Source of the DNA: Acidimicrobiaceae bacterium
GTDB taxonomy: Bacteria; Actinomycetota; Acidimicrobiia; Acidimicrobiales; RAAP-2
Direction of reading: 5' to 3'
DNA: 64,000 nucleotides
NCBI GenBank assembly: GCA_003133685.1
Contig: PKYQ01000030.1
Location: forward strand, 1-64,000
The translations under genes were made by a program, and so were the position numbers. Positions 1 through 64,000 of this stretch are shown in pieces. The number at the start of each line of letters is the position of its first letter. Position 1 is the stretch's first letter. The notes below the pieces were generated by a model, which was not told the DNA's origin, searched no databases, and was given only the letters and a program-made list of their open reading frames with translations.

Positions 1-24
1 CACGGGAACCCGAGGAGTCCCTAA

Positions 25-201
25 AATGAGGCCTACTCGGACGTAGCAGTTCGCAATCTTCTTGGCGAGTTTCAAGAACGGACTGTTCTCTACAGGCTCG
101 CAAACGCCAAGAAACCTGAAACGCGCTCCAAGCGCATCGACCAATTTGTCGAGATGTTGGCCCGAGGTGAGACCATCCACCCCCAAGTTTCACCCGAGTA
201 G
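25..201 (+). pseudogene. C-terminal remnant of a YdeI/OmpD-associated family protein
   Basis: The frame reads about 58 codons ending at TAG 199-201 and contains LANAKKPETRSKRIDQFVEM followed by LARGETIHP, which resembles the conserved C-terminal block of YdeI-type (bacteriocin-protection-like) proteins. An in-frame TAA at 22-24 closes the frame upstream, so the rest of a normal domain of roughly 190 residues cannot be joined to it, and no start codon precedes the conserved part. I read it as a broken gene tail. A frameshift just beyond the window edge is the other explanation. Family recognition is by eye; a profile search would settle it. Confidence 0.5.
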
Positions 202-326
202 TTCACTGCTCGCAGGGTGCCCTCATCCGCCCACTTCGACAAGAACCGGCACGGTTTAGCCGAGCCTCCAGTGAGTGGTAGCAGACTCGTTGCGTCGGGC
301 CTCCGTCGCCGACAATCTCCGACCGC

Positions 327-342
327 GTGAAGTCGACTTCAC
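327..342. promoter_or_regulatory. Perfect 16-bp palindrome, possible operator
   Basis: The bases GTGAAGTCGACTTCAC equal their own reverse complement. The site lies 75 bp upstream of the VOC-family gene in a stretch with no convincing coding sequence. The size and symmetry suit a dimeric regulator, but no regulator gene is adjacent. Confidence 0.25.
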
Positions 343-417
343 TGTAGAGAAAGGCGCAGGTCAGGGTCCGCGTAGCCTCGCGTATGTTCACAAGATCGAT
401 GCCGAAGGATTGACTCC

Positions 418-861
418 ATGTCACATGTACGCCGATTCGACCATGTTGGTATCACCGTTGCGGACCTCAACAAGGTGTCAACGTTTTTCGTCGGGCTAGG
501 TTTCAAGGTCGAGGGCACGCGAATGTTCATAGAGGGCGAATTCCTCGACACGGTCATCGGCATCCCTGGCTCCCGCACTGAGATCATCATGCTTCGGCCG
601 CCCGACGGAGGTACCCGGCTAGAGCTCTCGAGTTTCGTCCACCCCGCTCATGAGCCCGGATCGCCCGCCGCGATGGCCAACGAGCTTGGGCTGCGCAACG
701 TTGCCTTCGAGGTCGGCGACCTCCAGGCGGCCGTCGACGAGTTGGCCGCGGGCGGCTACGGGCTGGTCGGGGACATCGCCCAATATGAGCACAAATGGCG
801 AATGGCTTACGTGCGTGGTCCGGAGGGGATCATCGTGTCCTTGGCTGAGCAGATTGGCTGA
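418..861 (+). CDS. VOC (glyoxalase/bleomycin resistance/dioxygenase) family protein
   Basis: This 147-residue protein is one vicinal-oxygen-chelate module pair. It opens with FDHVGITVADLNKVSTFF, where His9 is in the position of the first metal ligand, and closes with YVRGPEGIIVSLAEQ, where the Glu of PEG is in the position of the last ligand. The two beta-alpha-beta repeats are visible (residues about 5-60 and 90-145). Members isomerise glyoxal adducts, bind drugs or cleave aromatic rings; the substrate cannot be told from sequence. It stands alone between two gene remnants, with no recognisable SD, and may be cargo of a decayed accessory segment. Start ATG 418 gives the conserved N-terminus directly. 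Confidence 0.8.
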   Translation: MSHVRRFDHVGITVADLNKVSTFFVGLGFKVEGTRMFIEGEFLDTVIGIPGSRTEIIMLRPPDGGTRLELSSFVHPAHEPGSPAAMANELGLRNVAFEVGDLQAAVDELAAGGYGLVGDIAQYEHKWRMAYVRGPEGIIVSLAEQIG

Positions 862-1043
862 CCTGTCTTCAACCGCGCGAACTTCGCGCGTGACGTCCGC
901 CCCCGGCGAGTTACATCCGCGACCTTGGCCGAGAGTTGGCGCAGCGGCGCGGTGAAGGAGTTTGAGCGCCGGAGTGCGGCGTTCGTATCAGCAGGACCTG
1001 TTGGGGCGTAAGTTCCTTTCGTGAGGCAATGAGCAAGATGTAA

Positions 1044-1295
1044 GTGGGGGCCATCGTGAACGATGATTCAATCAACTTCAAAAAGTTGGCGCATCACGTC
1101 GCCGACAGGTCCGGGATGCCGGAAGTCGTCGATCGCGCCACCTTCCAGGCCAAGCTGGAAAATTTGCGGGTTCGAGAGAAGGCACACACCCGAGAAGGCG
1201 ACGCCAATATCAAAACGCACTTCCCAGATACCCGGATACTTCTCTCGCATGGTTCCAGACACGAATACAAGAGTATTAGAGACTGGAGGAATTGA
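1044..1295 (+). pseudogene. N-terminal remnant of a DUF899-type (thioredoxin-like) protein
   Basis: The segment from ATG 1116 reads MPEVVDRATFQAKLENLRVR and continues EKAHTREGDA, which matches the typical start of DUF899 proteins. After about 32 residues the similarity stops abruptly and the frame runs into unrelated residues and a TGA at 1293-1295. Full-length relatives are about 220-260 residues, so the thioredoxin-like core is missing. An extended start at GTG 1044 adds non-homologous residues. The 180 bases upstream (862-1043) hold no gene I can support. I call this a truncated gene rather than a functional small protein. Confidence 0.5.
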
Positions 1296-1384
1296 GGGAT
1301 ATTTGAGGGATGTTGGCACTTTCGAGTGATGCCATTCGAGAGAAACAACCCTCAAAATTATTTCTTATCAGGAACTCTACTTTG

Positions 1385-1457
1385 TGCGCCGGCCGGGACT
1401 TGAACCCGGAACCTGTTGATTAAGAGTCAAATGCTCTGCCAATTGAGCTACCGGCGC
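1385..1457 (-). tRNA. tRNA-Lys(CTT)
   Basis: Read on the minus strand the 73-nt cloverleaf has acceptor stem GCGCCGG/CCGGCGC, D-loop AGCTCAATTGGCAGAGC, anticodon loop with CTT and T-arm GTTCCGGGTTCAAGTCCCGG. The CCA tail is not encoded. It follows the aldehyde dehydrogenase stop by 35 bp on the same strand. Its 3' end faces the decayed segment at 1-1380. Confidence 0.95.
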
Positions 1458-1492
1458 GAGATGAGTCTAACCACTGACCGGAGCCCAACGGA

Positions 1493-2917
1493 TTAGTTGT
1501 GCTGTATTGCCTTCACTTCGAGAAACTCCTCGAAGCCGTAAAGTCCGCGTTCGCGCCCGAAGCCCGACTGCTTGTAGCCACCGAAGGGTGCTAACGGGTT
1601 GAACGCACCGCCGTTGATCGCCAACTGGCCGGTGCGAATCTTTCGCGCCACCTCGAACGCCTTTTCGTCGGTTCCGGCCCACACGCCGCCGGCCAATCCG
1701 TACGTCGAGTCATTCGCAATGGCGATGGCTTCTTCCTCGGTGTCGAAGGGGATGATGGAGAGCACGGGACCGAAGATCTCCTCTTGGGCGATCGTCATGT
1801 CCGTTCGCACGTCCGAGAAGATCGTTGGCTGTACGTAGAAGCCCTTCTCCAGCCCCTCCGGGGGAGTGGTGCCGCCGGTGATCAGTCGCGCCCCTTCGTC
1901 GATGCCCTTGTTGATGTAGTCACGCACGCGCTGTTGTTGAACGGCGCTGACCAGTGGTCCGAGCAGGCTGGAACCCGTGATGGGATCCGACGGTGCGAAG
2001 CCGGCTGACGTCGCCACGGCGATGTCCTCGATCTCGGCCAACTTCGAACGCGGCACGACCATTCGAGTCAGTGCCGAGCACGTCTGACCGGAGTTGAGGT
2101 AGCACTGGAAGACGCCGTCGGCAACGGCCGCGGGGATGTCGGCGTCCTCGAGGATCACGTTGGCCGACTTTCCTCCGAGTTCGAGTGACACCCGCTTCAC
2201 CATCTCGGCGGCCAACTGCATCACGCGCTTTCCGGCGCGCGTTGATCCGGTGAATGAGACCATGTCGGTCTCCGGGTGCACCACGATCGCTTCGCCGACG
2301 ACGGGACCAATTCCCGTGATGAGATTGAAGACGCCCTTGGGCAGTCCGACCTCGTCGATGATGTCGGCGAGTATGAACGCATTGATGGGTGCGACCTCGC
2401 TCGGCTTCAACACGACCGTGCAGCCGGCGGCCAACGCCGCCGCGACCTTGAGCGAGATTTGGTAGAGCGGGTAGTTCCAGGGCGTGATCGCCGCCACGAC
2501 ACCCACGGGCTCTCGAACGTACGTCGAGTTGCCCGACTCCTCTTCCCATTCGAACTCGGCGGCTCGGGTGGCGTTCTCCGCGAAGGCCATCGTCGGGAGT
2601 CCAACTTGGATTCCCTTGGTCAGCATCAGCGGCATGCCGACTTCGTTGGCGATAACCAATGCGATTTCGTCGTCGCGCTCGGCCAATTTCTCTGAGATGC
2701 GCTTCAGGAACTCGCCCCGTTCTTTCGGGCTCGTGTTCGACCACGCGGTGAACGCCGCGGCCGCCGCTTCAACCGCGCTGTTGGCCTCTTCGACGGTGCC
2801 GGCGGGCACGGTCGCGAAGAGCTCGCCGGTGCCCGACGTTGTCACCTCCAACGTTTGAGAAGACGTGGCCTTTACCCACTCGCCGTTGATGTAGAACGAG
2901 TCACGAACGATCGTCAT
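1493..2917 (-). CDS. NAD(P)-dependent aldehyde dehydrogenase
   Basis: This 474-residue protein has the standard ALDH superfamily length. Visible catalytic elements are TPWNYP with oxyanion Asn148, LKPSE with Lys171, the FTGS nucleotide loop (222-225), general base Glu246 in LELGGK and the nucleophile Cys280 in NSGQTCSA. It oxidises an aldehyde to the acid with NAD(P)+; the substrate is not evident, though this subgroup often acts on simple aliphatic or aromatic aldehydes. ATG 2917 is preceded on the minus strand by GGAGAG at a suitable distance. The gene sits between tRNA-His and tRNA-Lys on the same strand and has no pathway partner nearby. Confidence 0.93.
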
Positions 2918-2990
2918 TGGTCTCTCCAGTCGAACCTCGCACGAGGTTGCCTAGGCGAAATCTACTCGTCAGTACTGGAACAGGCGACAG

Positions 2991-3031
2991 AAAAAACCCC
3001 CGACTCCCGTGGACGAACCGGGGGAATCGGG
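2991..3031 (-). terminator. Intrinsic terminator of tRNA-His
   Basis: On the minus strand CCCGATTCCC pairs with GGGAGTCGGG (one G-U), enclosing a 13-nt loop, and is followed by a run of six T. It lies directly downstream of tRNA-His and separates it from the aldehyde dehydrogenase. Confidence 0.8.
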
Positions 3032-3038
3032 TGTTACG

Positions 3039-3116
3039 TGGGGTGAGCGACGGGGATCGAACCCGCGACCTCCAGGACCACAACCTGGCGCTCTAACCAA
3101 CTGAGCTACGCCCACC
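3039..3116 (-). tRNA. tRNA-His(GTG), CCA encoded
   Basis: The minus strand shows acceptor GTGGGCG/CGCTCAC, an extra 5' G opposite C73 (the tRNA-His identity pair), anticodon GTG and T-arm with GGTTCGATCC. CCA follows C73 at 3041-3039. A terminator follows it. Confidence 0.95.
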
Positions 3117-3191
3117 AAGTGGAACCAGTATTGCACAGGGCTCTTCACGTGAGCCAAGAAGCCGTAGGGCGTTCAGTACGCTTACCGGTAG

Positions 3192-3268
3192 GCCCCTGTA
3201 GCTCAACTGGATAGAGCAGACGGTTTCTACCCGTCAGGTTGCGGGTTCGACTCCTGCCGGGGGCACCA
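3192..3268 (+). tRNA. tRNA-Arg(TCT), CCA encoded
   Basis: The cloverleaf has acceptor GCCCCTG/CGGGGGC with one G-U pair, anticodon stem GACGG/CCGTC enclosing TTTCTAC (anticodon TCT), T-arm GCGGGTTCGACTCCTGC, discriminator A3265 and encoded CCA 3266-3268. It is divergent from tRNA-His, so both promoters must lie in 3117-3191. Confidence 0.95.
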
Positions 3269-3632
3269 CTTCGTCGAACACGACGTCCCTTACGAAACAT
3301 TTCTCATGCGCCATCGTTCCTTGGAACGACAGGCCCGCACTTCATTGGCACCACCCCAACCTGGATTGGAAATGATGAAGCGACGACGCGTCAACGGCCG
3401 CCGATCGACCATTCGTCGATGGTCGGCCGTTGCGGTCGCACTGCAGCAGCGGACTTAGTGCGAAATGGTGTAACTGTAAGGAATCGCGGCGAGCTCGCAG
3501 CTACAGGTCTTCGAGCACGGCGCGTTCACGTTGGTCGCTGGTGACTACGGCATCGGTATCGGCCAATCCTCGGCTGACCTTATATATCAGTCCAAATATA
3601 TCAGTCCAACGTCCGAACGACTGCGGAGCCGA
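3269..3632. other. Intergenic region with no supported gene
   Basis: This 364-bp stretch between tRNA-Arg and the 3' end of the FAD oxidoreductase gene holds no frame with protein-family character. Its one clear structure is the tandem 14-bp repeat at its right end. Confidence 0.6.
3582..3609. repeat. Tandem 14-bp direct repeat
   Basis: Two perfect contiguous copies of ATATATCAGTCCAA occupy 3582-3595 and 3596-3609, just beyond the stop codon of the minus-strand oxidoreductase. The AT-rich repeat stands out from its GC-rich surroundings. It may be a simple slippage duplication. Confidence 0.7.
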
Positions 3633-5283
3633 TCAAACCCCTCGAGCGTGAGCGGGGATCGACTGCGCGAATGTGAATAGGTTTTCGGGATCGTATTTGC
3701 TCTTGATAGAGACCAACCTCGGAAGGTTCGAACCGTAGTAAGCATTCGGCCAGTTCGTGAGCGTCGGATCGATGTAGTTCTGGTAGGCGCCCGAGGTCGG
3801 ATCGAACACGTTGGCCCCGAGCCACGTCAGCCACTGCGCGCCCGCCGCTATTACCGACGGTGACGTGTAACTCGACCACGAGTACGTCGCTTGAATGCAG
3901 GCCAGTTTGTCGCGGTGGACGAAGGCCGTCGCGTCGCTCGCCACTCGATTGATCGCTCCGCCGTAGGAGTCGAAGGCGAGTCCGCCGCCGACCGTCGGGG
4001 CGTGCGCGTGGAGATTCTCGACCGCGTCGATGAGCGTCGCTACGGACGCGTCGTTCATGGGCGCGTTCACGTAGCTCGATTTGGCGGAGTAGGCCTCGCG
4101 ACCGAGTCGGCCGGCTGGATTCTGCGTCGTCAGATGACACGCGGCGATCGAGAGGCCCGAGCAGCCGGCTTCGATCTCCATGGCGCTCAGATAGCTGTTG
4201 GAACCGCTGAAGGAGTAAGTCGGCGCGGTGCCGATCATCGATTGCAGCGGTGCGAGCACGCTCGCGAGCTCACTCGGCGAGCCGCAGTACACGCCGGCAA
4301 TTTGGGGCAGGTACCCGTAGGTCCCTTGGGAGAGCAACTGACAGTTCGACCAGAGTTCATCCGGCGCGCCATTGATCCAAAGTCCCCACGCGCTCAACAT
4401 GGTGGACGCGGCCGCCCACGGGTACTGCAAGGTAAACAAGGTCATCTCGGGCATCGGGTGCACGTTGAACTCGAATGACGTCACGATCCCGAAGTTTCCG
4501 CCGCCGCCGCCTTGACTGGCCCATAGCAAATCACTGTTGGCGCTCGCGTCGGCGGTCACGATTTGGCCGTCCGCCGTGACGATGTTGAGCGATCGAATGC
4601 TGTCGGTCGTGAGACCGAACTTGCGGCCGAAGACGCCGATTCCGCCACCGAGCGCGAGTCCGGCGATGCCGACGCTCGGGCACGAGCCGCCGGGGAGCAA
4701 CCGGTTGGTGTTGCCGATCACGTTGTAGACGTCGATCAACCTGGCGCCCGCACCAACGCGCGCCGTGTTGGCCGCCGTGTCAACGCTGATACTCGCCATA
4801 CGACTGACGTCGATTACCAAGCCATCGCTGTTGGAGTAGCCGCCATAACTGTGACCACCCGAACGCCCGGCGATTGCAATATCGTGCGACGTCGCGAAGT
4901 CGATGCACCTCGCGACGTCATCCGACGTGGCGCAGTAGGCAATGGCGCGGGGATGGAGGTTGACGAACTTCGAGTTGTAGAGCTGACGGTCGATGGCGTA
5001 GCGGGGATTGGATGCCAGGACCAGGGAACCGGCGAGCGACGCACCAAGTTGCGACCACGACGCTGCAGTCGCGGGGCCCGACGTCGTGGTGGTTGTCGGG
5101 GTCGTCGACGAGGTCGTCGTTGTCGTCGGCGAATGTCGGTCCTCGAGGTAGACCGCCCCCCGCGATTGCCGCTCCGGCAATCGCGCCCACGCCGAGGGTT
5201 CGTGTGAGGAACGAGCGTCGATTGTGAGGAGAGGAGTTCTTAAATGACTCGTGTCGAAAGGTCGCAGGGTTCGACTCGCTCAT
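3633..5283 (-). CDS. Tat-exported FAD-dependent oxidoreductase (BBE family), frameshifted
   Basis: The catalytic part is one open frame (3633-5180) with an FAD-binding-4 (PCMH) domain and C-terminal BBE segment. GRSGGHSYGG carries His110 and GGSCPSVG carries Cys167 (numbered from the ATG at 5180), the pair used for bicovalent 8-alpha-histidyl/6-S-cysteinyl FAD in glucooligosaccharide-oxidase-like enzymes. Upstream, in another frame, ATG 5283 starts a Tat signal: NRRSFLTRTLGVGAIAGAAI. The two frames meet at a run of six G (5156-5161 on the plus strand as C). A one-base change there would join signal, a Thr-rich linker and enzyme. A promoter-like CACAAT sits 6 nt before ATG 5283, supporting that start. 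As written the exported enzyme is interrupted; sequencing error, mutation or slippage are all possible. The substrate is unknown, likely a sugar or polyol. Confidence 0.8.
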
Positions 5284-5289
5284 GGTTCA

Positions 5290-5295
5290 ATTGTG
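5290..5295 (-). promoter_or_regulatory. -10-like hexamer CACAAT, leaderless start
   Basis: On the minus strand CACAAT ends exactly 6 nt before ATG 5283 and no SD lies between them. This places transcription start at or next to the start codon of the oxidoreductase gene. Confidence 0.45.
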
Positions 5296-5526
5296 ACACC
5301 GGGGTTTTCGTGAGTAAGACAGCGTCGAGCGACCTCCGCGTCGAGCGCACTCAACCCGTCCCAAAGCTCGCCGGCTGGATCCCACCAAATGAAGTTGTTC
5401 AACTCGTCGTTGACGACCAAGTTCGGGGCACTGCGAAGGTCGACGGCAAACACAGCCCGCGCGACCAGCGAAACCCGTTCGGCCCGAAGGCGGCCAAGAC
5501 CGTACCTTTGGTCTATGCCATTTCGT

Positions 5527-5600
5527 CGGGGCGCCGGGATTCGAACCCGGGACCTCCTGGTCCCAAACCAGGCGCGCTAACCAAGCTGCGCTACGCCCCG
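5527..5600 (-). tRNA. tRNA-Pro(TGG)
   Basis: The 74-nt cloverleaf on the minus strand has acceptor CGGGGCG/CGCCCCG, D-arm AGCGCAGCTTGGTTAGCGC, anticodon stem CCTGG/CCAGG around TTTGGGA (anticodon TGG) and T-arm GTCCCGGGTTCGAATCCCGG. CCA is not encoded. Confidence 0.95.
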
Positions 5601-5674
5601 TGCCCTCCATCGTTACACATCCGTTGAAATAGTCATTCACGCCGCCGCCGCTTCGTAGTCTGAGATCAGGACCA

Positions 5675-6499
5675 GTGGAGGCGGACGTGGCCTACGAGTG
5701 GATCATCGATGCGCTGGATACGACGTGGGGTTCGATCGACCGACTAGTACGGCCGCAGCCACCTGAGAGCTATGACGCGCTCACGCCATGCCCCGGCTGG
5801 AGCATGAAGGACGTCCTCAGCCACTTGGTCGGATTCGAGAAGATGCTGCACGGCGAACCCGTACCCGCGCACCGCGGCGAGTGGCCGCACTACGTTCACA
5901 ATCCCATTGGTGAGTTCAACGAAGCCTTCGTGCAGGCGAATCGCGACCGACCGGGTATCGACGTACTCGACGATTTGCGCGGCCAGTGCGCGCGTTCAAT
6001 CGCTGCGTTACGCGCGCTCGACGATGCAGGGTGGGAGAAGGTCGGCTGGAGCCCGGAGGGGGAGCGTCCGTACCATCGTTTCCAAGAGACGCGCGTCGTC
6101 GATAGCTGGATCCATCTCCAAGACATCCGCGACGCGCTCTTGCAACCCGAGGACGATCACGGACCCGGAGAAGAGATCGTCGTGAATCGTTTCGAGTCCA
6201 CGCTGCCCTTCATCGTAGGCAAACGCATGAAATCACCCGACAGCACGCTGGTGCGCGTCAACTTGAGTGGTCGTCTCGCGCGGTCGGTGTTGATTGGCGT
6301 GGTTGACGGGCGCGCGCTCGCACTCAGCGACAGCGCGGACACGCCCACGCTCGAAATCACGACGCCAGTCGCACTCTTTTGGCGTCGCGCCGCCGGGCGA
6401 ATCAGCGCGGTGGCGTTTCTGGCGGCCTCGGCGACGGACGTCCGAGGGGACCACGTGATGGCGAGCGCCTTCGCCGACGCGCTCGTCACCATGATTTAA
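5675..6499 (+). CDS. Maleylpyruvate isomerase-family, mycothiol-dependent-type protein
   Basis: The 274-residue protein has a DinB-like four-helix N-terminal domain. The segment CPGWSMKDVLSHLVGFEKML carries the first metal-ligand His and VVDSWIHLQDIRDAL the later one, followed by a C-terminal SCP-like beta domain ending about residue 270. In Actinomycetota this family includes mycothiol-dependent maleylpyruvate isomerase and many uncharacterised mycothiol S-transferase-like proteins, so the exact reaction is open. GTG 5675 begins MEADVAYEWI, matching the family start. It is a single gene between tRNA-Pro and tig. Confidence 0.8.
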   Translation: MEADVAYEWIIDALDTTWGSIDRLVRPQPPESYDALTPCPGWSMKDVLSHLVGFEKMLHGEPVPAHRGEWPHYVHNPIGEFNEAFVQANRDRPGIDVLDDLRGQCARSIAALRALDDAGWEKVGWSPEGERPYHRFQETRVVDSWIHLQDIRDALLQPEDDHGPGEEIVVNRFESTLPFIVGKRMKSPDSTLVRVNLSGRLARSVLIGVVDGRALALSDSADTPTLEITTPVALFWRRAAGRISAVAFLAASATDVRGDHVMASAFADALVTMI

Positions 6500-6519
6500 A
6501 GCGTTTGCAGTCGCTCCGG

Positions 6520-6525
6520 TAGGAT
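6520..6525 (+). promoter_or_regulatory. -10-like TAGGAT before tig
   Basis: TAGGAT ends 10 nt before ATG 6536 with no SD in between, so the tig message is probably leaderless or nearly so. No convincing -35 at 16-18 nt is visible. Confidence 0.45.
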
Positions 6526-6535
6526 GGTCTCTCCT

Positions 6536-7930
6536 ATGCGCGCCACGACAACCCTTTTAGAGAACAACCGAATCATGCTGACCGTCGAAATCGACGACGC
6601 CGAGATGGACGAAGCGATGGACTCGGCCGCGAAGACCCTGTCCAAGCAGGTGTCGGTGAAGGGATTTCGCAAGGGAAAGGTCCCCAAGAACGTCCTGATC
6701 GCCAACATCGGCGGGACTTCAGTCCTGCGCTCCGAAGCGATTCGCGAGTCCCTGCCAGACTTTTACGCTCGCGCGGTCGCCGATTCGCTCATCGACCCGA
6801 TCGGTCAACCCGATATCAATATCACCGCCGGCGAAGAAGATGGTCAGCTCACCTTCGAGGCCGAGGTCGAAGTGCGACCGGAGATCTCAATCAAGGGCCA
6901 ACGCGAACTGCGCGTCACGATTCCTTCACCCGTCGTGACCGATGGTGAAGTCGACGCCCAGATCAATCGTTACCTCGAGACCGACGCCGTGCTCAACCCG
7001 GTCGACCGGCCGATAGTGACCGGTGACCTGGTGACGATGGACGTGCACGTTCAACAGATCGCCACGGACGCCGAACCGCTCGATATGACTGACTTCATGT
7101 ACACCGTCGGCACCGGTTCGATCGCTGAGGGTATCGACGAACTGATCCTCGGGCTCAAGGCCGGCGAAGATCTCAAGATGAACGCGCCGGTCGGCGAGGG
7201 CGTTATCGCGACCTATGAATTGAAGCTGAAGCAAGTTCAAGAGAGGGTGCTACCCCCGTTGAGCGACGAGTGGGTCACCGAGAACTCCGAGTGGACGAGC
7301 GCCGAAGAGATGCGCGAAGCGATCCTCGTGCAGATGCGTCGGCGCAAGATCGTCGAAGCGCAAATGTCACAGCGTGACGCAGCGCTGATCGCGTTGAGCG
7401 AACTCGTCGCCGAAGACGCCGCTCCCGAGGTGTTGATCAACGCGGAGACCAACGAACGTCTGCACGACCTGGGCGAGCGACTCGGGGCGCAGAAACTCAC
7501 ATTGGAGATGTTCTTACAGGTGACGAATCAGACACCCGAGGACCTGCTCGCGACGTTGCGCCAGGACGCCGTGCGCGCGGTGCGCGTCGACCTTGCCATG
7601 CGCGCGTTGGTCGCGGCCGAACACCTCGAAGCGTCGCCGGAGGAGATCGACGAAGAACTCGAGCGCACCGCGCAGTCCATGGGCGTATCGGCGGACTTGC
7701 TGCGCGACAACCTTCGCGACTCCGGGCGCGTCGTCAGCTTCACCGCCGAGGTCTCCAAGATGAAGGCGTCGAAGTGGTTGAGCGAGAACGTGGTCTACGT
7801 GGACCCCGAGGGAGTCGAGATCGATAACGCGATGCTGCGCGCCGACCAGTCCGTTGACGACGGCGAGACCGAATCCGAATCGACCGAAACCGACGACGAC
7901 ACCGCCGAGGTAATCGACGCCGACGCCTAA
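6536..7930 (+). CDS. tig: Trigger factor, ribosome-bound chaperone and peptidyl-prolyl isomerase
   Basis: Trigger factor binds ribosomal protein L23 at the tunnel exit and shields nascent chains. Starting at ATG 6536 the ribosome-binding signature GFRKGKVP falls at residues 43-50, its canonical position, which favours this start over the in-frame upstream ATG 6524. An FKBP-like PPIase domain follows at about 150-235 (VTMDVHV through AGEDLKMNAP), then the helical C-terminal arms. The last 35 residues are an acidic Glu/Asp/Ser/Thr tail, so the protein (464 aa) is slightly long. It lies upstream of clpP-clpX, the usual order, linking folding and proteolysis. Confidence 0.95.
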   Translation: MRATTTLLENNRIMLTVEIDDAEMDEAMDSAAKTLSKQVSVKGFRKGKVPKNVLIANIGGTSVLRSEAIRESLPDFYARAVADSLIDPIGQPDINITAGEEDGQLTFEAEVEVRPEISIKGQRELRVTIPSPVVTDGEVDAQINRYLETDAVLNPVDRPIVTGDLVTMDVHVQQIATDAEPLDMTDFMYTVGTGSIAEGIDELILGLKAGEDLKMNAPVGEGVIATYELKLKQVQERVLPPLSDEWVTENSEWTSAEEMREAILVQMRRRKIVEAQMSQRDAALIALSELVAEDAAPEVLINAETNERLHDLGERLGAQKLTLEMFLQVTNQTPEDLLATLRQDAVRAVRVDLAMRALVAAEHLEASPEEIDEELERTAQSMGVSADLLRDNLRDSGRVVSFTAEVSKMKASKWLSENVVYVDPEGVEIDNAMLRADQSVDDGETESESTETDDDTAEVIDADA

Positions 7931-7939
7931 GGTAGTCGG

Positions 7940-8548
7940 GTGAACGATTACTTCAAAGCCCAGAACTACCTCGTCCCCACGGTCGTCGAATCGTCGAACC
8001 GGGGCGAGCGCGCCTACGACCTCTACAGTCGACTACTGCGCGAACGCATCATCTTCCTCGGCACGCCCATCGACGACACGATCGCCAACTTGATCAGCGC
8101 GCAGATGCTGTTTCTTGAGTCCGAGGATCCCGACAAGGACATCAGCCTCTACATCAACTCACCGGGCGGCGACATCACGGGTCTGCTCGCGGTCTACGAC
8201 ACCATGAAGTACATCAAGCCGGCCGTCTCGACGTTCTGCTTTGGTCAGGCCGCCTCGGCCGCCGCCGTGTTGCTCGGCGCCGGAGCCAAGGGTAAGCGTT
8301 TCGCGTTGCCGCACGCGCGGGTGTTGCTGCACCAACCGTGGGGCGGCGTCGGAGGGCAGGCGTCGGACATTGAGATCCAGGCCCGCGAGATCTTGCGCAT
8401 GAAGGACATGTTGAACGACATGCTCGCCCAAGACACCGGCCAGTCGGTCGAACGCATTACCAAAGACACTGACCGCGACTTCATCATGAGCGCCGCCGAA
8501 GCCGTGGAATATGGACTGATTGACGAAGTACTAACGGCGCGACCGTAG
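7940..8548 (+). CDS. clpP: ATP-dependent Clp protease proteolytic subunit
   Basis: This 202-residue serine protease forms the double-heptamer chamber fed by ClpX or ClpC. The catalytic triad is visible: Ser106 in [10 protein letters not shown], His131 in [11 protein letters not shown] and Asp180 in KDTDRDF, with the same spacing as E. coli ClpP. The GTG start at 7940 lies 10 bp after tig, so the two are probably co-transcribed. Only one clpP copy is seen here, whereas many actinobacteria carry a tandem clpP1-clpP2 pair; a second copy may lie elsewhere. Confidence 0.96.
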
Positions 8549-8613
8549 GTACCAAGATTTGACGTTTGCGCCTCGTAGGATGGTCGCGGCGGAGGTCATG
8601 TCGGAGGAAATCA

Positions 8614-9870
8614 GTGGCGAAGTTTGGTGAAAGCAACGACCTTATTAAGTGCAGTTTCTGCGCGAAGGGTCAAAAGCAGGTAAAGAAGCTCATCGCGGGA
8701 CCCAGCGTGTACATCTGCGATGAGTGCATCGACCTGTGCAACGACATCATCGCCGACGAATTTGGTGACCGTCCCGAGTTCGTCCTTGACGACCTTCCGA
8801 CGCCACGGGAGATCTCAGCCTTCCTCGACGAGTTCGTCATCGGTCAGGTCGAAGCCAAGAAGATCCTCGCCGTCGCGGTCTACAACCACTACAAGCGCAT
8901 TCAAACCGGACCTCTGCACGACGACGACGTGGAAGTCGCCAAATCCAACGTGCTGCTCTTGGGTCCGACCGGTTGTGGCAAGACGTTCCTCGCGCAGACG
9001 TTGGCTCGGATGCTCAACGTGCCCTTCGCGATCGCCGACGCCACCGCGCTCACCGAGGCCGGCTACGTCGGTGAGGATGTCGAGAACATTCTCCTGAAGC
9101 TCCTGTCGGCCGCCGACTTTGACGTGAAGCGCGCCGAGCGCGGCATCATTTACATCGATGAGATCGACAAGATCGCGCGAAAGGCCGAAAACCCGTCGAT
9201 CACTCGAGACGTGTCCGGTGAGGGTGTCCAGCAAGCGCTGTTGAAGATCCTCGAAGGCACGATTGCGAGCGTGCCGCCCCAGGGTGGACGTAAGCATCCA
9301 CACCAAGAGTTCATCAACATCGACACGGCGAACATCTTGTTCGTGGTCGGCGGCGCCTTCGCCGGGCTCGAGGAGATCATCGAACGTCGTCTCGGCACGA
9401 AGTCAATGGGCTTCAACCAGCCCGTCGAATCCAAGCGCAAGGGTGACATCGAACTTTTTCGTCACGCGCTGCCCGAAGACTTGGTCAAGTTCGGTCTCAT
9501 CCCCGAGTTCATCGGACGCCTGCCGATCGTGAGCGCCGTTCAACAGCTCGACCGCGATATGTTGATTCGCGTTTTGACCGAACCGAAGAACTCGCTCGTC
9601 AAGCAGTTCCAACAGGTCCTCGCGATGGACGGCGTCGAGTTGGTCATCGACGAGGGCGCGCTCGAAGCGATCGCCGACCTCGCCCTCGAGCGCGGCACCG
9701 GCGCGCGCGGACTGCGCTCGATTCTCGAAGCCGTCTTGTTGGAGGCGATGTTCGATGTGCCCGGGCGCACCGACGTTCTGCGCTGCGTTGTCACCGCCGA
9801 CTCGGTGCGCGACAAGCTCGCCCCCGAATACGAATTGCGAAAGGCGACGCGCACCCGTCGCGCGAGTTAA
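8614..9870 (+). CDS. clpX: ATP-dependent Clp protease ATP-binding subunit ClpX
   Basis: ClpX unfolds tagged substrates and threads them into ClpP. GTG 8614 is chosen because it gives [20 protein letters not shown], the normal N-terminus, and has CGGAGGA 5-6 nt upstream; the open frame extends back to 8566 without homology. The four zinc-binding Cys (CSFC and CDEC) form the N-terminal domain. Walker A is GPTGCGKT, Walker B is [11 protein letters not shown], and the pore loop GYVGEDVE is present. Length 418 aa is typical. A TAGGAT at 8576-8581 may give clpX its own promoter in addition to read-through from clpP. Confidence 0.96.
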
Positions 9871-9873
9871 CGC

Positions 9874-11202
9874 GTGCGCTTTAGGACGTACGTCGAAGCG
9901 TTGACGTGGCTGGAGTCGCACGTCGACTACGAACTTGTCGCGCCGAATCGACGAGAGATTCCGACCCTTCAACCGATCGTCGACACCCTGGCCATGCTGG
10001 CCGAACCGCAGCACGATTACCCCACGATCCACGTCACCGGCACGAACGGCAAGGGCACGACGACGACGTTGATCGCAGCGTTGCTGGTGGCGACCGGACT
10101 TCGGGTGGGAACCTTCACGAGTCCGGACCTGCACGCCGTCAACGAACGAATCGCCGTGAACTCCGAGCCCATTGACGACGAGGAGTTCATCGCCCTCCTC
10201 CAACGCCTGGCCGACGTCGAATCGGTGAGTGGGATAGCCCTCACTCGTTTCGAACTCTTGACCGCGGCAGCGTTCCTGCACTTCTCGGACGAGGGGGTCG
10301 ACGTTGCGGTCGTCGAGGTAGGCATGGGCGGCACGTGGGACTCGACGAACGTGATCAACGGTGACGTTACGGTGCTCACCAACGTCGATCTCGACCACAC
10401 CGCGGTGCTGGGCACGACGATCGCGGAGATCGCGAGCGACAAGGTCGGCATCTTTCGTGCCGACGCCATCGCCGTCGTCGCCACGACCAACGCCATCGTG
10501 GTCGAGATCGCACAACGCCGGGCCGACGAGCTGGGCGCCGAGCTCTGGCTCCTCGGTGATTCATTCACACTGGAGCAGAACGAATTGGCCCTCGGCGGGC
10601 GAGTAATCACCTTGCGAACCCCCTTCACGCGCTACGAGGAAATTCTCGTTTCACTGCACGGCATCCACCAGGGTGTGAACGCCGCGACCGCCATCGTCGC
10701 GGCCGAGGCCTTCCTCGGTCGAGCGCTCGGTGAAGAGGCGGTGAGCTTGACGCTGGCCAACGCCCGAATGCCCGGGCGCATGGAACTCATTTCGCGCAAG
10801 CCCATGATCGTCGTGGACGGTGCGCACAATCCCGCCGGCGTGAAGGCGCTTGTCGCCACACTCGATGGCGCGTTTCACGTCGCGGGGGAGCGGCGCTGTG
10901 TGCTGGGGATGCTGAGCGGTCGCAACATTGACGACATGGTCGAACCACTCGTCGCCCTTGGGTTCACCGAATTTCACTGTTGTGCCCCGCGCTCACCGCG
11001 AGCGGTCCCGGCGAGCGACGTCGCGAACGCGGTGCGTCGTCACGGCGGTGTCGCGTATGAGCATCCGAGTGCCACGTCGGCCTTGGCGCACGCGCGCGAG
11101 CGCTCGACCGACGAGGATCTGATTGTCGTCGCGGGCAGTCTGTACCTCGTCGCCGAGGTCCGCGGCGAGGTGATGCGGGTGCGTTCTCGTCACTTGACCT
11201 AG
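9874..11202 (+). CDS. folC: Folylpolyglutamate synthase / dihydrofolate synthase
   Basis: The 442-residue Mur-ligase-fold enzyme adds glutamate to dihydropteroate or folates using ATP. The ATP-binding loop VTGTNGKGTTTTLIAA lies near residue 52 and the central-domain signature VEVGMGGTWDSTNVI near 148, with the Mur-ligase C-terminal domain from about 290 (VVDGAHNPAGV). GTG 9874 lies 3 bp after the clpX stop, indicating co-transcription. In related genomes valS often sits before folC; it is absent here. It supplies one-carbon cofactors. Confidence 0.93.
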   Translation: MRFRTYVEALTWLESHVDYELVAPNRREIPTLQPIVDTLAMLAEPQHDYPTIHVTGTNGKGTTTTLIAALLVATGLRVGTFTSPDLHAVNERIAVNSEPIDDEEFIALLQRLADVESVSGIALTRFELLTAAAFLHFSDEGVDVAVVEVGMGGTWDSTNVINGDVTVLTNVDLDHTAVLGTTIAEIASDKVGIFRADAIAVVATTNAIVVEIAQRRADELGAELWLLGDSFTLEQNELALGGRVITLRTPFTRYEEILVSLHGIHQGVNAATAIVAAEAFLGRALGEEAVSLTLANARMPGRMELISRKPMIVVDGAHNPAGVKALVATLDGAFHVAGERRCVLGMLSGRNIDDMVEPLVALGFTEFHCCAPRSPRAVPASDVANAVRRHGGVAYEHPSATSALAHARERSTDEDLIVVAGSLYLVAEVRGEVMRVRSRHLT

Positions 11203-11209
11203 CGGCTGT

Positions 11210-11215
11210 TAGATT
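11210..11215 (+). promoter_or_regulatory. -10-like TAGATT before ndk
   Basis: TAGATT ends 8 nt before GTG 11224, with no SD between, suggesting a leaderless ndk transcript. TTGACC lies 10 nt upstream of it, too close for a normal -35. Confidence 0.4.
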
Positions 11216-11223
11216 GCTTCGTC

Positions 11224-11634
11224 GTGGATAGAACGCTCTTCATAGTGAAGCCTGACGGTGTCGCGCGCGGCCTCATCGGCGAAATCATCGGGCGCCTCGA
11301 AGACAAAGAGTTGCGCATCGTCGCGGCCGAGTTGCGAACCATTGACCAACCGACGGCCGAGCGCCACTACGGTGAACACCAAGGTCGGCCCTACTACGAC
11401 AAGCTCGTCGAATTCATCACGCAGGGTCCCGCGCTGGTGCTCATCGTTGAGGGCCCAGAGGACACGTGGCAGGTCGTGCGAGGTCTCATGGGAGCAACGA
11501 ATTCGAAGGACGCCGCACCAGGAACGATTCGCGGTGACCTCGCGATTGGACTGCGAGAGAATCTCGTGCACGGTTCCGACTCGGCGGCGTCAGCACAACG
11601 TGAGATTGAAATTTTCTTTCCTTATCCGGGCTAA
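11224..11634 (+). CDS. ndk: Nucleoside diphosphate kinase
   Basis: This 136-residue enzyme moves the gamma-phosphate from ATP to NDPs through a phosphohistidine. The active-site His116 lies in ENLVHGSDS, and the start MDRTLFIVKPDGVARGLIG is the family N-terminus, supporting GTG 11224. The C-terminus EIEIFFPYPG is a normal end. It follows folC by 21 bp but appears to have its own promoter. It balances nucleotide pools. Confidence 0.97.
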   Translation: MDRTLFIVKPDGVARGLIGEIIGRLEDKELRIVAAELRTIDQPTAERHYGEHQGRPYYDKLVEFITQGPALVLIVEGPEDTWQVVRGLMGATNSKDAAPGTIRGDLAIGLRENLVHGSDSAASAQREIEIFFPYPG

Positions 11635-11678
11635 CATCTGGTTTTTTTGAACCCCCTGGACTCCCTGAACTCCCTGAA

Positions 11679-11731
11679 GGGGCTGCTGAAGGATTGCTTG
11701 TCACCTTCACAAGGGGAACGTCAGCAGCCCC
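11679..11731 (+). promoter_or_regulatory. Strong structured element between ndk and mreB
   Basis: GGGGCTGCTGA (11679-11689) and TCAGCAGCCCC (11721-11731) are perfect 11-bp complements. Inside, CTTGT/ACAAG forms a second stem capped by CACCTTC, separated from the first by a symmetric 7/7-nt internal loop (AGGATTG opposite GGGAACG). No T-run follows, so it is not an intrinsic terminator. It may be part of an mreB leader or an RNA-processing site. Confidence 0.45.
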
Positions 11732-11754
11732 AAGTCACGGACGCGAGCTGTTTA

Positions 11755-11795
11755 TGTCCGGGACTCAATTTTCCCTTACGGGACAGGTTTTTTTT
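11755..11795 (+). terminator. Weak hairpin with T8 tract, possible terminator or attenuator
   Basis: TGTCC (11755-11759) can pair with GGACA (11781-11785), followed by GG and eight T (11788-11795). The stem is short and the loop long, so strength is doubtful. It could end ndk transcription or act with the upstream hairpin ahead of mreB. Confidence 0.3.
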
Positions 11796-11919
11796 CGGAG
11801 AACTGCGTGTTTCATTGCACGAGATGTGGTTGATGAATACATCTAGTGGCCATAAGTGCGTCCAGTGTCCTAGCCTTGTAGGTGAAAAGGGCGTCGTCGT
11901 CACTACTTAAAGGGTCTTT

Positions 11920-12951
11920 ATGGTTGATAGTCGTTTCTCGCTTTTGGGCCGTGATATGGCGGTCGACCTCGGAACTGCGAACACCTTGGTGTACGTGCGG
12001 GGCCGCGGCATCGTCTTGAACGAGCCTTCGGTGGTCGCGGTTGACGTAAAGGATGGTAAGCCCCTCGCGGTCGGCGCCGAGGCCAAGCGGATGATCGGTC
12101 GTACTCCGAGCAACATCCAGGCCATCCGCCCTCTGAAAGACGGCGTCATCGCGGACTTCGAAATCTGCGAGAAGATGCTCCGCTATTTCATTCACCGCGT
12201 CCACCAACGCCGCTTCGCGAAACCGCGAATGGTCATCTGCGTGCCGTCGGGTATCACCGGCGTCGAGCAGCGCGCCGTCATGGAAGCCGCCGAGTTCGCC
12301 GGCGCGCGCAAGGCCTACATCATCGAAGAGCCGATGGCCGCCGCGATCGGCGCCGGTCTACCGATTCACGAACCGACCGGCAACATGGTCGTCGATATTG
12401 GCGGCGGTACCACCGAGGTCGCCGTCATCTCGCTGGGCGGCATTGTGACGAGTCAGTCGATCCGCGTCGGTGGTGATGAACTCGACGAGGCGTTGATCGC
12501 CTACGTGAAGAAAGAGTTCCAGTTAGCCCTCGGTGAGCGAACTGCCGAAGAGATCAAGATTCAACTCGGCTCGGCCTACCCGCTCGAAGAGGAGTTGCGC
12601 GCCGAGATTCGTGGTCGTGACCTCGTGACGGGACTGCCCAAGACGGTCATCATCTCGACCGAACAGATTCGCAAGGCCATGGAAGAACCGGTGCAGGCGA
12701 TTGTGGACGCGGTGAAGGTCACGCTCGACCGCACGCCGCCGGAACTCTCGTCGGACCTCATGGAACAGGGCATCGTCCTGACCGGTGGCGGCGCGTTGCT
12801 CGCGGGCATCGCGGCGCGACTTGAGTACGAGACGAACATGCCCATCATCGTGGCGAACGACCCACTCAACTGCGTGGCGTTAGGAAGCGGCATGTGCCTC
12901 GAAGAACTCGACGTCTTCGCGCGCATGTTGAAGACCAGTCCTACGCGCTAA
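11920..12951 (+). CDS. mreB: Rod-shape determining protein MreB (actin homologue)
   Basis: MreB polymerises under the membrane and positions the elongation wall-synthesis machinery. The 343-residue protein shows the actin-fold ATP motifs: [11 protein letters not shown] near residue 14 (phosphate 1), [11 protein letters not shown] near 160 (phosphate 2) and [13 protein letters not shown] near 285 (adenosine). Length and motif order are typical. It heads mreB-mreC-mreD-mrdA, with 3 bp to mreC. The 285 bp upstream hold a strong hairpin and a T8 tract, hinting at RNA-level control. A TACTTA 10 nt before ATG is another candidate -10. Confidence 0.97.
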
Positions 12952-12954
12952 CCC

Positions 12955-13773
12955 GTGGCCACGGATCGGACGAGGCGTCGTACGTGGACGATCGGCGCCA
13001 CCGTCTCGATACTCCTGGTCGTGCTCTACCTCAGCGGCGGTGTCGTGTCAGGACTCCGCACGGCGGCGAACTTCGTCACCTCTCCGTTCAGCTGGAGCGT
13101 CAATGAGATCGCGCGCCCGATTGGCCATATGTTCGCCGGCGCGATCAACTACAGCGACGTCGTCTCTCAGAATCAAAAGCTGCGTTACGAACTCGGGAAG
13201 GCTGAACTCAAAGCCAACGAAGCGTGGTCCGAGAATCGACAGCTCGAGCAACTGAGCCTCCAGCTCGACGTGCCCTTCGTCGGGTCGTTGCCCACGGTCA
13301 CCGGCCAGGTGACCGCTCTCTCACCGACGAATTTCGCCGCGACGGTCAATATCTCGAAGGGCCTCGATAGCGGCGTCATGGCGGGAATGCCGGTCGTCGC
13401 CAACGGGGGGCTGGTCGGCATCGTCACCGCAACGACCCCGCACGGCGCCACGGTTCGCCTGATCACCGACGTGAATTCACTCATCGGAGCGACCTTCGGA
13501 TCGGGCAAGACGTCGATCGTCGTGAGCGGACAGGGTGTCAATAACGGCCTCGGCGCGACGGCCGTGCCGCTCACGTCCTCGGTGCGCGCGGGCACGGTCT
13601 TATCGACCAACGGTCTGGACGGCGGGCTGTATCCGCCGGGCCTACCGGTCGCCAAGGTCTCGAAGGTGACGCTGACGCCCGGAGCGGCGACCTACAATCT
13701 CTCGCTGCATCCGTTGGCCGACCTGCGCAACCTCGTCTACCTCGACGTGGTGCTCTGGGAGCCGTCGACGTGA
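12955..13773 (+). CDS. mreC: Rod-shape determining protein MreC
   Basis: MreC links MreB to periplasmic wall enzymes and activates PBP2. The 272-residue protein has one N-terminal membrane segment (about 13-30, TIGATVSILLVVLYLSGGVV), a coiled-coil stretch (about 75-105, rich in Gln/Glu/Leu) and a C-terminal beta domain with the repeated G-rich folds (GQVTALSPTNF, GMPVVANGGLVGIV). GTG 12955 lies 3 bp after mreB. Its stop overlaps the mreD start. Confidence 0.92.
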   Translation: MATDRTRRRTWTIGATVSILLVVLYLSGGVVSGLRTAANFVTSPFSWSVNEIARPIGHMFAGAINYSDVVSQNQKLRYELGKAELKANEAWSENRQLEQLSLQLDVPFVGSLPTVTGQVTALSPTNFAATVNISKGLDSGVMAGMPVVANGGLVGIVTATTPHGATVRLITDVNSLIGATFGSGKTSIVVSGQGVNNGLGATAVPLTSSVRAGTVLSTNGLDGGLYPPGLPVAKVSKVTLTPGAATYNLSLHPLADLRNLVYLDVVLWEPST

Positions 13774-14278
13774 TTCGTGCGCTGATCCCGGTCACGGTGG
13801 TCACCATGTTTATCATCGGCGTGCAACTGTCGGTCTTTTCGACGTGGCGCATCGCCGGCGTCGTCTTCATGTTGGTGTGGCTCTGGCCCTTCGCGCTCGG
13901 CCTCGCCGGATTCACGACGCTCTCGATCTGGGCGGCCGCCGTGGGTGGCGTGTTCTTCGACACACACGCCACCACTCCCTTCGGACTAACCGCGATGGTG
14001 GGCGTCGTGCTCGCCTACGGCGCGTCACGACTCGGCAAGGAGGGCGTCGGCGATCTCGACTCCGCGGCCTGGTGGGTGACGCCGATCCTGGCGGCCGGCG
14101 CGGGCCTCGCGGCGCCGGTCATTTACACCGCCGGCGGCGCCGGCGTCTTGAACTTCTCGTTGTGGCACGGCAGTCTCGTGAATTCGATGGTCGTGAACGC
14201 CGTCGCGTTCTTCGTGTTGGCGAGGCCGGTCTCGCGACTCGCGCGCATGGTCGGTCGCGTCGGCGTTCGGGCCCACCG

Positions 14279-14282
<4 letters not shown>
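13770..14282 (+). CDS. mreD: Rod-shape determining membrane protein MreD
   Basis: This 170-residue protein is almost wholly hydrophobic, with about five predicted membrane spans (residues about 5-25, 27-48, 70-90, 103-120 and 130-150), and ends in a basic tail. MreD is poorly conserved in sequence, so the call rests on topology, size and position between mreC and mrdA. GTG 13770 overlaps the mreC stop by 4 bp and the gene overlaps mrdA by 4 bp, implying translational coupling. Confidence 0.85.
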
Positions 14283-16483
<2,201 letters not shown>

Positions 16484-16795
16484 GTCAAATCGCCGGTTAC
16501 GGTGTCGCGGCGAGTAACCTGATGACGTTGGGCGTTTCTGTGCAAAATGTGCAGTGCGCGAATAGAACGCAGCAGTTGCGCGGTGCAGTTGTACTCCGCT
16601 CCTGCAAGCATTGAGGACTACACGTGGTACACGGCAGTGAAGTGACCCTATTTCTAACCTGGATCGTCGCTCTCTTGTTGACCCGTAACGCCACAACTAC
16701 CAACACCGACGTCGCCCGATCCTTCTGGCGCGTATCCACCCCCGTTAGCGCGGCGCTCTGCGCCCCCCTACCTCAGAACTCAAGGAGTACCCGTC
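16484..16795. other. Intergenic region between mrdA and rne
   Basis: This 312-bp region holds no gene I can support. A GTG-started frame at 16624 has a short hydrophobic run but overlaps rne and lacks SD or family signal. At 16490-16519 interleaved complements (TCGCC/GGCGA and GGTTAC/GTAACC) could form a small pseudoknot. A promoter for rne must be here, since AAGGAG lies 7 nt before its GTG (16782-16787), indicating a leadered message. Confidence 0.5.
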
Positions 16796-18418
16796 GTGAG
16801 CGACGAAACCAACACTCAACCCACATCATCGTCTAGCCCCCGCGTGGGCGACACTCGTCCGGCACCACAGATTGGCGACACTCGACCAGGCTCTGGCCCG
16901 TCGTCGAACGCACAAGCACCCGCGCGCCAGGGCCAAGGACAGGGCCAAGGGCAAGGACAGGGCGGTGGCAATCGACGTCGCCGTGGCGGCCGTGGTCGAG
17001 GCGGCGGCGGTCAAGGTGGCCAGCCACGGAATCCGAATCGTCCCTTTGACTCACCCGTAGAAGCGTCGGCGCCGGAGGCGGCCGGCGACGAAAGCGCGGC
17101 CGGTCGCGGCAAGAACAAGCGTCGTCGCGGTGGCGAACGTCGCACGCGCGCCCAGGGTCGATATCTCATGTGCGTGCACACGTCCAAGGAGGCCACGCAC
17201 ATCGCGACCCTCGAGGGCCGCACCATGGTCGAGTACACCGTCGCCAAGGCGGCCGACGAGACGAACCAGATCGACGGCAACATCTACCTCGGACGAATCC
17301 AGAACGTCCTGCCGGGCATGGAACTGGCCTTCGTCGACATCGGCATTCCGAAGAACGCGGTGCTCTATCGTGGCGACATCTCCTTTGACATGGATGACGT
17401 TGAAGGCGCGTCGTCGAACGACAAGCGCATCGAACAGATGATCAGGTCGGGACAGACAGTCATCTGTCAGGTTACGAAGAACGCCATCGGCGCCAAGGGC
17501 GCGCGTCTCACGCAAGAGGTCTCACTGCCGGGCCGCTTCGCCGTGCTCGTGCCCAACTCCAGCACGATCGGAATCTCCAAGCGTCTGCCCGACGGCGAGC
17601 GCCGACGGCTTCGCAAGATCATCGATGACGTCAAGCCCGAGCGTCACGGCATCATCATCCGCACGGCCGCCGAAGGCGTGACCGCGGACGACCTCGCGCG
17701 CGACGTCAGCTCGCTGGCCGAGAAGTGGGCGGCGATCGAAGCCGAGGTCGCGAAGTCCAATCAGCCGCGTCTCGTCTATCGCGACCTCGACCTCGCGGTT
17801 CGGGTGTTGCGCGAAGAGCTCAACGACGACTACCGCGGCGTGTTGATCGACGATCGAGTGCTGTTTGAGAAGGTTCGCGAATACGTCCTCGCGGTCAATC
17901 CCGAGTTGGCCGACCGCATTGAGTACTACGACCGCTCCACCGAGGAACTTCCGCTCTTCGAGCGTTACTTCGTCCATGAGCAACTCCACCGAGCGCTCGA
18001 CCGCAAGGTCTTCCTGCCCTCGGGAGGATCGTTGATCATTGAGCGCACCGAGGCCCTCACGGTCATCGACGTCAACACCGGCAAGAACGTTGGGACGACG
18101 AATCTCGAAGAGACGGTCTTTCGCAACAACCTAGAAGCGGCCGAAGAGGTGGCGAAACAGCTGCGACTTCGCGACATCGGCGGCATCATCGTCATCGACT
18201 TCATCGACATGGAGTCCAAGGGCAATCGCGAGGCGGTCGCCTCGGCGCTGCGCCAGGCGCTTTCTCGCGACAAGACCCGCACTCAGGTCTTTGACATCGG
18301 CGAACTTGGCCTCATCGAGATGACGCGAAAGCGCGTCAACGAAGGGCTCCTCGAGTCCGTGTCGAGCATCTGTACGGTCTGTGACGGGCGTGGCTTCGTC
18401 GTCGAGACCGGTCTCTAG
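16796..18418 (+). CDS. rne: Ribonuclease E/G family endoribonuclease
   Basis: The enzyme makes single-strand cuts that start mRNA decay and process stable RNA. The 540-residue protein begins with about 100 low-complexity Gln/Gly/Arg residues (GQGQGQGQGGGNRRRRGGRG), likely RNA-binding. Next come an S1-like domain (YLGRIQNVLPGMELAFVDIG) and the DNase-I-like catalytic core with VIDVNTGKN and IIVIDFIDM, holding the magnesium Asp pair. CTVCDGRG is the zinc-link. It ends soon after, so it lacks the long C-terminal scaffold of E. coli RNase E. GTG 16796 has a good SD. It is followed by rplU-rpmA, a common arrangement. Confidence 0.94.
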   Translation: MSDETNTQPTSSSSPRVGDTRPAPQIGDTRPGSGPSSNAQAPARQGQGQGQGQGQGGGNRRRRGGRGRGGGGQGGQPRNPNRPFDSPVEASAPEAAGDESAAGRGKNKRRRGGERRTRAQGRYLMCVHTSKEATHIATLEGRTMVEYTVAKAADETNQIDGNIYLGRIQNVLPGMELAFVDIGIPKNAVLYRGDISFDMDDVEGASSNDKRIEQMIRSGQTVICQVTKNAIGAKGARLTQEVSLPGRFAVLVPNSSTIGISKRLPDGERRRLRKIIDDVKPERHGIIIRTAAEGVTADDLARDVSSLAEKWAAIEAEVAKSNQPRLVYRDLDLAVRVLREELNDDYRGVLIDDRVLFEKVREYVLAVNPELADRIEYYDRSTEELPLFERYFVHEQLHRALDRKVFLPSGGSLIIERTEALTVIDVNTGKNVGTTNLEETVFRNNLEAAEEVAKQLRLRDIGGIIVIDFIDMESKGNREAVASALRQALSRDKTRTQVFDIGELGLIEMTRKRVNEGLLESVSSICTVCDGRGFVVETGL

Positions 18419-18443
18419 GGCGCGAGCAGTTGGCGCAATCGGC

Positions 18444-18449
18444 TACTAT
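18444..18449 (+). promoter_or_regulatory. -10-like TACTAT before rplU
   Basis: TACTAT ends 9 nt before ATG 18459 and no SD is present, so rplU may start on a leaderless transcript of its own in addition to read-through from rne. Confidence 0.45.
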
Positions 18450-18458
18450 TGAATCCCT

Positions 18459-18770
18459 ATGTACGCCGTTATCCGTGTAGGCACATCTCAAGAGCGCGTC
18501 ACCGAGGGCCAAGTCGTCCGCGTTGACCTGCGCCCGGAAGAGAATGGTGCTGAAATCCAGTTCGAGCCCGTCCTTTTGGTCGACGGCGACTCCGTCGTCG
18601 CCGGGCCAGCCCTGAAGGGCGCGTCCGTGACCGGCACGATCCTCGGCGAGGAGAAGGGTCCGAAGATCCGGGCCCTCACCTACAAGGCGAAGTCGATCCA
18701 GCGCAAGCGCTGGGGTCACCGCCAGCACTACACGAGCGTCGAGATCACCAAGATCTCGCCAAAGGCCTAG
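18459..18770 (+). CDS. rplU: 50S ribosomal protein L21
   Basis: L21 is a 23S rRNA-binding protein of the large subunit. The 103-residue protein begins MYAVIRVGTSQERVTEGQVV and ends with the basic KAKSIQRKRWGHRQHYTSVE segment that carries the family signature. It sits immediately upstream of rpmA, the near-universal rplU-rpmA-obg order. The usual KxGGKQ near the N-terminus is here RVGTSQE, a small deviation. Confidence 0.97.
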   Translation: MYAVIRVGTSQERVTEGQVVRVDLRPEENGAEIQFEPVLLVDGDSVVAGPALKGASVTGTILGEEKGPKIRALTYKAKSIQRKRWGHRQHYTSVEITKISPKA

Positions 18771-18779
18771 GAGAAACCG

Positions 18780-19031
18780 ATGTCCAAGACCAAAGGCGGC
18801 GGTTCCACCAGGAACGGCCGCGACTCCAATGCCCAGCGCCTGGGCGTGAAGACGTTTGACGGCACCGCTGTGAAGTCGGGAAGCATCATCATGCGCCAGC
18901 GCGGAACCCAGTTCCACCCCGGTCGCAATGTCGGTATCGGCAAAGATGACACCCTGTTCGCGCTCGCTGAAGGAACCGTGAAATTCGGCTACCGAGGCGG
19001 CCGAAAACTGGTTGACGTACTCGTCGGCTGA
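18780..19031 (+). CDS. rpmA: 50S ribosomal protein L27
   Basis: L27 reaches the peptidyl-transferase centre with its N-terminal tail. The 83-residue sequence has [20 protein letters not shown] and [15 protein letters not shown], both family signatures. AGGAG lies 4-5 nt after the rplU stop region and before ATG 18780. No N-terminal cleavage extension is present, unlike Firmicutes L27. A strong terminator follows. Confidence 0.97.
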
Positions 19032-19043
19032 GTTTTCCTCCTA

Positions 19044-19084
19044 AAACAAGAAACCCCCGGGCCTCGCCCGGGGGTTTCTTGTTT
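19044..19084. terminator. Bidirectional intrinsic terminator between rpmA and hup
   Basis: AAACAAGAAACCCCCGGGC pairs with GCCCGGGGGTTTCTTGTTT around CTC, giving a long perfect stem flanked by A-rich and T-rich arms on either strand. It can end both rplU-rpmA (+) and hup (-). Confidence 0.93.
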
Positions 19085-19094
19085 GTATCGAGAA

Positions 19095-19373
19095 CTACGC
19101 GCCTTTAACTGCCTTTTTGAAGGTCGAGCCAATGGAAACCTTTGGAGCATTTGAAGCCTTCACCTGAATGGCTTCGCCAGTCTGGGGATTACGAGCCGTG
19201 CGGGCCTTGCGAGCCACACGCTCGAAGGAAAGGAAGCCCGACAGAACAATCTTCTCACCCTTCGAAACATTTGAAACCACTACGTCTTCTAGGGCCTTGA
19301 GGACCTCAGCTACCGTGTTCTTTGTTGCGCCGCTTTCGGCAACAATCGCATCTACTAACTCGGCCTTGTTCAC
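19095..19373 (-). CDS. hup: HU-family nucleoid DNA-binding protein
   Basis: HU bends and compacts DNA as a dimer. GTG 19373 gives MNKAELVDAIVAESGATKNT, the canonical HU N-terminus, and is preceded by AAGGAG 7 nt upstream; the frame runs back to 19433 but the extra residues are not homologous. The DNA-binding arm with RNPQTGEAI is present and the protein is 92 residues, the short form without the Lys/Ala-rich tail found in many mycobacterial HUs. It is convergent with rpmA. Confidence 0.95.
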   Translation of the reverse strand: MNKAELVDAIVAESGATKNTVAEVLKALEDVVVSNVSKGEKIVLSGFLSFERVARKARTARNPQTGEAIQVKASNAPKVSIGSTFKKAVKGA

Positions 19374-19942
19374 CGGTCGACTCCTTACTCTTCGTTGAAT
19401 CGGACTGGGAGTGTTCCCAGCAACCGGAGCCATCTTTACGCAAAACGAGGGAAATATTGGGATTTCTCATAAGATTTCGCCGTTTCCGGCCAAATCGAAA
19501 ACGTAAAATCACTGGTCAACGCCAGTTTCCAAAATTTATCCGTTATGGAATCGTAACCTTCCCACCGTTCTCGAACTGCCGAAAGTCGCCAAATCACTAT
19601 AAACCAAGCGGATTTCACCTCTCGCGCGACGAATCGCTTTCGCAGCAATTTCATCTCGTTCGAGGTGGAAATAGGTTGACGACGTGACGACCTCGTCTGC
19701 GGACCGTGGCTGCGCTGGTGTGCGAGTGAATCGAATGCGTCAATGTGCGAAACCTCCGTGATGCTGCGCTGACACGCCGATCCAAACCATTGAGTTGCTC
19801 GTCGCACGAGTGCGCTTGACCATGGAAACGATGGACCTCGCAGTAATGGCGGAGTCGCCCCAACTGGAAGTCAGAACAGCGCCGCTAATTCGTCCACGTA
19901 GTTAGTGCATCAAGCGGCAAATGAGTTTTTAAGGCCGGGTCG
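19374..19942. other. Intergenic region between divergent hup and obg
   Basis: About 570 bp with no supported gene. The left half is notably AT-rich (around 19440-19620) and must hold the hup promoter; the right half is GC-rich. Short open frames on both strands lack family character and SD sites. Confidence 0.55.
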
Positions 19943-22379
<2,437 letters not shown>

Positions 22380-22389
22380 TGTCACCCGT

Positions 22390-22395
22390 TACGAT
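22390..22395 (+). promoter_or_regulatory. -10-like TACGAT before proA, leaderless start
   Basis: TACGAT ends 6 nt before ATG 22402 with no SD, in the 22-bp gap after proB. Confidence 0.5.
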
Positions 22396-22401
22396 TGCTC
22401 C

Positions 22402-23637
22402 ATGTCAATAGGTGCGCTGAGGGCGCAGGGCCGCGCGGTCCGAGATGCCGCCACGGTCTTGGGTCAGGCCTCCAACGAGCAGCGTTGCGCCGTGCTCTTG
22501 CACGTGGCCGACCGGCTTCAAGAGACCAGCGAGGAGCTGCTGGCGATCAACGCGACGGACGTCGCGGCCTACCACGAGTCCGGCGCCGGCGTCGATCGGC
22601 TCACCTTGACGAGTGCACGAATTGACGCAATGGCCGACGCCCTGCGCGAGATCGCCGGGAACGCGGATCCACTCTCCGAACGTGTTGACCAGAGCGTGCG
22701 TCCGAATGGACTGCGCATCGAACGATTGCGCGTTCCTCTCGGCGTCATCGGCGTCGTCTACGAGAACCGACCGAACGTCACGAGCGACGTGGCGGGGCTC
22801 TGCGTGCGCAGTGGCAACGCGGCCTATCTGCGCGGGTCGTCCACGGCTTTCGCCACGAATCAGTTCATCGTGTCGCTCTGGCACGACGCCCTCGAGAAAG
22901 AGGGTCTGCCCGCGGCCGGCGTGTCGCTCGTGCAGGATTCGTCCCACGAGACGGCCACCGCGTTCATGCAGATGACCGACGTGTTGGACTGTCTGATCCC
23001 GCGCGGCGGGCCCAGTCTGATCGCGGCGATGCGCGAACACGCCCGCGTGCCCTACGTGCTTGACGGCGACGGCAACTGTCACGTCTTCGTCGACGAGACA
23101 GCGGACCTCGAAAATGCGGTGGCCATCGTACGAAACGCGAAGACCTCGCGCCCGGGCGTGTGTAACGCCGCTGAGACGGTGTTGGTTCACCAAGCAGTCG
23201 CCGCGGAGTTCTTATCGGCGCTGTCGTCGGCCATGCCCGAGGTGGAACTGCGCGCCGACGACGCGGCACGGCGGTACCTGAGCGACGCGACGCCGGCGAG
23301 CGAAGAGGACTACGAACGCGAGTTCCTCGACCTGATCCTCGCGGTCAAAGTCGTCGCCTCGTTGGACGAGGCGATTGCCCACGTCGCGCGCTACGGCACG
23401 GGCCACAGCGAGGCGATCCTCACCCAAGACCGCGCCAACGCCGAGGCGTGGGTGAAGCGTGTCGACGCCGCCGCCGTGCTGGTGAACGCCTCGACGAGAT
23501 TCGTCGACGGTGGGGAGTTGGGACTGGGCGCGGAGGTCGGAATTTCGACCCAGAAGTTGCACGCGCGCGGTCCGATGGGATTACGAGAACTGACCTGTCT
23601 CAAGTGGGTCGTACGAGGAGAAGGACAGATTCGATGA
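22402..23637 (+). CDS. proA: Gamma-glutamyl phosphate reductase
   Basis: ProA reduces gamma-glutamyl phosphate with NADPH to glutamate semialdehyde, the second proline step. The 411-residue ALDH-fold protein has VPLGVIGVVYENRPNVTSD, PRGGPSLI, the catalytic Cys in RPGVCNAAETVLVH and the C-terminal VNASTRFVDGGELGLGAEVG signature. ATG 22402 is chosen because earlier codons in frame are not homologous and a promoter-like hexamer sits just before it. Its TGA overlaps the next start (ATGA). Confidence 0.96.
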   Translation: MSIGALRAQGRAVRDAATVLGQASNEQRCAVLLHVADRLQETSEELLAINATDVAAYHESGAGVDRLTLTSARIDAMADALREIAGNADPLSERVDQSVRPNGLRIERLRVPLGVIGVVYENRPNVTSDVAGLCVRSGNAAYLRGSSTAFATNQFIVSLWHDALEKEGLPAAGVSLVQDSSHETATAFMQMTDVLDCLIPRGGPSLIAAMREHARVPYVLDGDGNCHVFVDETADLENAVAIVRNAKTSRPGVCNAAETVLVHQAVAAEFLSALSSAMPEVELRADDAARRYLSDATPASEEDYEREFLDLILAVKVVASLDEAIAHVARYGTGHSEAILTQDRANAEAWVKRVDAAAVLVNASTRFVDGGELGLGAEVGISTQKLHARGPMGLRELTCLKWVVRGEGQIR

Positions 23638-24581
23638 CTGCACTGGACCCGCGCGAAGAACTCGCCAAACGCCTCGGGCTCGATGAGATACCGCCGGTGC
23701 GCTTCGACTCCACCAAGGACGTACTGAAGCGACTGGCGGACCACGACTATCTCAGTGACGACGCGATCGCCTCGGTCTGTTTCCTCGCCGATCGTCTCGC
23801 CAAGCCGGTCCTCGTGGAGGGCCCGGCCGGTACGGGAAAGACCGCGCTCGCGCGCGCCGTCGCGGACGCGGTCGGTGCACGACTCATCCGTCTCCAGTGC
23901 TACGAGGGACTGGATGATTCGAAGGCGCTCTACGAGTGGAACTACCGCAAGCAACTCTTGCGGATCCAGGCCGGTCGGCCCGAGGGCGACGGTACCGAAG
24001 ACTGGGAACAACTGGAAGAGGATATCTTCGGTGAAGAGTTCCTGCTCACTCGGCCGCTGTTGGAAGCGATCACCGCGACCGACCCGGTCGTTCTGCTGAT
24101 CGACGAAGTTGATCGCGTGGAACTCGAAACCGAGGCACTGCTACTCGAGATACTTTCTGAGTACCAGGTGTCGATTCCCGAGTTGGGCACGGTGCGGGCC
24201 AAACAGATTCCGATGGTCTTTCTCACGTCGAACAACACGCGCGAACTCTCCGAAGCCCTCAAGCGGCGCTGTCTCTATCTCTACATCGGCTATCCGAGTG
24301 TGGAGCGCGAACGCGACATCATCCTCTCACGCGTGCCGGGCATCACGACCACGTTGGCCGAACAGATCGCCCAGGTCGTGAGGTCGCTGCGCACGCTCGA
24401 TTTGAAGAAGGCGCCCTCGGTCGCCGAAACCCTTGATTGGGCGCGCACGCTCGTCGTCCTTGGTCGCTCCGAGATCGGTGATGAGGATGCGGCCGAGACG
24501 CTGCACATCTTGTTGAAGTACCAGACCGACATCGAACGCGCCACGAAAGAGCTCCTCGGTCGGTCCAAGACCGGTGCTTAA
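23634..24581 (+). CDS. MoxR/CoxD-type AAA+ ATPase
   Basis: The 315-residue ATPase has Walker A EGPAGTGKT, Walker B VVLLIDEVDR and the sensor region VFLTSNNTRELSEALKRRC. These ATPases act as chaperones that load metals or activate partner proteins carrying VWA domains. ATG 23634 overlaps the proA stop and has GGAGAAGGA just upstream. The next gene, in overlapping frame, encodes a VWA/CoxE-type protein, so the two form a functional pair. No CO-dehydrogenase or other obvious client is present in the window, so the target is unknown. Confidence 0.88.
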   Translation: MTALDPREELAKRLGLDEIPPVRFDSTKDVLKRLADHDYLSDDAIASVCFLADRLAKPVLVEGPAGTGKTALARAVADAVGARLIRLQCYEGLDDSKALYEWNYRKQLLRIQAGRPEGDGTEDWEQLEEDIFGEEFLLTRPLLEAITATDPVVLLIDEVDRVELETEALLLEILSEYQVSIPELGTVRAKQIPMVFLTSNNTRELSEALKRRCLYLYIGYPSVERERDIILSRVPGITTTLAEQIAQVVRSLRTLDLKKAPSVAETLDWARTLVVLGRSEIGDEDAAETLHILLKYQTDIERATKELLGRSKTGA

Positions 24582-26001
24582 TCTTCTGGGCGACTTCATC
24601 GGCGAGCTTCGCGCCGCGGGAATTCCAATCTCCATGAGCGAACACGTCGACTCGGCGAAGGCAATGGAGGTCATCGACCTCTCGGACCGCTCGTTGGTGA
24701 AGAACTCGCTGGCTGCGACGTTGGTGAAAGACGGCGACCACATGCCGGTCTTCAATACCGCCTTCGAGGTCTTCTTCTCGACGCGTTCGTGGGACGCCGC
24801 GTCAGAGTTCATGGACGACGTCGACACCGATGAAATGCAACGCGAAGGAGCGGCCGGGGCGACGGGACCGGGACAGTCGCGCGGCGAAGGTGGCGGCGCG
24901 TCGAGCTCACTGAGCGCTCAAGAACTCGCCGAACTGCTCTTTCGCGCGTTGCGTGACGGCGACCGCGAGGCACTTCGACTCGCGGCCGACGAATCGGTCA
25001 CGCGATACGCGGGTATGGAGCCGGGTCGTCCGGTGGGCGGGACCTATTACTTGTATCGGACATTGCGCAATCTTGATCTCGAGAACTTGGAACAGCGACT
25101 GACCCAGGGTTCGAGTGACGACGACCAGTTGGCGCAACGTCTCGCTCGTGAAGAGGCCCGTGCACGCATCGAGGTGTTGAAGGCCGAGATCGAACGAGTG
25201 ATTCGAGAACGTCTCGTCGAGGACCGCGGATCCGAGGCGCTCGCTAAGTCCGTGCGCAAGCCGTTGCCCGAGGACCTTGACGTCATGCACGCGAATCGCG
25301 ACGAGATGGCGCAGCTCGAACGCGCGCTTCGACCGCTGAGTCGCAAGTTGGCGGTTCGCCTCGCACGCCGACGTCGACGTCGTCGTCGCGGTCCGGTCGA
25401 CCTTCGCCACACCGTGCGTCGCAGCCTTTCAACGGGCGGCGTGCCGATCGATCTCCGTTTCAAGCCGCCCCACCCGGCCAAGCCCGAGATTTTCGTCATC
25501 GCCGACATCTCGGGATCGGTGGCGTCCTTCGCGCGCTTCACGCTCCATTTAGTACACGCCATCAGCTCGCAGTTCTCCAAAGTTCGCAGCTTCGTGTTCG
25601 TCGACGGCCTCGACGAGGTGACGCAACTGTTCGAGGGCGTCGACGACCCGGCCGAGACGGTCGCCCGGATCAACGTCGAAGCCGACGTCATCGCCTTCGA
25701 CGGCCACTCCGACTACGGCCGGGCGTTGTTGAGTTTTCACGACCGCTTCGCCAAGGACGTCACGCGACGTTCGACAATCCTGATCCTCGGGGACGCGCGC
25801 AATAACTATCACCAGGCCCACGCCGAAGTGATCGCCGACCTTAAGTACCGCGCGAAAGCGGTGTACTGGTTGAACCCCGAGCCGACGGCCTATTGGAACA
25901 GCGGCGACTCGATCGTGAACCAGTACGCGCCCTACTGCGAGAAGGTCATCGAGTGTCGCACGCTGCGCCAGTTGGAGCAGTTCGTGGGAGAGCTGGCGTG
26001 A
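24574..26001 (+). CDS. VWA domain-containing CoxE-like protein
   Basis: The 475-residue protein has a helical N-terminal half with low-complexity Gly/Arg stretches, a very basic [20 protein letters not shown] segment near 268-287, and a C-terminal von Willebrand A domain. The metal-ion-dependent adhesion site DISGS (D-x-S-x-S) is intact and FDGHSDYGRAL lies at the position of a later site element. CoxE-like proteins work with MoxR ATPases in maturing a metalloenzyme or other client. GTG 24574 lies 8 bp inside the ATPase gene, and its own stop overlaps the following gene, so three products are translationally linked. Confidence 0.88.
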   Translation: MLNLLGDFIGELRAAGIPISMSEHVDSAKAMEVIDLSDRSLVKNSLAATLVKDGDHMPVFNTAFEVFFSTRSWDAASEFMDDVDTDEMQREGAAGATGPGQSRGEGGGASSSLSAQELAELLFRALRDGDREALRLAADESVTRYAGMEPGRPVGGTYYLYRTLRNLDLENLEQRLTQGSSDDDQLAQRLAREEARARIEVLKAEIERVIRERLVEDRGSEALAKSVRKPLPEDLDVMHANRDEMAQLERALRPLSRKLAVRLARRRRRRRRGPVDLRHTVRRSLSTGGVPIDLRFKPPHPAKPEIFVIADISGSVASFARFTLHLVHAISSQFSKVRSFVFVDGLDEVTQLFEGVDDPAETVARINVEADVIAFDGHSDYGRALLSFHDRFAKDVTRRSTILILGDARNNYHQAHAEVIADLKYRAKAVYWLNPEPTAYWNSGDSIVNQYAPYCEKVIECRTLRQLEQFVGELA

Positions 26002-26690
26002 GCGATTCCGAAGACCAGCGACTACCGCCCGCCGGGTTTCGCCAACGAGGACCGAAACCAACGGGTACGCGGTTGCTGTTGATCCGTCACGGGGAGAGCT
26101 ACGCGAACGCCAACGGCCTCGCCGGTGGTCCGATCGGTGACGGGGGATTGACGCCACTGGGAAAGCGCCAAGCGCAGGCGCTCGTCGACCGATTGACGTT
26201 GAGCGCCGAGTTGTCCACGGCCACGGCGTTCTACACCTCGGCCCTGCCGCGCGCGATCGAGACCGGGGAGGTTCTTCGCGCGGCGCTGCCGAAGAACCTC
26301 GAGCCGATCGTGGACGCCTCGTTGAACGAGATCAGCGTGGGCGACGGCGACGGACTGCCTTGGGCCGAGTACGTCGAACGTTACGGCGCACCGAATTGGG
26401 ACCTGGAACCCGGCGCGTTGACGGCCCCCGGCGGTGAGTCCCTCCTCGGTTTCCACGAGCGCTGCCGCGCCGCGATCGAACGACTCGTCGCGCGCCACCC
26501 CGAAGAGCTGGTCGTCGTCGTGTGCCACGGCGGCTTCATCGAGCAGGCCATGAAGATCTACCAGGGCGTCGGGCCCGAAGTGCGACTGCGCCCGCGAATC
26601 GAGAACTGTTCGATGACCGAGATCGAATTTCGTGAAGCCTGGCGCCGACTGCTGCGTTACAACGACCGCGCGCCGTTACCGGCGGAGTAG
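25998..26690 (+). CDS. Histidine phosphatase (phosphoglycerate mutase-like) family protein
   Basis: The 230-residue protein has the catalytic [15 protein letters not shown] motif near residue 30, the second His in [12 protein letters not shown] and Arg residues of the phosphate pocket. The family covers cofactor-dependent mutases and many phosphatases; substrate cannot be assigned. GTG 25998 overlaps the VWA stop by 4 bp. The first 22 residues precede the fold and are variable. Its 3' end overlaps the convergent DAHP synthase gene by 34 bp. Confidence 0.88.
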
Positions 26691-28039
26691 CGCTGTAAGA
26701 ACTCCGCGACGTGGAAGGCCATGTCGAGGCTTTGGGTCGCGTTGAGTCGTGGGTCACAGATCGAGGTGTAGTTCAGTTCGAGGTCACCTTCATTGAGGCG
26801 TGACCCGCCGCCGAGACACTCGGTGACGTTGTCACCCGTCAGCTCGACGTGCAGTCCACCGGGCCAGATGCCGAGGCTCGAGAGCGCTTCGAAGAACTTC
26901 GAGGTCTCGGAGAGCACGTCGTCGAAACGGCGCGTCTTTTGTCCACCGGAGGCGACGAAGGTGTTGCCGTGCATCGGGTCACAGGCCCACACGACCTCGC
27001 GGCCCTCGGCCCGTAGTGACTCGACGAGCGGCGGAAGTTTCTCCTCGACGAGTTTGTCGCCCATGCGCGAGATCAACGTCAGTCGTCCCGCGCGGTTCTC
27101 GGGATTGAGCACGTCGACGAGACGCAGTAGTTCGTCGGCGCCCATCGTTGGCCCGACCTTCAAGCCGAGCGGGTTCGAGACGCCGCGCAAGAACTCCACG
27201 TGTGCGCCGTCGATCTGGCGTGTTCGGTCACCGATCCAGAGCATGTGAGCCGAACAGTCGTACCAGTCACCCGTGAGTGAGTCGCGACGCGTGAGGGCCT
27301 GTTCGTAGGGGAGTATGAGGGCTTCGTGACTCGTGTAGAAGTCGACGCCCTGTAGTGCACCGTCGTCGTGAAGGTCGATGCCGCAGGCCTTCATGAACTG
27401 CAGAGCTCGTTCGATCTCGTCGGCGACGACTTCGTAGCGCTTGCCCTCGAGGGAGTTGGCGACGAACTCCTGATTCCACGCGTGCACGCGCGAGAGCGCC
27501 GCGAAGCCGCCCGTGGTGAAGGCGCGGAGCAGGTTGAGGGTCGCGACGCTCTGGTGGTAGGCCGCTAACAGGCGCTCGGGATCCGGTCGACGCGCCGATT
27601 CCTCAAAGGCCTCGCCGTTGACGATGTGGCCGCGAAAGGCCAGCAAACGCTGGCCGTCGCGCTCTTCGAACTCGTCGGTGCGGGGCTTGGCGAACTGTCC
27701 GGCGATGCGCCCGACCTTGATGACTGGTACGCCGGCGGCGTAGGTGAGCGCGACCGCCATCTGGAGAATCACTTTGAGCTTGTCGCGGATCGAGTCGGCC
27801 GAACCTTCGTCGAAGGACTCCGCGCAGTCCCCGGCCTGTAGAAGGAATGACTTGCCGTGCGCGACGAGTTCGAGGTGATCGAGGAGTCGGCGGGCCTCGC
27901 CCGCGAAGACCAACGGGGGCTTCCGCGCGAGGTCCGCTTCAACGCGTGCGAGATGCGCCTCGTCGGGCCACGCCACAGCCTGGGCGGCGGCGTGCGCTCG
28001 CCACGTGCTCGGACTCCAGTCGTGCGTGGACTTCGCCAT
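26657..28039 (-). CDS. aroG: 3-deoxy-7-phosphoheptulonate (DAHP) synthase, class II
   Basis: This is the first step of the shikimate pathway, joining PEP and erythrose 4-phosphate. The 460-residue length and motifs [46 protein letters not shown] and GLKVGPTM are those of plant/actinobacterial class II enzymes, not the E. coli class I type. Metal ligands include Cys in GDCAE and His in [15 protein letters not shown] hexamer sits exactly 6 nt before ATG 28039, so the message is probably leaderless. It is divergent from nadD and convergent with the histidine phosphatase. Confidence 0.96.
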
Positions 28040-28045
28040 CCATCA

Positions 28046-28051
28046 ATTGTA
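28046..28051 (-). promoter_or_regulatory. -10-like TACAAT before aroG, leaderless start
   Basis: On the minus strand TACAAT is followed by TGATGG and then ATG 28039, a 6-nt gap with no SD. Confidence 0.55.
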
Positions 28052-28083
28052 GAGGTTGTTGGAAGCGCCCTTCCATCGGTGTC

Positions 28084-28089
28084 TAGTGT
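28084..28089 (+). promoter_or_regulatory. -10-like TAGTGT before nadD, leaderless start
   Basis: TAGTGT ends 6 nt before GTG 28096. The divergent aroG hexamer is only 32 bp away, so the two promoters overlap in the 56-bp gap. Confidence 0.4.
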
Positions 28090-28095
28090 TGGCGC

Positions 28096-28665
28096 GTGAA
28101 CGTTCGGCGAATTGGTCTCTTCGGTGGGACCTTCGACCCGCCCCATTTCGGACACGTGGCCGCACTGCGCGCCGCCGCCGCGAGCGGACGTTACGACCTC
28201 ATCGAAGTCACCGTCGCGGGCGATCCGTACGTGAAGAGCCTCGACGGTGGCGTGCGCGACGCCGCGCTTCGCCTGGCGATGGCGAGAGCCGCCTTTGACG
28301 ACCTCGACCTCGTGGAAGTGTCGGACCGCGAGATTCTTCGCGACGGCCACTCATACACCATCGACACCGTACGTGAACTGCTCGCTGAATGCGACCAAGT
28401 CGATCTCATCGTCGGTGCCGATCTGGCCCAACAACTCAACGGCTGGCACAAAGCTGTTGAACTGCGTGCGTTGGCTCGCGTCGGCGTGGTGCCACGACCC
28501 GGCGCGACGACCATTGTGCCTGATGGTTGGGACAGTTACGAGATTCCCATGGACCCCGTCGATCTCTCGAGTTCCTACGTGCGAGGACTCGAACCCACGT
28601 CCACGAACCTTCGCCTTTTTCTTCCCGAGCGCGTAATTCCGCTCTACCAGAGCGCTCGAGGCTAA
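28096..28665 (+). CDS. nadD: Nicotinate-nucleotide adenylyltransferase
   Basis: NadD adenylylates nicotinate mononucleotide in NAD synthesis. The 189-residue protein starts MNVRRIGLFGGTFDPPHFGH, with the GGTFDPxHxGH nucleotidyltransferase motif, and has DLSSSYVRG at the place of the ISSTxIR motif. Length is typical. It precedes a small membrane protein gene and rsfS, the common nadD-rsfS pairing. Confidence 0.95.
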   Translation: MNVRRIGLFGGTFDPPHFGHVAALRAAAASGRYDLIEVTVAGDPYVKSLDGGVRDAALRLAMARAAFDDLDLVEVSDREILRDGHSYTIDTVRELLAECDQVDLIVGADLAQQLNGWHKAVELRALARVGVVPRPGATTIVPDGWDSYEIPMDPVDLSSSYVRGLEPTSTNLRLFLPERVIPLYQSARG

Positions 28666-28675
28666 CGTCAAGGGA

Positions 28676-28855
28676 ATGGCAGTTCGACTCTTCGACGTGA
28701 CCGACCCACAGCCCGCGAGGCTCCGGGGTCTGGAAGCGGTGCCGAAGAGTCGAAGAGAAGTCCGTCGCTTGAAGCACCGATACGCAGTCATTGGAGTGGC
28801 GTCACTCGCGGTTCCCTTCGTTGCTGCGCTGTTCGTGCTCGGGGTGTCGCGCTGA
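28676..28855 (+). CDS. Small single-span membrane protein, unknown function
   Basis: A 59-residue frame from ATG 28676 fills the gap between nadD and rsfS. The first 35 residues are basic (KSRREVRRLKHRY) and residues about 36-57 (AVIGVASLAVPFVAALFVLG) form one membrane span, giving an inside-positive N-in topology. The start is 11 bp after the nadD stop with AAGGG next to it, closer than ideal for an SD. Codon use matches the neighbours. I do not recognise a family. Its position suggests co-transcription with nadD and rsfS. Confidence 0.6.
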   Translation: MAVRLFDVTDPQPARLRGLEAVPKSRREVRRLKHRYAVIGVASLAVPFVAALFVLGVSR

Positions 28856-28860
28856 GTGAC

Positions 28861-29253
28861 TTGATAACGAGCGGCGAGACTTCTCGTGGCCCCCACTCGA
28901 GTTTCGTCGCGGCGCTCATCAATGCCGCGGTGATGGCGGCCGAAGACAAGCTCGGCCGCGATACGGTCGTCCTCGATCTGCGCGAGTTGGTCGACTCCTT
29001 TGACGCCCTCGTCGTTGCCTCCGGTCGCAACGATCGACAGGTGCGCGCCATCGCCGAAGAGGTCGAGCGGCTCGTCGAGATCGCACTCGACCTCAAGCCC
29101 CTTCGTGTCGAAGGTTTCGCCGGGGCCGAATGGATTGCTCTCGATTACGGTGACGTCATAGTGCACGTCTTTGACGAGGCCGCGCGCGAGTACTACGACC
29201 TCGAGCACCTCTGGAACGCCGCGCCGGCATTTCGCCCGGCGGCCATCGCCTAA
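28861..29253 (+). CDS. rsfS: Ribosome silencing factor RsfS
   Basis: RsfS binds L14 and blocks subunit joining when nutrients are scarce. The 130-residue protein contains the core AVMAAEDKLGRDTVVLDLRE followed by SFDALVVASGRNDRQVRAIA and VEGFAGAEWIALDYGDVIVH, all family features. The only good start is TTG 28861; the next in-frame ATG (28933) would cut into the conserved first helix. It follows the small membrane gene by 5 bp. Its stop overlaps the end of the convergent lipoprotein gene. Confidence 0.92.
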   Translation: MITSGETSRGPHSSFVAALINAAVMAAEDKLGRDTVVLDLRELVDSFDALVVASGRNDRQVRAIAEEVERLVEIALDLKPLRVEGFAGAEWIALDYGDVIVHVFDEAAREYYDLEHLWNAAPAFRPAAIA

Positions 29254-29843
29254 CTGTTCAAGAGGCGTTGAAAGTCCTGGGGGGTCACCAGGTTCGCTTC
29301 GTGACCACCTGGTATCGGTGAGTTCTGTGCCACGCCGGCGACGATGATTTGGACGCCTCGTACTTCAATGCCCAACGTCAGACCCACGTCGCGGGCGGTC
29401 AGCACCAATTGGCCGACGGCGAGTACTTCCTGGCTGCGGGGCATTTTGGAGAGCGTGGAGGCGAGATCGATGTACCCGATGCCGCTGCGAAAACTCGCCG
29501 AGAGGATGATCAGGTTCGCCGGCAACGCCGAGGTGTAGCCGTTGAATGATTCGATCCTCGTGGGGCCGATGATGATCTGGCGTAATACCGACTCCAGCAC
29601 CGGGGGCGCAGGCACGATGCGACTCGACGCCGAGAGGTGACCGGTGGCGTCCACGATGTACACCGGTTGGGAAATGAAGCGGACCCGTCCGTTCTTCGTA
29701 CCCGGGATGGTCTTGCCGAGCAGCCCGAATGGGACCTTTTTGGGCCCGATCACTTGTGGCGAGGACGCGGTCGGGACGATCGTGCAGCCGGCCAGCGCGA
29801 GGGCGCCGAGCAACAGACAAATCAGCGCGCGCGCGCGTCTCAC
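29250..29843 (-). CDS. GerMN-domain lipoprotein, short LpqB-like
   Basis: The 197-residue protein has a lipoprotein signal ending in the lipobox LAGC (Cys19) and then one GerMN-like domain with RIESFNGYTSALPANLIIL and a later LVLTARDVGL segment. In Actinomycetota the sensor pair MtrA-MtrB is usually followed by lpqB, a lipoprotein of about 580 residues with GerMN and a beta-propeller; here only the GerMN part exists. The gene start overlaps the kinase stop by 4 bp, so the three genes are one operon. It probably modulates the sensor from outside the membrane, by analogy. Confidence 0.82.
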   Translation of the reverse strand: MRRARALICLLLGALALAGCTIVPTASSPQVIGPKKVPFGLLGKTIPGTKNGRVRFISQPVYIVDATGHLSASSRIVPAPPVLESVLRQIIIGPTRIESFNGYTSALPANLIILSASFRSGIGYIDLASTLSKMPRSQEVLAVGQLVLTARDVGLTLGIEVRGVQIIVAGVAQNSPIPGGHEANLVTPQDFQRLLNS

Positions 29844-31231
29844 GCCTGCTCGCTTTGAACGATCGGGAGCAGAATCTGAAAACGTGCACCGCCCTCAGGA
29901 CTCTCCGAGACGGTGATCGTCCCGCCGAAGGCGCGCACGTGATCGCGCACCAACGCGAGCCCGAGCCCGGTCCCTCGCGCGATGCCTCGATCGTGGGCTG
30001 CGCGACCGCGGAAGAATCGCTCGAAGACCTGTTCGTGTTCTTCGCGCGGGACGCCAGATCCGGCGTCGTCGACGTTGACGGCAAGGTGCGATCCCTGCAC
30101 GTCGATTCGCAGCGCGACCGCGCCTTCGGCGTAGCGATGCGCGTTGTCGATCAAGTTCGTGATGACACGCTCGAAACGACGTCGGTCGACCAGTACGAGG
30201 GGATCGCCCACGTCATCGGCGATCTCGACTGGCGGCTCGTCGATTCCGTGACGTCGAGCGGCCGAGCGCACCGACTGGCGCACAAGTTCAATCGCCGACA
30301 CTGTCTCCATGTCGAGCGGCACGGCGCCGGCGTCGCTGCGCGACATTTCGAGCAGGTCCTCCACCAGTGACTGGAAAATCGAGAGGTCGGCGATCAACAG
30401 GTCCAGGCTCTCGCGGCCCGCCGAAGAGAGGTCCGCTCGGTGCTGCTGTAGAACCGAGGCCGTCGTGGCCAGGGTCGTAAGCGGTGAGCGCAGTTCATGA
30501 CTCACGTCACTCGCGAATCTCGCGTCGCGCTCGAGTCGCTGGACGAGCTGACTCACCATCTGGTTGAAGGACTCCGTCAATTGCTGGACTTCGCGGTCGG
30601 CGCGGTTCACTTGCAGACGAGTCGTGAGGGCGCCCTCGGCGATCAAGGCGGCTGCGAAGGAGACTTCCTCGAGCGGACGAACCGTTCGTCGAGTGACCCA
30701 GACGCCTCCGCTGATACCGACGAGTGACGTGAAGAGTGCACCGAGTCCGAGCACGAGCGCCAGTAACTGCAACGTATGTTCCAGGTTGTGGAGCTGAAAG
30801 ACTTCGAAAACTTGTGTTTCGACCGAGGGAATCGGTACGCCGACGACAAAAAGGATTTTTCCCCTCGCGTCGAGGGTCTGCTCGGTGGCGTGACCGGCCC
30901 CCACGATCTTGATCGTGGCGAGTTTCACGTCGAGGGTGGAGGCTCGATTCGATCGCGCGAGCCATTGACCGTGCGTTTGGACCAACACGTTCGACGAGGT
31001 GGCCTGTTGAATTGAGTTCAACAGATCGGACAGCTCGGTGGGCGTGGAATACAACGTGCTGCGTACGAGCGCGGCGTTCACGTAGCTCTGTTGAAGGTCG
31101 GTCTCCTGCTGGTTTTCGATCAACAGTCGCTTGACACCCAGGTAGGTGAGCGACGCAAAGAGCGAACTGAGGATGAAGGCGCCCAGCCCGAAGGTCACGA
31201 GGAGGCGAAGTCGAAGACTCCGACGTCGCAT
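29840..31231 (-). CDS. mtrB: Sensor histidine kinase, MtrB-like
   Basis: The 463-residue kinase has two membrane spans (about 10-32 and 153-178) flanking an extracytoplasmic sensor of about 120 residues, a HAMP domain, HisKA with phospho-acceptor His245 in FASDVSHELRSPLTTL, and a HATPase_c domain with N-box NLIDNAHRYAEG and G-box GTGLGLALV. Order RR-HK-GerMN lipoprotein matches mtrAB-lpqB, which controls wall and division genes in actinobacteria. The start codon overlaps the regulator stop. The exact orthology is by context, not by a distinctive motif. Confidence 0.9.
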   Translation of the reverse strand: MRRRSLRLRLLVTFGLGAFILSSLFASLTYLGVKRLLIENQQETDLQQSYVNAALVRSTLYSTPTELSDLLNSIQQATSSNVLVQTHGQWLARSNRASTLDVKLATIKIVGAGHATEQTLDARGKILFVVGVPIPSVETQVFEVFQLHNLEHTLQLLALVLGLGALFTSLVGISGGVWVTRRTVRPLEEVSFAAALIAEGALTTRLQVNRADREVQQLTESFNQMVSQLVQRLERDARFASDVSHELRSPLTTLATTASVLQQHRADLSSAGRESLDLLIADLSIFQSLVEDLLEMSRSDAGAVPLDMETVSAIELVRQSVRSAARRHGIDEPPVEIADDVGDPLVLVDRRRFERVITNLIDNAHRYAEGAVALRIDVQGSHLAVNVDDAGSGVPREEHEQVFERFFRGRAAHDRGIARGTGLGLALVRDHVRAFGGTITVSESPEGGARFQILLPIVQSEQA

Positions 31232-31905
31232 TAGATGACCAGCTTGTACCCGGTGCCGCGGACCGTCATGAGGAAGAGTGGGTTGGCCGGATCGGGCTCA
31301 ATCTTCATCCGTAGTCGTCGGATATGGACATCCACGAGACGACTGTCCCCGAAGTAGTCATAGCCCCATACCCGTTCAAGGAGTTCCTCGCGCGACAGCG
31401 GCTTACCGTTGTTAGAGGCCAGGTCGGTCAAGAGGCGGAACTCCGTTGACGTCAAGTGCAACTCCGAGCCGTCCGGCTGGCGCACGACGCCATCGTCGGG
31501 AATGACGTGCAGGAGGCCGAGTTGAAAGGCGCCAGTGCTCTTTTCCGGCCGACGGCGAAGGTGCGCGCGCACGCGCGCGAGCAACTCTTCGGGCACGAAG
31601 GGTTTCGTGACATAGTCGTCGGCGCCCGATTCGAGCCCGAGCACGACGTCGGCGGTGTCGTCGCGCGCCGAAACGATGACGATCGGCAGGTCGCTCGCGC
31701 TGCGCAACGCCTGGCACGTCTCGAAGCCCGACATGCCGGGCAACATGATGTCGACGATCGCCATGTCCGAGGCCATGCGATTAAACAGGGCGATGCCGAC
31801 CTCGCCGGTGGGGGCGTCGTCGACCACGAAGCCCTCGCCTTCGAACATCAATCGAAGTGCGCTACGGATGTGGTCGTCGTCTTCGACAATCAGGATTCGC
31901 GACAC
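31231..31905 (-). CDS. mtrA: OmpR/PhoB-family response regulator, MtrA-like
   Basis: The 224-residue regulator has a receiver domain with acidic pocket EDDD, phospho-acceptor Asp52 in IVDIMLPGMSG and the Lys of DDYVTKPF, then a winged-helix DNA-binding domain (LTSTEFRLLTDLASN, VDVHIRRLRMKIE, VRGTGYKL). GTG 31905 is preferred over ATG 31932 because GAGGGGG lies 5 nt upstream of it and the receiver begins right after it. It heads the operon with the kinase and lipoprotein. It is divergent from xerC with a very short gap. Confidence 0.92.
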   Translation of the reverse strand: MSRILIVEDDDHIRSALRLMFEGEGFVVDDAPTGEVGIALFNRMASDMAIVDIMLPGMSGFETCQALRSASDLPIVIVSARDDTADVVLGLESGADDYVTKPFVPEELLARVRAHLRRRPEKSTGAFQLGLLHVIPDDGVVRQPDGSELHLTSTEFRLLTDLASNNGKPLSREELLERVWGYDYFGDSRLVDVHIRRLRMKIEPDPANPLFLMTVRGTGYKLVI

Positions 31906-31964
31906 TCGTTCCCCCTCGGATTCCTCGTCCACCTTGCGAGGTCATCAAGTATTCCATAGGTCGT

Positions 31965-31970
31965 CACTAT
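31965..31970 (+). promoter_or_regulatory. -10-like CACTAT before xerC
   Basis: CACTAT ends 9 nt before GTG 31980 with no SD between; a second AT-rich hexamer (TTATAT, 31973-31978) touches the start codon and is too near to serve. Confidence 0.3.
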
Positions 31971-31979
31971 CCTTATATC

Positions 31980-32888
31980 GTGTCACTTCAACGCAACGGT
32001 GCTCGGGCCACGGTGCAGTGGCACCTGCGGGACTACGCCGTGACGCTTCGCGCGACGGACCGGGCCGAGGCGACCCAGACGGCCTATCTCAGTGACCTCG
32101 ACGCCTTCATCGATTGGGCCGTCGAACGAGATCTCCATCGACCCACCGACATAACGATGCGAGTGTTGCGCGACTACTTGACGTTCATGACCGAGCGCGG
32201 TGATGAACGAACGTCGATCATCCGCCGACGCGCCTCGTTGCGGGGCTACTTCTCCTGGATGGTCCAGCGCGGGCACTTGGAAGAAAGTCCCGCCGCGCGT
32301 CTTTCGGCGCCGCGACCGAATCATCGACTCCCCAAGATCGTCGTGCGCGAACAGCTCGACACCTTGCTCGACGACGATTGGGGTGATGACGCGTGGGCGA
32401 CCTTGGACCGTGCCGTGTGCGAGGTCCTTTACGGCGCGGGGCTGCGCGTCAGTGAATTGTGCGGCCTGAACATCGCGTCCGTCGACTTTCGCCAGGGACT
32501 GCTGCGCGTGCTGGGCAAGGGTCGCAAAGAGCGCATCGTGCCGCTCCATCGTCGCGGTCTCGATGCGGTGCAGCTCTGGATCGCGGACGCTCGTGAGGAC
32601 GTGATGCGGGCCAACTCACCGCCCGAGGCGTTGTTCTTTAATCGCCGGAGCAATCGACTGGGTCCGCGCGACGTGCGCCGCATCCTGGACAACCGGATTA
32701 CGCGCGGTCACGTCTACCCGCACGCCCTCCGTCACACGTACGCGACCCATTTGCTCGAAGGCGGCGCGGACCTACGCGTGGTCCAAGAGTTGCTCGGTCA
32801 CGAGAGCCTTACGACCACGCAGATCTATACCCACGTCTCGAAGTCCCGGCTCCAGAAGGTCCACCACGACACGCACCCGAGGGGATAG
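31980..32888 (+). CDS. xerC: Tyrosine recombinase XerC/XerD
   Basis: Xer recombinases resolve chromosome dimers at dif before division. From GTG 31980 the 302-residue protein has the SAM-like core-binding N-domain and the catalytic set Arg156 (GAGLRVSEL), Lys180, His248 and Arg251 (HALRHTYATH), His274 (LLGHES) and Tyr283 (TQIYTHVS). Frames reaching back to 31857 add non-homologous residues over the mtrA start. Its place just before rpsB is the normal actinobacterial xerC locus; XerC versus XerD cannot be separated by eye. Confidence 0.92.
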   Translation: MSLQRNGARATVQWHLRDYAVTLRATDRAEATQTAYLSDLDAFIDWAVERDLHRPTDITMRVLRDYLTFMTERGDERTSIIRRRASLRGYFSWMVQRGHLEESPAARLSAPRPNHRLPKIVVREQLDTLLDDDWGDDAWATLDRAVCEVLYGAGLRVSELCGLNIASVDFRQGLLRVLGKGRKERIVPLHRRGLDAVQLWIADAREDVMRANSPPEALFFNRRSNRLGPRDVRRILDNRITRGHVYPHALRHTYATHLLEGGADLRVVQELLGHESLTTTQIYTHVSKSRLQKVHHDTHPRG

Positions 32889-32903
32889 TTGACCTCGAGC
32901 GGT

Positions 32904-33018
32904 TAGGATGGACCGGCTCTCCCGCAGTGGGTGAGTTGACGATATATCCCCGTGGTTTCGTACGGTCGCCTTCGGGTGCACCCCGGGGATCGAGTAACCG
33001 AACGGAAGGAAAAATAAC
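32904..33018 (+). promoter_or_regulatory. rpsB promoter and structured 5' leader candidate
   Basis: TAGGAT (32904-32909) can serve as -10, giving a leader of about 100 nt before GTG 33019. The leader has two hairpins: CTCTCCC/GGGTGAG around GCAGT, and TCCCCG/CGGGGA enclosing about 30 nt. GGAAGG precedes the GTG. Feedback by S2 on its own operon leader is established in E. coli; here it is inferred from structure only. Confidence 0.35.
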
Positions 33019-34029
33019 GTGGCACTAGTCACCCTGCAAGAACTACTGGACTCCGGAGTTCACTTCGGACACCAGACCCGTCGTTGGAATCCCAAAATGC
33101 GCCGGTTCATCCTCGGCGAGCGCAACGGCATTTACCTGATCGACCTGCGCAAGACCCTGCTGGGCATCGAGACGAGCTACGCCTACGTGCGCGATTTGGT
33201 CGCCGACGGGGGAGTGATCCTCTTCGTAGGTACCAAGAAGCAGACCCAGGGTCCCATCGAGGACTACGCCAAGGCCTGCGGCATGCCCTTCGTGAACCAG
33301 CGATGGCTGGGCGGCATGCTCACCAACTTCGCCACGGTCGCCGGACGCGTGAAGCGCATGGTGGAGCTGCGTTCGATGCAGCGCGCCGGTGACTTCGACA
33401 ACATGCCCAAGCGTGAAGCACTTCGCCACAGCCGCGAACTCGAGAAGCTGGACCGCAACCTCTCGGGTATCGCGAACCTCGACCGCGTCCCCGACGCCAT
33501 CTTCGTGATCGATACGAAGAAGGAGCACATCGCCGTGACCGAGGCCCGCAAGCTCGGCCTGCCCGTCGTCGCGGTGGTTGACACCAACTGTGACCCCGAC
33601 GTGATCGACTACGTGATTCCCGGCAACGACGACGCCATCCGCTCCGGCGCGCTGCTCTGTCGTTTAATGGCCGACGCCGTCACCGAAGGTCGCTACATCC
33701 GACAGAACCGTCCGGTCATCTCGAAGCAGTCCTCAGCCCCGGCCAATCGCGCCGCACTGATCGAAGAGCCGGCCAGCACGCAAGGTTCCGCGGCGCCCGA
33801 GACGCCCGACGAAGTACTGGCCGACGTGGCGCCTGAAGTCGCGCCCGATGACGCACCGGAGTTGGTGGAAGTAAGCACGACCGTCCCGGCTCCCGAGGCA
33901 GCGTTGCCGGTGGGCGAAGCCGAGGCAGCGTTGCCGGTGGGCGAACCCGAGGCAGCGTTGCCGGTGGGCGAAGAGGAGCCGACGATCGAGCCGACGATCG
34001 AGTCCGACGAGTCAACGACTAACGCTTAA
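33019..34029 (+). CDS. rpsB: 30S ribosomal protein S2 with long C-terminal tail
   Basis: The first 235 residues are a normal S2: [20 protein letters not shown], the RRWNPKM block, [14 protein letters not shown] and [20 protein letters not shown]. Beyond that about 100 residues form an acidic Ala/Pro/Glu-rich extension ending in three tandem copies of a nine-residue unit (EAALPVGEx). S2 is normally 230-270 residues; actinobacterial S2 can be longer, but the perfect repeats are striking. GTG 33019 with GGAAGG upstream. First gene of rpsB-tsf-pyrH-frr. Confidence 0.96.
33895..33975 (+). repeat. Three tandem 27-bp repeats in the rpsB tail
   Basis: Units begin with GAGGCAGCGTTGCCGGTGGG at 33895, 33922 and 33949; the first 24 bases of each are identical and only the last codon differs (GCC, CCC, GAG). 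They encode [18 protein letters not shown] and EAALPVGEE. Near identity at the DNA level implies recent duplication. Confidence 0.95.
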
Positions 34030-34063
34030 ATTTCTTTAACAGAGAATCAAAGAGGAGATCAAA

Positions 34064-34855
34064 GTGGCTTTCACCGCGAAAGATGTGCAAACGCTGCGCC
34101 AGGCGACGGGCGTCGGGATCCTCGACGCCAAAAAGGCCCTCGAAGCTTGCGACGGCAACATGGAAGAAGCGAAGAAGTGGCTCCGCGTCCAGGGCAAGGC
34201 GTCGGCCGCGAAGCGCGCCGACCGTGAAGCCGGCGAAGGTGCCGTCGCCGTCGTGCGAAACGGCAACGTCGCGGCGATGGTCGAGATGCGTTGCGAGACC
34301 GACTTCGTCGCGAAGTCCGAGGAGTTCGTCTCGCTCGTCGACGAGATCGCGGCTCGGGTCTGCGCCGAAGGAACCGACGCCGTCTCGCAGTTTGACGACC
34401 AGATCGAGAAGTTGCTGACGACCCTGAAGGAGAACATCTCGATCGGCCGGGTCTATCGACTCGAGGCCGGCGAGGGCGAAGTCGTCGATACCTACATCCA
34501 TCAACAAGCGGGACGCGGCGTCAACGGCGTCGTCATCGTAGTGAAGGGTGCCTCCGAAGAGGTCGCCCACGAGATCGCGGTGCACGCCGCCTTCACAAAG
34601 CCCCTGTACCTGAATCGTGAGGACGTGCCGCAGTCCGAGATCGACGCCGAGCGCAAGACCGTTGAGGAGATCTCTCGTAACGAAGGCAAGCCCGAAGCGG
34701 CATTGCCCAAGATCATCGAAGGTCGCATGAACGGCTGGTTCAAGGACCGCGTGCTCGTCGAACAGAGCTACGTGAAGGACGAGAAGCACACCGTCGCCCA
34801 GTTCTTGGGCAGCGCGTCGATCACGGCGTTCGCCCAAGTGGTCATCGGCGGATAG
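34064..34855 (+). CDS. tsf: Elongation factor Ts
   Basis: EF-Ts exchanges GDP for GTP on EF-Tu. The 263-residue protein has the N-terminal LRQATGVGILDAKKALEACD, the RADREAGEGAVAVVRNGNVA core and MRCETDFVAKSEEFVSLVDE, the EF-Tu contact. GTG 34064 has AGAGGAGA upstream. Separated from rpsB by 34 bp, it is in the same transcription unit. Confidence 0.97.
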   Translation: MAFTAKDVQTLRQATGVGILDAKKALEACDGNMEEAKKWLRVQGKASAAKRADREAGEGAVAVVRNGNVAAMVEMRCETDFVAKSEEFVSLVDEIAARVCAEGTDAVSQFDDQIEKLLTTLKENISIGRVYRLEAGEGEVVDTYIHQQAGRGVNGVVIVVKGASEEVAHEIAVHAAFTKPLYLNREDVPQSEIDAERKTVEEISRNEGKPEAALPKIIEGRMNGWFKDRVLVEQSYVKDEKHTVAQFLGSASITAFAQVVIGG

Positions 34856-34864
34856 GTCATCACC

Positions 34865-35575
34865 GTGCGCCGCGTGGTCCTGAAGCTGTCGGGCGAGGCC
34901 CTCGCCTCGGCCGCGAGCGACGAGACCATCGACGCCTCGACCGTTGACTTCCTCGCCTCGGAGATCGCCCATGCGATGGAGCGTGGCAACCTGGAGTTGG
35001 CGGTCGTGGTCGGCGGCGGCAACATCTGGCGCGGCGCGACGGGCGCGATGGCCGGAATGAACCGCGCCAACTCGGACCTCATGGGCATGCTGGGCACCGT
35101 CATCAACGCGCTGGCGCTTCAGGACGCCATCGAGACCCACGGACGACCGACGCGCGTGCTCTCGGCGATCGGCATGGACCAGGTGGCCGAGCCCTACATC
35201 CGCCGGCGCGCCGTGCGACACCTCGAAAAGGGTCGTGTCGTAATCTTCGCGGCCGGAATGGGTAATCCCTATTTCACCACCGACACGCCCGCCGCCCAAC
35301 GCGCGGCCGAGATCGAAGCCGACATTGTCTTGAAGGGCACGCACGGCGGAGTCGACGGCGTCTACTCCGAGGATCCTCGCGTCAATCCCGCGGCGACGAA
35401 GTTCGAAGAGCTTTCCTTCGACGACGTCATCTCGCGAGACCTTCGAGTCATGGATATGACGGCCATCACGTTCTGCAAGGACAATCATCTGCCCATACGG
35501 GTTTTCGACCTGATGGCTGAGGGAAACTTGGGTCGCGCGCTCGACGGTCAGGCCGTCGGTACGCTGGTGAGGTAA
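34865..35575 (+). CDS. pyrH: Uridylate kinase
   Basis: PyrH phosphorylates UMP to UDP as a hexamer of the amino-acid-kinase fold. The 236-residue protein starts MRRVVLKLSGEALASAASDE and has VVGGGNIWRG, AIGMDQVAEPYIRRRAVRHL and the late ITFCKDNHLPIRVFDL block. It lies 9 bp after tsf, and its TAA overlaps the frr ATG by one base. Confidence 0.96.
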   Translation: MRRVVLKLSGEALASAASDETIDASTVDFLASEIAHAMERGNLELAVVVGGGNIWRGATGAMAGMNRANSDLMGMLGTVINALALQDAIETHGRPTRVLSAIGMDQVAEPYIRRRAVRHLEKGRVVIFAAGMGNPYFTTDTPAAQRAAEIEADIVLKGTHGGVDGVYSEDPRVNPAATKFEELSFDDVISRDLRVMDMTAITFCKDNHLPIRVFDLMAEGNLGRALDGQAVGTLVR

Positions 35576-36144
35576 TGGAAAACGAACTCGTCGAAATGGT
35601 GATGCAGGACACTCGTGAACGTATGGCGAAGGTGATCGAGCACGCCAAGGCCGAGTTCGCCACCGTTCGCACCGGCCGCGCGTCATCGGCATTGATCGAG
35701 AACTTGATGGTCGAGTACTACGGCACGGACACCGCCTTGAAGCAACTCGCGAACTTCTCGGTGCCCGAGCCGCGTCTGCTCGTCGTCTCGCCCTTTGACA
35801 AGGGCGCCATGGCCTCGATCGAAAAGGCAATCTCGAACGCCGATCTCGGACTAAATCCTTCGAACGATGGCGTCGTCATTCGCCTCACGTTCCCGTCACT
35901 CACTGAAGAGCGTCGCAAGAGTTTCGTCAAGATCGTCCATACGAAGGCCGAGGAGGGTCGCGTGGCGCTGCGCGGATGCCGACGCCACGCCCGCCAAGAG
36001 CTCGAAGCTCTGGAAAAGGACAAGAGCATCTCCAGTGACGACCTCGAGCACTACGAGAATATTCTTGACAAGATGACTCAAGAAGAAGTGGCCGTCGTGG
36101 ACGCGCTACTCGCTCACAAGGAGCAGGAACTACTTGAAGTCTGA
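35575..36144 (+). CDS. frr: Ribosome recycling factor
   Basis: RRF splits post-termination ribosomes with EF-G. The 189-residue protein has the triple-helix arm with VRTGRASSALIENLMVEYYG, LVVSPFDKGAMASIEKAIS and LTEERRKSFVKIVHTKAEEG. The usual RVxIRxxRR element reads RVALRGCRRHAR, with an unusual Cys-Arg. Typical length. Its end overlaps the cdsA start by 11 bp. Confidence 0.96.
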   Translation: MENELVEMVMQDTRERMAKVIEHAKAEFATVRTGRASSALIENLMVEYYGTDTALKQLANFSVPEPRLLVVSPFDKGAMASIEKAISNADLGLNPSNDGVVIRLTFPSLTEERRKSFVKIVHTKAEEGRVALRGCRRHARQELEALEKDKSISSDDLEHYENILDKMTQEEVAVVDALLAHKEQELLEV

Positions 36145-37438
36145 CGACGACGACGGCACGCTCTTTGACGAGCCCACGGGTGAGATGCCCGTCGTGAGTT
36201 CGACCGACTCTCGGGTGACGATCACCGGCGCCGAGATCGCCGCCGACGCGGCCGACGAGACGATGATCATCGACCCGACCACGTTGTTGCCGCACTGGAC
36301 TGACGCGCCGACCGGGCAAGTGCCGATCGTCGTGGCGCGAGAAGCGGCCGACAGCGACGACCCCTGGTCGGCGATTCCCGCGCCGGCGTGGCGTGAGGGA
36401 GAGGCCGACTGGGTCGCCCACGAGGACCAGTTCGATACGGCCATCCTCGCCGGGGAGCAGCGCGAGGACACGGCTCGACCGTGGGAGTTCGCCGAACCCG
36501 AGCCAACCCACGTCGAAGAGGTCGTGACCGAGGCGCCGCGTCCCGAGCCGGACCGCGTCCCGCGCACGCGCCGCTCCATCTCGGCCAATCCACTGGCCGG
36601 TCGGGCCGTTCGCCAGAGCAACGATCGCAACTTCTCTCGATCGCTCGCCACCGGCGTCGTGCTCGCGGCCGTCGTCGCCGGCGTCTTCTTGCTCGGTGCT
36701 GTGCCGGTCGCGGTCATGGTGCTCGTCGTCTTGGGCCTCGCCGGGGCCGAGGCCTACGCCGGCTTTCGTTCGGCCGGCGCGCACCCCGCCACGGTGCTCG
36801 GCATCGTCGCGATACTCACGCTCGGCGTCGCCGTCTACAACAAGGGACTTACCTCGGTCGGCGCTGTCAGTGTCCTGTTGTGCATCTTTGGATTCATCTG
36901 GTACCTCAACGCGGACCGGACGGTCGACGTGCTCGACGGATTGGGCGCGACGATCTTCGTCTACGTCTGGATCGGGGTCATCGGTTCCTACGCGCTGCTC
37001 TTCGTCGCGCCGCGCAACTTTGTCGGCGGCCACGGACTCTCGTATCTCTTCGGCGCGATGGTGTTAACGGTCGCCAACGACTCCGGCGCCTTCATCGTCG
37101 GACGACAGTTCGGCAAGCGCCCGCTCAACAAGTTGCTCTCGCCGAACAAGTCCGTGGAGGGCACCGCGGGCGGCACGGTCCTGACGCTGGTCGTGGGTGC
37201 GTTACTTCTGCCGCTCATGAGCGTCTGGACTCGAAAGGCCGGCCTCGAAGCGGCCGTCGCGATCTCGATCGTGGCCCCGATCGGTGACTTGTTCGAATCG
37301 ATGGTGAAGCGAACGATCGGCGTGAAGGACCTCGGCCGGCTTTTACCGGGACACGGTGGACTGCTTGATCGCATCGACGGACTGTTGTTCGCTCTGCCCA
37401 CGATGTACTACCTCTGCCACATTCTCAAACTGGGCTGA
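36134..37438 (+). CDS. cdsA: Phosphatidate cytidylyltransferase with acidic N-terminal extension
   Basis: CdsA makes CDP-diacylglycerol, precursor of acidic phospholipids. The signature VKRTIGVKDLGRLLPGHGGL followed by LDRID lies near the C-terminus, after about seven to eight membrane spans (from about residue 172 on). Before that, roughly 160 residues are hydrophilic and acidic, giving 434 residues against about 270 for a minimal enzyme. TTG 36134 is preceded by AAGGAG 9-10 nt upstream and overlaps frr. Its stop overlaps the dxr ATG. Confidence 0.93.
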   Translation: MKSDDDDGTLFDEPTGEMPVVSSTDSRVTITGAEIAADAADETMIIDPTTLLPHWTDAPTGQVPIVVAREAADSDDPWSAIPAPAWREGEADWVAHEDQFDTAILAGEQREDTARPWEFAEPEPTHVEEVVTEAPRPEPDRVPRTRRSISANPLAGRAVRQSNDRNFSRSLATGVVLAAVVAGVFLLGAVPVAVMVLVVLGLAGAEAYAGFRSAGAHPATVLGIVAILTLGVAVYNKGLTSVGAVSVLLCIFGFIWYLNADRTVDVLDGLGATIFVYVWIGVIGSYALLFVAPRNFVGGHGLSYLFGAMVLTVANDSGAFIVGRQFGKRPLNKLLSPNKSVEGTAGGTVLTLVVGALLLPLMSVWTRKAGLEAAVAISIVAPIGDLFESMVKRTIGVKDLGRLLPGHGGLLDRIDGLLFALPTMYYLCHILKLG

Positions 37439-38607
37439 TGATGCCGACAGTGCGGCGCAGCGTCGCGCTCCTCGGCGCCACCGGATCGATCGGAACGCAG
37501 ACGCTTGACGTCTTGCGTCGCGAGCCGGAGATGTTCGAACTCGTCGCGCTCTCGGGTGCAGAACAGCTCCACGAACTCGCCGCCATCGTGAACGAGTTCC
37601 ACGTCACGCGCGTCGGTGTGATCAGCGATGGGCATCGTGACACGCTCGCCGCGCTCGTCGGCGCGAACGTCGACATCGTGGTCGGTGACGAAGGGTTGTC
37701 GGCGCTCGCGGCCAGCGCGGACATCATCGTGAACGCGGTCCTCGGATTCGCCGGCCTGCCGGTCACGCTCTCGGCCCTGAAGTCCGGGAAGCGACTGGCG
37801 CTGGCGAACAAGGAGTCGCTCATCGCCGCGGCGCCGTTGGTGGCCAAGGTCCGCTCGACCCCGGGCGCAACGTTGTTGCCGGTCGACTCCGAACACTGCG
37901 CGATCCACCAGTGCCTCGCGAGTTCCCCGGGCGAAGCGGGATACCCGGACGTGCGACGATTACTCCTCACCGCCTCGGGCGGCCCGTTTCGAGGTTGGTC
38001 ACTCGACCAGCTGCGCGGCGCCACCAAGGCTGACGCCTTGAATCACCCGACGTGGTCGATGGGGTCCAAGATCACGATCGACTCCTCGACGCTCATGAAC
38101 AAGGGACTCGAAGTGCTCGAGGCCTCCGCCCTCTTCGGCATCAACGTCGAACGAGTCGAGGTCGTCGTACACCCGCAGTCGATCGTGCATTCGATGGTGG
38201 AGTACGTCGACGGCTCGATACTCGCGCAACTCTCGCGTCCCGACATGCGTCTGCCAATCGCGTACTGCCTCGGATTGCCGGAGCGCTTGGATCACGGATG
38301 GGGCGCGATCGATTTCACCAAAGGGTTGGAGTTGACGTTCGAAGCGCCCGACCCCAAGGCCTTTCCCGCGATCGCCCTCGCGTACGAAGCCTCCCGGCTC
38401 GGGGGAGCGGCGCCCGCGTGGTTGAGCGCGGCCAACGAAGTCGCCGTCGCGGCGTTCTTGGCCGACGAGATCAGCTGGTGCGACATCGTCGACGTCGTTG
38501 CGCGCGTGATGGACGGGTACGTCGCCGATCCGCTGGATTCCGTACAGGACCTGGTCGCCAATGATGCGACCGCGCGGGCGCGGGCCCGCGGTATTCTCGA
38601 GCAATAG
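37438..38607 (+). CDS. dxr: 1-deoxy-D-xylulose 5-phosphate reductoisomerase
   Basis: Dxr forms MEP in the non-mevalonate isoprenoid pathway using NADPH and a divalent metal. The 389-residue protein has the NADPH loop LLGATGSIGTQTLDVL, ALANKESLIAAA, VDSEHCAIHQCL with metal ligands, and LTASGGPFRGWS, NHPTWSMGSKITIDSSTLMN. ATG 37438 overlaps the cdsA stop. With ispG 1.3 kb downstream it marks the MEP pathway in this cluster. Confidence 0.96.
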   Translation: MMPTVRRSVALLGATGSIGTQTLDVLRREPEMFELVALSGAEQLHELAAIVNEFHVTRVGVISDGHRDTLAALVGANVDIVVGDEGLSALAASADIIVNAVLGFAGLPVTLSALKSGKRLALANKESLIAAAPLVAKVRSTPGATLLPVDSEHCAIHQCLASSPGEAGYPDVRRLLLTASGGPFRGWSLDQLRGATKADALNHPTWSMGSKITIDSSTLMNKGLEVLEASALFGINVERVEVVVHPQSIVHSMVEYVDGSILAQLSRPDMRLPIAYCLGLPERLDHGWGAIDFTKGLELTFEAPDPKAFPAIALAYEASRLGGAAPAWLSAANEVAVAAFLADEISWCDIVDVVARVMDGYVADPLDSVQDLVANDATARARARGILEQ

Positions 38608-38609
38608 TC

Positions 38610-39857
38610 ATGGATTCGAACCTCGAGACCCGTCGGTCCCTGATCACCCTCCTTGTCGGCGTCGTTGCCTTCGTGGCGCTGCTCACGTGGTGGGTCGGCT
38701 GGGCCCTGCCGCTCGTCATCTTCGCGGTGATCTTCATCGTGATGGCCCACGAGTTCGGTCACTTCATCACGGCCAAACGTGCGGGCATGAAGGTCACTGA
38801 CTTCTTCGTCGGCTTCGGGCCGGTGCTCTGGTCGACCACCATCGGCGAAACCCGCTACGGCGTGCGCGCGATTCTCGCCGGGGGCTACGTAAAGGTCCCG
38901 GGCATGACGTGGACCGAGACGATTCCCGAGGACGAGGAAAAACGAACGTACCGTTCGGCGTCGTACCCGAGGAAGGCCCTGTTCGCTTCGGCCGGTTCGC
39001 TGATGCACCTCGTCATGGCCCTGCTTTTGGCGTGGGCGGCACTCACTTTCGTCGGACTCCCCTCGAATAGCCACGTCGGCGTGGGCGACTTCACAAAATG
39101 GCAGGGCCATAAGGAGAACGCCGCGCAACTCGCCGGACTGAAAGTGGGGGACCAGATCGTCGCCATCAACCGCACCGCGATCACGAGCGATGAACAGTTG
39201 ATCAGCGTCGTGAGTCACGACTCGGGAAAGCGCCTCACGATACTCATCCAGAGGGCCGGCCGTGATCTCACCGTGCACGCCACACCCGTATACGGCCCGA
39301 GCGTCGAGGTCGACGGCAAGCCCTTGGCGAAGCACGGCTATCTCGGCGTGGGAATCGAGAACCTCCCGGGCCGTGACTCCTGGTACGCCGCGATCCCTGG
39401 ATCGGTCACCGAGGTCGGATCACTTTTGGGAACCGCGGTGCACGCGATCGTGCACGTCTTCTCTCCGGGTGAGTTTTCGAGTCTCTTCCACCAGGTCGCG
39501 TCGCCCGCCGCGGCGACCAACCCCACGAATCAGGCGACGCGGCCGGAGTCCATCGTGGGGGTCGTACGCATCGCGGTCCAGAGCACGCAGACCGGACCCG
39601 GGGACCTGCTGCTGATTCTGATGGCCGTGAACATCTTCGTGGGCGTGCTCAACATGTTGCCGATGTTGCCACTGGACGGTGGCTACGTCGCGATCGCGAC
39701 GTATGAACGGCTGCGTTCCAAACGCGGGCTGCGCTATCACGCCGACGTCAACAAGATGGCGCCCGTCATCTACGCCTTCATGAGCGTGCTCCTCGTGCTG
39801 TTTGCCTGCACGCTCTTTCTCGACATCGCCCACCCGATCGCCAATCCCTTCCATTAA
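38610..39857 (+). CDS. rseP: Site-2 intramembrane metalloprotease (RseP family)
   Basis: RseP-type enzymes cut membrane-bound anti-sigma factors and signal-peptide remnants. The 415-residue protein has the zinc motif HEFGH at 47-51 in the second of its N-terminal hydrophobic segments, a PDZ domain (about 165-220, LKVGDQIVAINRTAITSDEQ) and the second catalytic motif NMLPMLPLDGG near 345 in a membrane span. Actinobacterial homologues are called Rip1. It lies 2 bp after dxr, in the customary dxr-rseP-ispG order. Confidence 0.93.
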   Translation: MDSNLETRRSLITLLVGVVAFVALLTWWVGWALPLVIFAVIFIVMAHEFGHFITAKRAGMKVTDFFVGFGPVLWSTTIGETRYGVRAILAGGYVKVPGMTWTETIPEDEEKRTYRSASYPRKALFASAGSLMHLVMALLLAWAALTFVGLPSNSHVGVGDFTKWQGHKENAAQLAGLKVGDQIVAINRTAITSDEQLISVVSHDSGKRLTILIQRAGRDLTVHATPVYGPSVEVDGKPLAKHGYLGVGIENLPGRDSWYAAIPGSVTEVGSLLGTAVHAIVHVFSPGEFSSLFHQVASPAAATNPTNQATRPESIVGVVRIAVQSTQTGPGDLLLILMAVNIFVGVLNMLPMLPLDGGYVAIATYERLRSKRGLRYHADVNKMAPVIYAFMSVLLVLFACTLFLDIAHPIANPFH

Positions 39858-39893
39858 CGCTTCAACGCGCGCCCGAACCGGCAGACTGGACAG

Positions 39894-41123
39894 GTGGATG
39901 TCACCGCCAGCCCCCTCAGTCCCCGTCGAAAGACCCGTCAGATCGCCGTCGGTTCGGTAAAGGTCGGGGGCGACGCGCCCATTTCCGTCCAGTCCATGAC
40001 GACCACGAAAACGGCCGACGTCGAAGGGACGCTCCAGCAGATCTACGCCCTCGCGGCCGAGGGCGCCGACATCGTGCGCTGCACGTGTAACGAAGTCGCG
40101 GCCGCCGAAGGGCTCGCCCAGATCGTTCCGCGTTCGCCGGTGCCGATCGTGGCCGACATCCACTTCCACGTCGAGATGGCCCTCGCGGCCCTCGAAGCCG
40201 GCGTCCAGGGACTGCGTCTCAATCCCGGCAACCTGCGCAAGCCCGAGGAGATAAAGCTCGTCGCCTCCGAGGCGCGCGACCGCGGCGTGCCGATTCGCAT
40301 CGGCGTGAACGCCGGCAGCCTGCACCCCGACATCTACGAACGCTTCGGTGGCGCGACGCCCGAAGCCCTCGTCGAGTCGGCGCGACTGGAACTGGCCTAC
40401 TTCGAAGAGGTCGGCTTTGACGACGTGAAGATCTCGGTGAAGGCGTCGTCGGTCGCGACCATGATCGCGGCGTACCGTTTGGCCTCCGAGACCTTCGATC
40501 ACCCGCTGCACCTCGGCGTGACCGAAGCTGGCCCGTTGCCGGGTGGACTCTTGAAGGGCACCGCCGGCATCGCGACATTGTTGGCTGAGGGCATCGGTGA
40601 CACCCTTCGCTATTCGCTCACGGCCGATCCGGTCGAAGAGGCGCGCGCCGGTCGCACGCTGCTCGAGGTCCTCGGCCTGCGCGAACGAAAGGGACTGGAC
40701 CTGATCGCCTGTCCCAGTTGCGGTCGCGCCGAGGTCGACGTCATCAAGGTCGCGAACGAGGCGCAGACGGCATTACAGGCGTTGAACGTCCCGATTCAAG
40801 TCGCGGTCATGGGCTGTGTCGTCAACGGTCCCGGCGAAGCGCGACACGCGGACTTGGGAATCGCCGCCGGTAAGAAGCGCGGCCACCTCTTCATCAAGGG
40901 CAAGATCGTGCGCGTCGTCAAAGAGGACGAGATGGTCGAAGCGCTCGTCGAAGAGGCGAAGATGATCATGGCCGAAGGGGTCGAAGCACGACTGGCCGCG
41001 CGCGACGAGGGCGCCGAAGCCGAGGCCGAAGCCGACCGCGCGATGCTGCTCGACGACCGTGGTGCCGACGCGAATCACGCGAGTGAACGCATCGAGAAGA
41101 TCCGTCGACGCGCCGAGGGCTAA
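39894..41123 (+). CDS. ispG: 4-hydroxy-3-methylbut-2-enyl-diphosphate synthase
   Basis: IspG converts MEcPP to HMBPP with a [4Fe-4S] cluster. The 409-residue protein has SVQSMTTTKTADVEGTLQQI, the TIM-barrel core, and three Cys ligands: two in ACPSCGRAEVD and one in VMGCVVNGPGEA. The C-terminal 40 residues after FIKGKIVRVV are an acidic extension. GTG 39894 gives a short variable N-terminus before SPRRKTRQIAVGSVKVGGDA. Confidence 0.95.
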   Translation: MDVTASPLSPRRKTRQIAVGSVKVGGDAPISVQSMTTTKTADVEGTLQQIYALAAEGADIVRCTCNEVAAAEGLAQIVPRSPVPIVADIHFHVEMALAALEAGVQGLRLNPGNLRKPEEIKLVASEARDRGVPIRIGVNAGSLHPDIYERFGGATPEALVESARLELAYFEEVGFDDVKISVKASSVATMIAAYRLASETFDHPLHLGVTEAGPLPGGLLKGTAGIATLLAEGIGDTLRYSLTADPVEEARAGRTLLEVLGLRERKGLDLIACPSCGRAEVDVIKVANEAQTALQALNVPIQVAVMGCVVNGPGEARHADLGIAAGKKRGHLFIKGKIVRVVKEDEMVEALVEEAKMIMAEGVEARLAARDEGAEAEAEADRAMLLDDRGADANHASERIEKIRRRAEG

Positions 41124-41166
41124 AACGTCGTTTGGCTAGGCTGTCGCCACGAATCAAAGGAGAATC

Positions 41167-42573
41167 GTGGCCCAGAGTGTTCTGACCCCCCAGAGCGAAG
41201 ACTTCCCCCGTTGGTATCAAGACGTCGTGGCCAAGGGCGAAATGGCCGATAACGGGCCGGTGCGCGGCACGATGGTGATCCGTCCCTACGGGTGGTCGAT
41301 CTGGGAGCGCATGCAGTCCGAGATGGACGCGCGGATCAAGGAGACCGGGGCGCAGAACGCCTACTTCCCGCTCTTCATCCCCCTGAGCTACTTCCAGCGC
41401 GAGGCCGAGCACGTCGAGGGATTCAGCCCCGAACTGGCCGTCGTCACGCACGCCGGGGGTGAGGAACTGGCGGAACCCATCGTGATTCGTCCGACCTCGG
41501 AGACCGTGATCGGCGAGTTCATGGCCAAGTGGATCCAGAGCTACCGCGACCTGCCGCTCTTGCTCAACCAGTGGAGCAACGTCGTTCGTTGGGAACTTCG
41601 TCCGCGATTGTTTTTACGCTCCTCGGAGTTCTTGTGGCAGGAAGGTCACACCGCGCACGCGACCTACGCAGACGCCAACGCCTTCGCCACGAAGATCCAC
41701 CTCGAGGTCTACAACGACTTCTTGGAGAACGTCCTCGCCGCCCCGACGTACCTCGGCATCAAGCCGGCGAGTGAACGATTCGCCGGCGCCATCAATTCGA
41801 TGACCGCCGAGGGCATGATGCGCGACGGCAAGGCGTTGCAAATGGCGACCAGCCACGAACTCGGTCAGAATTTCGCTCGGGCCTTTGACATCTTCTTCCA
41901 GAGCGAAGAGGGACAGGCCGAACTGTGCTTCACGAGTTCCTGGGGCGCCTCCACGCGCATGGTGGGCGGACTCATCATGCTCCACGGCGACGACGACGGA
42001 CTCGTCGTACCTCCGAGGTTGGCGCCGATTCAAGTGGTCGTCATCGCCGTGCGCGACGAACCGGACGTGAACGACGCCTGCCAACGAGTCGCGGCGTCAC
42101 TGAAGTCGGCCGGCGTTCGAGTGCAGATCGACCGCGGTCGCGGCAGCTTTGGACGTCGCGTCACCGACTGGGAGATCAAGGGCGTGCCGCTGCGCGTCGA
42201 AGTCGGTCCCCGTGATCTAAAGGATGGTTTGGTGACCCTCGTGCGTCGCGACAACGGAGCGAAGACGCCGCTTTCGTTCGACGCGGTCGCTGCGATGGCC
42301 CCCGCGCTCCTGGAAGAGATTCAGCGCGACATATTCGACGGCGCCAAAGTGCGATTGGCCGACGCGACCCATGACGTCACCACCATCGCCGAAGCCATCG
42401 AAGCGGCCGAGACGGGGTTCGCTCGACTCGACTGGTCCGCGGTCGGTGACTCCGGTGAAGCGGCGTTGAAAGTGGAGGCGATCACGGTGCGCTGCCTCCA
42501 GCGTCGAGACGGTTCGATGCCACTCAATGACACCGAAGATGACCTGGTGTGCATCGTCGCCAAGTCGTACTGA
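41167..42573 (+). CDS. proS: Prolyl-tRNA synthetase, archaeal/eukaryotic-like short type
   Basis: ProS charges tRNA-Pro. The 468-residue protein lacks the editing (INS) domain found in the 570-residue bacterial type and ends in an aromatic CIVAKSY, as the archaeal-type enzymes do. Class II motifs include NAYFPLFIPLSYF, RPTSETVIGEFMAKWIQSYR, QWSNVVRWELRPRLFLRSSE and the motif-3 region SSWGASTRMVGG. GTG 41167 has AAAGGAGA 4-5 nt upstream, so it is leadered. The window also encodes its substrate tRNA-Pro(TGG). Confidence 0.94.
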   Translation: MAQSVLTPQSEDFPRWYQDVVAKGEMADNGPVRGTMVIRPYGWSIWERMQSEMDARIKETGAQNAYFPLFIPLSYFQREAEHVEGFSPELAVVTHAGGEELAEPIVIRPTSETVIGEFMAKWIQSYRDLPLLLNQWSNVVRWELRPRLFLRSSEFLWQEGHTAHATYADANAFATKIHLEVYNDFLENVLAAPTYLGIKPASERFAGAINSMTAEGMMRDGKALQMATSHELGQNFARAFDIFFQSEEGQAELCFTSSWGASTRMVGGLIMLHGDDDGLVVPPRLAPIQVVVIAVRDEPDVNDACQRVAASLKSAGVRVQIDRGRGSFGRRVTDWEIKGVPLRVEVGPRDLKDGLVTLVRRDNGAKTPLSFDAVAAMAPALLEEIQRDIFDGAKVRLADATHDVTTIAEAIEAAETGFARLDWSAVGDSGEAALKVEAITVRCLQRRDGSMPLNDTEDDLVCIVAKSY

Positions 42574-42744
42574 ACAACCCAGTTGAACCATTGAGCCTTC
42601 GAAGAGACGATCGGGTTTGTTCCGACATTTCGGCGAGAAATCCGCGACACGGGCTGCATGCAACACCGCCGCTTTTCGGGAGCTTTGGCACTGACTAGAT
42701 AAGAATTTTCGATGAATTTTGGCGCCTCTGCGAACGGATTCCGA

Positions 42745-42773
42745 TTGTCATCAGGGGTGAAAAATGCTACAAT
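42745..42773 (+). promoter_or_regulatory. Strong sigma-70-type promoter upstream of rimP
   Basis: TTGTCA (42745-42750) and TACAAT (42768-42773) are separated by exactly 17 bp and lie in an AT-rich stretch. It is the best -35/-10 pair in the window. Transcription should begin near 42778-42782. Confidence 0.8.
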
Positions 42774-42778
42774 TACTG

Positions 42779-42840
42779 CCTACAGTCCGCTCAGGACGTA
42801 TGGACTCGTTTAAGCGCGGGCCTCGGGCCCGCGCTTTTTC
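42779..42840 (+). ncRNA. Short terminated RNA or attenuated leader of rimP-nusA-infB
   Basis: Between the strong promoter and an intrinsic terminator lies a transcript of about 60 nt. Its 5' part can fold two exclusive ways: GTCC 42785-42788 with GGAC 42794-42797, or AGTCC 42784-42788 with GGACT 42802-42806. Either the RNA is an independent sRNA, or the terminator attenuates the downstream operon. No ORF is present. I do not recognise an RNA family. Confidence 0.45.
42812..42840 (+). terminator. Intrinsic terminator before rimP
   Basis: AGCGCGGGCC pairs with GGCCCGCGCT around TCG, followed by T5-C-T3. It lies after the strong promoter and 42 bp before the rimP start. Confidence 0.9.
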
Positions 42841-42881
42841 TTTGTCCGGACGTCCGAACGGCATACGGAGAGGAGACGGTC

Positions 42882-43379
42882 GTGGACTTAGAGACACCGC
42901 TGCGCTCCCTCCTATCCGATCTCGGACTTGACCTCTACGACCTGGAAATGGTCAAGGGGACCCTCAACGTGGTCGTGACCAAGTCGGGCGGGGTGGACCT
43001 CGAGGCCCTCACCAAGGCGAATCGCCAGATCTCGGAGTGGCTGGACGTGAACGACCCGATCGCCGGACGCTACACGCTGGACGTCTCGAGCCCCGGGCTG
43101 GAGCGCAAACTGCGAACGCCGGCGCACTTTATTTCGACCATCGGCGAAGTCGTGACGCTGCGTGAACGTCGTAGCGACGCTCCGACGCGCCGACTCGAAG
43201 GAACCGTACTCGCGGCCGACGAGACGTCGGTCACGCTCGAAGACGCCGAACAAGGTCGTGTCGTTGTGTTGATCGACTCCATTGAACGGGCGCGCACCGT
43301 CTTTAAGTGGGGCGCTGAGGCGAAGCCCTCGCCCTCACGGGCCAAGTCAGATGCTTCATCGACGAGGAAGGGAGGGTAG
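42882..43379 (+). CDS. rimP: Ribosome maturation factor RimP
   Basis: RimP aids 30S assembly. The 165-residue protein has LLSDLGLDLYDLEMVKGTLN, VDLEALTKANRQISEWLD and the signature YTLDVSSPGLERKLRTPAHF, with a C-terminal Sm-like domain. GTG 42882 has GGAGAGGAGA upstream. It heads rimP-nusA-ylxR-infB-rbfA and is 2 bp from nusA. Expression may depend on read-through of the preceding terminator. Confidence 0.95.
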   Translation: MDLETPLRSLLSDLGLDLYDLEMVKGTLNVVVTKSGGVDLEALTKANRQISEWLDVNDPIAGRYTLDVSSPGLERKLRTPAHFISTIGEVVTLRERRSDAPTRRLEGTVLAADETSVTLEDAEQGRVVVLIDSIERARTVFKWGAEAKPSPSRAKSDASSTRKGG

Positions 43380-43381
43380 GC

Positions 43382-44584
43382 ATGGCGAACTTTGAATTCC
43401 TAGAAGCGTTGGGACAGATTGCACGTGACCAGAACATCGACGAAGGGGAGTTGCTGATCGCACTCGCCAACGCACTCCTCGCCGCCTACAAGCGCCGTCC
43501 GGACTCCGCCGAGGACGCCGAAGTGGAGATCAATCCCGAGACCGGTGAGATCAAGGTGTGGGGACTCGAGCTCGACCTCGAAGGCAACGTCACGCGCGAG
43601 TGGGACGCCACACCCGAAGACTTCGGACGCATCGCGGCCCAAACGGCCAAGCAGGTCTTGATGCAGCTGATTCGAGACATTCAGCGTCGCCAGATGTACG
43701 AAGAGTTCGCGAACCGCGAAGGCGACATCGTCTCGGGCACGGTGCAACAGAACGACAACCGCTACACGCTGCTGGACCTCGGCCGCGTTGAGGCGCTCTT
43801 GCCCCAGGCCGAGCAGATCGCCTTCGAGCGTTACGAACACGGCGCGCGCGTCAAGGTGTACATCGTCGAAGTACGAAAGACCAACAAGGGCCCCCAGATC
43901 GTGGTGAGTCGCACGCACCCGGCGCTCGTCGCCAAGCTCTTCGAGATCGAAGTCCCCGAGATCGCCAACGGTATCGTCGAGATCAAGGCGCTGGCGCGCG
44001 AACCCGGTCACCGCAGCAAGATCGCGGTGGCGTCGAACGATCACATGATCGACCCCGTGGGCGCCTGTGTTGGCGCGCGCGGCAGTCGGGTTCGCAACAT
44101 TACGAACGAACTGCGCTCAGAGCGCATCGACGTCGTGCCCTACAGCGACGACCCCATTGAGTTCATTCAGGCGGCGCTGCAGCCGGCGCGCGTGCGCGAG
44201 GTGCGACTCGACGAGACCGAGGGCATCGCCACGGTCATCGTTCACGACCAGCAGCTCTCGCTCGCCATCGGCAAAGAGGGGCAGAACGCCCGACTGGCGG
44301 CCCGTCTGACCGGTTGGCGCATTGACATCCGTTCGGAGAACGAAGGGGTCGAACCAGAGGTGGTCGAAGAGGTCTGGACCGCCGGTGACGTCGTCGTGGA
44401 TGAGACCATCGTGGTCGTGCCCGGCGAAGACGGCGAGAGCGCGGCGATCGTGATCGACGACGTCACCGACGCCGAGGGTCACGTCGAAGAGGTCGTCGTC
44501 GTCGAAGAGATCGAACTCGAAGTGCAAGTTGGCGATGGGGCCGACGAGACGGAAGCCGGAGCGGTCGTGGAGGACGAGGCATAG
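43382..44584 (+). CDS. nusA: Transcription termination/antitermination factor NusA
   Basis: NusA binds RNA polymerase and modulates pausing, termination and antitermination. The 400-residue protein has the polymerase-binding N-domain, an S1 domain (about 112-180, GDIVSGTVQQNDNRYTLLDL) and two KH domains (DPVGACVGARGSRVRNI and LAIGKEGQNARLAARLTGW). The last 70 residues are a strongly acidic Val/Glu-rich tail. GGGAGGG precedes ATG 43382. Its TAG overlaps the proposed AUA start of ylxR. Confidence 0.96.
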   Translation: MANFEFLEALGQIARDQNIDEGELLIALANALLAAYKRRPDSAEDAEVEINPETGEIKVWGLELDLEGNVTREWDATPEDFGRIAAQTAKQVLMQLIRDIQRRQMYEEFANREGDIVSGTVQQNDNRYTLLDLGRVEALLPQAEQIAFERYEHGARVKVYIVEVRKTNKGPQIVVSRTHPALVAKLFEIEVPEIANGIVEIKALAREPGHRSKIAVASNDHMIDPVGACVGARGSRVRNITNELRSERIDVVPYSDDPIEFIQAALQPARVREVRLDETEGIATVIVHDQQLSLAIGKEGQNARLAARLTGWRIDIRSENEGVEPEVVEEVWTAGDVVVDETIVVVPGEDGESAAIVIDDVTDAEGHVEEVVVVEEIELEVQVGDGADETEAGAVVEDEA

Positions 44585-44826
44585 CGCCGTTACGCACGTG
44601 CGTGGTCTGTCGAAGGACCCGTGACGACGCCGAGATGAATCGAGCCGGGCGTTCCGACGGCACGTGGTATCTCGGTCGAGGACCGGGCCGCGGACTCTGG
44701 TGGTGCGACGAAGAGTGTTCGAAAGGACTGCGCGTGGGACACCTCGTTCGGGCCCTTAAGTCGGGTGCGAGCGAGAGTGACCTCGAAGCCCTGCGGGCTT
44801 TAGAAGCGGGTCGCGGACTGCATTAG
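44581..44826 (+). CDS. ylxR: YlxR (DUF448) RNA-binding/nucleoid protein with AUA start
   Basis: YlxR is a small protein of the nusA-infB operon. The conserved N-terminal signature reads APLRTCVVCRR in frame 44584-44616, but no ATG, GTG or TTG precedes it within 60 bp. Starting at the first in-frame GTG (44602) would delete the first Cys of the CxxC pair. ATA 44581-44583 overlaps the nusA TAG in the way ATGA overlaps do, and GGAGG (44569-44573) sits 7 nt before it, giving MAPLRTCVVCRR, a textbook YlxR start. The second conserved part is GRGPGRGLWWCDEECSKG. The protein is 81 residues. Confidence 0.8.
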   Translation: MAPLRTCVVCRRTRDDAEMNRAGRSDGTWYLGRGPGRGLWWCDEECSKGLRVGHLVRALKSGASESDLEALRALEAGRGLH

Positions 44827-44890
44827 CGGTGATTGTGGAAGAATAGATAACTGTGCCCGCGGAAGCGGGTACGAGAAGCAAGGGAAGGTT

Positions 44891-47608
44891 TTGGCCCAGA
44901 AGAAGATCCGTGTGCACGAGCTCTCCAAAGAGCTCGGTCTCACGAGCAAAGAGTTACTCACGCTCGCCCAAACACTCGGCATAGGTGCCTCGAGCCCCTC
45001 TGCGTCGATTGAGGACGCCCAGGCCGACCGGATTCGACGCCGCGCCGACGCCGACGGACTGCGTCGCGAGGTCCAGCCCGACGAGGCCGCGAAGGCGGCC
45101 AAGGCGACCAAGGCCACGGGCACGAAGAAGGCGGCCGCGGTCGTGGCCGAACCCGAGGTCGTCCAAGCACCACCGGCGCGCGTCAGTCGCGTCACGAAAC
45201 CAGTCGAACCAAGTGCGGCGACGCCCGAGACGCCCGCGCAAGAGACGCCCTCGGTACCGGCGGTCGCCGAACCAAAAGTCGTTCGCAGTCGTGCGCCGAT
45301 CGTGAAGCCGGTGCCCACGCGCATCGCTTCACCGAGCGGGCCGACGACCATTCGTCCGACGCAACGTTCGGTCTCGGGTGAAGCCGGTGAGGGCGGTTCC
45401 CCGTCTACCCGACCTCCACTCAGTTCAACCGGACGACCGATCCCTCCGCCCCCGGGGCGACCGATGAGTGCGACCGGCCGACCGATTCCGCCACCGCCCG
45501 GTGCGCGCCGTCCGATGGGCGCGCCGAGTGGGCGACCATCCGGTCCCGGCGGTCCGCGACCGATGAGCCCGCGTCCCAATCCCGCGTCACGGCCCGGCGG
45601 CCCGACGTCACGGCCCGGCGGCGCCGGTGGAGGATTCCCGGGACAACGTCCCGGTGCCCCCGCGAGTGGTGCCCCGGGTGGACCGAACCGTGGCGGCCCG
45701 CCCAGTCGCGGTACCGGTGGACCTCGAGGATCCCAACGCAAGGCCACACGACGTCGCCGTCGCAACGTTGAAGAGCTCGAGCCGACCCAGATGACGACGT
45801 GGCAGCCGAGCAATCTGCCCGTTCCCGACGGTGAGGTCATCATCGAGCGGGGCTCGACCGCGAAGGACGTCGGTCCGAAGCTCAATCGCAGTGCCGCGGA
45901 CATCATGCGCTTTTTGTTCCTGCAAGGTGAGATCGTCACGGCCGTGCAGAGCCTGAGCGACGACATGATCGAGCTCTACGCGGCCGAAGTCGGCGCCAGC
46001 GTGCACATGGTCGATCCCGGTGAGCAACAAGAGGCGGCGTTGCTCGCGAAGTTCTTCGAGGAAGACGATCAGGACGACGTGATCCCCGCCGCGCCGCGCC
46101 CGCCCGTGGTGACCGTCATGGGTCACGTCGACCACGGCAAGACGCTGTTGCTCGACAAGATCCGCCAGACCGACGTGGTCGCTGGTGAAGCCGGCGGTAT
46201 CACCCAACACATCGGTGCCTACAAAGTGCAGTGGAAGGGCAAGGCGATCGCCTTCATCGACACGCCCGGTCACGAAGCCTTCACCGCGATGCGCGCCCGA
46301 GGCGCCAAGGTCACCGACATCATCATCCTCGTGGTCGCGGCCGACGACGGCGTCATGCCCCAAACGGTCGAGGCGATCAATCACGCCAAGGCCGCCGACG
46401 TGCCGCTTATCGTGGCCGTCAACAAGATGGACAAGGCCGACGCCAATCCCGACCGTGTGCTTCAACAGATCAGCGAGTACGGTCTCGTCCCCGAAAAGTG
46501 GGGCGGCGACACCATCTGCGTCGAGATCTCGGCCCTGCAGGGCACTGGTATCGACGAACTGCTCGAACAGGTCCTCCTCGTGGCCGAAGTCGCCGAACTC
46601 TCGGCGCGTCCGAGCGGACGCGCCGTGGGCACCGTGCTCGAAGCCAACCTCGAAGTCGGTCGCGGTCCGGTCGCCACGGTCATGGTCCAAAAGGGACTGC
46701 TCGCGGTCGGTGACCCCGTCGTCGCCGGCGCCGCCTACGGCAAGGTGAAGGCGCTCATCAACGACCAGGGCAAGCAGATCAAGTCGGCCGGTCCTTCGAC
46801 GCCGGTGCAGATCCTCGGTTTCAGTGAACCGCCGTTCGCCGGCGACGAGATGCGCGTCGCGCACGACCTCGCGCACGCGAGGTCCCTCGCCGAAGCCCGC
46901 GCCCACCGCGCGCGACTTATCGGACACCAGCCCGTCGCCTCGACGAGCGGTGCGCGATTGGAAGACCTCTTCGAACAGATCCAGCGCGGCGAGACCGCGA
47001 CGCTCAACATCGTCTTGAAGGCCGACGTCCAGGGTTCGCTCGAAGCCTGCACCGAGTCACTGCGCAAACTCGAACGCGACGACGTGAAGCTCGTGATCGT
47101 GCACCGCGGTGTCGGCGGTATCACCGAGAACGACGTGCAACTCGCCAACGCCTCCAACGCGACGATCATCGGTTTCAACGTTCGACCGGATAAGCGCAGT
47201 CGCGACCTGGCGGAGAACGAGGGCGTGCAGATCCGTACCTACGAGATCATCTACAAGTTGATCGAGGAGATTGAGTCGGCCATGCTCGGCCTTCTCTCGC
47301 CGGTGTACGAGGAGATTGTCACGGGCGAAGCCGAAGTACGCGAGGTCTTTCGCGTGCCCAAGATCGGCGCCATTGCCGGTTGCTTCGTCCGCGACGGCGT
47401 CATCACCCGCGGATCGAAAGTTCGCTTCCTTCGTGAGGGGACGATCATCTGGAAAGGTTCGATTACGTCGTTGCGTCGCTTCAAGGACGACGCGCGCGAA
47501 GTGGCGTCCGGCTTCGAGTGCGGTATCGGGCTCTCCGACTACCAAGACCTCAAGGCCGGCGACATCATCGAGACTTTCGAAGAGCGCGAGATTCCCAGAA
47601 CGGCCTAA
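44891..47608 (+). CDS. infB: Translation initiation factor IF-2
   Basis: IF-2 brings fMet-tRNA to the 30S subunit. The 905-residue protein has an N-terminal IF2_N helix block ([20 protein letters not shown]), a long Pro/Gly/Arg/Ser linker (about 100-300), the second IF2_N, then the G domain with GHVDHGKT and DTPGHEAF and NKMD, and domains II-IV. TTG 44891 directly precedes the canonical N-terminus and AAGGGAAGG lies upstream. A small CCCGC/GCGGG hairpin sits in the 64-bp leader. Confidence 0.96.
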
Positions 47609-47611
47609 CGC

Positions 47612-47974
47612 ATGGCCCGTTCATCAGGATCACATCATCCCTACCCACGTTCGGCGCGGGTCAACCAGATCTTGCGCGAAGTCATCTCAGATGAACTGAC
47701 GCGGATCTCGGACATCGATGACCGCATCGGCATCGTGACGGTGACGGGCGTCGAGACCACACAGGACCTGCGCCAAGCCATGGTGTTCTTCGACTCGTTG
47801 ACGCCCGAGACGAGGATCGTGCTCGAAGAGCGACGAGCGCAAATCCAATCAGCGGTCAACGTGCAGACTCGCTTCAAGCGCACGCCGAAACTCTCCTTCA
47901 TGGCCGATCCCGCCGTGGCCAGTGGCGAGGCCGTCGAAGAGATCATCCGCCGTCAAAACCATGACGACGAGTAA
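47612..47974 (+). CDS. rbfA: Ribosome-binding factor A
   Basis: RbfA supports 30S maturation and cold growth. The 120-residue KH-fold protein has [40 protein letters not shown] and the [14 protein letters not shown] block. ATG 47612 lies 3 bp after infB; its 3' end overlaps truB by 14 bp. Confidence 0.94.
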
Positions 47975-48863
47975 CGGCTTGCTCCTCGTCGACAAGCCGC
48001 AAGGACTCACGAGCCACGACGTCGTGGCGCGAGTGCGTCGAATCCTCCACGAGAAGAAAGTGGGCCACGCGGGCACGCTCGATCCGATGGCGACCGGGCT
48101 CCTGGTGCTCGCCGTGGGACCGTCCACGCGTCTCTTGCGATTCGCTCAGTCCGAGACCAAGCGCTACAGCGGTGCCGTGAAGTTCGGCGTCGCGACCAAT
48201 TCACTCGACGCCGACGGTGTCGTCGTTGACAAGCAACCCGTTCCCGCCATGACGCGCGAACTCGTCGACGCCGCGACCTCCGCGATGCTCGGATCACAGC
48301 GACAGACGCCGCCGATGGTTTCGGCGATCAAGATCGACGGCCAACGCCTCCACCAACTCGCCCGTCGCGGCGTCGAGGTCGAACGAACTTCGCGCGAGAT
48401 CTCGGTCGCCACGTTCACCCTCACGCCGAGCGACGATGACACGGTGTGGCGTTTCGACGTCGTGTGTTCCGTGGGGACCTACGTGCGCGTGCTCTTGAGC
48501 GACTTGGCGGTCACACTCGGCACCGTGGGTCACCTCGTCGAACTCCGGAGACTCGCCAGCGGCTCGCACACCGTGGAAAACGCAGTGACCTTGGATGAAC
48601 TCGCCGACAGTGTCGTCGAGGGCAATGAGGTGCTCGCCCCTCCGGCGGCGTTCGTTACCGCTCTGGAACACGTGACGCTGAGCGACGAACAGACGCGCGC
48701 CATGCGAATGGGCCAGCGCGTCACGCTCGAGGAGAAGTATCAAGGCGATGAGATCGCCGCGATGGACTCCTTCGACGATCTCGTCGGCATCCTTCAGCGG
48801 CGCAACGAATCGTGGAAACCTGCGTTGGTGTTGGCGTCTCGCGATGATTCGGCGCGCGGGTAG
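47961..48863 (+). CDS. truB: tRNA pseudouridine(55) synthase
   Basis: TruB makes pseudouridine 55 in the T-loop. The 300-residue protein starts [20 protein letters not shown] and has the catalytic Asp41 in [13 protein letters not shown], plus [13 protein letters not shown] and [15 protein letters not shown] 47961 lies inside rbfA, and is favoured over in-frame codons from 47922 by homology. A C-terminal PUA-like part follows residue 220. Confidence 0.95.
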
Positions 48864-48872
48864 TTTGCTCAC

Positions 48873-49835
48873 ATGATTGTCGTACGTGACGCTGAGACGT
48901 CAAAGCTGTCGTCGCGCGAGTCGGTAATGGCCATCGGCGTCTTCGACGGCCTGCACTTGGGCCATCAAGCCGTCATCGACATGTTGTTACGCCTCGACGC
49001 CGATCGAGCCAAGGACGTGTTGTCGACCATCGTCACGTTCGATCCGCATCCCGCGCAGGTTCTCGCGCCCGAACGTGCGCCGCGACTACTCGGAACGCTC
49101 GAGCAACGACTCGAAGGGTTCGAAGCGCTGGGGATCGAACAGGTTCGTGTCGTCACGTTTGACCGACACCTCGCGAGTGAGTCGGCGTCGGATTTCATTG
49201 CGCGCGTGTTGGTCGGTGAGTTGCACGCGTGCGAGATCGTCGTGGGCGAGGACTTTCGTTTCGGCCACGACCGAGCCGGCGACGTCGCGCTGCTCAGTGC
49301 GCAGGGGCAGCGTTTCGGGTTTGAGGTCCTCGAGGCACCGTCCTTCGGCGAGCCGCGATGGAGTTCGAGCGCCGCGCGAGAGGCCCTCGAACGGGGCGAC
49401 GTTGACGCGGCGACCGCGACGCTCGGTCGTCCCTTCGTGCTTCGCGGGCGCGTGGAGCACGGTGACGCGCGAGGGGGAGGACTCGGCTTCGCGACCGCGA
49501 ACGTCGCGACCGAGCCCATGCAGTTAGTGCCGCTCGAAGGAATCTATGCCGGCGCGGCGAGAACGCTTGATCGTCAGTGGCGTCCCGCGGCGATATCGAT
49601 CGGCACGCGCCCTCAGTTCTACGAAAACGGCCCGCTCCTCGTCGAAGTCCACCTGCCCGGTTACGAAGCAGACCTCTACGACGCCTCGCTCGACGTGGCC
49701 TTTTTGTCACGCCTTAGGGGTGAAGAGGTCTTTTCGGACGTGGGCGCATTGGTGGCCCAGATCGGACGCGACGTGCAACAAACCGTGGAGATATTCAAGA
49801 AATTCTCAACGTTCACCTCGGCACTGCTAGAATAG
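48873..49835 (+). CDS. ribF: Bifunctional riboflavin kinase / FAD synthetase
   Basis: RibF turns riboflavin into FMN and FAD. The 320-residue protein has the FAD-synthetase nucleotidyltransferase domain (IGVFDGLHLGHQAVIDMLL, FDPHP, GEDFRFGHDRAGD) and the riboflavin-kinase domain from about 185 (GGLGFATANV, LPLEGIYAG-like region, FLSRLRGEEVF). It would supply the FAD used by the window's flavoenzymes. ATG 48873 lies 9 bp after truB. Confidence 0.95.
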   Translation: MIVVRDAETSKLSSRESVMAIGVFDGLHLGHQAVIDMLLRLDADRAKDVLSTIVTFDPHPAQVLAPERAPRLLGTLEQRLEGFEALGIEQVRVVTFDRHLASESASDFIARVLVGELHACEIVVGEDFRFGHDRAGDVALLSAQGQRFGFEVLEAPSFGEPRWSSSAAREALERGDVDAATATLGRPFVLRGRVEHGDARGGGLGFATANVATEPMQLVPLEGIYAGAARTLDRQWRPAAISIGTRPQFYENGPLLVEVHLPGYEADLYDASLDVAFLSRLRGEEVFSDVGALVAQIGRDVQQTVEIFKKFSTFTSALLE

Positions 49836-49842
49836 ATGTTCG

Positions 49843-49857
49843 GTCAGCGACGCTGAC
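49843..49857 (+). promoter_or_regulatory. Hairpin in rpsO leader
   Basis: GTCAGC/GCTGAC around GAC forms a perfect 6-bp hairpin 64 nt before ATG 49922. A TAGAAT at 49828-49833, overlapping the ribF end, may be the -10 of an rpsO transcript that carries it. S15 autoregulation through its leader is known in E. coli; here it is only suggested. Confidence 0.35.
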
Positions 49858-49921
49858 TATGTGGGTCGTCACGTTGGCGACTTGCTACGAGACATCCGAC
49901 TCATAAGGCAAATAAAACGTT

Positions 49922-50179
49922 ATGGCTGAGAAGCAGCAGATCATCAAGGACTACCAGGCGCACGCGACAGACACGGGTTCCCCCGAAGTCCAGGTGGCGA
50001 TTCTGACGGACCGGATCGCCCACCTCACCGAGCACCTCAAGGTCCACAAGGGTGATCATCACACCCGTCGTGGTCTCATGAAGCTCATCGGCCAACGTCG
50101 CCGTCTGCTCGATTACGTGCAGCGCGGAAATGTCGAGCGCTACCGCGCTTTGATCGGCCGTCTCGGCATTCGTCGCTAG
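49922..50179 (+). CDS. rpsO: 30S ribosomal protein S15
   Basis: S15 binds 16S rRNA helix 22 early in 30S assembly. The 85-residue protein has the signature [20 protein letters not shown] followed by [19 protein letters not shown]. It precedes pnp, the conserved rpsO-pnp pair. Confidence 0.97.
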
Positions 50180-50188
50180 CCGTACGGT

Positions 50189-50274
50189 ACGTTGACGCCG
50201 TCAACGTGCTCAACACATCCGATTCCTCGGAGGCCAGTGGAGAACAGTCGCGATTCGCGAAGGTTGCCCACTGG
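50189..50274 (+). promoter_or_regulatory. Two hairpins in the rpsO-pnp gap
   Basis: ACGTTGAC/GTCAACGT (50189-50207) forms an 8-bp stem with loop GCC. Downstream, CCAGTGG (50234-50240) pairs with CCACTGG (50268-50274) and encloses TCGCG/CGCGA with a 7/7 internal loop. Neither has a T-run. In E. coli an RNase III-cut hairpin at this place lets PNPase repress itself; the same role is possible here. Confidence 0.4.
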
Positions 50275-50315
50275 GATCCGGGCGGAGTGTTGCTAACCAA
50301 ATAGGAGCAATACCA

Positions 50316-52778
50316 ATGACTGACGCAATCCGCGTAAGTAGCCCCATAACGGGCACCGAAAAGACTTTGAGCTTTGAAGCGGGCCACCTGGCCCAACTGG
50401 CCGACGGAGCCGTCGTGGCTCGCATCGGCGACACCATGTTGCTGGCGACCGTCGCCGCGGCCAAGAGCGTGCGAGAAGGCATCGACTTCTTCCCACTCAC
50501 CGTCGACATCGAAGAGCGCGCCTACGCCGCCGGCAAGATTCCCGGCGCCTTCTTCCGTCGCGAGGGCAAGCCCTCCGACCAGGCGGTCCTCACTTGTCGT
50601 CTCATCGACCGACCGCTGCGACCTTCGTTCCCGAAGGGCTTTCGCAACGAGATCCAGGTCGTCGGCACGATCTTCAGCGCCGACCAGGAGAACCCGTACG
50701 ACGTCTTGGCCATCAACGCCGCCTCGGCCGCGTTGATGATCTCGGGCATCCCCTTCGAGGGACCGATTGGCGCCGTGCGTATGGCCTACACCACCGATGG
50801 TGAGTGGGCGCCGCACCCGACGTACCAAGAGGGCGACGCCGCGACCTTCGAACTCGTCGTCGCCGGACGCGCATTGAGCGACTCCGCTGACGCCGACGTG
50901 GCGATCATGATGGTCGAAGCGGGCGGCACCGAAGGTTCCTTCGAGAAGTACGCCGACGGCGCGCCGAAGGTCTCCGAAGAGGTGCTCTCGGCCGGACTCG
51001 AGGCGTCCAAGCTGTGGATCCGCGAGTCGATCAACCTCCAGCGCGAACTGGTGAAGAACTTCGTCGCCGCACGCGGGCCGATCACGCCGATGGAGTACCA
51101 GACGGTCGCCGACTACCAAGACGACGTCTACGAGAGCGTCGAGGCCATGGGTGCCACGTCGCTGTCCGAAGCGAACAAGCTGACGACCAAGGCCGCGCGC
51201 AACGAGGCCCTCGCCGCCGCCACGGCCTCGATCATCGAGCACCTGAAGGACGAGTTCCCGAACCGTCTGAGCGAGATCAAGGCGGCCGTCCGTTCGGTCA
51301 CCAAGAAGATCGTGCGACGGCGCATCGTCGACGAGGGCGTGCGTATCGACGGACGAACCGTCACCGACATCCGTCCGCTCTCGGCCGAGATCGACCTCTT
51401 CCCGATGACGCACGGCTCGGCCATGTTCCAGCGCGGCGAGACCCAGGTGGTCAACGTGACGACGCTCGGCATGCCCCGCATGCGCCAGCAGCTCGACACG
51501 ATCGGTCCGGACGAGTTTCGCCGCTACATGCACCACTACAACTTCCCGCCCTATTCGGTCGGAGAGACGGGCCGCGTCGGCATGCCCAAGCGCCGCGAGA
51601 TCGGCCACGGCATGCTGGCCGAGCGTGCATTGATCCCCGTACTGCCGAGCGAAGAGGACTTCGCCTACACGCTGCGCGTGGTCTCGGACGTCCTGCAGTC
51701 CAACGGCTCGACGTCAATGGCGTCGGTCTGTGGCTCGACGCTTTCGCTCATGGCGGCCGGCGTGCCGATCAAGGCACCCGTCGCGGGTATCGCGATGGGT
51801 CTCGTCTACGACGACGGTAAGTACGTCACGTTGACCGACATTCTCGGAGCCGAGGACGCCTTCGGCGACATGGACTTCAAGGTCGCCGGCACCGCCGACG
51901 CCGTGACCGCGTTGCAGCTCGACACGAAGATCGACGGCCTCCCGGCCGAGGTCCTGTCGAACGCGCTGGACCAGGCCAAGACGGCGCGGTTGTTGATCTT
52001 GAACGTGCTCACCAACACCATTCCCGAGCCTCGGGCTCAGGTCGCTGAAGTGGCGCCGAAGATCGTGTCGCTGCAGATTCCGATCGACAAGATCGGTGAA
52101 GTCATCGGCCCCAAGGGCAAGGTCATCAACACCTTGCAGCAAGAGACCGGTGCGGACATCGCGGTCGACGACGACGGCGTCGTCGGCACGGTTACCATCG
52201 GTGCCAAGGACGGTCGCGCCGTGGAAGAGGCTCGTCGACGCATCGCGATGATCCTCGATCCGCCGACGCCGGAAGTCGGAGCGACCTATCAGGGCCGCGT
52301 CGTCAACATCGCCAAGTTCGGTGCCTTCGTGAGCATCATGCCCGGACGTGACGGCCTCTTGCACATCTCAAAGATGGCACCGCTCAACGGCGGCAAGCGC
52401 ATCGGTCAGGTGGAGGACGTCCTCGAACTCGGTCAGGCGATCGAAGTCAAGGTCGACGACATTGACCCGCAGGGCAAGGTCTCGCTCTCACTGGTCGGCG
52501 ACTTCCCGGAGTCCGAGGAGGGCGACGCTCGTCCTCCTCGCCGTGACGCCGATCGTGGTGATCGTGGCGATCGAGGCAGTCGTGACCGTGAGCGTGGTCC
52601 TCGCGACCGTGCGCCGCGCGACAACGCCCCGGCGTCGCGCCCGACCGCGTCGTCTTCGTCCTTCGAGGCGGCCTTCGAGGCCGAGCTCGCGGACGAGATC
52701 GGCGACCTGGGCCCCGGCGGCCCGGCCTTCGTCGATGGCGACGCGTCGCGTCGTAGTCCTCGACCACGTCGCCGTTAG
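50316..52778 (+). CDS. pnp: Polyribonucleotide nucleotidyltransferase (PNPase)
   Basis: PNPase degrades RNA 3'-5' with phosphate and can add tails. The 820-residue protein has two RNase-PH domains joined by a helical linker (second copy active, with MASVCGSTLSLMAAGVPI and GDMDFKVAGT), then KH (PIDKIGEVIGPKGKVINTLQ) and S1 (TYQGRVVNIAKFGAFVSIMP). The C-terminus is a charged Arg/Asp-rich tail with RGDRGDRG repeats. TAGGAG lies 8 nt before ATG 50316. A terminator follows. Confidence 0.97.
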   Translation: MTDAIRVSSPITGTEKTLSFEAGHLAQLADGAVVARIGDTMLLATVAAAKSVREGIDFFPLTVDIEERAYAAGKIPGAFFRREGKPSDQAVLTCRLIDRPLRPSFPKGFRNEIQVVGTIFSADQENPYDVLAINAASAALMISGIPFEGPIGAVRMAYTTDGEWAPHPTYQEGDAATFELVVAGRALSDSADADVAIMMVEAGGTEGSFEKYADGAPKVSEEVLSAGLEASKLWIRESINLQRELVKNFVAARGPITPMEYQTVADYQDDVYESVEAMGATSLSEANKLTTKAARNEALAAATASIIEHLKDEFPNRLSEIKAAVRSVTKKIVRRRIVDEGVRIDGRTVTDIRPLSAEIDLFPMTHGSAMFQRGETQVVNVTTLGMPRMRQQLDTIGPDEFRRYMHHYNFPPYSVGETGRVGMPKRREIGHGMLAERALIPVLPSEEDFAYTLRVVSDVLQSNGSTSMASVCGSTLSLMAAGVPIKAPVAGIAMGLVYDDGKYVTLTDILGAEDAFGDMDFKVAGTADAVTALQLDTKIDGLPAEVLSNALDQAKTARLLILNVLTNTIPEPRAQVAEVAPKIVSLQIPIDKIGEVIGPKGKVINTLQQETGADIAVDDDGVVGTVTIGAKDGRAVEEARRRIAMILDPPTPEVGATYQGRVVNIAKFGAFVSIMPGRDGLLHISKMAPLNGGKRIGQVEDVLELGQAIEVKVDDIDPQGKVSLSLVGDFPESEEGDARPPRRDADRGDRGDRGSRDRERGPRDRAPRDNAPASRPTASSSSFEAAFEAELADEIGDLGPGGPAFVDGDASRRSPRPRRR

Positions 52779-52783
52779 TCGTT

Positions 52784-52838
52784 CGAAGCCCGTGTTGTTC
52801 GGTCCCCGTGACCGTGCACCACGGGCTTCGTGCTTTTT
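52784..52838 (+). terminator. Intrinsic terminator after pnp
   Basis: CGAAGCCCGTG (52784-52794) and CACGGGCTTCG (52820-52830) are perfect complements followed by TGCTTTTT. The stem of 11 bp closes a 25-nt loop. It ends the rpsO-pnp unit immediately before the next promoter. Confidence 0.85.
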
Positions 52839-52840
52839 CG

Positions 52841-52846
52841 TAGCGT
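52841..52846 (+). promoter_or_regulatory. -10-like TAGCGT before the YfhO-like gene
   Basis: TAGCGT ends 7 nt before ATG 52854 and directly follows the pnp terminator, so the gene likely has its own leaderless start. Confidence 0.35.
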
Positions 52847-52853
52847 GGAGCCA

Positions 52854-55553
52854 ATGAGTCTGATCGGCCCCACGCATTCCAAGAGGTGGTGGCGACCTCT
52901 CTCCCCGGGAGATCGGCGGGCGTTCATCGCGATGTTCGCGGTGCCGACACTGCTCTTCGTCATCCCGGCGCTGCTGGGTCATCCGGCGATCGACGGCGAC
53001 AACCTGATCCAAAATTTCCCGCTGCGCGTCCTCAGTGGCCAACAGATCGCCTCGGGCCACCTCCCGCTCTTCAACCCGTTGGCCGATTCCGGGACTCCGT
53101 TGCTCGGGGGACTGAATGCCGGGGCGCTCTATCCGTTGACGGTGATCTTCGCCTTCGTGCCGCCAATCGCCGCGTGGCTCATCAACTGCATCGCCGTCTA
53201 CGTGATCGCCGCGACCGGCATGTTCGCACTGCTGCGTTGGCACGGGATGCGCACGCTGTCGTCTTTCGCCGCCGCGATGAGTTTCGCCTACTCCGGCGCC
53301 ATGGTCGGACAGCTCGTCCACTTGGGCGTCGTCCAGGGCTTCGCCTTCATCCCCTGGGCCACGTTGATCCTGGTCTCGCTCTCTCGTCGGCTCTCCCTGG
53401 AGCCGACGACCACCACGTGGCGCCACTACGCGCGAGTGTCCAAACCCTGGATCTGGGGCTACGCGCTCGTATGGGGACTGACCTTTCTTACTGGGGAGCC
53501 CCGCGGCATCGCCGAGATCGAACTGTTGACGTTGATCATCGGTCCGTCGGTGTTGCTGATTTCCAGTTCGTACTGGATTCAAACGTGGCGGGGACGCGTC
53601 GCCTACGTCGTCGCCCTCGCGGCGGGCCTCGCGTGGGGGTGCGCCATTGGTCTGGTGCAGCTCCTGCCGGGTTGGTCGTTCATCGGCTTCTCGCAACGTT
53701 CGTCGATCAGTTACAGCTTCTTCGGCGCCGGTTCGTTGGTGGTGCGCTGGACGTCGCTACTCTTCGTGCCCGACATCTTTGGCGGGAACGGATCGGGTGG
53801 TCAGCCGAATTATTTCGCGCATTACAACCTGCCCGAGGTGACCGGCTACGTCGGACTGCTCGCGCTCATTGCGACGTTCGCGTTCATCTCTAAGTTGACG
53901 CGCCGCGGGTGGAAGGGCGAGGACCGTGACTACGTCCTGTACTTCGTGATCCTGGTCGTCGGACTCTTCGCGACGTGGGGCTCGTACACGCCACTCGGTC
54001 ACCTGTTTCGCGACATTCCCTTGTACGGCAGTACGCGCTTGCAGAGTCGCAACATCATCCTCGTGGACTTCGCGATGACCGCGCTACTCGGATGGTGGCT
54101 CCATCGCCTCGAGACGCGTCGTACGGCGTTGGCCGGACTCGAGGGTCGTGCGAAATGGTTCACGCTCGCGCCAGCCTTCGCGGTCATCGCGCTCTGCGTC
54201 GGACTGTTCCTCTGGGGCGCTCGAATCGTCTCGTACCTCGGGGTCTTTCCCCAACAAGAGGACCTCGCGCAGGACATGCACCTCTCGTACGGGCTCCACC
54301 TCGTGATCGCGGTCGTCACCGTGCTGGCGCTGTTGCGCTGGCGATCATCGAAGAACCTCATGAGAGTCGTCATGGGCGTCGTGGTGGCCGACGTCCTCGT
54401 GTTCCTGATCTTTAGCACCGCGGGACTTATTGGCGGTTCGGGGCTCACGGAACCAACGAGGGCGAACGCGTTGGCCCTCTTCGGCAACAACGGGCGAACC
54501 GCGCTCGTGGACCAGGGCGGCGCCCATCAACATCAGTTCCAAGCGCTCGGTGTGCCGAACATGAACGTCTTCACGAAGTTGCCCAGCGTCCAGGGATACG
54601 GGTCGCTCATCTCGACGATCTACGACGACTCAACGGGCACTCATCCGCAGGCGGCGCTCGATCCCTGTCGACTCGCTGACGGGACGTTCACGCAACTGCG
54701 ACTCTCGGCAATCGCGGTCTCGTACGCGCAGTTGAGTCACAACGTGATCGTGCCGATGCCACCGGCGCCGAACTGTCGCATGGCGCCGCCCTCAGCCACG
54801 ACGAAGCGCTACTTTGGTCAGTTGTTGCGCGTCGCGAAAGTGAATCTCCACGGACGCGGTGGCCGCATGGTGTCGTCGGGCACGGTGTACTTGAGCCTGA
54901 TCGATGCGAAGGGCCGTCCGTTCGGTTCGGTATTCCACGAGCCCGGCGCGAGCGATATGACCTTCAGCGTGAACGGGCGAACGTCCGAGGCGGCCGGATT
55001 CGAACTGACCGCAACAAAGGCCGTGTCGATTGGTGATGCCGAAGTCACACAGGTCAGTCCACTCAAGATCACTTACGATTTGAATTCGCCGATGCAAGAG
55101 GCGCTGGACAGCTCTTATTGGCAACTCAGCGATACCGTCGGAACGTTCTCGGTGTTCAAGGCTTTGACGGTGAAATCGAGCGTCTGGTTGACGTCGCCTT
55201 CGAGTGGCACCATTTCTCATCTGGATGACGCCGCCTATGGCGACACGTGGGTCACCGTGCACGCGACGTCACCGGTCACGCTGGTCCGTTCAATGGCGTA
55301 TCTCCCCGGATGGCGAGCGACGGCACTTAACACGACGTCGGGCAAGAGTGAAGCGCTCAAGGTATCGCGCAATGGTCTCATCCAGCAGGTGTCCGTGCCG
55401 ATCGGCGATTGGAACATCCACTTCCATTACCACGCGCCCTACATCGAGGTGAGTCTGGCCGCGTCGATCGTGGGCAGCGTATTGATCATCGGCGTGGGCG
55501 TGTACCTCGTCGTCGACGAACGCCGACGACGCGAGGATAAGGTGCGGTCGTGA
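52854..55553 (+). CDS. Large YfhO-like polytopic membrane protein
   Basis: The 899-residue protein has about 11-13 membrane spans in the first 530 residues and an extracytoplasmic C-terminal region closed by a last span (about 870-890). The early loop GDNLIQNFPLRVLSGQQIAS with HLPLFNPLADSGTPLLG is typical of YfhO/GT-C-like proteins, some of which move lipid-linked sugars onto teichoic acids. The Asp in the first loop is at the place of a catalytic acid. Function here is open. ATG 52854 is favoured over the upstream GTG 52830, which lies in the terminator. It overlaps dapB by 4 bp. Confidence 0.8.
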   Translation: MSLIGPTHSKRWWRPLSPGDRRAFIAMFAVPTLLFVIPALLGHPAIDGDNLIQNFPLRVLSGQQIASGHLPLFNPLADSGTPLLGGLNAGALYPLTVIFAFVPPIAAWLINCIAVYVIAATGMFALLRWHGMRTLSSFAAAMSFAYSGAMVGQLVHLGVVQGFAFIPWATLILVSLSRRLSLEPTTTTWRHYARVSKPWIWGYALVWGLTFLTGEPRGIAEIELLTLIIGPSVLLISSSYWIQTWRGRVAYVVALAAGLAWGCAIGLVQLLPGWSFIGFSQRSSISYSFFGAGSLVVRWTSLLFVPDIFGGNGSGGQPNYFAHYNLPEVTGYVGLLALIATFAFISKLTRRGWKGEDRDYVLYFVILVVGLFATWGSYTPLGHLFRDIPLYGSTRLQSRNIILVDFAMTALLGWWLHRLETRRTALAGLEGRAKWFTLAPAFAVIALCVGLFLWGARIVSYLGVFPQQEDLAQDMHLSYGLHLVIAVVTVLALLRWRSSKNLMRVVMGVVVADVLVFLIFSTAGLIGGSGLTEPTRANALALFGNNGRTALVDQGGAHQHQFQALGVPNMNVFTKLPSVQGYGSLISTIYDDSTGTHPQAALDPCRLADGTFTQLRLSAIAVSYAQLSHNVIVPMPPAPNCRMAPPSATTKRYFGQLLRVAKVNLHGRGGRMVSSGTVYLSLIDAKGRPFGSVFHEPGASDMTFSVNGRTSEAAGFELTATKAVSIGDAEVTQVSPLKITYDLNSPMQEALDSSYWQLSDTVGTFSVFKALTVKSSVWLTSPSSGTISHLDDAAYGDTWVTVHATSPVTLVRSMAYLPGWRATALNTTSGKSEALKVSRNGLIQQVSVPIGDWNIHFHYHAPYIEVSLAASIVGSVLIIGVGVYLVVDERRRREDKVRS

Positions 55554-56317
55554 AAGCTCTCGCGATCAATGGTGGGGCCGGACGTATGGGACAGATTCTT
55601 GCCGGCGGTCTCGGTTCGCTCGGCCAATTCTCCATCAGCGCTCTCATTGACGCGCGCGAGCCGAGTGAACTTTTCGGCGCCGCCTACGCCTCGTCGTTCG
55701 ACGGCGTGGACGCTGGCTCAATCGACGTTGTCGTCGACTTCTCGTCGCCCGAAGGCGTGGTGGCCTCGGCGGCGTGGTGCGCGGCCCACGGCAAAGGCCT
55801 CGTCATCGGCACGACGGGCCTGTCGGACGAACAGCGTCAATCAGTCGAAGAGGCCGCGACCAAAGTCGGAGTGTTGATCGCGGCGAACTACTCCGTCGGG
55901 GCCGTGCTCTCCGAAAAGTTTGCCGCGATGGCGGCGCCGTATTTCGATCGGGTCGAGATTATCGAGTTGCATCACGACAAGAAAGTCGACGCTCCGTCTG
56001 GTACGTCGATCGCCGCGGCGAAGGGAATCGCGACAGCGCGCGCCGCGGCCGGATTGCCCGAGATGATCGATCCAACCATTCGCCACACGGTCGCCGGCGC
56101 ACGAGGTGCCGACACAGTCGGCGGCATCAAGATTCACTCCGTGCGCCTACCGGGCCTCGTCGCTCACCAAGAGATCCTTTTCGGCGGACCGGGCGAGGGC
56201 TTGACCATACGACACGACTCATTCGATCGTTTGAGTTTCGTCCAAGGCGTGGCGCTCGCCGCTGACGCCATCGACGCGACGCCGCGACTCATCGACGGGA
56301 TTGAATCGCTGATTTGA
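55550..56317 (+). CDS. dapB: 4-hydroxy-tetrahydrodipicolinate reductase
   Basis: DapB reduces the dapA product with NAD(P)H in lysine and diaminopimelate synthesis. The 255-residue protein has the nucleotide loop GGAGRMGQ, VVDFSSPEGV, GTTGLS, and the catalytic ELHHDKKVDAPSGTS. The dinucleotide-binding turn starts NGGAGRMG rather than the common GAxGRMG. GTG 55550 overlaps the preceding stop. It precedes dapA by 118 bp. Confidence 0.95.
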   Translation: MKALAINGGAGRMGQILAGGLGSLGQFSISALIDAREPSELFGAAYASSFDGVDAGSIDVVVDFSSPEGVVASAAWCAAHGKGLVIGTTGLSDEQRQSVEEAATKVGVLIAANYSVGAVLSEKFAAMAAPYFDRVEIIELHHDKKVDAPSGTSIAAAKGIATARAAAGLPEMIDPTIRHTVAGARGADTVGGIKIHSVRLPGLVAHQEILFGGPGEGLTIRHDSFDRLSFVQGVALAADAIDATPRLIDGIESLI

Positions 56318-56423
56318 GAGTTGTCAGTGCGGTCGAGACGTCAAGTTCGTGACGTTGCATTTCATTGCGACGCAAAGCCCCGTTGGACTGACGCCACGTC
56401 GCGGCCTCTTCGTCAATGACTGG

Positions 56424-56429
56424 TAACTT
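56424..56429 (+). promoter_or_regulatory. -10-like TAACTT before dapA, leaderless start
   Basis: TAACTT ends 6 nt before ATG 56436 with no SD. A small hairpin (ACGTCA/TGACGT, 56338-56355) lies further upstream in the dapB-dapA gap. Confidence 0.4.
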
Positions 56430-56435
56430 CGAAGT

Positions 56436-57332
56436 ATGACGACACCTCGTTTTGGTCGCGTTCTCACCGCCATGGTGACGCCATTTCGAGCGGACGGCGC
56501 AATCGATTTTGACGTCGCGATAGAACTCGCGACCTATTTGGTCGCCGAAGGGATCGACGGATTGGTCGTCGCCGGTTCGACCGGCGAAGGATCTTCACTG
56601 TCGGACAAGGAGAAACTCGAACTGTTCGCCTGTGTCGCGGGCGCCGTTGAAGTACCCGTCCTGGCCGGTTCGACCTTTGCCGACACCGCTCGTTCGGTGG
56701 AACTCACTCGTCAGGTCCTCGACACCGGTGTCACGGGCGTGCTGGCGACGACGCCGGCCTACGCGCGTCCGAGTCAAAAGGGCATCGCCGCCCACTTCGC
56801 CGCCATCGCCAATTCGACGGAACTCCCGATCATGCTCTACGACATCCCTTCGCGCACGGGCCGAAAGATCGCGTCGACGACGACGATTGATCTCGTCTCG
56901 TCGCATTCGAACATCGTTGCCATAAAAGATGCGTCGGGCGACTTCGTGAGTGCCGCCCACTACAAGTCCGTTCTCGGTGACGACATCGACCTCTACAGCG
57001 GCGACGACTCGGTGGTGCTGCCGTTCATGGGTGTCGGGGCGGTCGGCCTCGTGTCGGTCGCGGCGCATTGGGCCGCTCGCGAGTTCGTGCAGATGGTCGA
57101 GAGCGCCGAACGAGGTGACTGGGTCCGGGCGAGAGCGTTCAATGAACGACTGGCCACGAGTTACGTCTTCGAATCCAGCGATTTGTATCCGAACCCGATG
57201 CCCGCGAAGGCGGCGATGCGTTATCTCGGAATTGATGTCGGCCAGTGCCGACTGCCGCACTCTGAGGGTGACGACACTCTCGACGCGGACGCGGCCAAGA
57301 TCGTGGCCGCACTCCAGGCATCACGTGGCTAA
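56436..57332 (+). CDS. dapA: 4-hydroxy-tetrahydrodipicolinate synthase
   Basis: DapA condenses pyruvate with aspartate semialdehyde. The 298-residue TIM barrel has the Schiff-base Lys164 in IVAIKDASGD, Tyr135 in IMLYDIPSRTG, and the GSTGEGSSLS loop at 47-56. It overlaps rnj by 8 bp. The dapB-dapA-rnj order is seen in many actinobacteria (with thyX often between). Confidence 0.96.
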   Translation: MTTPRFGRVLTAMVTPFRADGAIDFDVAIELATYLVAEGIDGLVVAGSTGEGSSLSDKEKLELFACVAGAVEVPVLAGSTFADTARSVELTRQVLDTGVTGVLATTPAYARPSQKGIAAHFAAIANSTELPIMLYDIPSRTGRKIASTTTIDLVSSHSNIVAIKDASGDFVSAAHYKSVLGDDIDLYSGDDSVVLPFMGVGAVGLVSVAAHWAAREFVQMVESAERGDWVRARAFNERLATSYVFESSDLYPNPMPAKAAMRYLGIDVGQCRLPHSEGDDTLDADAAKIVAALQASRG

Positions 57333-58986
57333 GGACACCGTTCGCGTCACCTTCCTCGGCGGTCTCGGCGAGATCGGGCGCAACTGCGCCGCGATCGAGC
57401 AGGACGGGCGCATTGTGGTCGTCGACGCCGGGTTGATGTTCCCCGAGCCGACGATGTACGGCGTCGACCTGATCCTGCCGGACTTTCGATGGTTGATCGA
57501 ACGGCGCGACCGCGTCGACGCCATCGTCTTGACCCACGGTCACGAAGATCACACGGGCGCGCTGCGCTACCTCGTGAAGGACATCAACGTCCCCATCTAC
57601 GGATCGGCGTTGACGCTCGGCTTCGCCCGCCACCGCTTGACCGAGGCCAAAGTCGCCAAGGACCTCACGTTCATCGAAGTGAAAGACGGCGAGAAACGCA
57701 AGATCGGACCGTTCGAGGTCGAGTTCATTCCCGTCACCCACTCGGTGCCGAGCGCCCACGCGCTCGCCTTTCGCACGAACGCCGGCATCGTCGTGCACTC
57801 GGGCGACTTCAAACTCGACCTCACGCCGATTGACGGACGGCGAACCGATATCTCGCGTCTCGCCGCTCTCGGCGACGAGGGCGTCGCGTTGTTGCTCGCG
57901 GACTCGACGAATGCCGAAGAGCCCGGTTTCACCGCGTCGGAGCGCTCGGTTGGGGGAGCACTGCGTCGTCTTTTCCTTGAGCGACCGCAACGCCGTATGG
58001 TCGTGGCCTGCTTCGCCAGCCATATCCACCGCGTCCAGCAGATCATTGACGTCGCGTTAGAACAGCACCGCAAGATCGCGCTGATGGGTCGCTCGATGGA
58101 GTCGAACGTCAAATTGGCGCGCAAACTGAATCTGCTGCACGTCGACGCCGCCGACCTGATCGATATCGAGAACATCGATCGCTACGCCCCGGGCGAGGTC
58201 TGTGTCATCTGCACCGGCAGCCAGGGCGAGCCGCTCGCCGCTCTCTCGAAGCTCTCACGCGGCGATGCCCGGTTCTTGAAGGTCGGCGCTGACGACACCG
58301 TCATACTCAGTTCGCACCCCATTCCGGGTAACGAGTGGACGGTCGGACGAGTGATCGACGATCTGCACCGCGCCGCCGCCGAAGTGATTCACTCGGGTCA
58401 CGAGCCGGTTCACGCCTCCGGACACGCCCGCCAGGGCGAGCTGCGTACGTTCCACCAGTTGCTTCGCCCGAAGAACTTCGTCCCGGTCCACGGCGAGTAC
58501 CGCCACATGGTGCACCACGCGGAGTTGGCGCACTCCATGGGACTCGGTGCCAAGCACGTCTTGATCTGTGAAGACGGGGACCAGATCGAGGTCAACAAGA
58601 CGGGCATCAAGCGCGCGGGTCAGGTGCCGGCGGGCTTTCACTACATCGACGGCAGCGCGGGAGACCTGGACGAGCGGCCTCTCGAAGAGCGCCGGATGCT
58701 GGCGGAGTTCGGCGTCTTGCAAATCTCGGCGGGCGTCGACAGGGACAAGGGCACCATTATTCAACCGGTGCGTTTGACGGCGCGTGGCTGGTTCGAGGGC
58801 GACCAGGATCGAACGGTGCTCGACGCCGTGACGAACGAAGTGCGTGACGCATTAGAGGTGGCGCTTCGAGAGGGCACCCGCGACGAAGAGACGCTCAACA
58901 AGATCGTCCAGCGAGCGGCCGGCCGGCTGCTCGGACAGAAGTACCGCCGCCAGCCGCTACTGCTGGCCGCCGTCGTCGTTCTCTAG
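57325..58986 (+). CDS. rnj: Ribonuclease J
   Basis: RNase J is a metallo-beta-lactamase-fold 5'-3' exo- and endoribonuclease. From GTG 57325 the 553-residue protein starts MAKDTVRVTFLGGLGEIGRN and has the zinc motif HGHEDH at 71-76, GHAR-type VHASGHARQGE and PVHGEYRHMVHH of the beta-CASP part, and a C-terminal dimer domain. It coexists here with RNase E/G and PNPase. Its last 4 bp overlap the convergent flavoprotein gene. Confidence 0.95.
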   Translation: MAKDTVRVTFLGGLGEIGRNCAAIEQDGRIVVVDAGLMFPEPTMYGVDLILPDFRWLIERRDRVDAIVLTHGHEDHTGALRYLVKDINVPIYGSALTLGFARHRLTEAKVAKDLTFIEVKDGEKRKIGPFEVEFIPVTHSVPSAHALAFRTNAGIVVHSGDFKLDLTPIDGRRTDISRLAALGDEGVALLLADSTNAEEPGFTASERSVGGALRRLFLERPQRRMVVACFASHIHRVQQIIDVALEQHRKIALMGRSMESNVKLARKLNLLHVDAADLIDIENIDRYAPGEVCVICTGSQGEPLAALSKLSRGDARFLKVGADDTVILSSHPIPGNEWTVGRVIDDLHRAAAEVIHSGHEPVHASGHARQGELRTFHQLLRPKNFVPVHGEYRHMVHHAELAHSMGLGAKHVLICEDGDQIEVNKTGIKRAGQVPAGFHYIDGSAGDLDERPLEERRMLAEFGVLQISAGVDRDKGTIIQPVRLTARGWFEGDQDRTVLDAVTNEVRDALEVALREGTRDEETLNKIVQRAAGRLLGQKYRRQPLLLAAVVVL

Positions 58987-59753
58987 TCGCCCTTTTCCGG
59001 TTCGCCGTGATCGGCGTTGTTGCGGCCGACGCGCCAAAATGCCTTCATAGTGATCGACGTATCGTCGAGCCCGCGATCGAGCAGCGCCACGCGCGCGGCT
59101 TTGATGACGTGGAACTCACCAAAGAGGTACGCGTGGCCGCGGTCCGGGGGAAACGCGAATGCCGAAAGTCCGCTGAGTAGACCGGCGGGATCGTCCCTGG
59201 CCCGACCCATACGGTCAACGAATATGCCGGTGACCGCGATGCCCTCGTCGAACGTCGTGGTCAACGCGTCGTCGGCGTGGTCGGTTTCGACGATGAAGAC
59301 CACTTTGCCGGGCGCTTCGACGCTCTGGGCCATGCGGTACGCCGAACCGAGACACGTGATGTCGCCCATGAAGAGGTGCCAATCGGCCCCGGAATCGACA
59401 ACGATCTTTCCCCGGGGACCCACGATGTCGACTTCATCGCCCGGTTGGGCACTGCGCGCCCACACGCTGCCCGGTCCCTCGTGGGCCGTCGTGATCCACA
59501 GAGTGAACTGATCGAGCTCCTCGTCGACGCTGTGCACGCTGTAACGACGGCGGACGAGTTTGCCGGCCGGATTCGTGAGTTGCACCATGACGTCGTTGCC
59601 CGGGACGCCGCACAAGAGGGCGGCCTGACCTGCGAGAACGACCTCGTGGATCGAAGAACTGAGCGGCGTTGAGGACACCAGGTGACCGACGCGCGCGTTG
59701 GCGTCCAGGCGTGCGGCGAGTTCGATCGAGGAGTCGTGGGGAGTTGTTGGCAC
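58983..59753 (-). CDS. Siderophore-interacting-type flavoprotein (SIP family)
   Basis: These FAD proteins reduce ferric siderophores with NAD(P)H. The 256-residue protein has the FAD-binding RRYSVHSVDEEL and PGDEVDIVGPRGKI segments and the SIP C-terminal fold with HLFMGDITCLGSAYRM and the closing MKAFWRVGRNNADHGEP. GTG 59753 is chosen because a TATGCT hexamer ends 6 nt before it; the frame continues upstream without homology. No siderophore synthesis or uptake genes are nearby. It is divergent from ftsK. Confidence 0.88.
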   Translation of the reverse strand: MPTTPHDSSIELAARLDANARVGHLVSSTPLSSSIHEVVLAGQAALLCGVPGNDVMVQLTNPAGKLVRRRYSVHSVDEELDQFTLWITTAHEGPGSVWARSAQPGDEVDIVGPRGKIVVDSGADWHLFMGDITCLGSAYRMAQSVEAPGKVVFIVETDHADDALTTTFDEGIAVTGIFVDRMGRARDDPAGLLSGLSAFAFPPDRGHAYLFGEFHVIKAARVALLDRGLDDTSITMKAFWRVGRNNADHGEPEKGD

Positions 59754-59759
59754 CGGTTC

Positions 59760-59765
59760 AGCATA
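59760..59765 (-). promoter_or_regulatory. -10-like TATGCT before the SIP gene, leaderless start
   Basis: On the minus strand TATGCT is followed by GAACCG and GTG 59753, a 6-nt gap without SD. Confidence 0.5.
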
Positions 59766-59807
59766 AGGCGATTGGCACCGACAACGAAAGAATCTTCGGT
59801 AAGTTTG

Positions 59808-62123
59808 ATGGTTGTGGCACAAGCACGACACAAGAAAAAGCCGGTAAAGAAGACGGCTCGCGGAGCGGCGGCGCAGAGCCCCAGCGTCTGGGAACGGCAC
59901 GCCCGCGACCTCTGGATTCTCCTGCTCGTCGTGATCGGCGCGTTCTGCGCTCTCGCCGAAGCCGGGGCGCTCGGACCCGTCGGTCGAGGCATCTCCAAGG
60001 GCCTCGCCATCGCCTTCGGCGTGGGGCGATTCGCTCTGCCCGTCATGCTGCTCGCACTGGGCGTGGCGTTGATCGCCGGAAAGATCGAAGTTGAACGCCC
60101 CCGGGTCATCTGGGGAATCGCGCTCGGCTTGATCAGCATTTGCGGCATTGGCCACCTCGCCGGGGGACGACCGCCGCTGCACGCGACGACCACGCAGTTC
60201 GCGCACGCCGGCGGATGGCTCGGCGCGCTGATTGGTGGTGGACTCGATAAGGCCATCGGCATCGCCGGCGCGCTCGTGGTGTTGTTGGCGCTGCTGATCA
60301 TCGCCATCATGATCGGCACGGGCATCGGACTGCGCGCCCTCTACAGCGGCACGGCAACCTTTCTTCGCGCCTTCGCCTCGTGGCTCGCGAGGTGGTGGTC
60401 GAGCCACGAACGTCCGGAAAGTTCTTACGACGACGAGGAGCCGGAGGAACCGACGCCCAGGCGAGTTCGTGCGCTGGCCCTCGAAGTACCAGAGGTCTTC
60501 GACGCGCCAGTGGAATACGAAATGGAGTACGAAGAAGACGAATACGAAGAGGAGTCCGAGGAAGAGGAGTCCGATTCGGAGTACGAGGAGTACGCCGAAA
60601 TGGAGAGCGACTGGGAGCTTCCGTCGCCGTCGCTGCTCGTACGCACCAAAGACGTCAGGCAGGACCGCGCGGCCATCGAAGACCTCGGGGGTGAACTAGT
60701 TGAAGCTCTCGCGGCCCACGGCGTCGACACGACGCTCGTCGGCTTCACGGTCGGTCCGACCGTCACGCGCTACGAACTCGAACTTGGGCCGGGCGTGAAA
60801 GTCTCCTCCGTGACGTCACTCAATAAGGACATCGCGTACGCCATGGCCTCGCCCGACGTGCGGATCCTCGCGCCGATTCCCGGGCGATCGGCGATCGGCG
60901 TCGAAGTGCCGAATCGACAGCGCACGCTCGTCGCCCTTGGTGACTTGCTCGCGTCCGAAGAGGCCGCGAACTCCAATCACCCGCTGGACGTGCCCATCGG
61001 TCGAGACATCTCCGGCAAGACGCTCATCGCCAATCTGGGCGAGATGCCCCACGTTCTCATCTCCGGCGCGACCGGCGCCGGCAAGAGTTCGCTGATCAAC
61101 TCGATCGTCACCTCACTGGTGATGCGCGCGACGCCGGACCGGCTTCGTCTGATGCTGGTCGACCCCAAGCGCGTCGAGATGGGACAGTACAACGACCTGC
61201 CGCACCTCTTGGCGCCGGTCGTGGTCGATCCGAAGAGAGCCGCCGGGATGCTCGCGTGGGCCGTGAAGGAGATGGAGCGTCGTTACGACATCCTCGCCGA
61301 GAGCGGCGCGCGTGACATAACGAGCTACCAGCAAATGATCGCGCGCGGCGAGTTGGAGCCCGAGACGAGCGACGACGAGCGCGTGGCCGAGATCTTCGAG
61401 CGAACGACGGGCCTCGAGTCCGACGTGGAGCGACCGCCCGGACCGGAGGAACTTCCCTACATCGTTATCGTCGTCGACGAGTTGAACGACCTGATGATGG
61501 TGGCGGCGCGCGACGTAGAAGAGTCGGTCGTGCGAATCGCCCAGATGGCTCGCGCGGTGGGGATCCACCTCGTGCTGGCCACGCAACGTCCCAGCGTCGA
61601 CGTGATCACCGGTGTCATCAAGGCCAACATCCCGAGTCGCATCGCCTTCGCCGTCTCGTCGCTGGCGGACAGCCGCGTCATCCTCGACCAGGCGGGCGCG
61701 GAGCGCCTCATCGGCAAGGGCGACATGTTGCTCGTGACCGCTTCATCGAACGTCGCGCGACGGCTCCAAGCGCCGTGGGTCTCCGAGAGCGAGGTGCAGC
61801 GAGTGGTTGAAGCCTGGCGCGCGCAGGGCGGACGACGCGAGAGCGTCATCGCGCTCGACGTACCGGCCGGTCGCGGCGGATCGATGGGCGGAGGGTCGAG
61901 CAACGATGACGACGAGGTGCTCGCCCAGGCGCGCGAGCTGATCATCCGGACGCAGTCCGGGTCGACGTCGATGTTGCAGCGCAAACTGCGCGTCGGTTTC
62001 GCGCGAGCCGGTCGCATCATGGACCAACTCGAGCAAGAGGGAGTCGTGGCGGCGGGCGACGGGTCCAAGGCCCGCAAGGTACTCGTGACGCCCGAACAGT
62101 ACGACGAACAGACCTCGCTGTAG
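59808..62123 (+). CDS. ftsK: DNA translocase FtsK/SpoIIIE
   Basis: FtsK pumps DNA at the septum and activates Xer recombination at dif; xerC is in this window. The 771-residue protein has four N-terminal membrane spans (about 32-175), a very acidic linker (about 205-265, rich in Glu/Tyr/Ser), and the motor with Walker A ISGATGAGKSSLINSI and Walker B YIVIVVDELNDLM, then a C-terminal gamma winged helix (LQRKLRVGFARAGRIMDQLE). ATG 59808 is used; GTG 59814 in frame lies 8 nt after a TAAGTT hexamer and is a possible leaderless alternative. Confidence 0.95.
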   Translation: MVVAQARHKKKPVKKTARGAAAQSPSVWERHARDLWILLLVVIGAFCALAEAGALGPVGRGISKGLAIAFGVGRFALPVMLLALGVALIAGKIEVERPRVIWGIALGLISICGIGHLAGGRPPLHATTTQFAHAGGWLGALIGGGLDKAIGIAGALVVLLALLIIAIMIGTGIGLRALYSGTATFLRAFASWLARWWSSHERPESSYDDEEPEEPTPRRVRALALEVPEVFDAPVEYEMEYEEDEYEEESEEEESDSEYEEYAEMESDWELPSPSLLVRTKDVRQDRAAIEDLGGELVEALAAHGVDTTLVGFTVGPTVTRYELELGPGVKVSSVTSLNKDIAYAMASPDVRILAPIPGRSAIGVEVPNRQRTLVALGDLLASEEAANSNHPLDVPIGRDISGKTLIANLGEMPHVLISGATGAGKSSLINSIVTSLVMRATPDRLRLMLVDPKRVEMGQYNDLPHLLAPVVVDPKRAAGMLAWAVKEMERRYDILAESGARDITSYQQMIARGELEPETSDDERVAEIFERTTGLESDVERPPGPEELPYIVIVVDELNDLMMVAARDVEESVVRIAQMARAVGIHLVLATQRPSVDVITGVIKANIPSRIAFAVSSLADSRVILDQAGAERLIGKGDMLLVTASSNVARRLQAPWVSESEVQRVVEAWRAQGGRRESVIALDVPAGRGGSMGGGSSNDDDEVLAQARELIIRTQSGSTSMLQRKLRVGFARAGRIMDQLEQEGVVAAGDGSKARKVLVTPEQYDEQTSL

Positions 62124-62126
62124 TTC

Positions 62127-63347
62127 GTGAGCAGAAGATCGACTCGTCGTCCGACCCTTCGCGGCCTCGTCACTCGATTCTTCTCGATCGTTCTGGGCGC
62201 GATCGTCGCCAGTGCGCTCATCGTCTCGATCCAGTTGCCGTTTTTGCACGAGCGCCCGTCGATACACCTTTCGCTGAGTTCCTACGGAAATTTCGACGAC
62301 GCGCCGGCGCCGTTGGTCTGGCCGAGCGAAGGTAGCGCGGCTCTCGACGTGCCGGCCCTCGGCATCGCACGCGCCCGGCACAACCAAGTTGTCCCGATTG
62401 CGAGCCTCACGAAGATGATGACCGTGTACGTGGTCCTCAAACGCTTCCCGTTGTCGATCGGTCAAACGGGTCCCTGCGTCGAGGTGACCAAAGACGACGT
62501 CCTCAGTTACGAAGCGGACAAGGCAGAAGACGACTCCGCGGTCATCGTCACGGCGGGCGAGCAACTCTGCGAAATCGACCTGTTGAACGGTGTGCTCGTC
62601 CACTCCGCGGCGAACTACGCCGACCTGCTCGCGGCCATGGTGTCGTCGACGCCTCAGGCTTTTGTGGCCCGGATGAATGACACCGCGAGGTCACTCGGAC
62701 TGCATAACACGCACTACGCCGACGACACGGGCGTTTCGGTCCATTCGGTCTCGACCGCGCTCGACCAAGCGAAGCTCGCGACCGTGCTGATGCGTTCACC
62801 CCTCGTGCGCGCGATCGTCGATCAGACCGAGGTCGACCTTCCGGTCGCGGGCTTCGTCAACACCTTCACCCCACTGGTCGGAGCGAACGACGTCGTGGGT
62901 GTCAAGTCCGGACGGACCGCAGTGGCTGGCGGCTGTGACGTGATGGCCGTCGCCTATCGCCTGAACGGGCGACGGCACCTCGTGTACGCGGTGGTGCTCG
63001 GTCAACAGGGCGGCAACGTACTCGTCAAGGCCGGTGACGCGGCGTACGCGTTGGCCATCTCGGCCGAGGCCAGCCAGGCCGACGTCGTGTTCGCCAAGGG
63101 AGCGGTTTTGGGAACGATTGGATTCGGCAAAGACGTCGCGCCATTCGGTCTGGCGCACGAGAGTCACGTGTACTGGTGGGATCAACACAACAACCATCCC
63201 TTGAAGTTGCGTCTCCGACACCTCGGTGACACGATTCATCGCGGTGAGGTCGTCGGATGGATTGAGGTACACAGCGTGGAAAAGCCCGTGCCATTGGTCG
63301 CGCTTCGATCCGTCGCCGCGCCCACGCTCTGGCACCGCATACTGTAA
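62127..63347 (+). CDS. D-alanyl-D-alanine carboxypeptidase (peptidase S11)
   Basis: Such enzymes trim the terminal D-Ala of peptidoglycan stems. The 406-residue protein has an N-terminal membrane anchor (about 15-38), the nucleophile Ser93 in PIASLTKMMT (S-x-x-K with Lys96), VHSAANYADLLA at 159-170 in the place of the SxN motif, and GVKSGRT for the KTG motif. The extra residue in SAAN and the Ser in KSG are departures from PBP5. GTG 62127 lies 3 bp after ftsK, so they are co-transcribed. Confidence 0.9.
   Translation: MSRRSTRRPTLRGLVTRFFSIVLGAIVASALIVSIQLPFLHERPSIHLSLSSYGNFDDAPAPLVWPSEGSAALDVPALGIARARHNQVVPIASLTKMMTVYVVLKRFPLSIGQTGPCVEVTKDDVLSYEADKAEDDSAVIVTAGEQLCEIDLLNGVLVHSAANYADLLAAMVSSTPQAFVARMNDTARSLGLHNTHYADDTGVSVHSVSTALDQAKLATVLMRSPLVRAIVDQTEVDLPVAGFVNTFTPLVGANDVVGVKSGRTAVAGGCDVMAVAYRLNGRRHLVYAVVLGQQGGNVLVKAGDAAYALAISAEASQADVVFAKGAVLGTIGFGKDVAPFGLAHESHVYWWDQHNNHPLKLRLRHLGDTIHRGEVVGWIEVHSVEKPVPLVALRSVAAPTLWHRIL
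63340..63345 (+). promoter_or_regulatory. -10-like TACTGT before thrB, leaderless start
   Basis: TACTGT ends 6 nt before ATG 63352, within the end of the carboxypeptidase gene, and no SD follows. Confidence 0.45.
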
Positions 63348-63351
63348 AACC

Positions 63352-64000
63352 ATGCTCGCGCGCGTTCCCGCCAGTTCGGCCAACTTAGGACCGGGTTTCG
63401 ACTGCCTGGCGGTCGCGTTGGCGCTCTATCTCGAAGTAACCGTCGAACCGGCGGACACCTTTACCATCACGAGCGAAGGGTGTGGCGCCGGTGTGTTCGA
63501 CGACGAACGCAATCTTGGCGCCCGAGTCGTCGCCGACGTCCTGGGACACTCGAACTTCTCGATGCACGTGAAATCGGAAATTCCGCTCTCGCGGGGTCTG
63601 GGCTCATCGGCCGCGTTGGCCGTCGCCGCGGCGGTGGCCGCCGGTGCCGCTGACCCCCTCGCCATCAGTACTTCGGTCGACGGACACGCGGAGAACGCGG
63701 CGGCGTCGTTGCTGGGCGGACTGGTGGTCGCACGCGCTGACTCTCGAGACGGCGTCGTGGCGCGACCGCTCGCGCTGGACTACGAGTGGCGATTCGTCGT
63801 CGTCGTTCCGGATGAGGAACTCTCGACCGTCGGCGCGCGTCGCGTGTTGCCCGAACGAGTGCCCTTCGCTGACGCGGTCCGCAACCTGAGTGCGATGGGA
63901 TTACTCCTCGCCGGTCTGGCCGATCACGACGCCTTCGTCGACGGCGCGATGGACGATTACCTGCACCAGCCGTACCGGATGGGCCTGTTGTCCTTCGCCG
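63352..64000 (+). CDS. thrB: Homoserine kinase, truncated by window end
   Basis: ThrB phosphorylates homoserine for threonine synthesis. The first 216 codons are present and the frame is open at the window edge; full enzymes are about 290-310 residues. It starts MLARVPASSANLGPGFDCLA, a GHMP-kinase N-terminus, and has the ATP loop IPLSRGLGSSAALAVAAAVA and the later NAAASLLGGL. Together with dapA-dapB it belongs to the aspartate family of amino-acid pathways, though hom and thrC are not in the window. Confidence 0.92.
   Translation, partial: MLARVPASSANLGPGFDCLAVALALYLEVTVEPADTFTITSEGCGAGVFDDERNLGARVVADVLGHSNFSMHVKSEIPLSRGLGSSAALAVAAAVAAGAADPLAISTSVDGHAENAAASLLGGLVVARADSRDGVVARPLALDYEWRFVVVVPDEELSTVGARRVLPERVPFADAVRNLSAMGLLLAGLADHDAFVDGAMDDYLHQPYRMGLLSFA

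Follow-up and report, generated by a model that had tools for sequence, protein, structure and literature searches.

In Actinobacteria, a TANNNT motif located about 12 bp upstream of the start codon has been described, which precedes a mean of 19.2% of the genes in 86 genomes (Zheng et al., 2011; PMC3160421). For mycobacterial leaderless genes, an ATG or GTG at position +1 was found to be necessary and sufficient (Shell et al., 2015; PMC4633059). Here, an extensive leaderless transcriptome has been mapped in M. tuberculosis (Cortes et al., 2013; PMC3898074), and 24% of the transcripts of M. smegmatis are leaderless, with an enrichment of amino-acid and cofactor biosynthesis (2019; PMC6448022). 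In these mycobacteria about 24–25% are leaderless, and this status is largely conserved between species (PMC3898074, PMC4633059, PMC6448022). Furthermore, in the work on StartLink the Actinobacteria are treated as a clade in which leaderless genes are numerous (PMC9581028).

The window analyzed here is a stretch of 64,000 nucleotides from an Acidimicrobiaceae bacterium (contig PKYQ01000030.1). A preliminary description had noticed, at eight genes, a −10-like hexamer separated from the start codon by exactly 6 nt, had read these genes as leaderless and had stated that leaderless mRNAs are common in actinobacteria, which agrees with what has been described since 2011. The genes resemble the TA-led genes of Zheng et al. 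(2011), since the motif is found at the same place and, as in other high-GC genomes, its middle positions are weak. As in the genomes treated with GeneMarkS-2 and StartLink (PMC9581028), promoter-led and Shine-Dalgarno (SD)-led starts are mixed in one high-GC actinobacterial genome. The functional enrichment seen in mycobacteria fits aroG, proA, dapA, thrB, nadD and ribF of the window. In contrast to the mycobacterial systems, which rest on mapped 5′ ends and ribosome profiling, the present one is known from its sequence alone. The accessible text of Zheng et al. (2011) does not name Acidimicrobium, and two features seen here were not found in it: that the pattern is conserved for individual genes throughout a genus, and that a stop codon is fused with the −10 box. 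Leaderless transcription is very probably the best explanation for TANNNT followed by a 6-nt gap, as judged from the sequence comparisons presented below.

Within the window, seven of the eight genes originally listed (obg, proA, aroG, nadD, dapA, SIP, and thrB) indeed carry an exact TANNNT at a gap of 6 nt. The exception is the gene that had given the description its title, an oxidase gene with CACAAT at this position. Gaps of 7–10 nt had also been listed and apply to tig (10), rplU (9) and, if its start is GTG 11224, ndk (8); xerC has to be removed from this group, since TATCCT stands at gap 6 before GTG 31980. In addition, clpP (7940), ribF (48873) and dapB (55550) at gap 6 as well as ftsK (59814) at gap 8 belong to the set and were absent from the earlier list (Table 1). 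That the pattern decides start codons was borne out at dapA and proA, where a motif-blind gene caller placed the starts 12 and 30 codons too far in and the relatives back the gap-6 starts.

Table 1. Hexamers, gaps to the start codon and start codons in the window, with the tRNA genes of the same stretch. Coordinates are positions of the window and, for protein genes, run over hexamer, gap and start codon.
Feature	Coordinates	Strand	Hexamer, gap, start codon and remarks
tRNA genes	1384–1457 and 3192–3268		
FAD/BBE oxidase box	5281–5295	−	CACAAT, 6 nt, ATG 5283; degenerate hexamer
tig	6520–6538	+	TAGGAT, gap 10, ATG 6536; near-leaderless or short leader
clpP	7928–7942	+	TAAGGT (shares its TAA with the stop of tig), gap 6, GTG 7940
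ndk	11210–11226	+	TAGATT, gap 8, GTG 11224
rplU	18444–18461	+	TACTAT, gap 9, ATG 18459
obg	19943–19957	+	TAGGAT, gap 6, GTG 19955
proA	22390–22404	+	TACGAT, gap 6, ATG 22402
aroG (class II DAHP synthase)	28037–28051	−	TACAAT, gap 6, ATG 28039; divergent from nadD
nadD	28084–28098	+	TAGTGT, gap 6, GTG 28096
xerC	31968–31982	+	TATCCT, gap 6, GTG 31980
ribF	48861–48875	+	TAGTTT (shares its TAG with the stop of truB), gap 6, ATG 48873
dapB	55538–55552	+	TAAGGT, gap 6, GTG 55550; within the last part of the preceding gene
dapA	56424–56438	+	TAACTT after CTGG, gap 6, ATG 56436
SIP (siderophore-interacting protein)	59751–59765	−	TATGCT, gap 6, GTG 59753; divergent from ftsK
ftsK	59800–59816	+	TAAGTT, gap 8, GTG 59814
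thrB	63340–63354	+	TACTGT, gap 6, ATG 63352

Two of the gene pairs are divergent and of the leaderless type on both sides, with boxes on both strands: aroG and nadD (28039–28096) are 56 nt apart, SIP and ftsK (59753–59814) 60 nt. The spacer between aroG and nadD contains the imperfect palindrome GGAAGCGCCCTTCC, which is not conserved in the relatives. At dapA, the box together with the preceding bases (56420–56429) reads CTGGTAACTT; its CTGG is nearly invariant in 28 relatives, and the TG at −15/−14 resembles an extended −10 element.

The stretch 3633–5283 of the minus strand encodes a FAD-binding/BBE oxidase with a Tat (twin-arginine) signal. In this assembly the gene carries a frameshift, so that the signal peptide is read in another frame than the catalytic domain; the change of frame falls at some point within repeat-rich sequence near 5100. 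Homologues within the genus have both parts in one frame. Upstream of these, TAACGT, TAGCGT or TATCGT is present at gap 6 in 10 of 13 cases and TAACAT at gap 8 in two more. Because 12 of the 13 homologues thus have TANNNT at gap 6 or 8, it is plausible that ATG 5283 is a leaderless start as well, preceded by a degenerate box.

A small set of hexamers selected by eye could simply reflect chance or an AT-richness near the starts of a GC-rich genome. Gene-anchored counts across the genome test this explanation. Here, 906 genes were called on 1.26 Mb, sampled in stretches from the same 2.5 Mb genome, by a caller with a 3-periodic coding model that is blind to upstream motifs; its start calls are computational and some of them are wrong. 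For gaps of 0 to 12 nt, TANNNT precedes 2, 5, 1, 2, 3, 1, 80, 38, 15, 9, 7, 2 and 2 of the 906 genes, respectively. The 80 genes at gap 6 compare with 8.6 ± 2.8 (maximum 16) in composition shuffles, and the control gaps hold a mean of 4.0 genes. The only count in favor of chance is the raw one over the genome, in which TANNNTN6ATG occurs 261 times and the reversed pattern 222 times, a slight excess only; such raw counts carry no information, since the motif is also frequent away from gene starts. Since the gene-anchored counts exceed shuffles and neighboring gaps about 10–20 fold, and about 30 relatives keep the hexamer at each gene compared, chance is already refuted and keeps practically no weight.

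The same peak is present in the relatives. A congener has 38 genes at gap 6 and 14 at gap 7 among 312, and a member of a second family of the order 13 and 4 among 163. In a genome of another family of this order (G030), gaps 6, 7 and 8 account for 4, 11 and 7 of 145 genes, so that gap 7 is the commonest. For G026, with a GC content of 73%, the gene caller was seeded with the model of G000. By contrast, E. coli K-12, analyzed with the same caller, shows no peak (1 and 0 of 107 genes at gaps 6 and 7). The genome-wide motif count proposed in the preliminary description thus yields a sharp peak at gaps 6–7 both here and in the three relatives, whereas E. coli lacks it.

Further, the peak depends on the start codon. 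In the first sample of 629 genes it was limited to in-frame ATG and GTG candidates; TTG starts and the two other frames gave no TANNNT peak in these 629 genes, and TTG makes up 0.2% of the leaderless class of a mixture model (see below). SD sites are largely excluded, since SD 5-mers precede 5% of the gap 6–7 genes versus 32% of the remaining genes. Searches of the own genome did not find a 16S rRNA.

A translation signal within an mRNA leader, i.e., a ribosome-binding element other than SD in place of a promoter, would also account for the in-frame dependence and for the sharply defined distance to the start codon. Such an element would, however, not be expected where the hexamer is found elsewhere in the genome. 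Of the 32 tRNA genes present in the sampled stretches, which are untranslated, 14 have it 6–12 nt upstream of their mature 5′ end, and at first genes led by an SD site it is located at gaps of about 20–55 nt and nearly absent at 0–19. Furthermore, the gap 6–7 motif is enriched at first or divergent genes: it is present at 62 of 293 genes with a divergent upstream neighbor versus 34 of 349 in tight same-strand runs. Also the exclusion of TTG starts is what leaderless initiation would lead one to expect. A ribosome-binding element is therefore very improbable. Because TANNNT precedes tRNA genes, sits at leader distance from SD-led genes and favors divergent genes, it is interpreted as a −10 element. 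The spacing at the tRNA genes suggests, in addition, transcripts with almost no 5′ leader left for RNase P to remove.

A −35 element shared by these genes had not been seen in the window, and this holds genome-wide as well: none was found across the genome, and none at obg or dapA. Solely at aroG is a GATTG conserved, from −38 to −34.

The spacing is conserved between orthologues, as seen for obg, proA, dapA, aroG, nadD and clpP. Gap 6 is found in 30 of 30 genus loci for obg, in all 27 proA loci that hold the upstream region and in all of about 31 aroG relatives with at least 65% identity. For dapA, 28 of 30 genus loci have gap 6 and two have gap 7; for nadD, all 30 carry the hexamer (26 at gap 6, four at gap 7). 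Hexamer and gap are also conserved for clpP and mostly for ribF, with varying bases in the spacer. On the level of alignment columns, the hexamer is 87–94% conserved, the following six bases 48–62% and the region from −45 to −28 40–54%. In more distant relatives of aroG the start is shifted by several codons, and the hexamer is shifted along with it and still lies 6 nt away. For thrB, the homologous proteins in 31 of 31 genus genomes align from residue 1–3. The closest AroG proteins, 95% identical, derive from metagenome-assembled genomes labeled Acidimicrobiaceae (sample names palsa and bog). Together with the in-frame peak at gaps 6–7 and the promoter-like behavior elsewhere in the genome, this spacing kept across the genus supports the leaderless reading of the preliminary description.

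Mechanistically, the hexamer would act as the −10 element of a housekeeping promoter, recognized by the presumed housekeeping sigma factor. At gap 6 its last base is at −7, and the transcript would begin with the first base of the start codon (A or G). The resulting mRNA would have neither a 5′ leader nor an SD site, and translation would occur by direct recognition of the 5′-terminal AUG or GUG, presumably as in mycobacteria.

At gaps 7–10, the transcript would begin no more than one to a few bases away from the start codon, and these genes could have leaders of 1–4 nt. A fixed geometry between −10 element and transcription start would place the latter upstream of the codon, and in one related family gap 7 is the commonest (11 of 145 genes); a short leader in place of a strictly leaderless mRNA is therefore conceivable for these genes, but we regard it as doubtful. 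The base at −1 speaks rather for another solution. Among the gap-7 genes it is a pyrimidine in 27 of 38 (71%) versus 48% (p = 0.005), as if initiation were shifted onto the purine with which the start codon begins. Mycobacterial leaderless promoters prefer a C at −1. This base occupies −1 in 21 of 38 gap-7 genes (p = 0.03), but gap 6 shows no excess of it (30 of 80).

How many genes are leaderless depends on the way of counting. The strict count gives 118 of 906 genes (about 13%) at gaps 6–7, with the background still included. A small mixture model, used in place of GeneMarkS-2 to define the leaderless class, assigns 28% of the genes to it; when the upstream sequence is shuffled, 16.5% are nevertheless placed in this class, their gaps being diffusely distributed. 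Because this control is not clean, 28% is to be taken as the upper and 13% as the lower figure, and the true share probably lies between both.

The least familiar part of the finding is the fusion of a stop codon with the −10 box. In the gap-6 geometry, the hexamer is in frame with the start codon, four codons upstream. In several tandem gene pairs, the TAA or TAG of the hexamer is at the same time the stop of the preceding gene, and the distance between the genes is exactly 9 nt. Within the window, this applies to tig-clpP (TAAGGT) and truB-ribF (TAGTTT). Across the genus, 27 of 29 tig-clpP loci have the tig stop codon as the first three bases of the hexamer, and the T at −7 is kept in 29 of 29; for truB-ribF, stop codon and hexamer overlap in this way in 18 of 30 loci, and five more have the hexamer without the overlap. 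Outside the genus, in other genera and families of the order, the tig-clpP fusion was seen in one of 29 loci, while in many others these two genes overlap or nearly abut.

The latter is the usual layout of translational coupling. Hence the conserved 9-nt distance from stop to start might serve termination-reinitiation between close tandem genes, with the match to TANNNT as a by-product, all the more as TAAGGT at tig-clpP contains AAGG, which could be a weak SD site. The final T of the hexamer, however, speaks against this. Among pairs with a TAR stop, in this genome and the congener, a T completes TARNNT in 9 of 16 at distance 9, but in 8 of 136 when all remaining distances up to 40 are taken together (p = 2e-6, Fisher test). 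This T is never lost at the clpP loci, and at truB-ribF the hexamer occurs without an SD site. We therefore consider reinitiation an unlikely origin of this arrangement. With moderate confidence, the comparisons favor a recurrent junction of the form TARNNT + 6 nt + RTG, in which the stop codon would double as half of the −10 element of a leaderless downstream gene. Here, one short sequence would end a protein, place a promoter and fix the next start codon; with such an internal promoter, the downstream gene could be read from the operon as well as alone. In the titles and abstracts of the literature searched, with subscription papers mostly outside the search, no description of such a stop-codon/−10 overlap was found.

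The phenomenon as a whole is real, well explained and largely known: a familiar habit of actinobacteria, seen here genome-wide and conserved gene by gene. With it, an uncultured acidimicrobial genus from peat joins the bacteria with frequent leaderless transcription, and the distance between −10 element and start codon is held for each gene while the intervening bases drift. For genomes of this genus, this provides a rule to correct start codons. If real, the fusion of stop codon and −10 box would furthermore represent a very compact way of placing a promoter between the genes of an operon.
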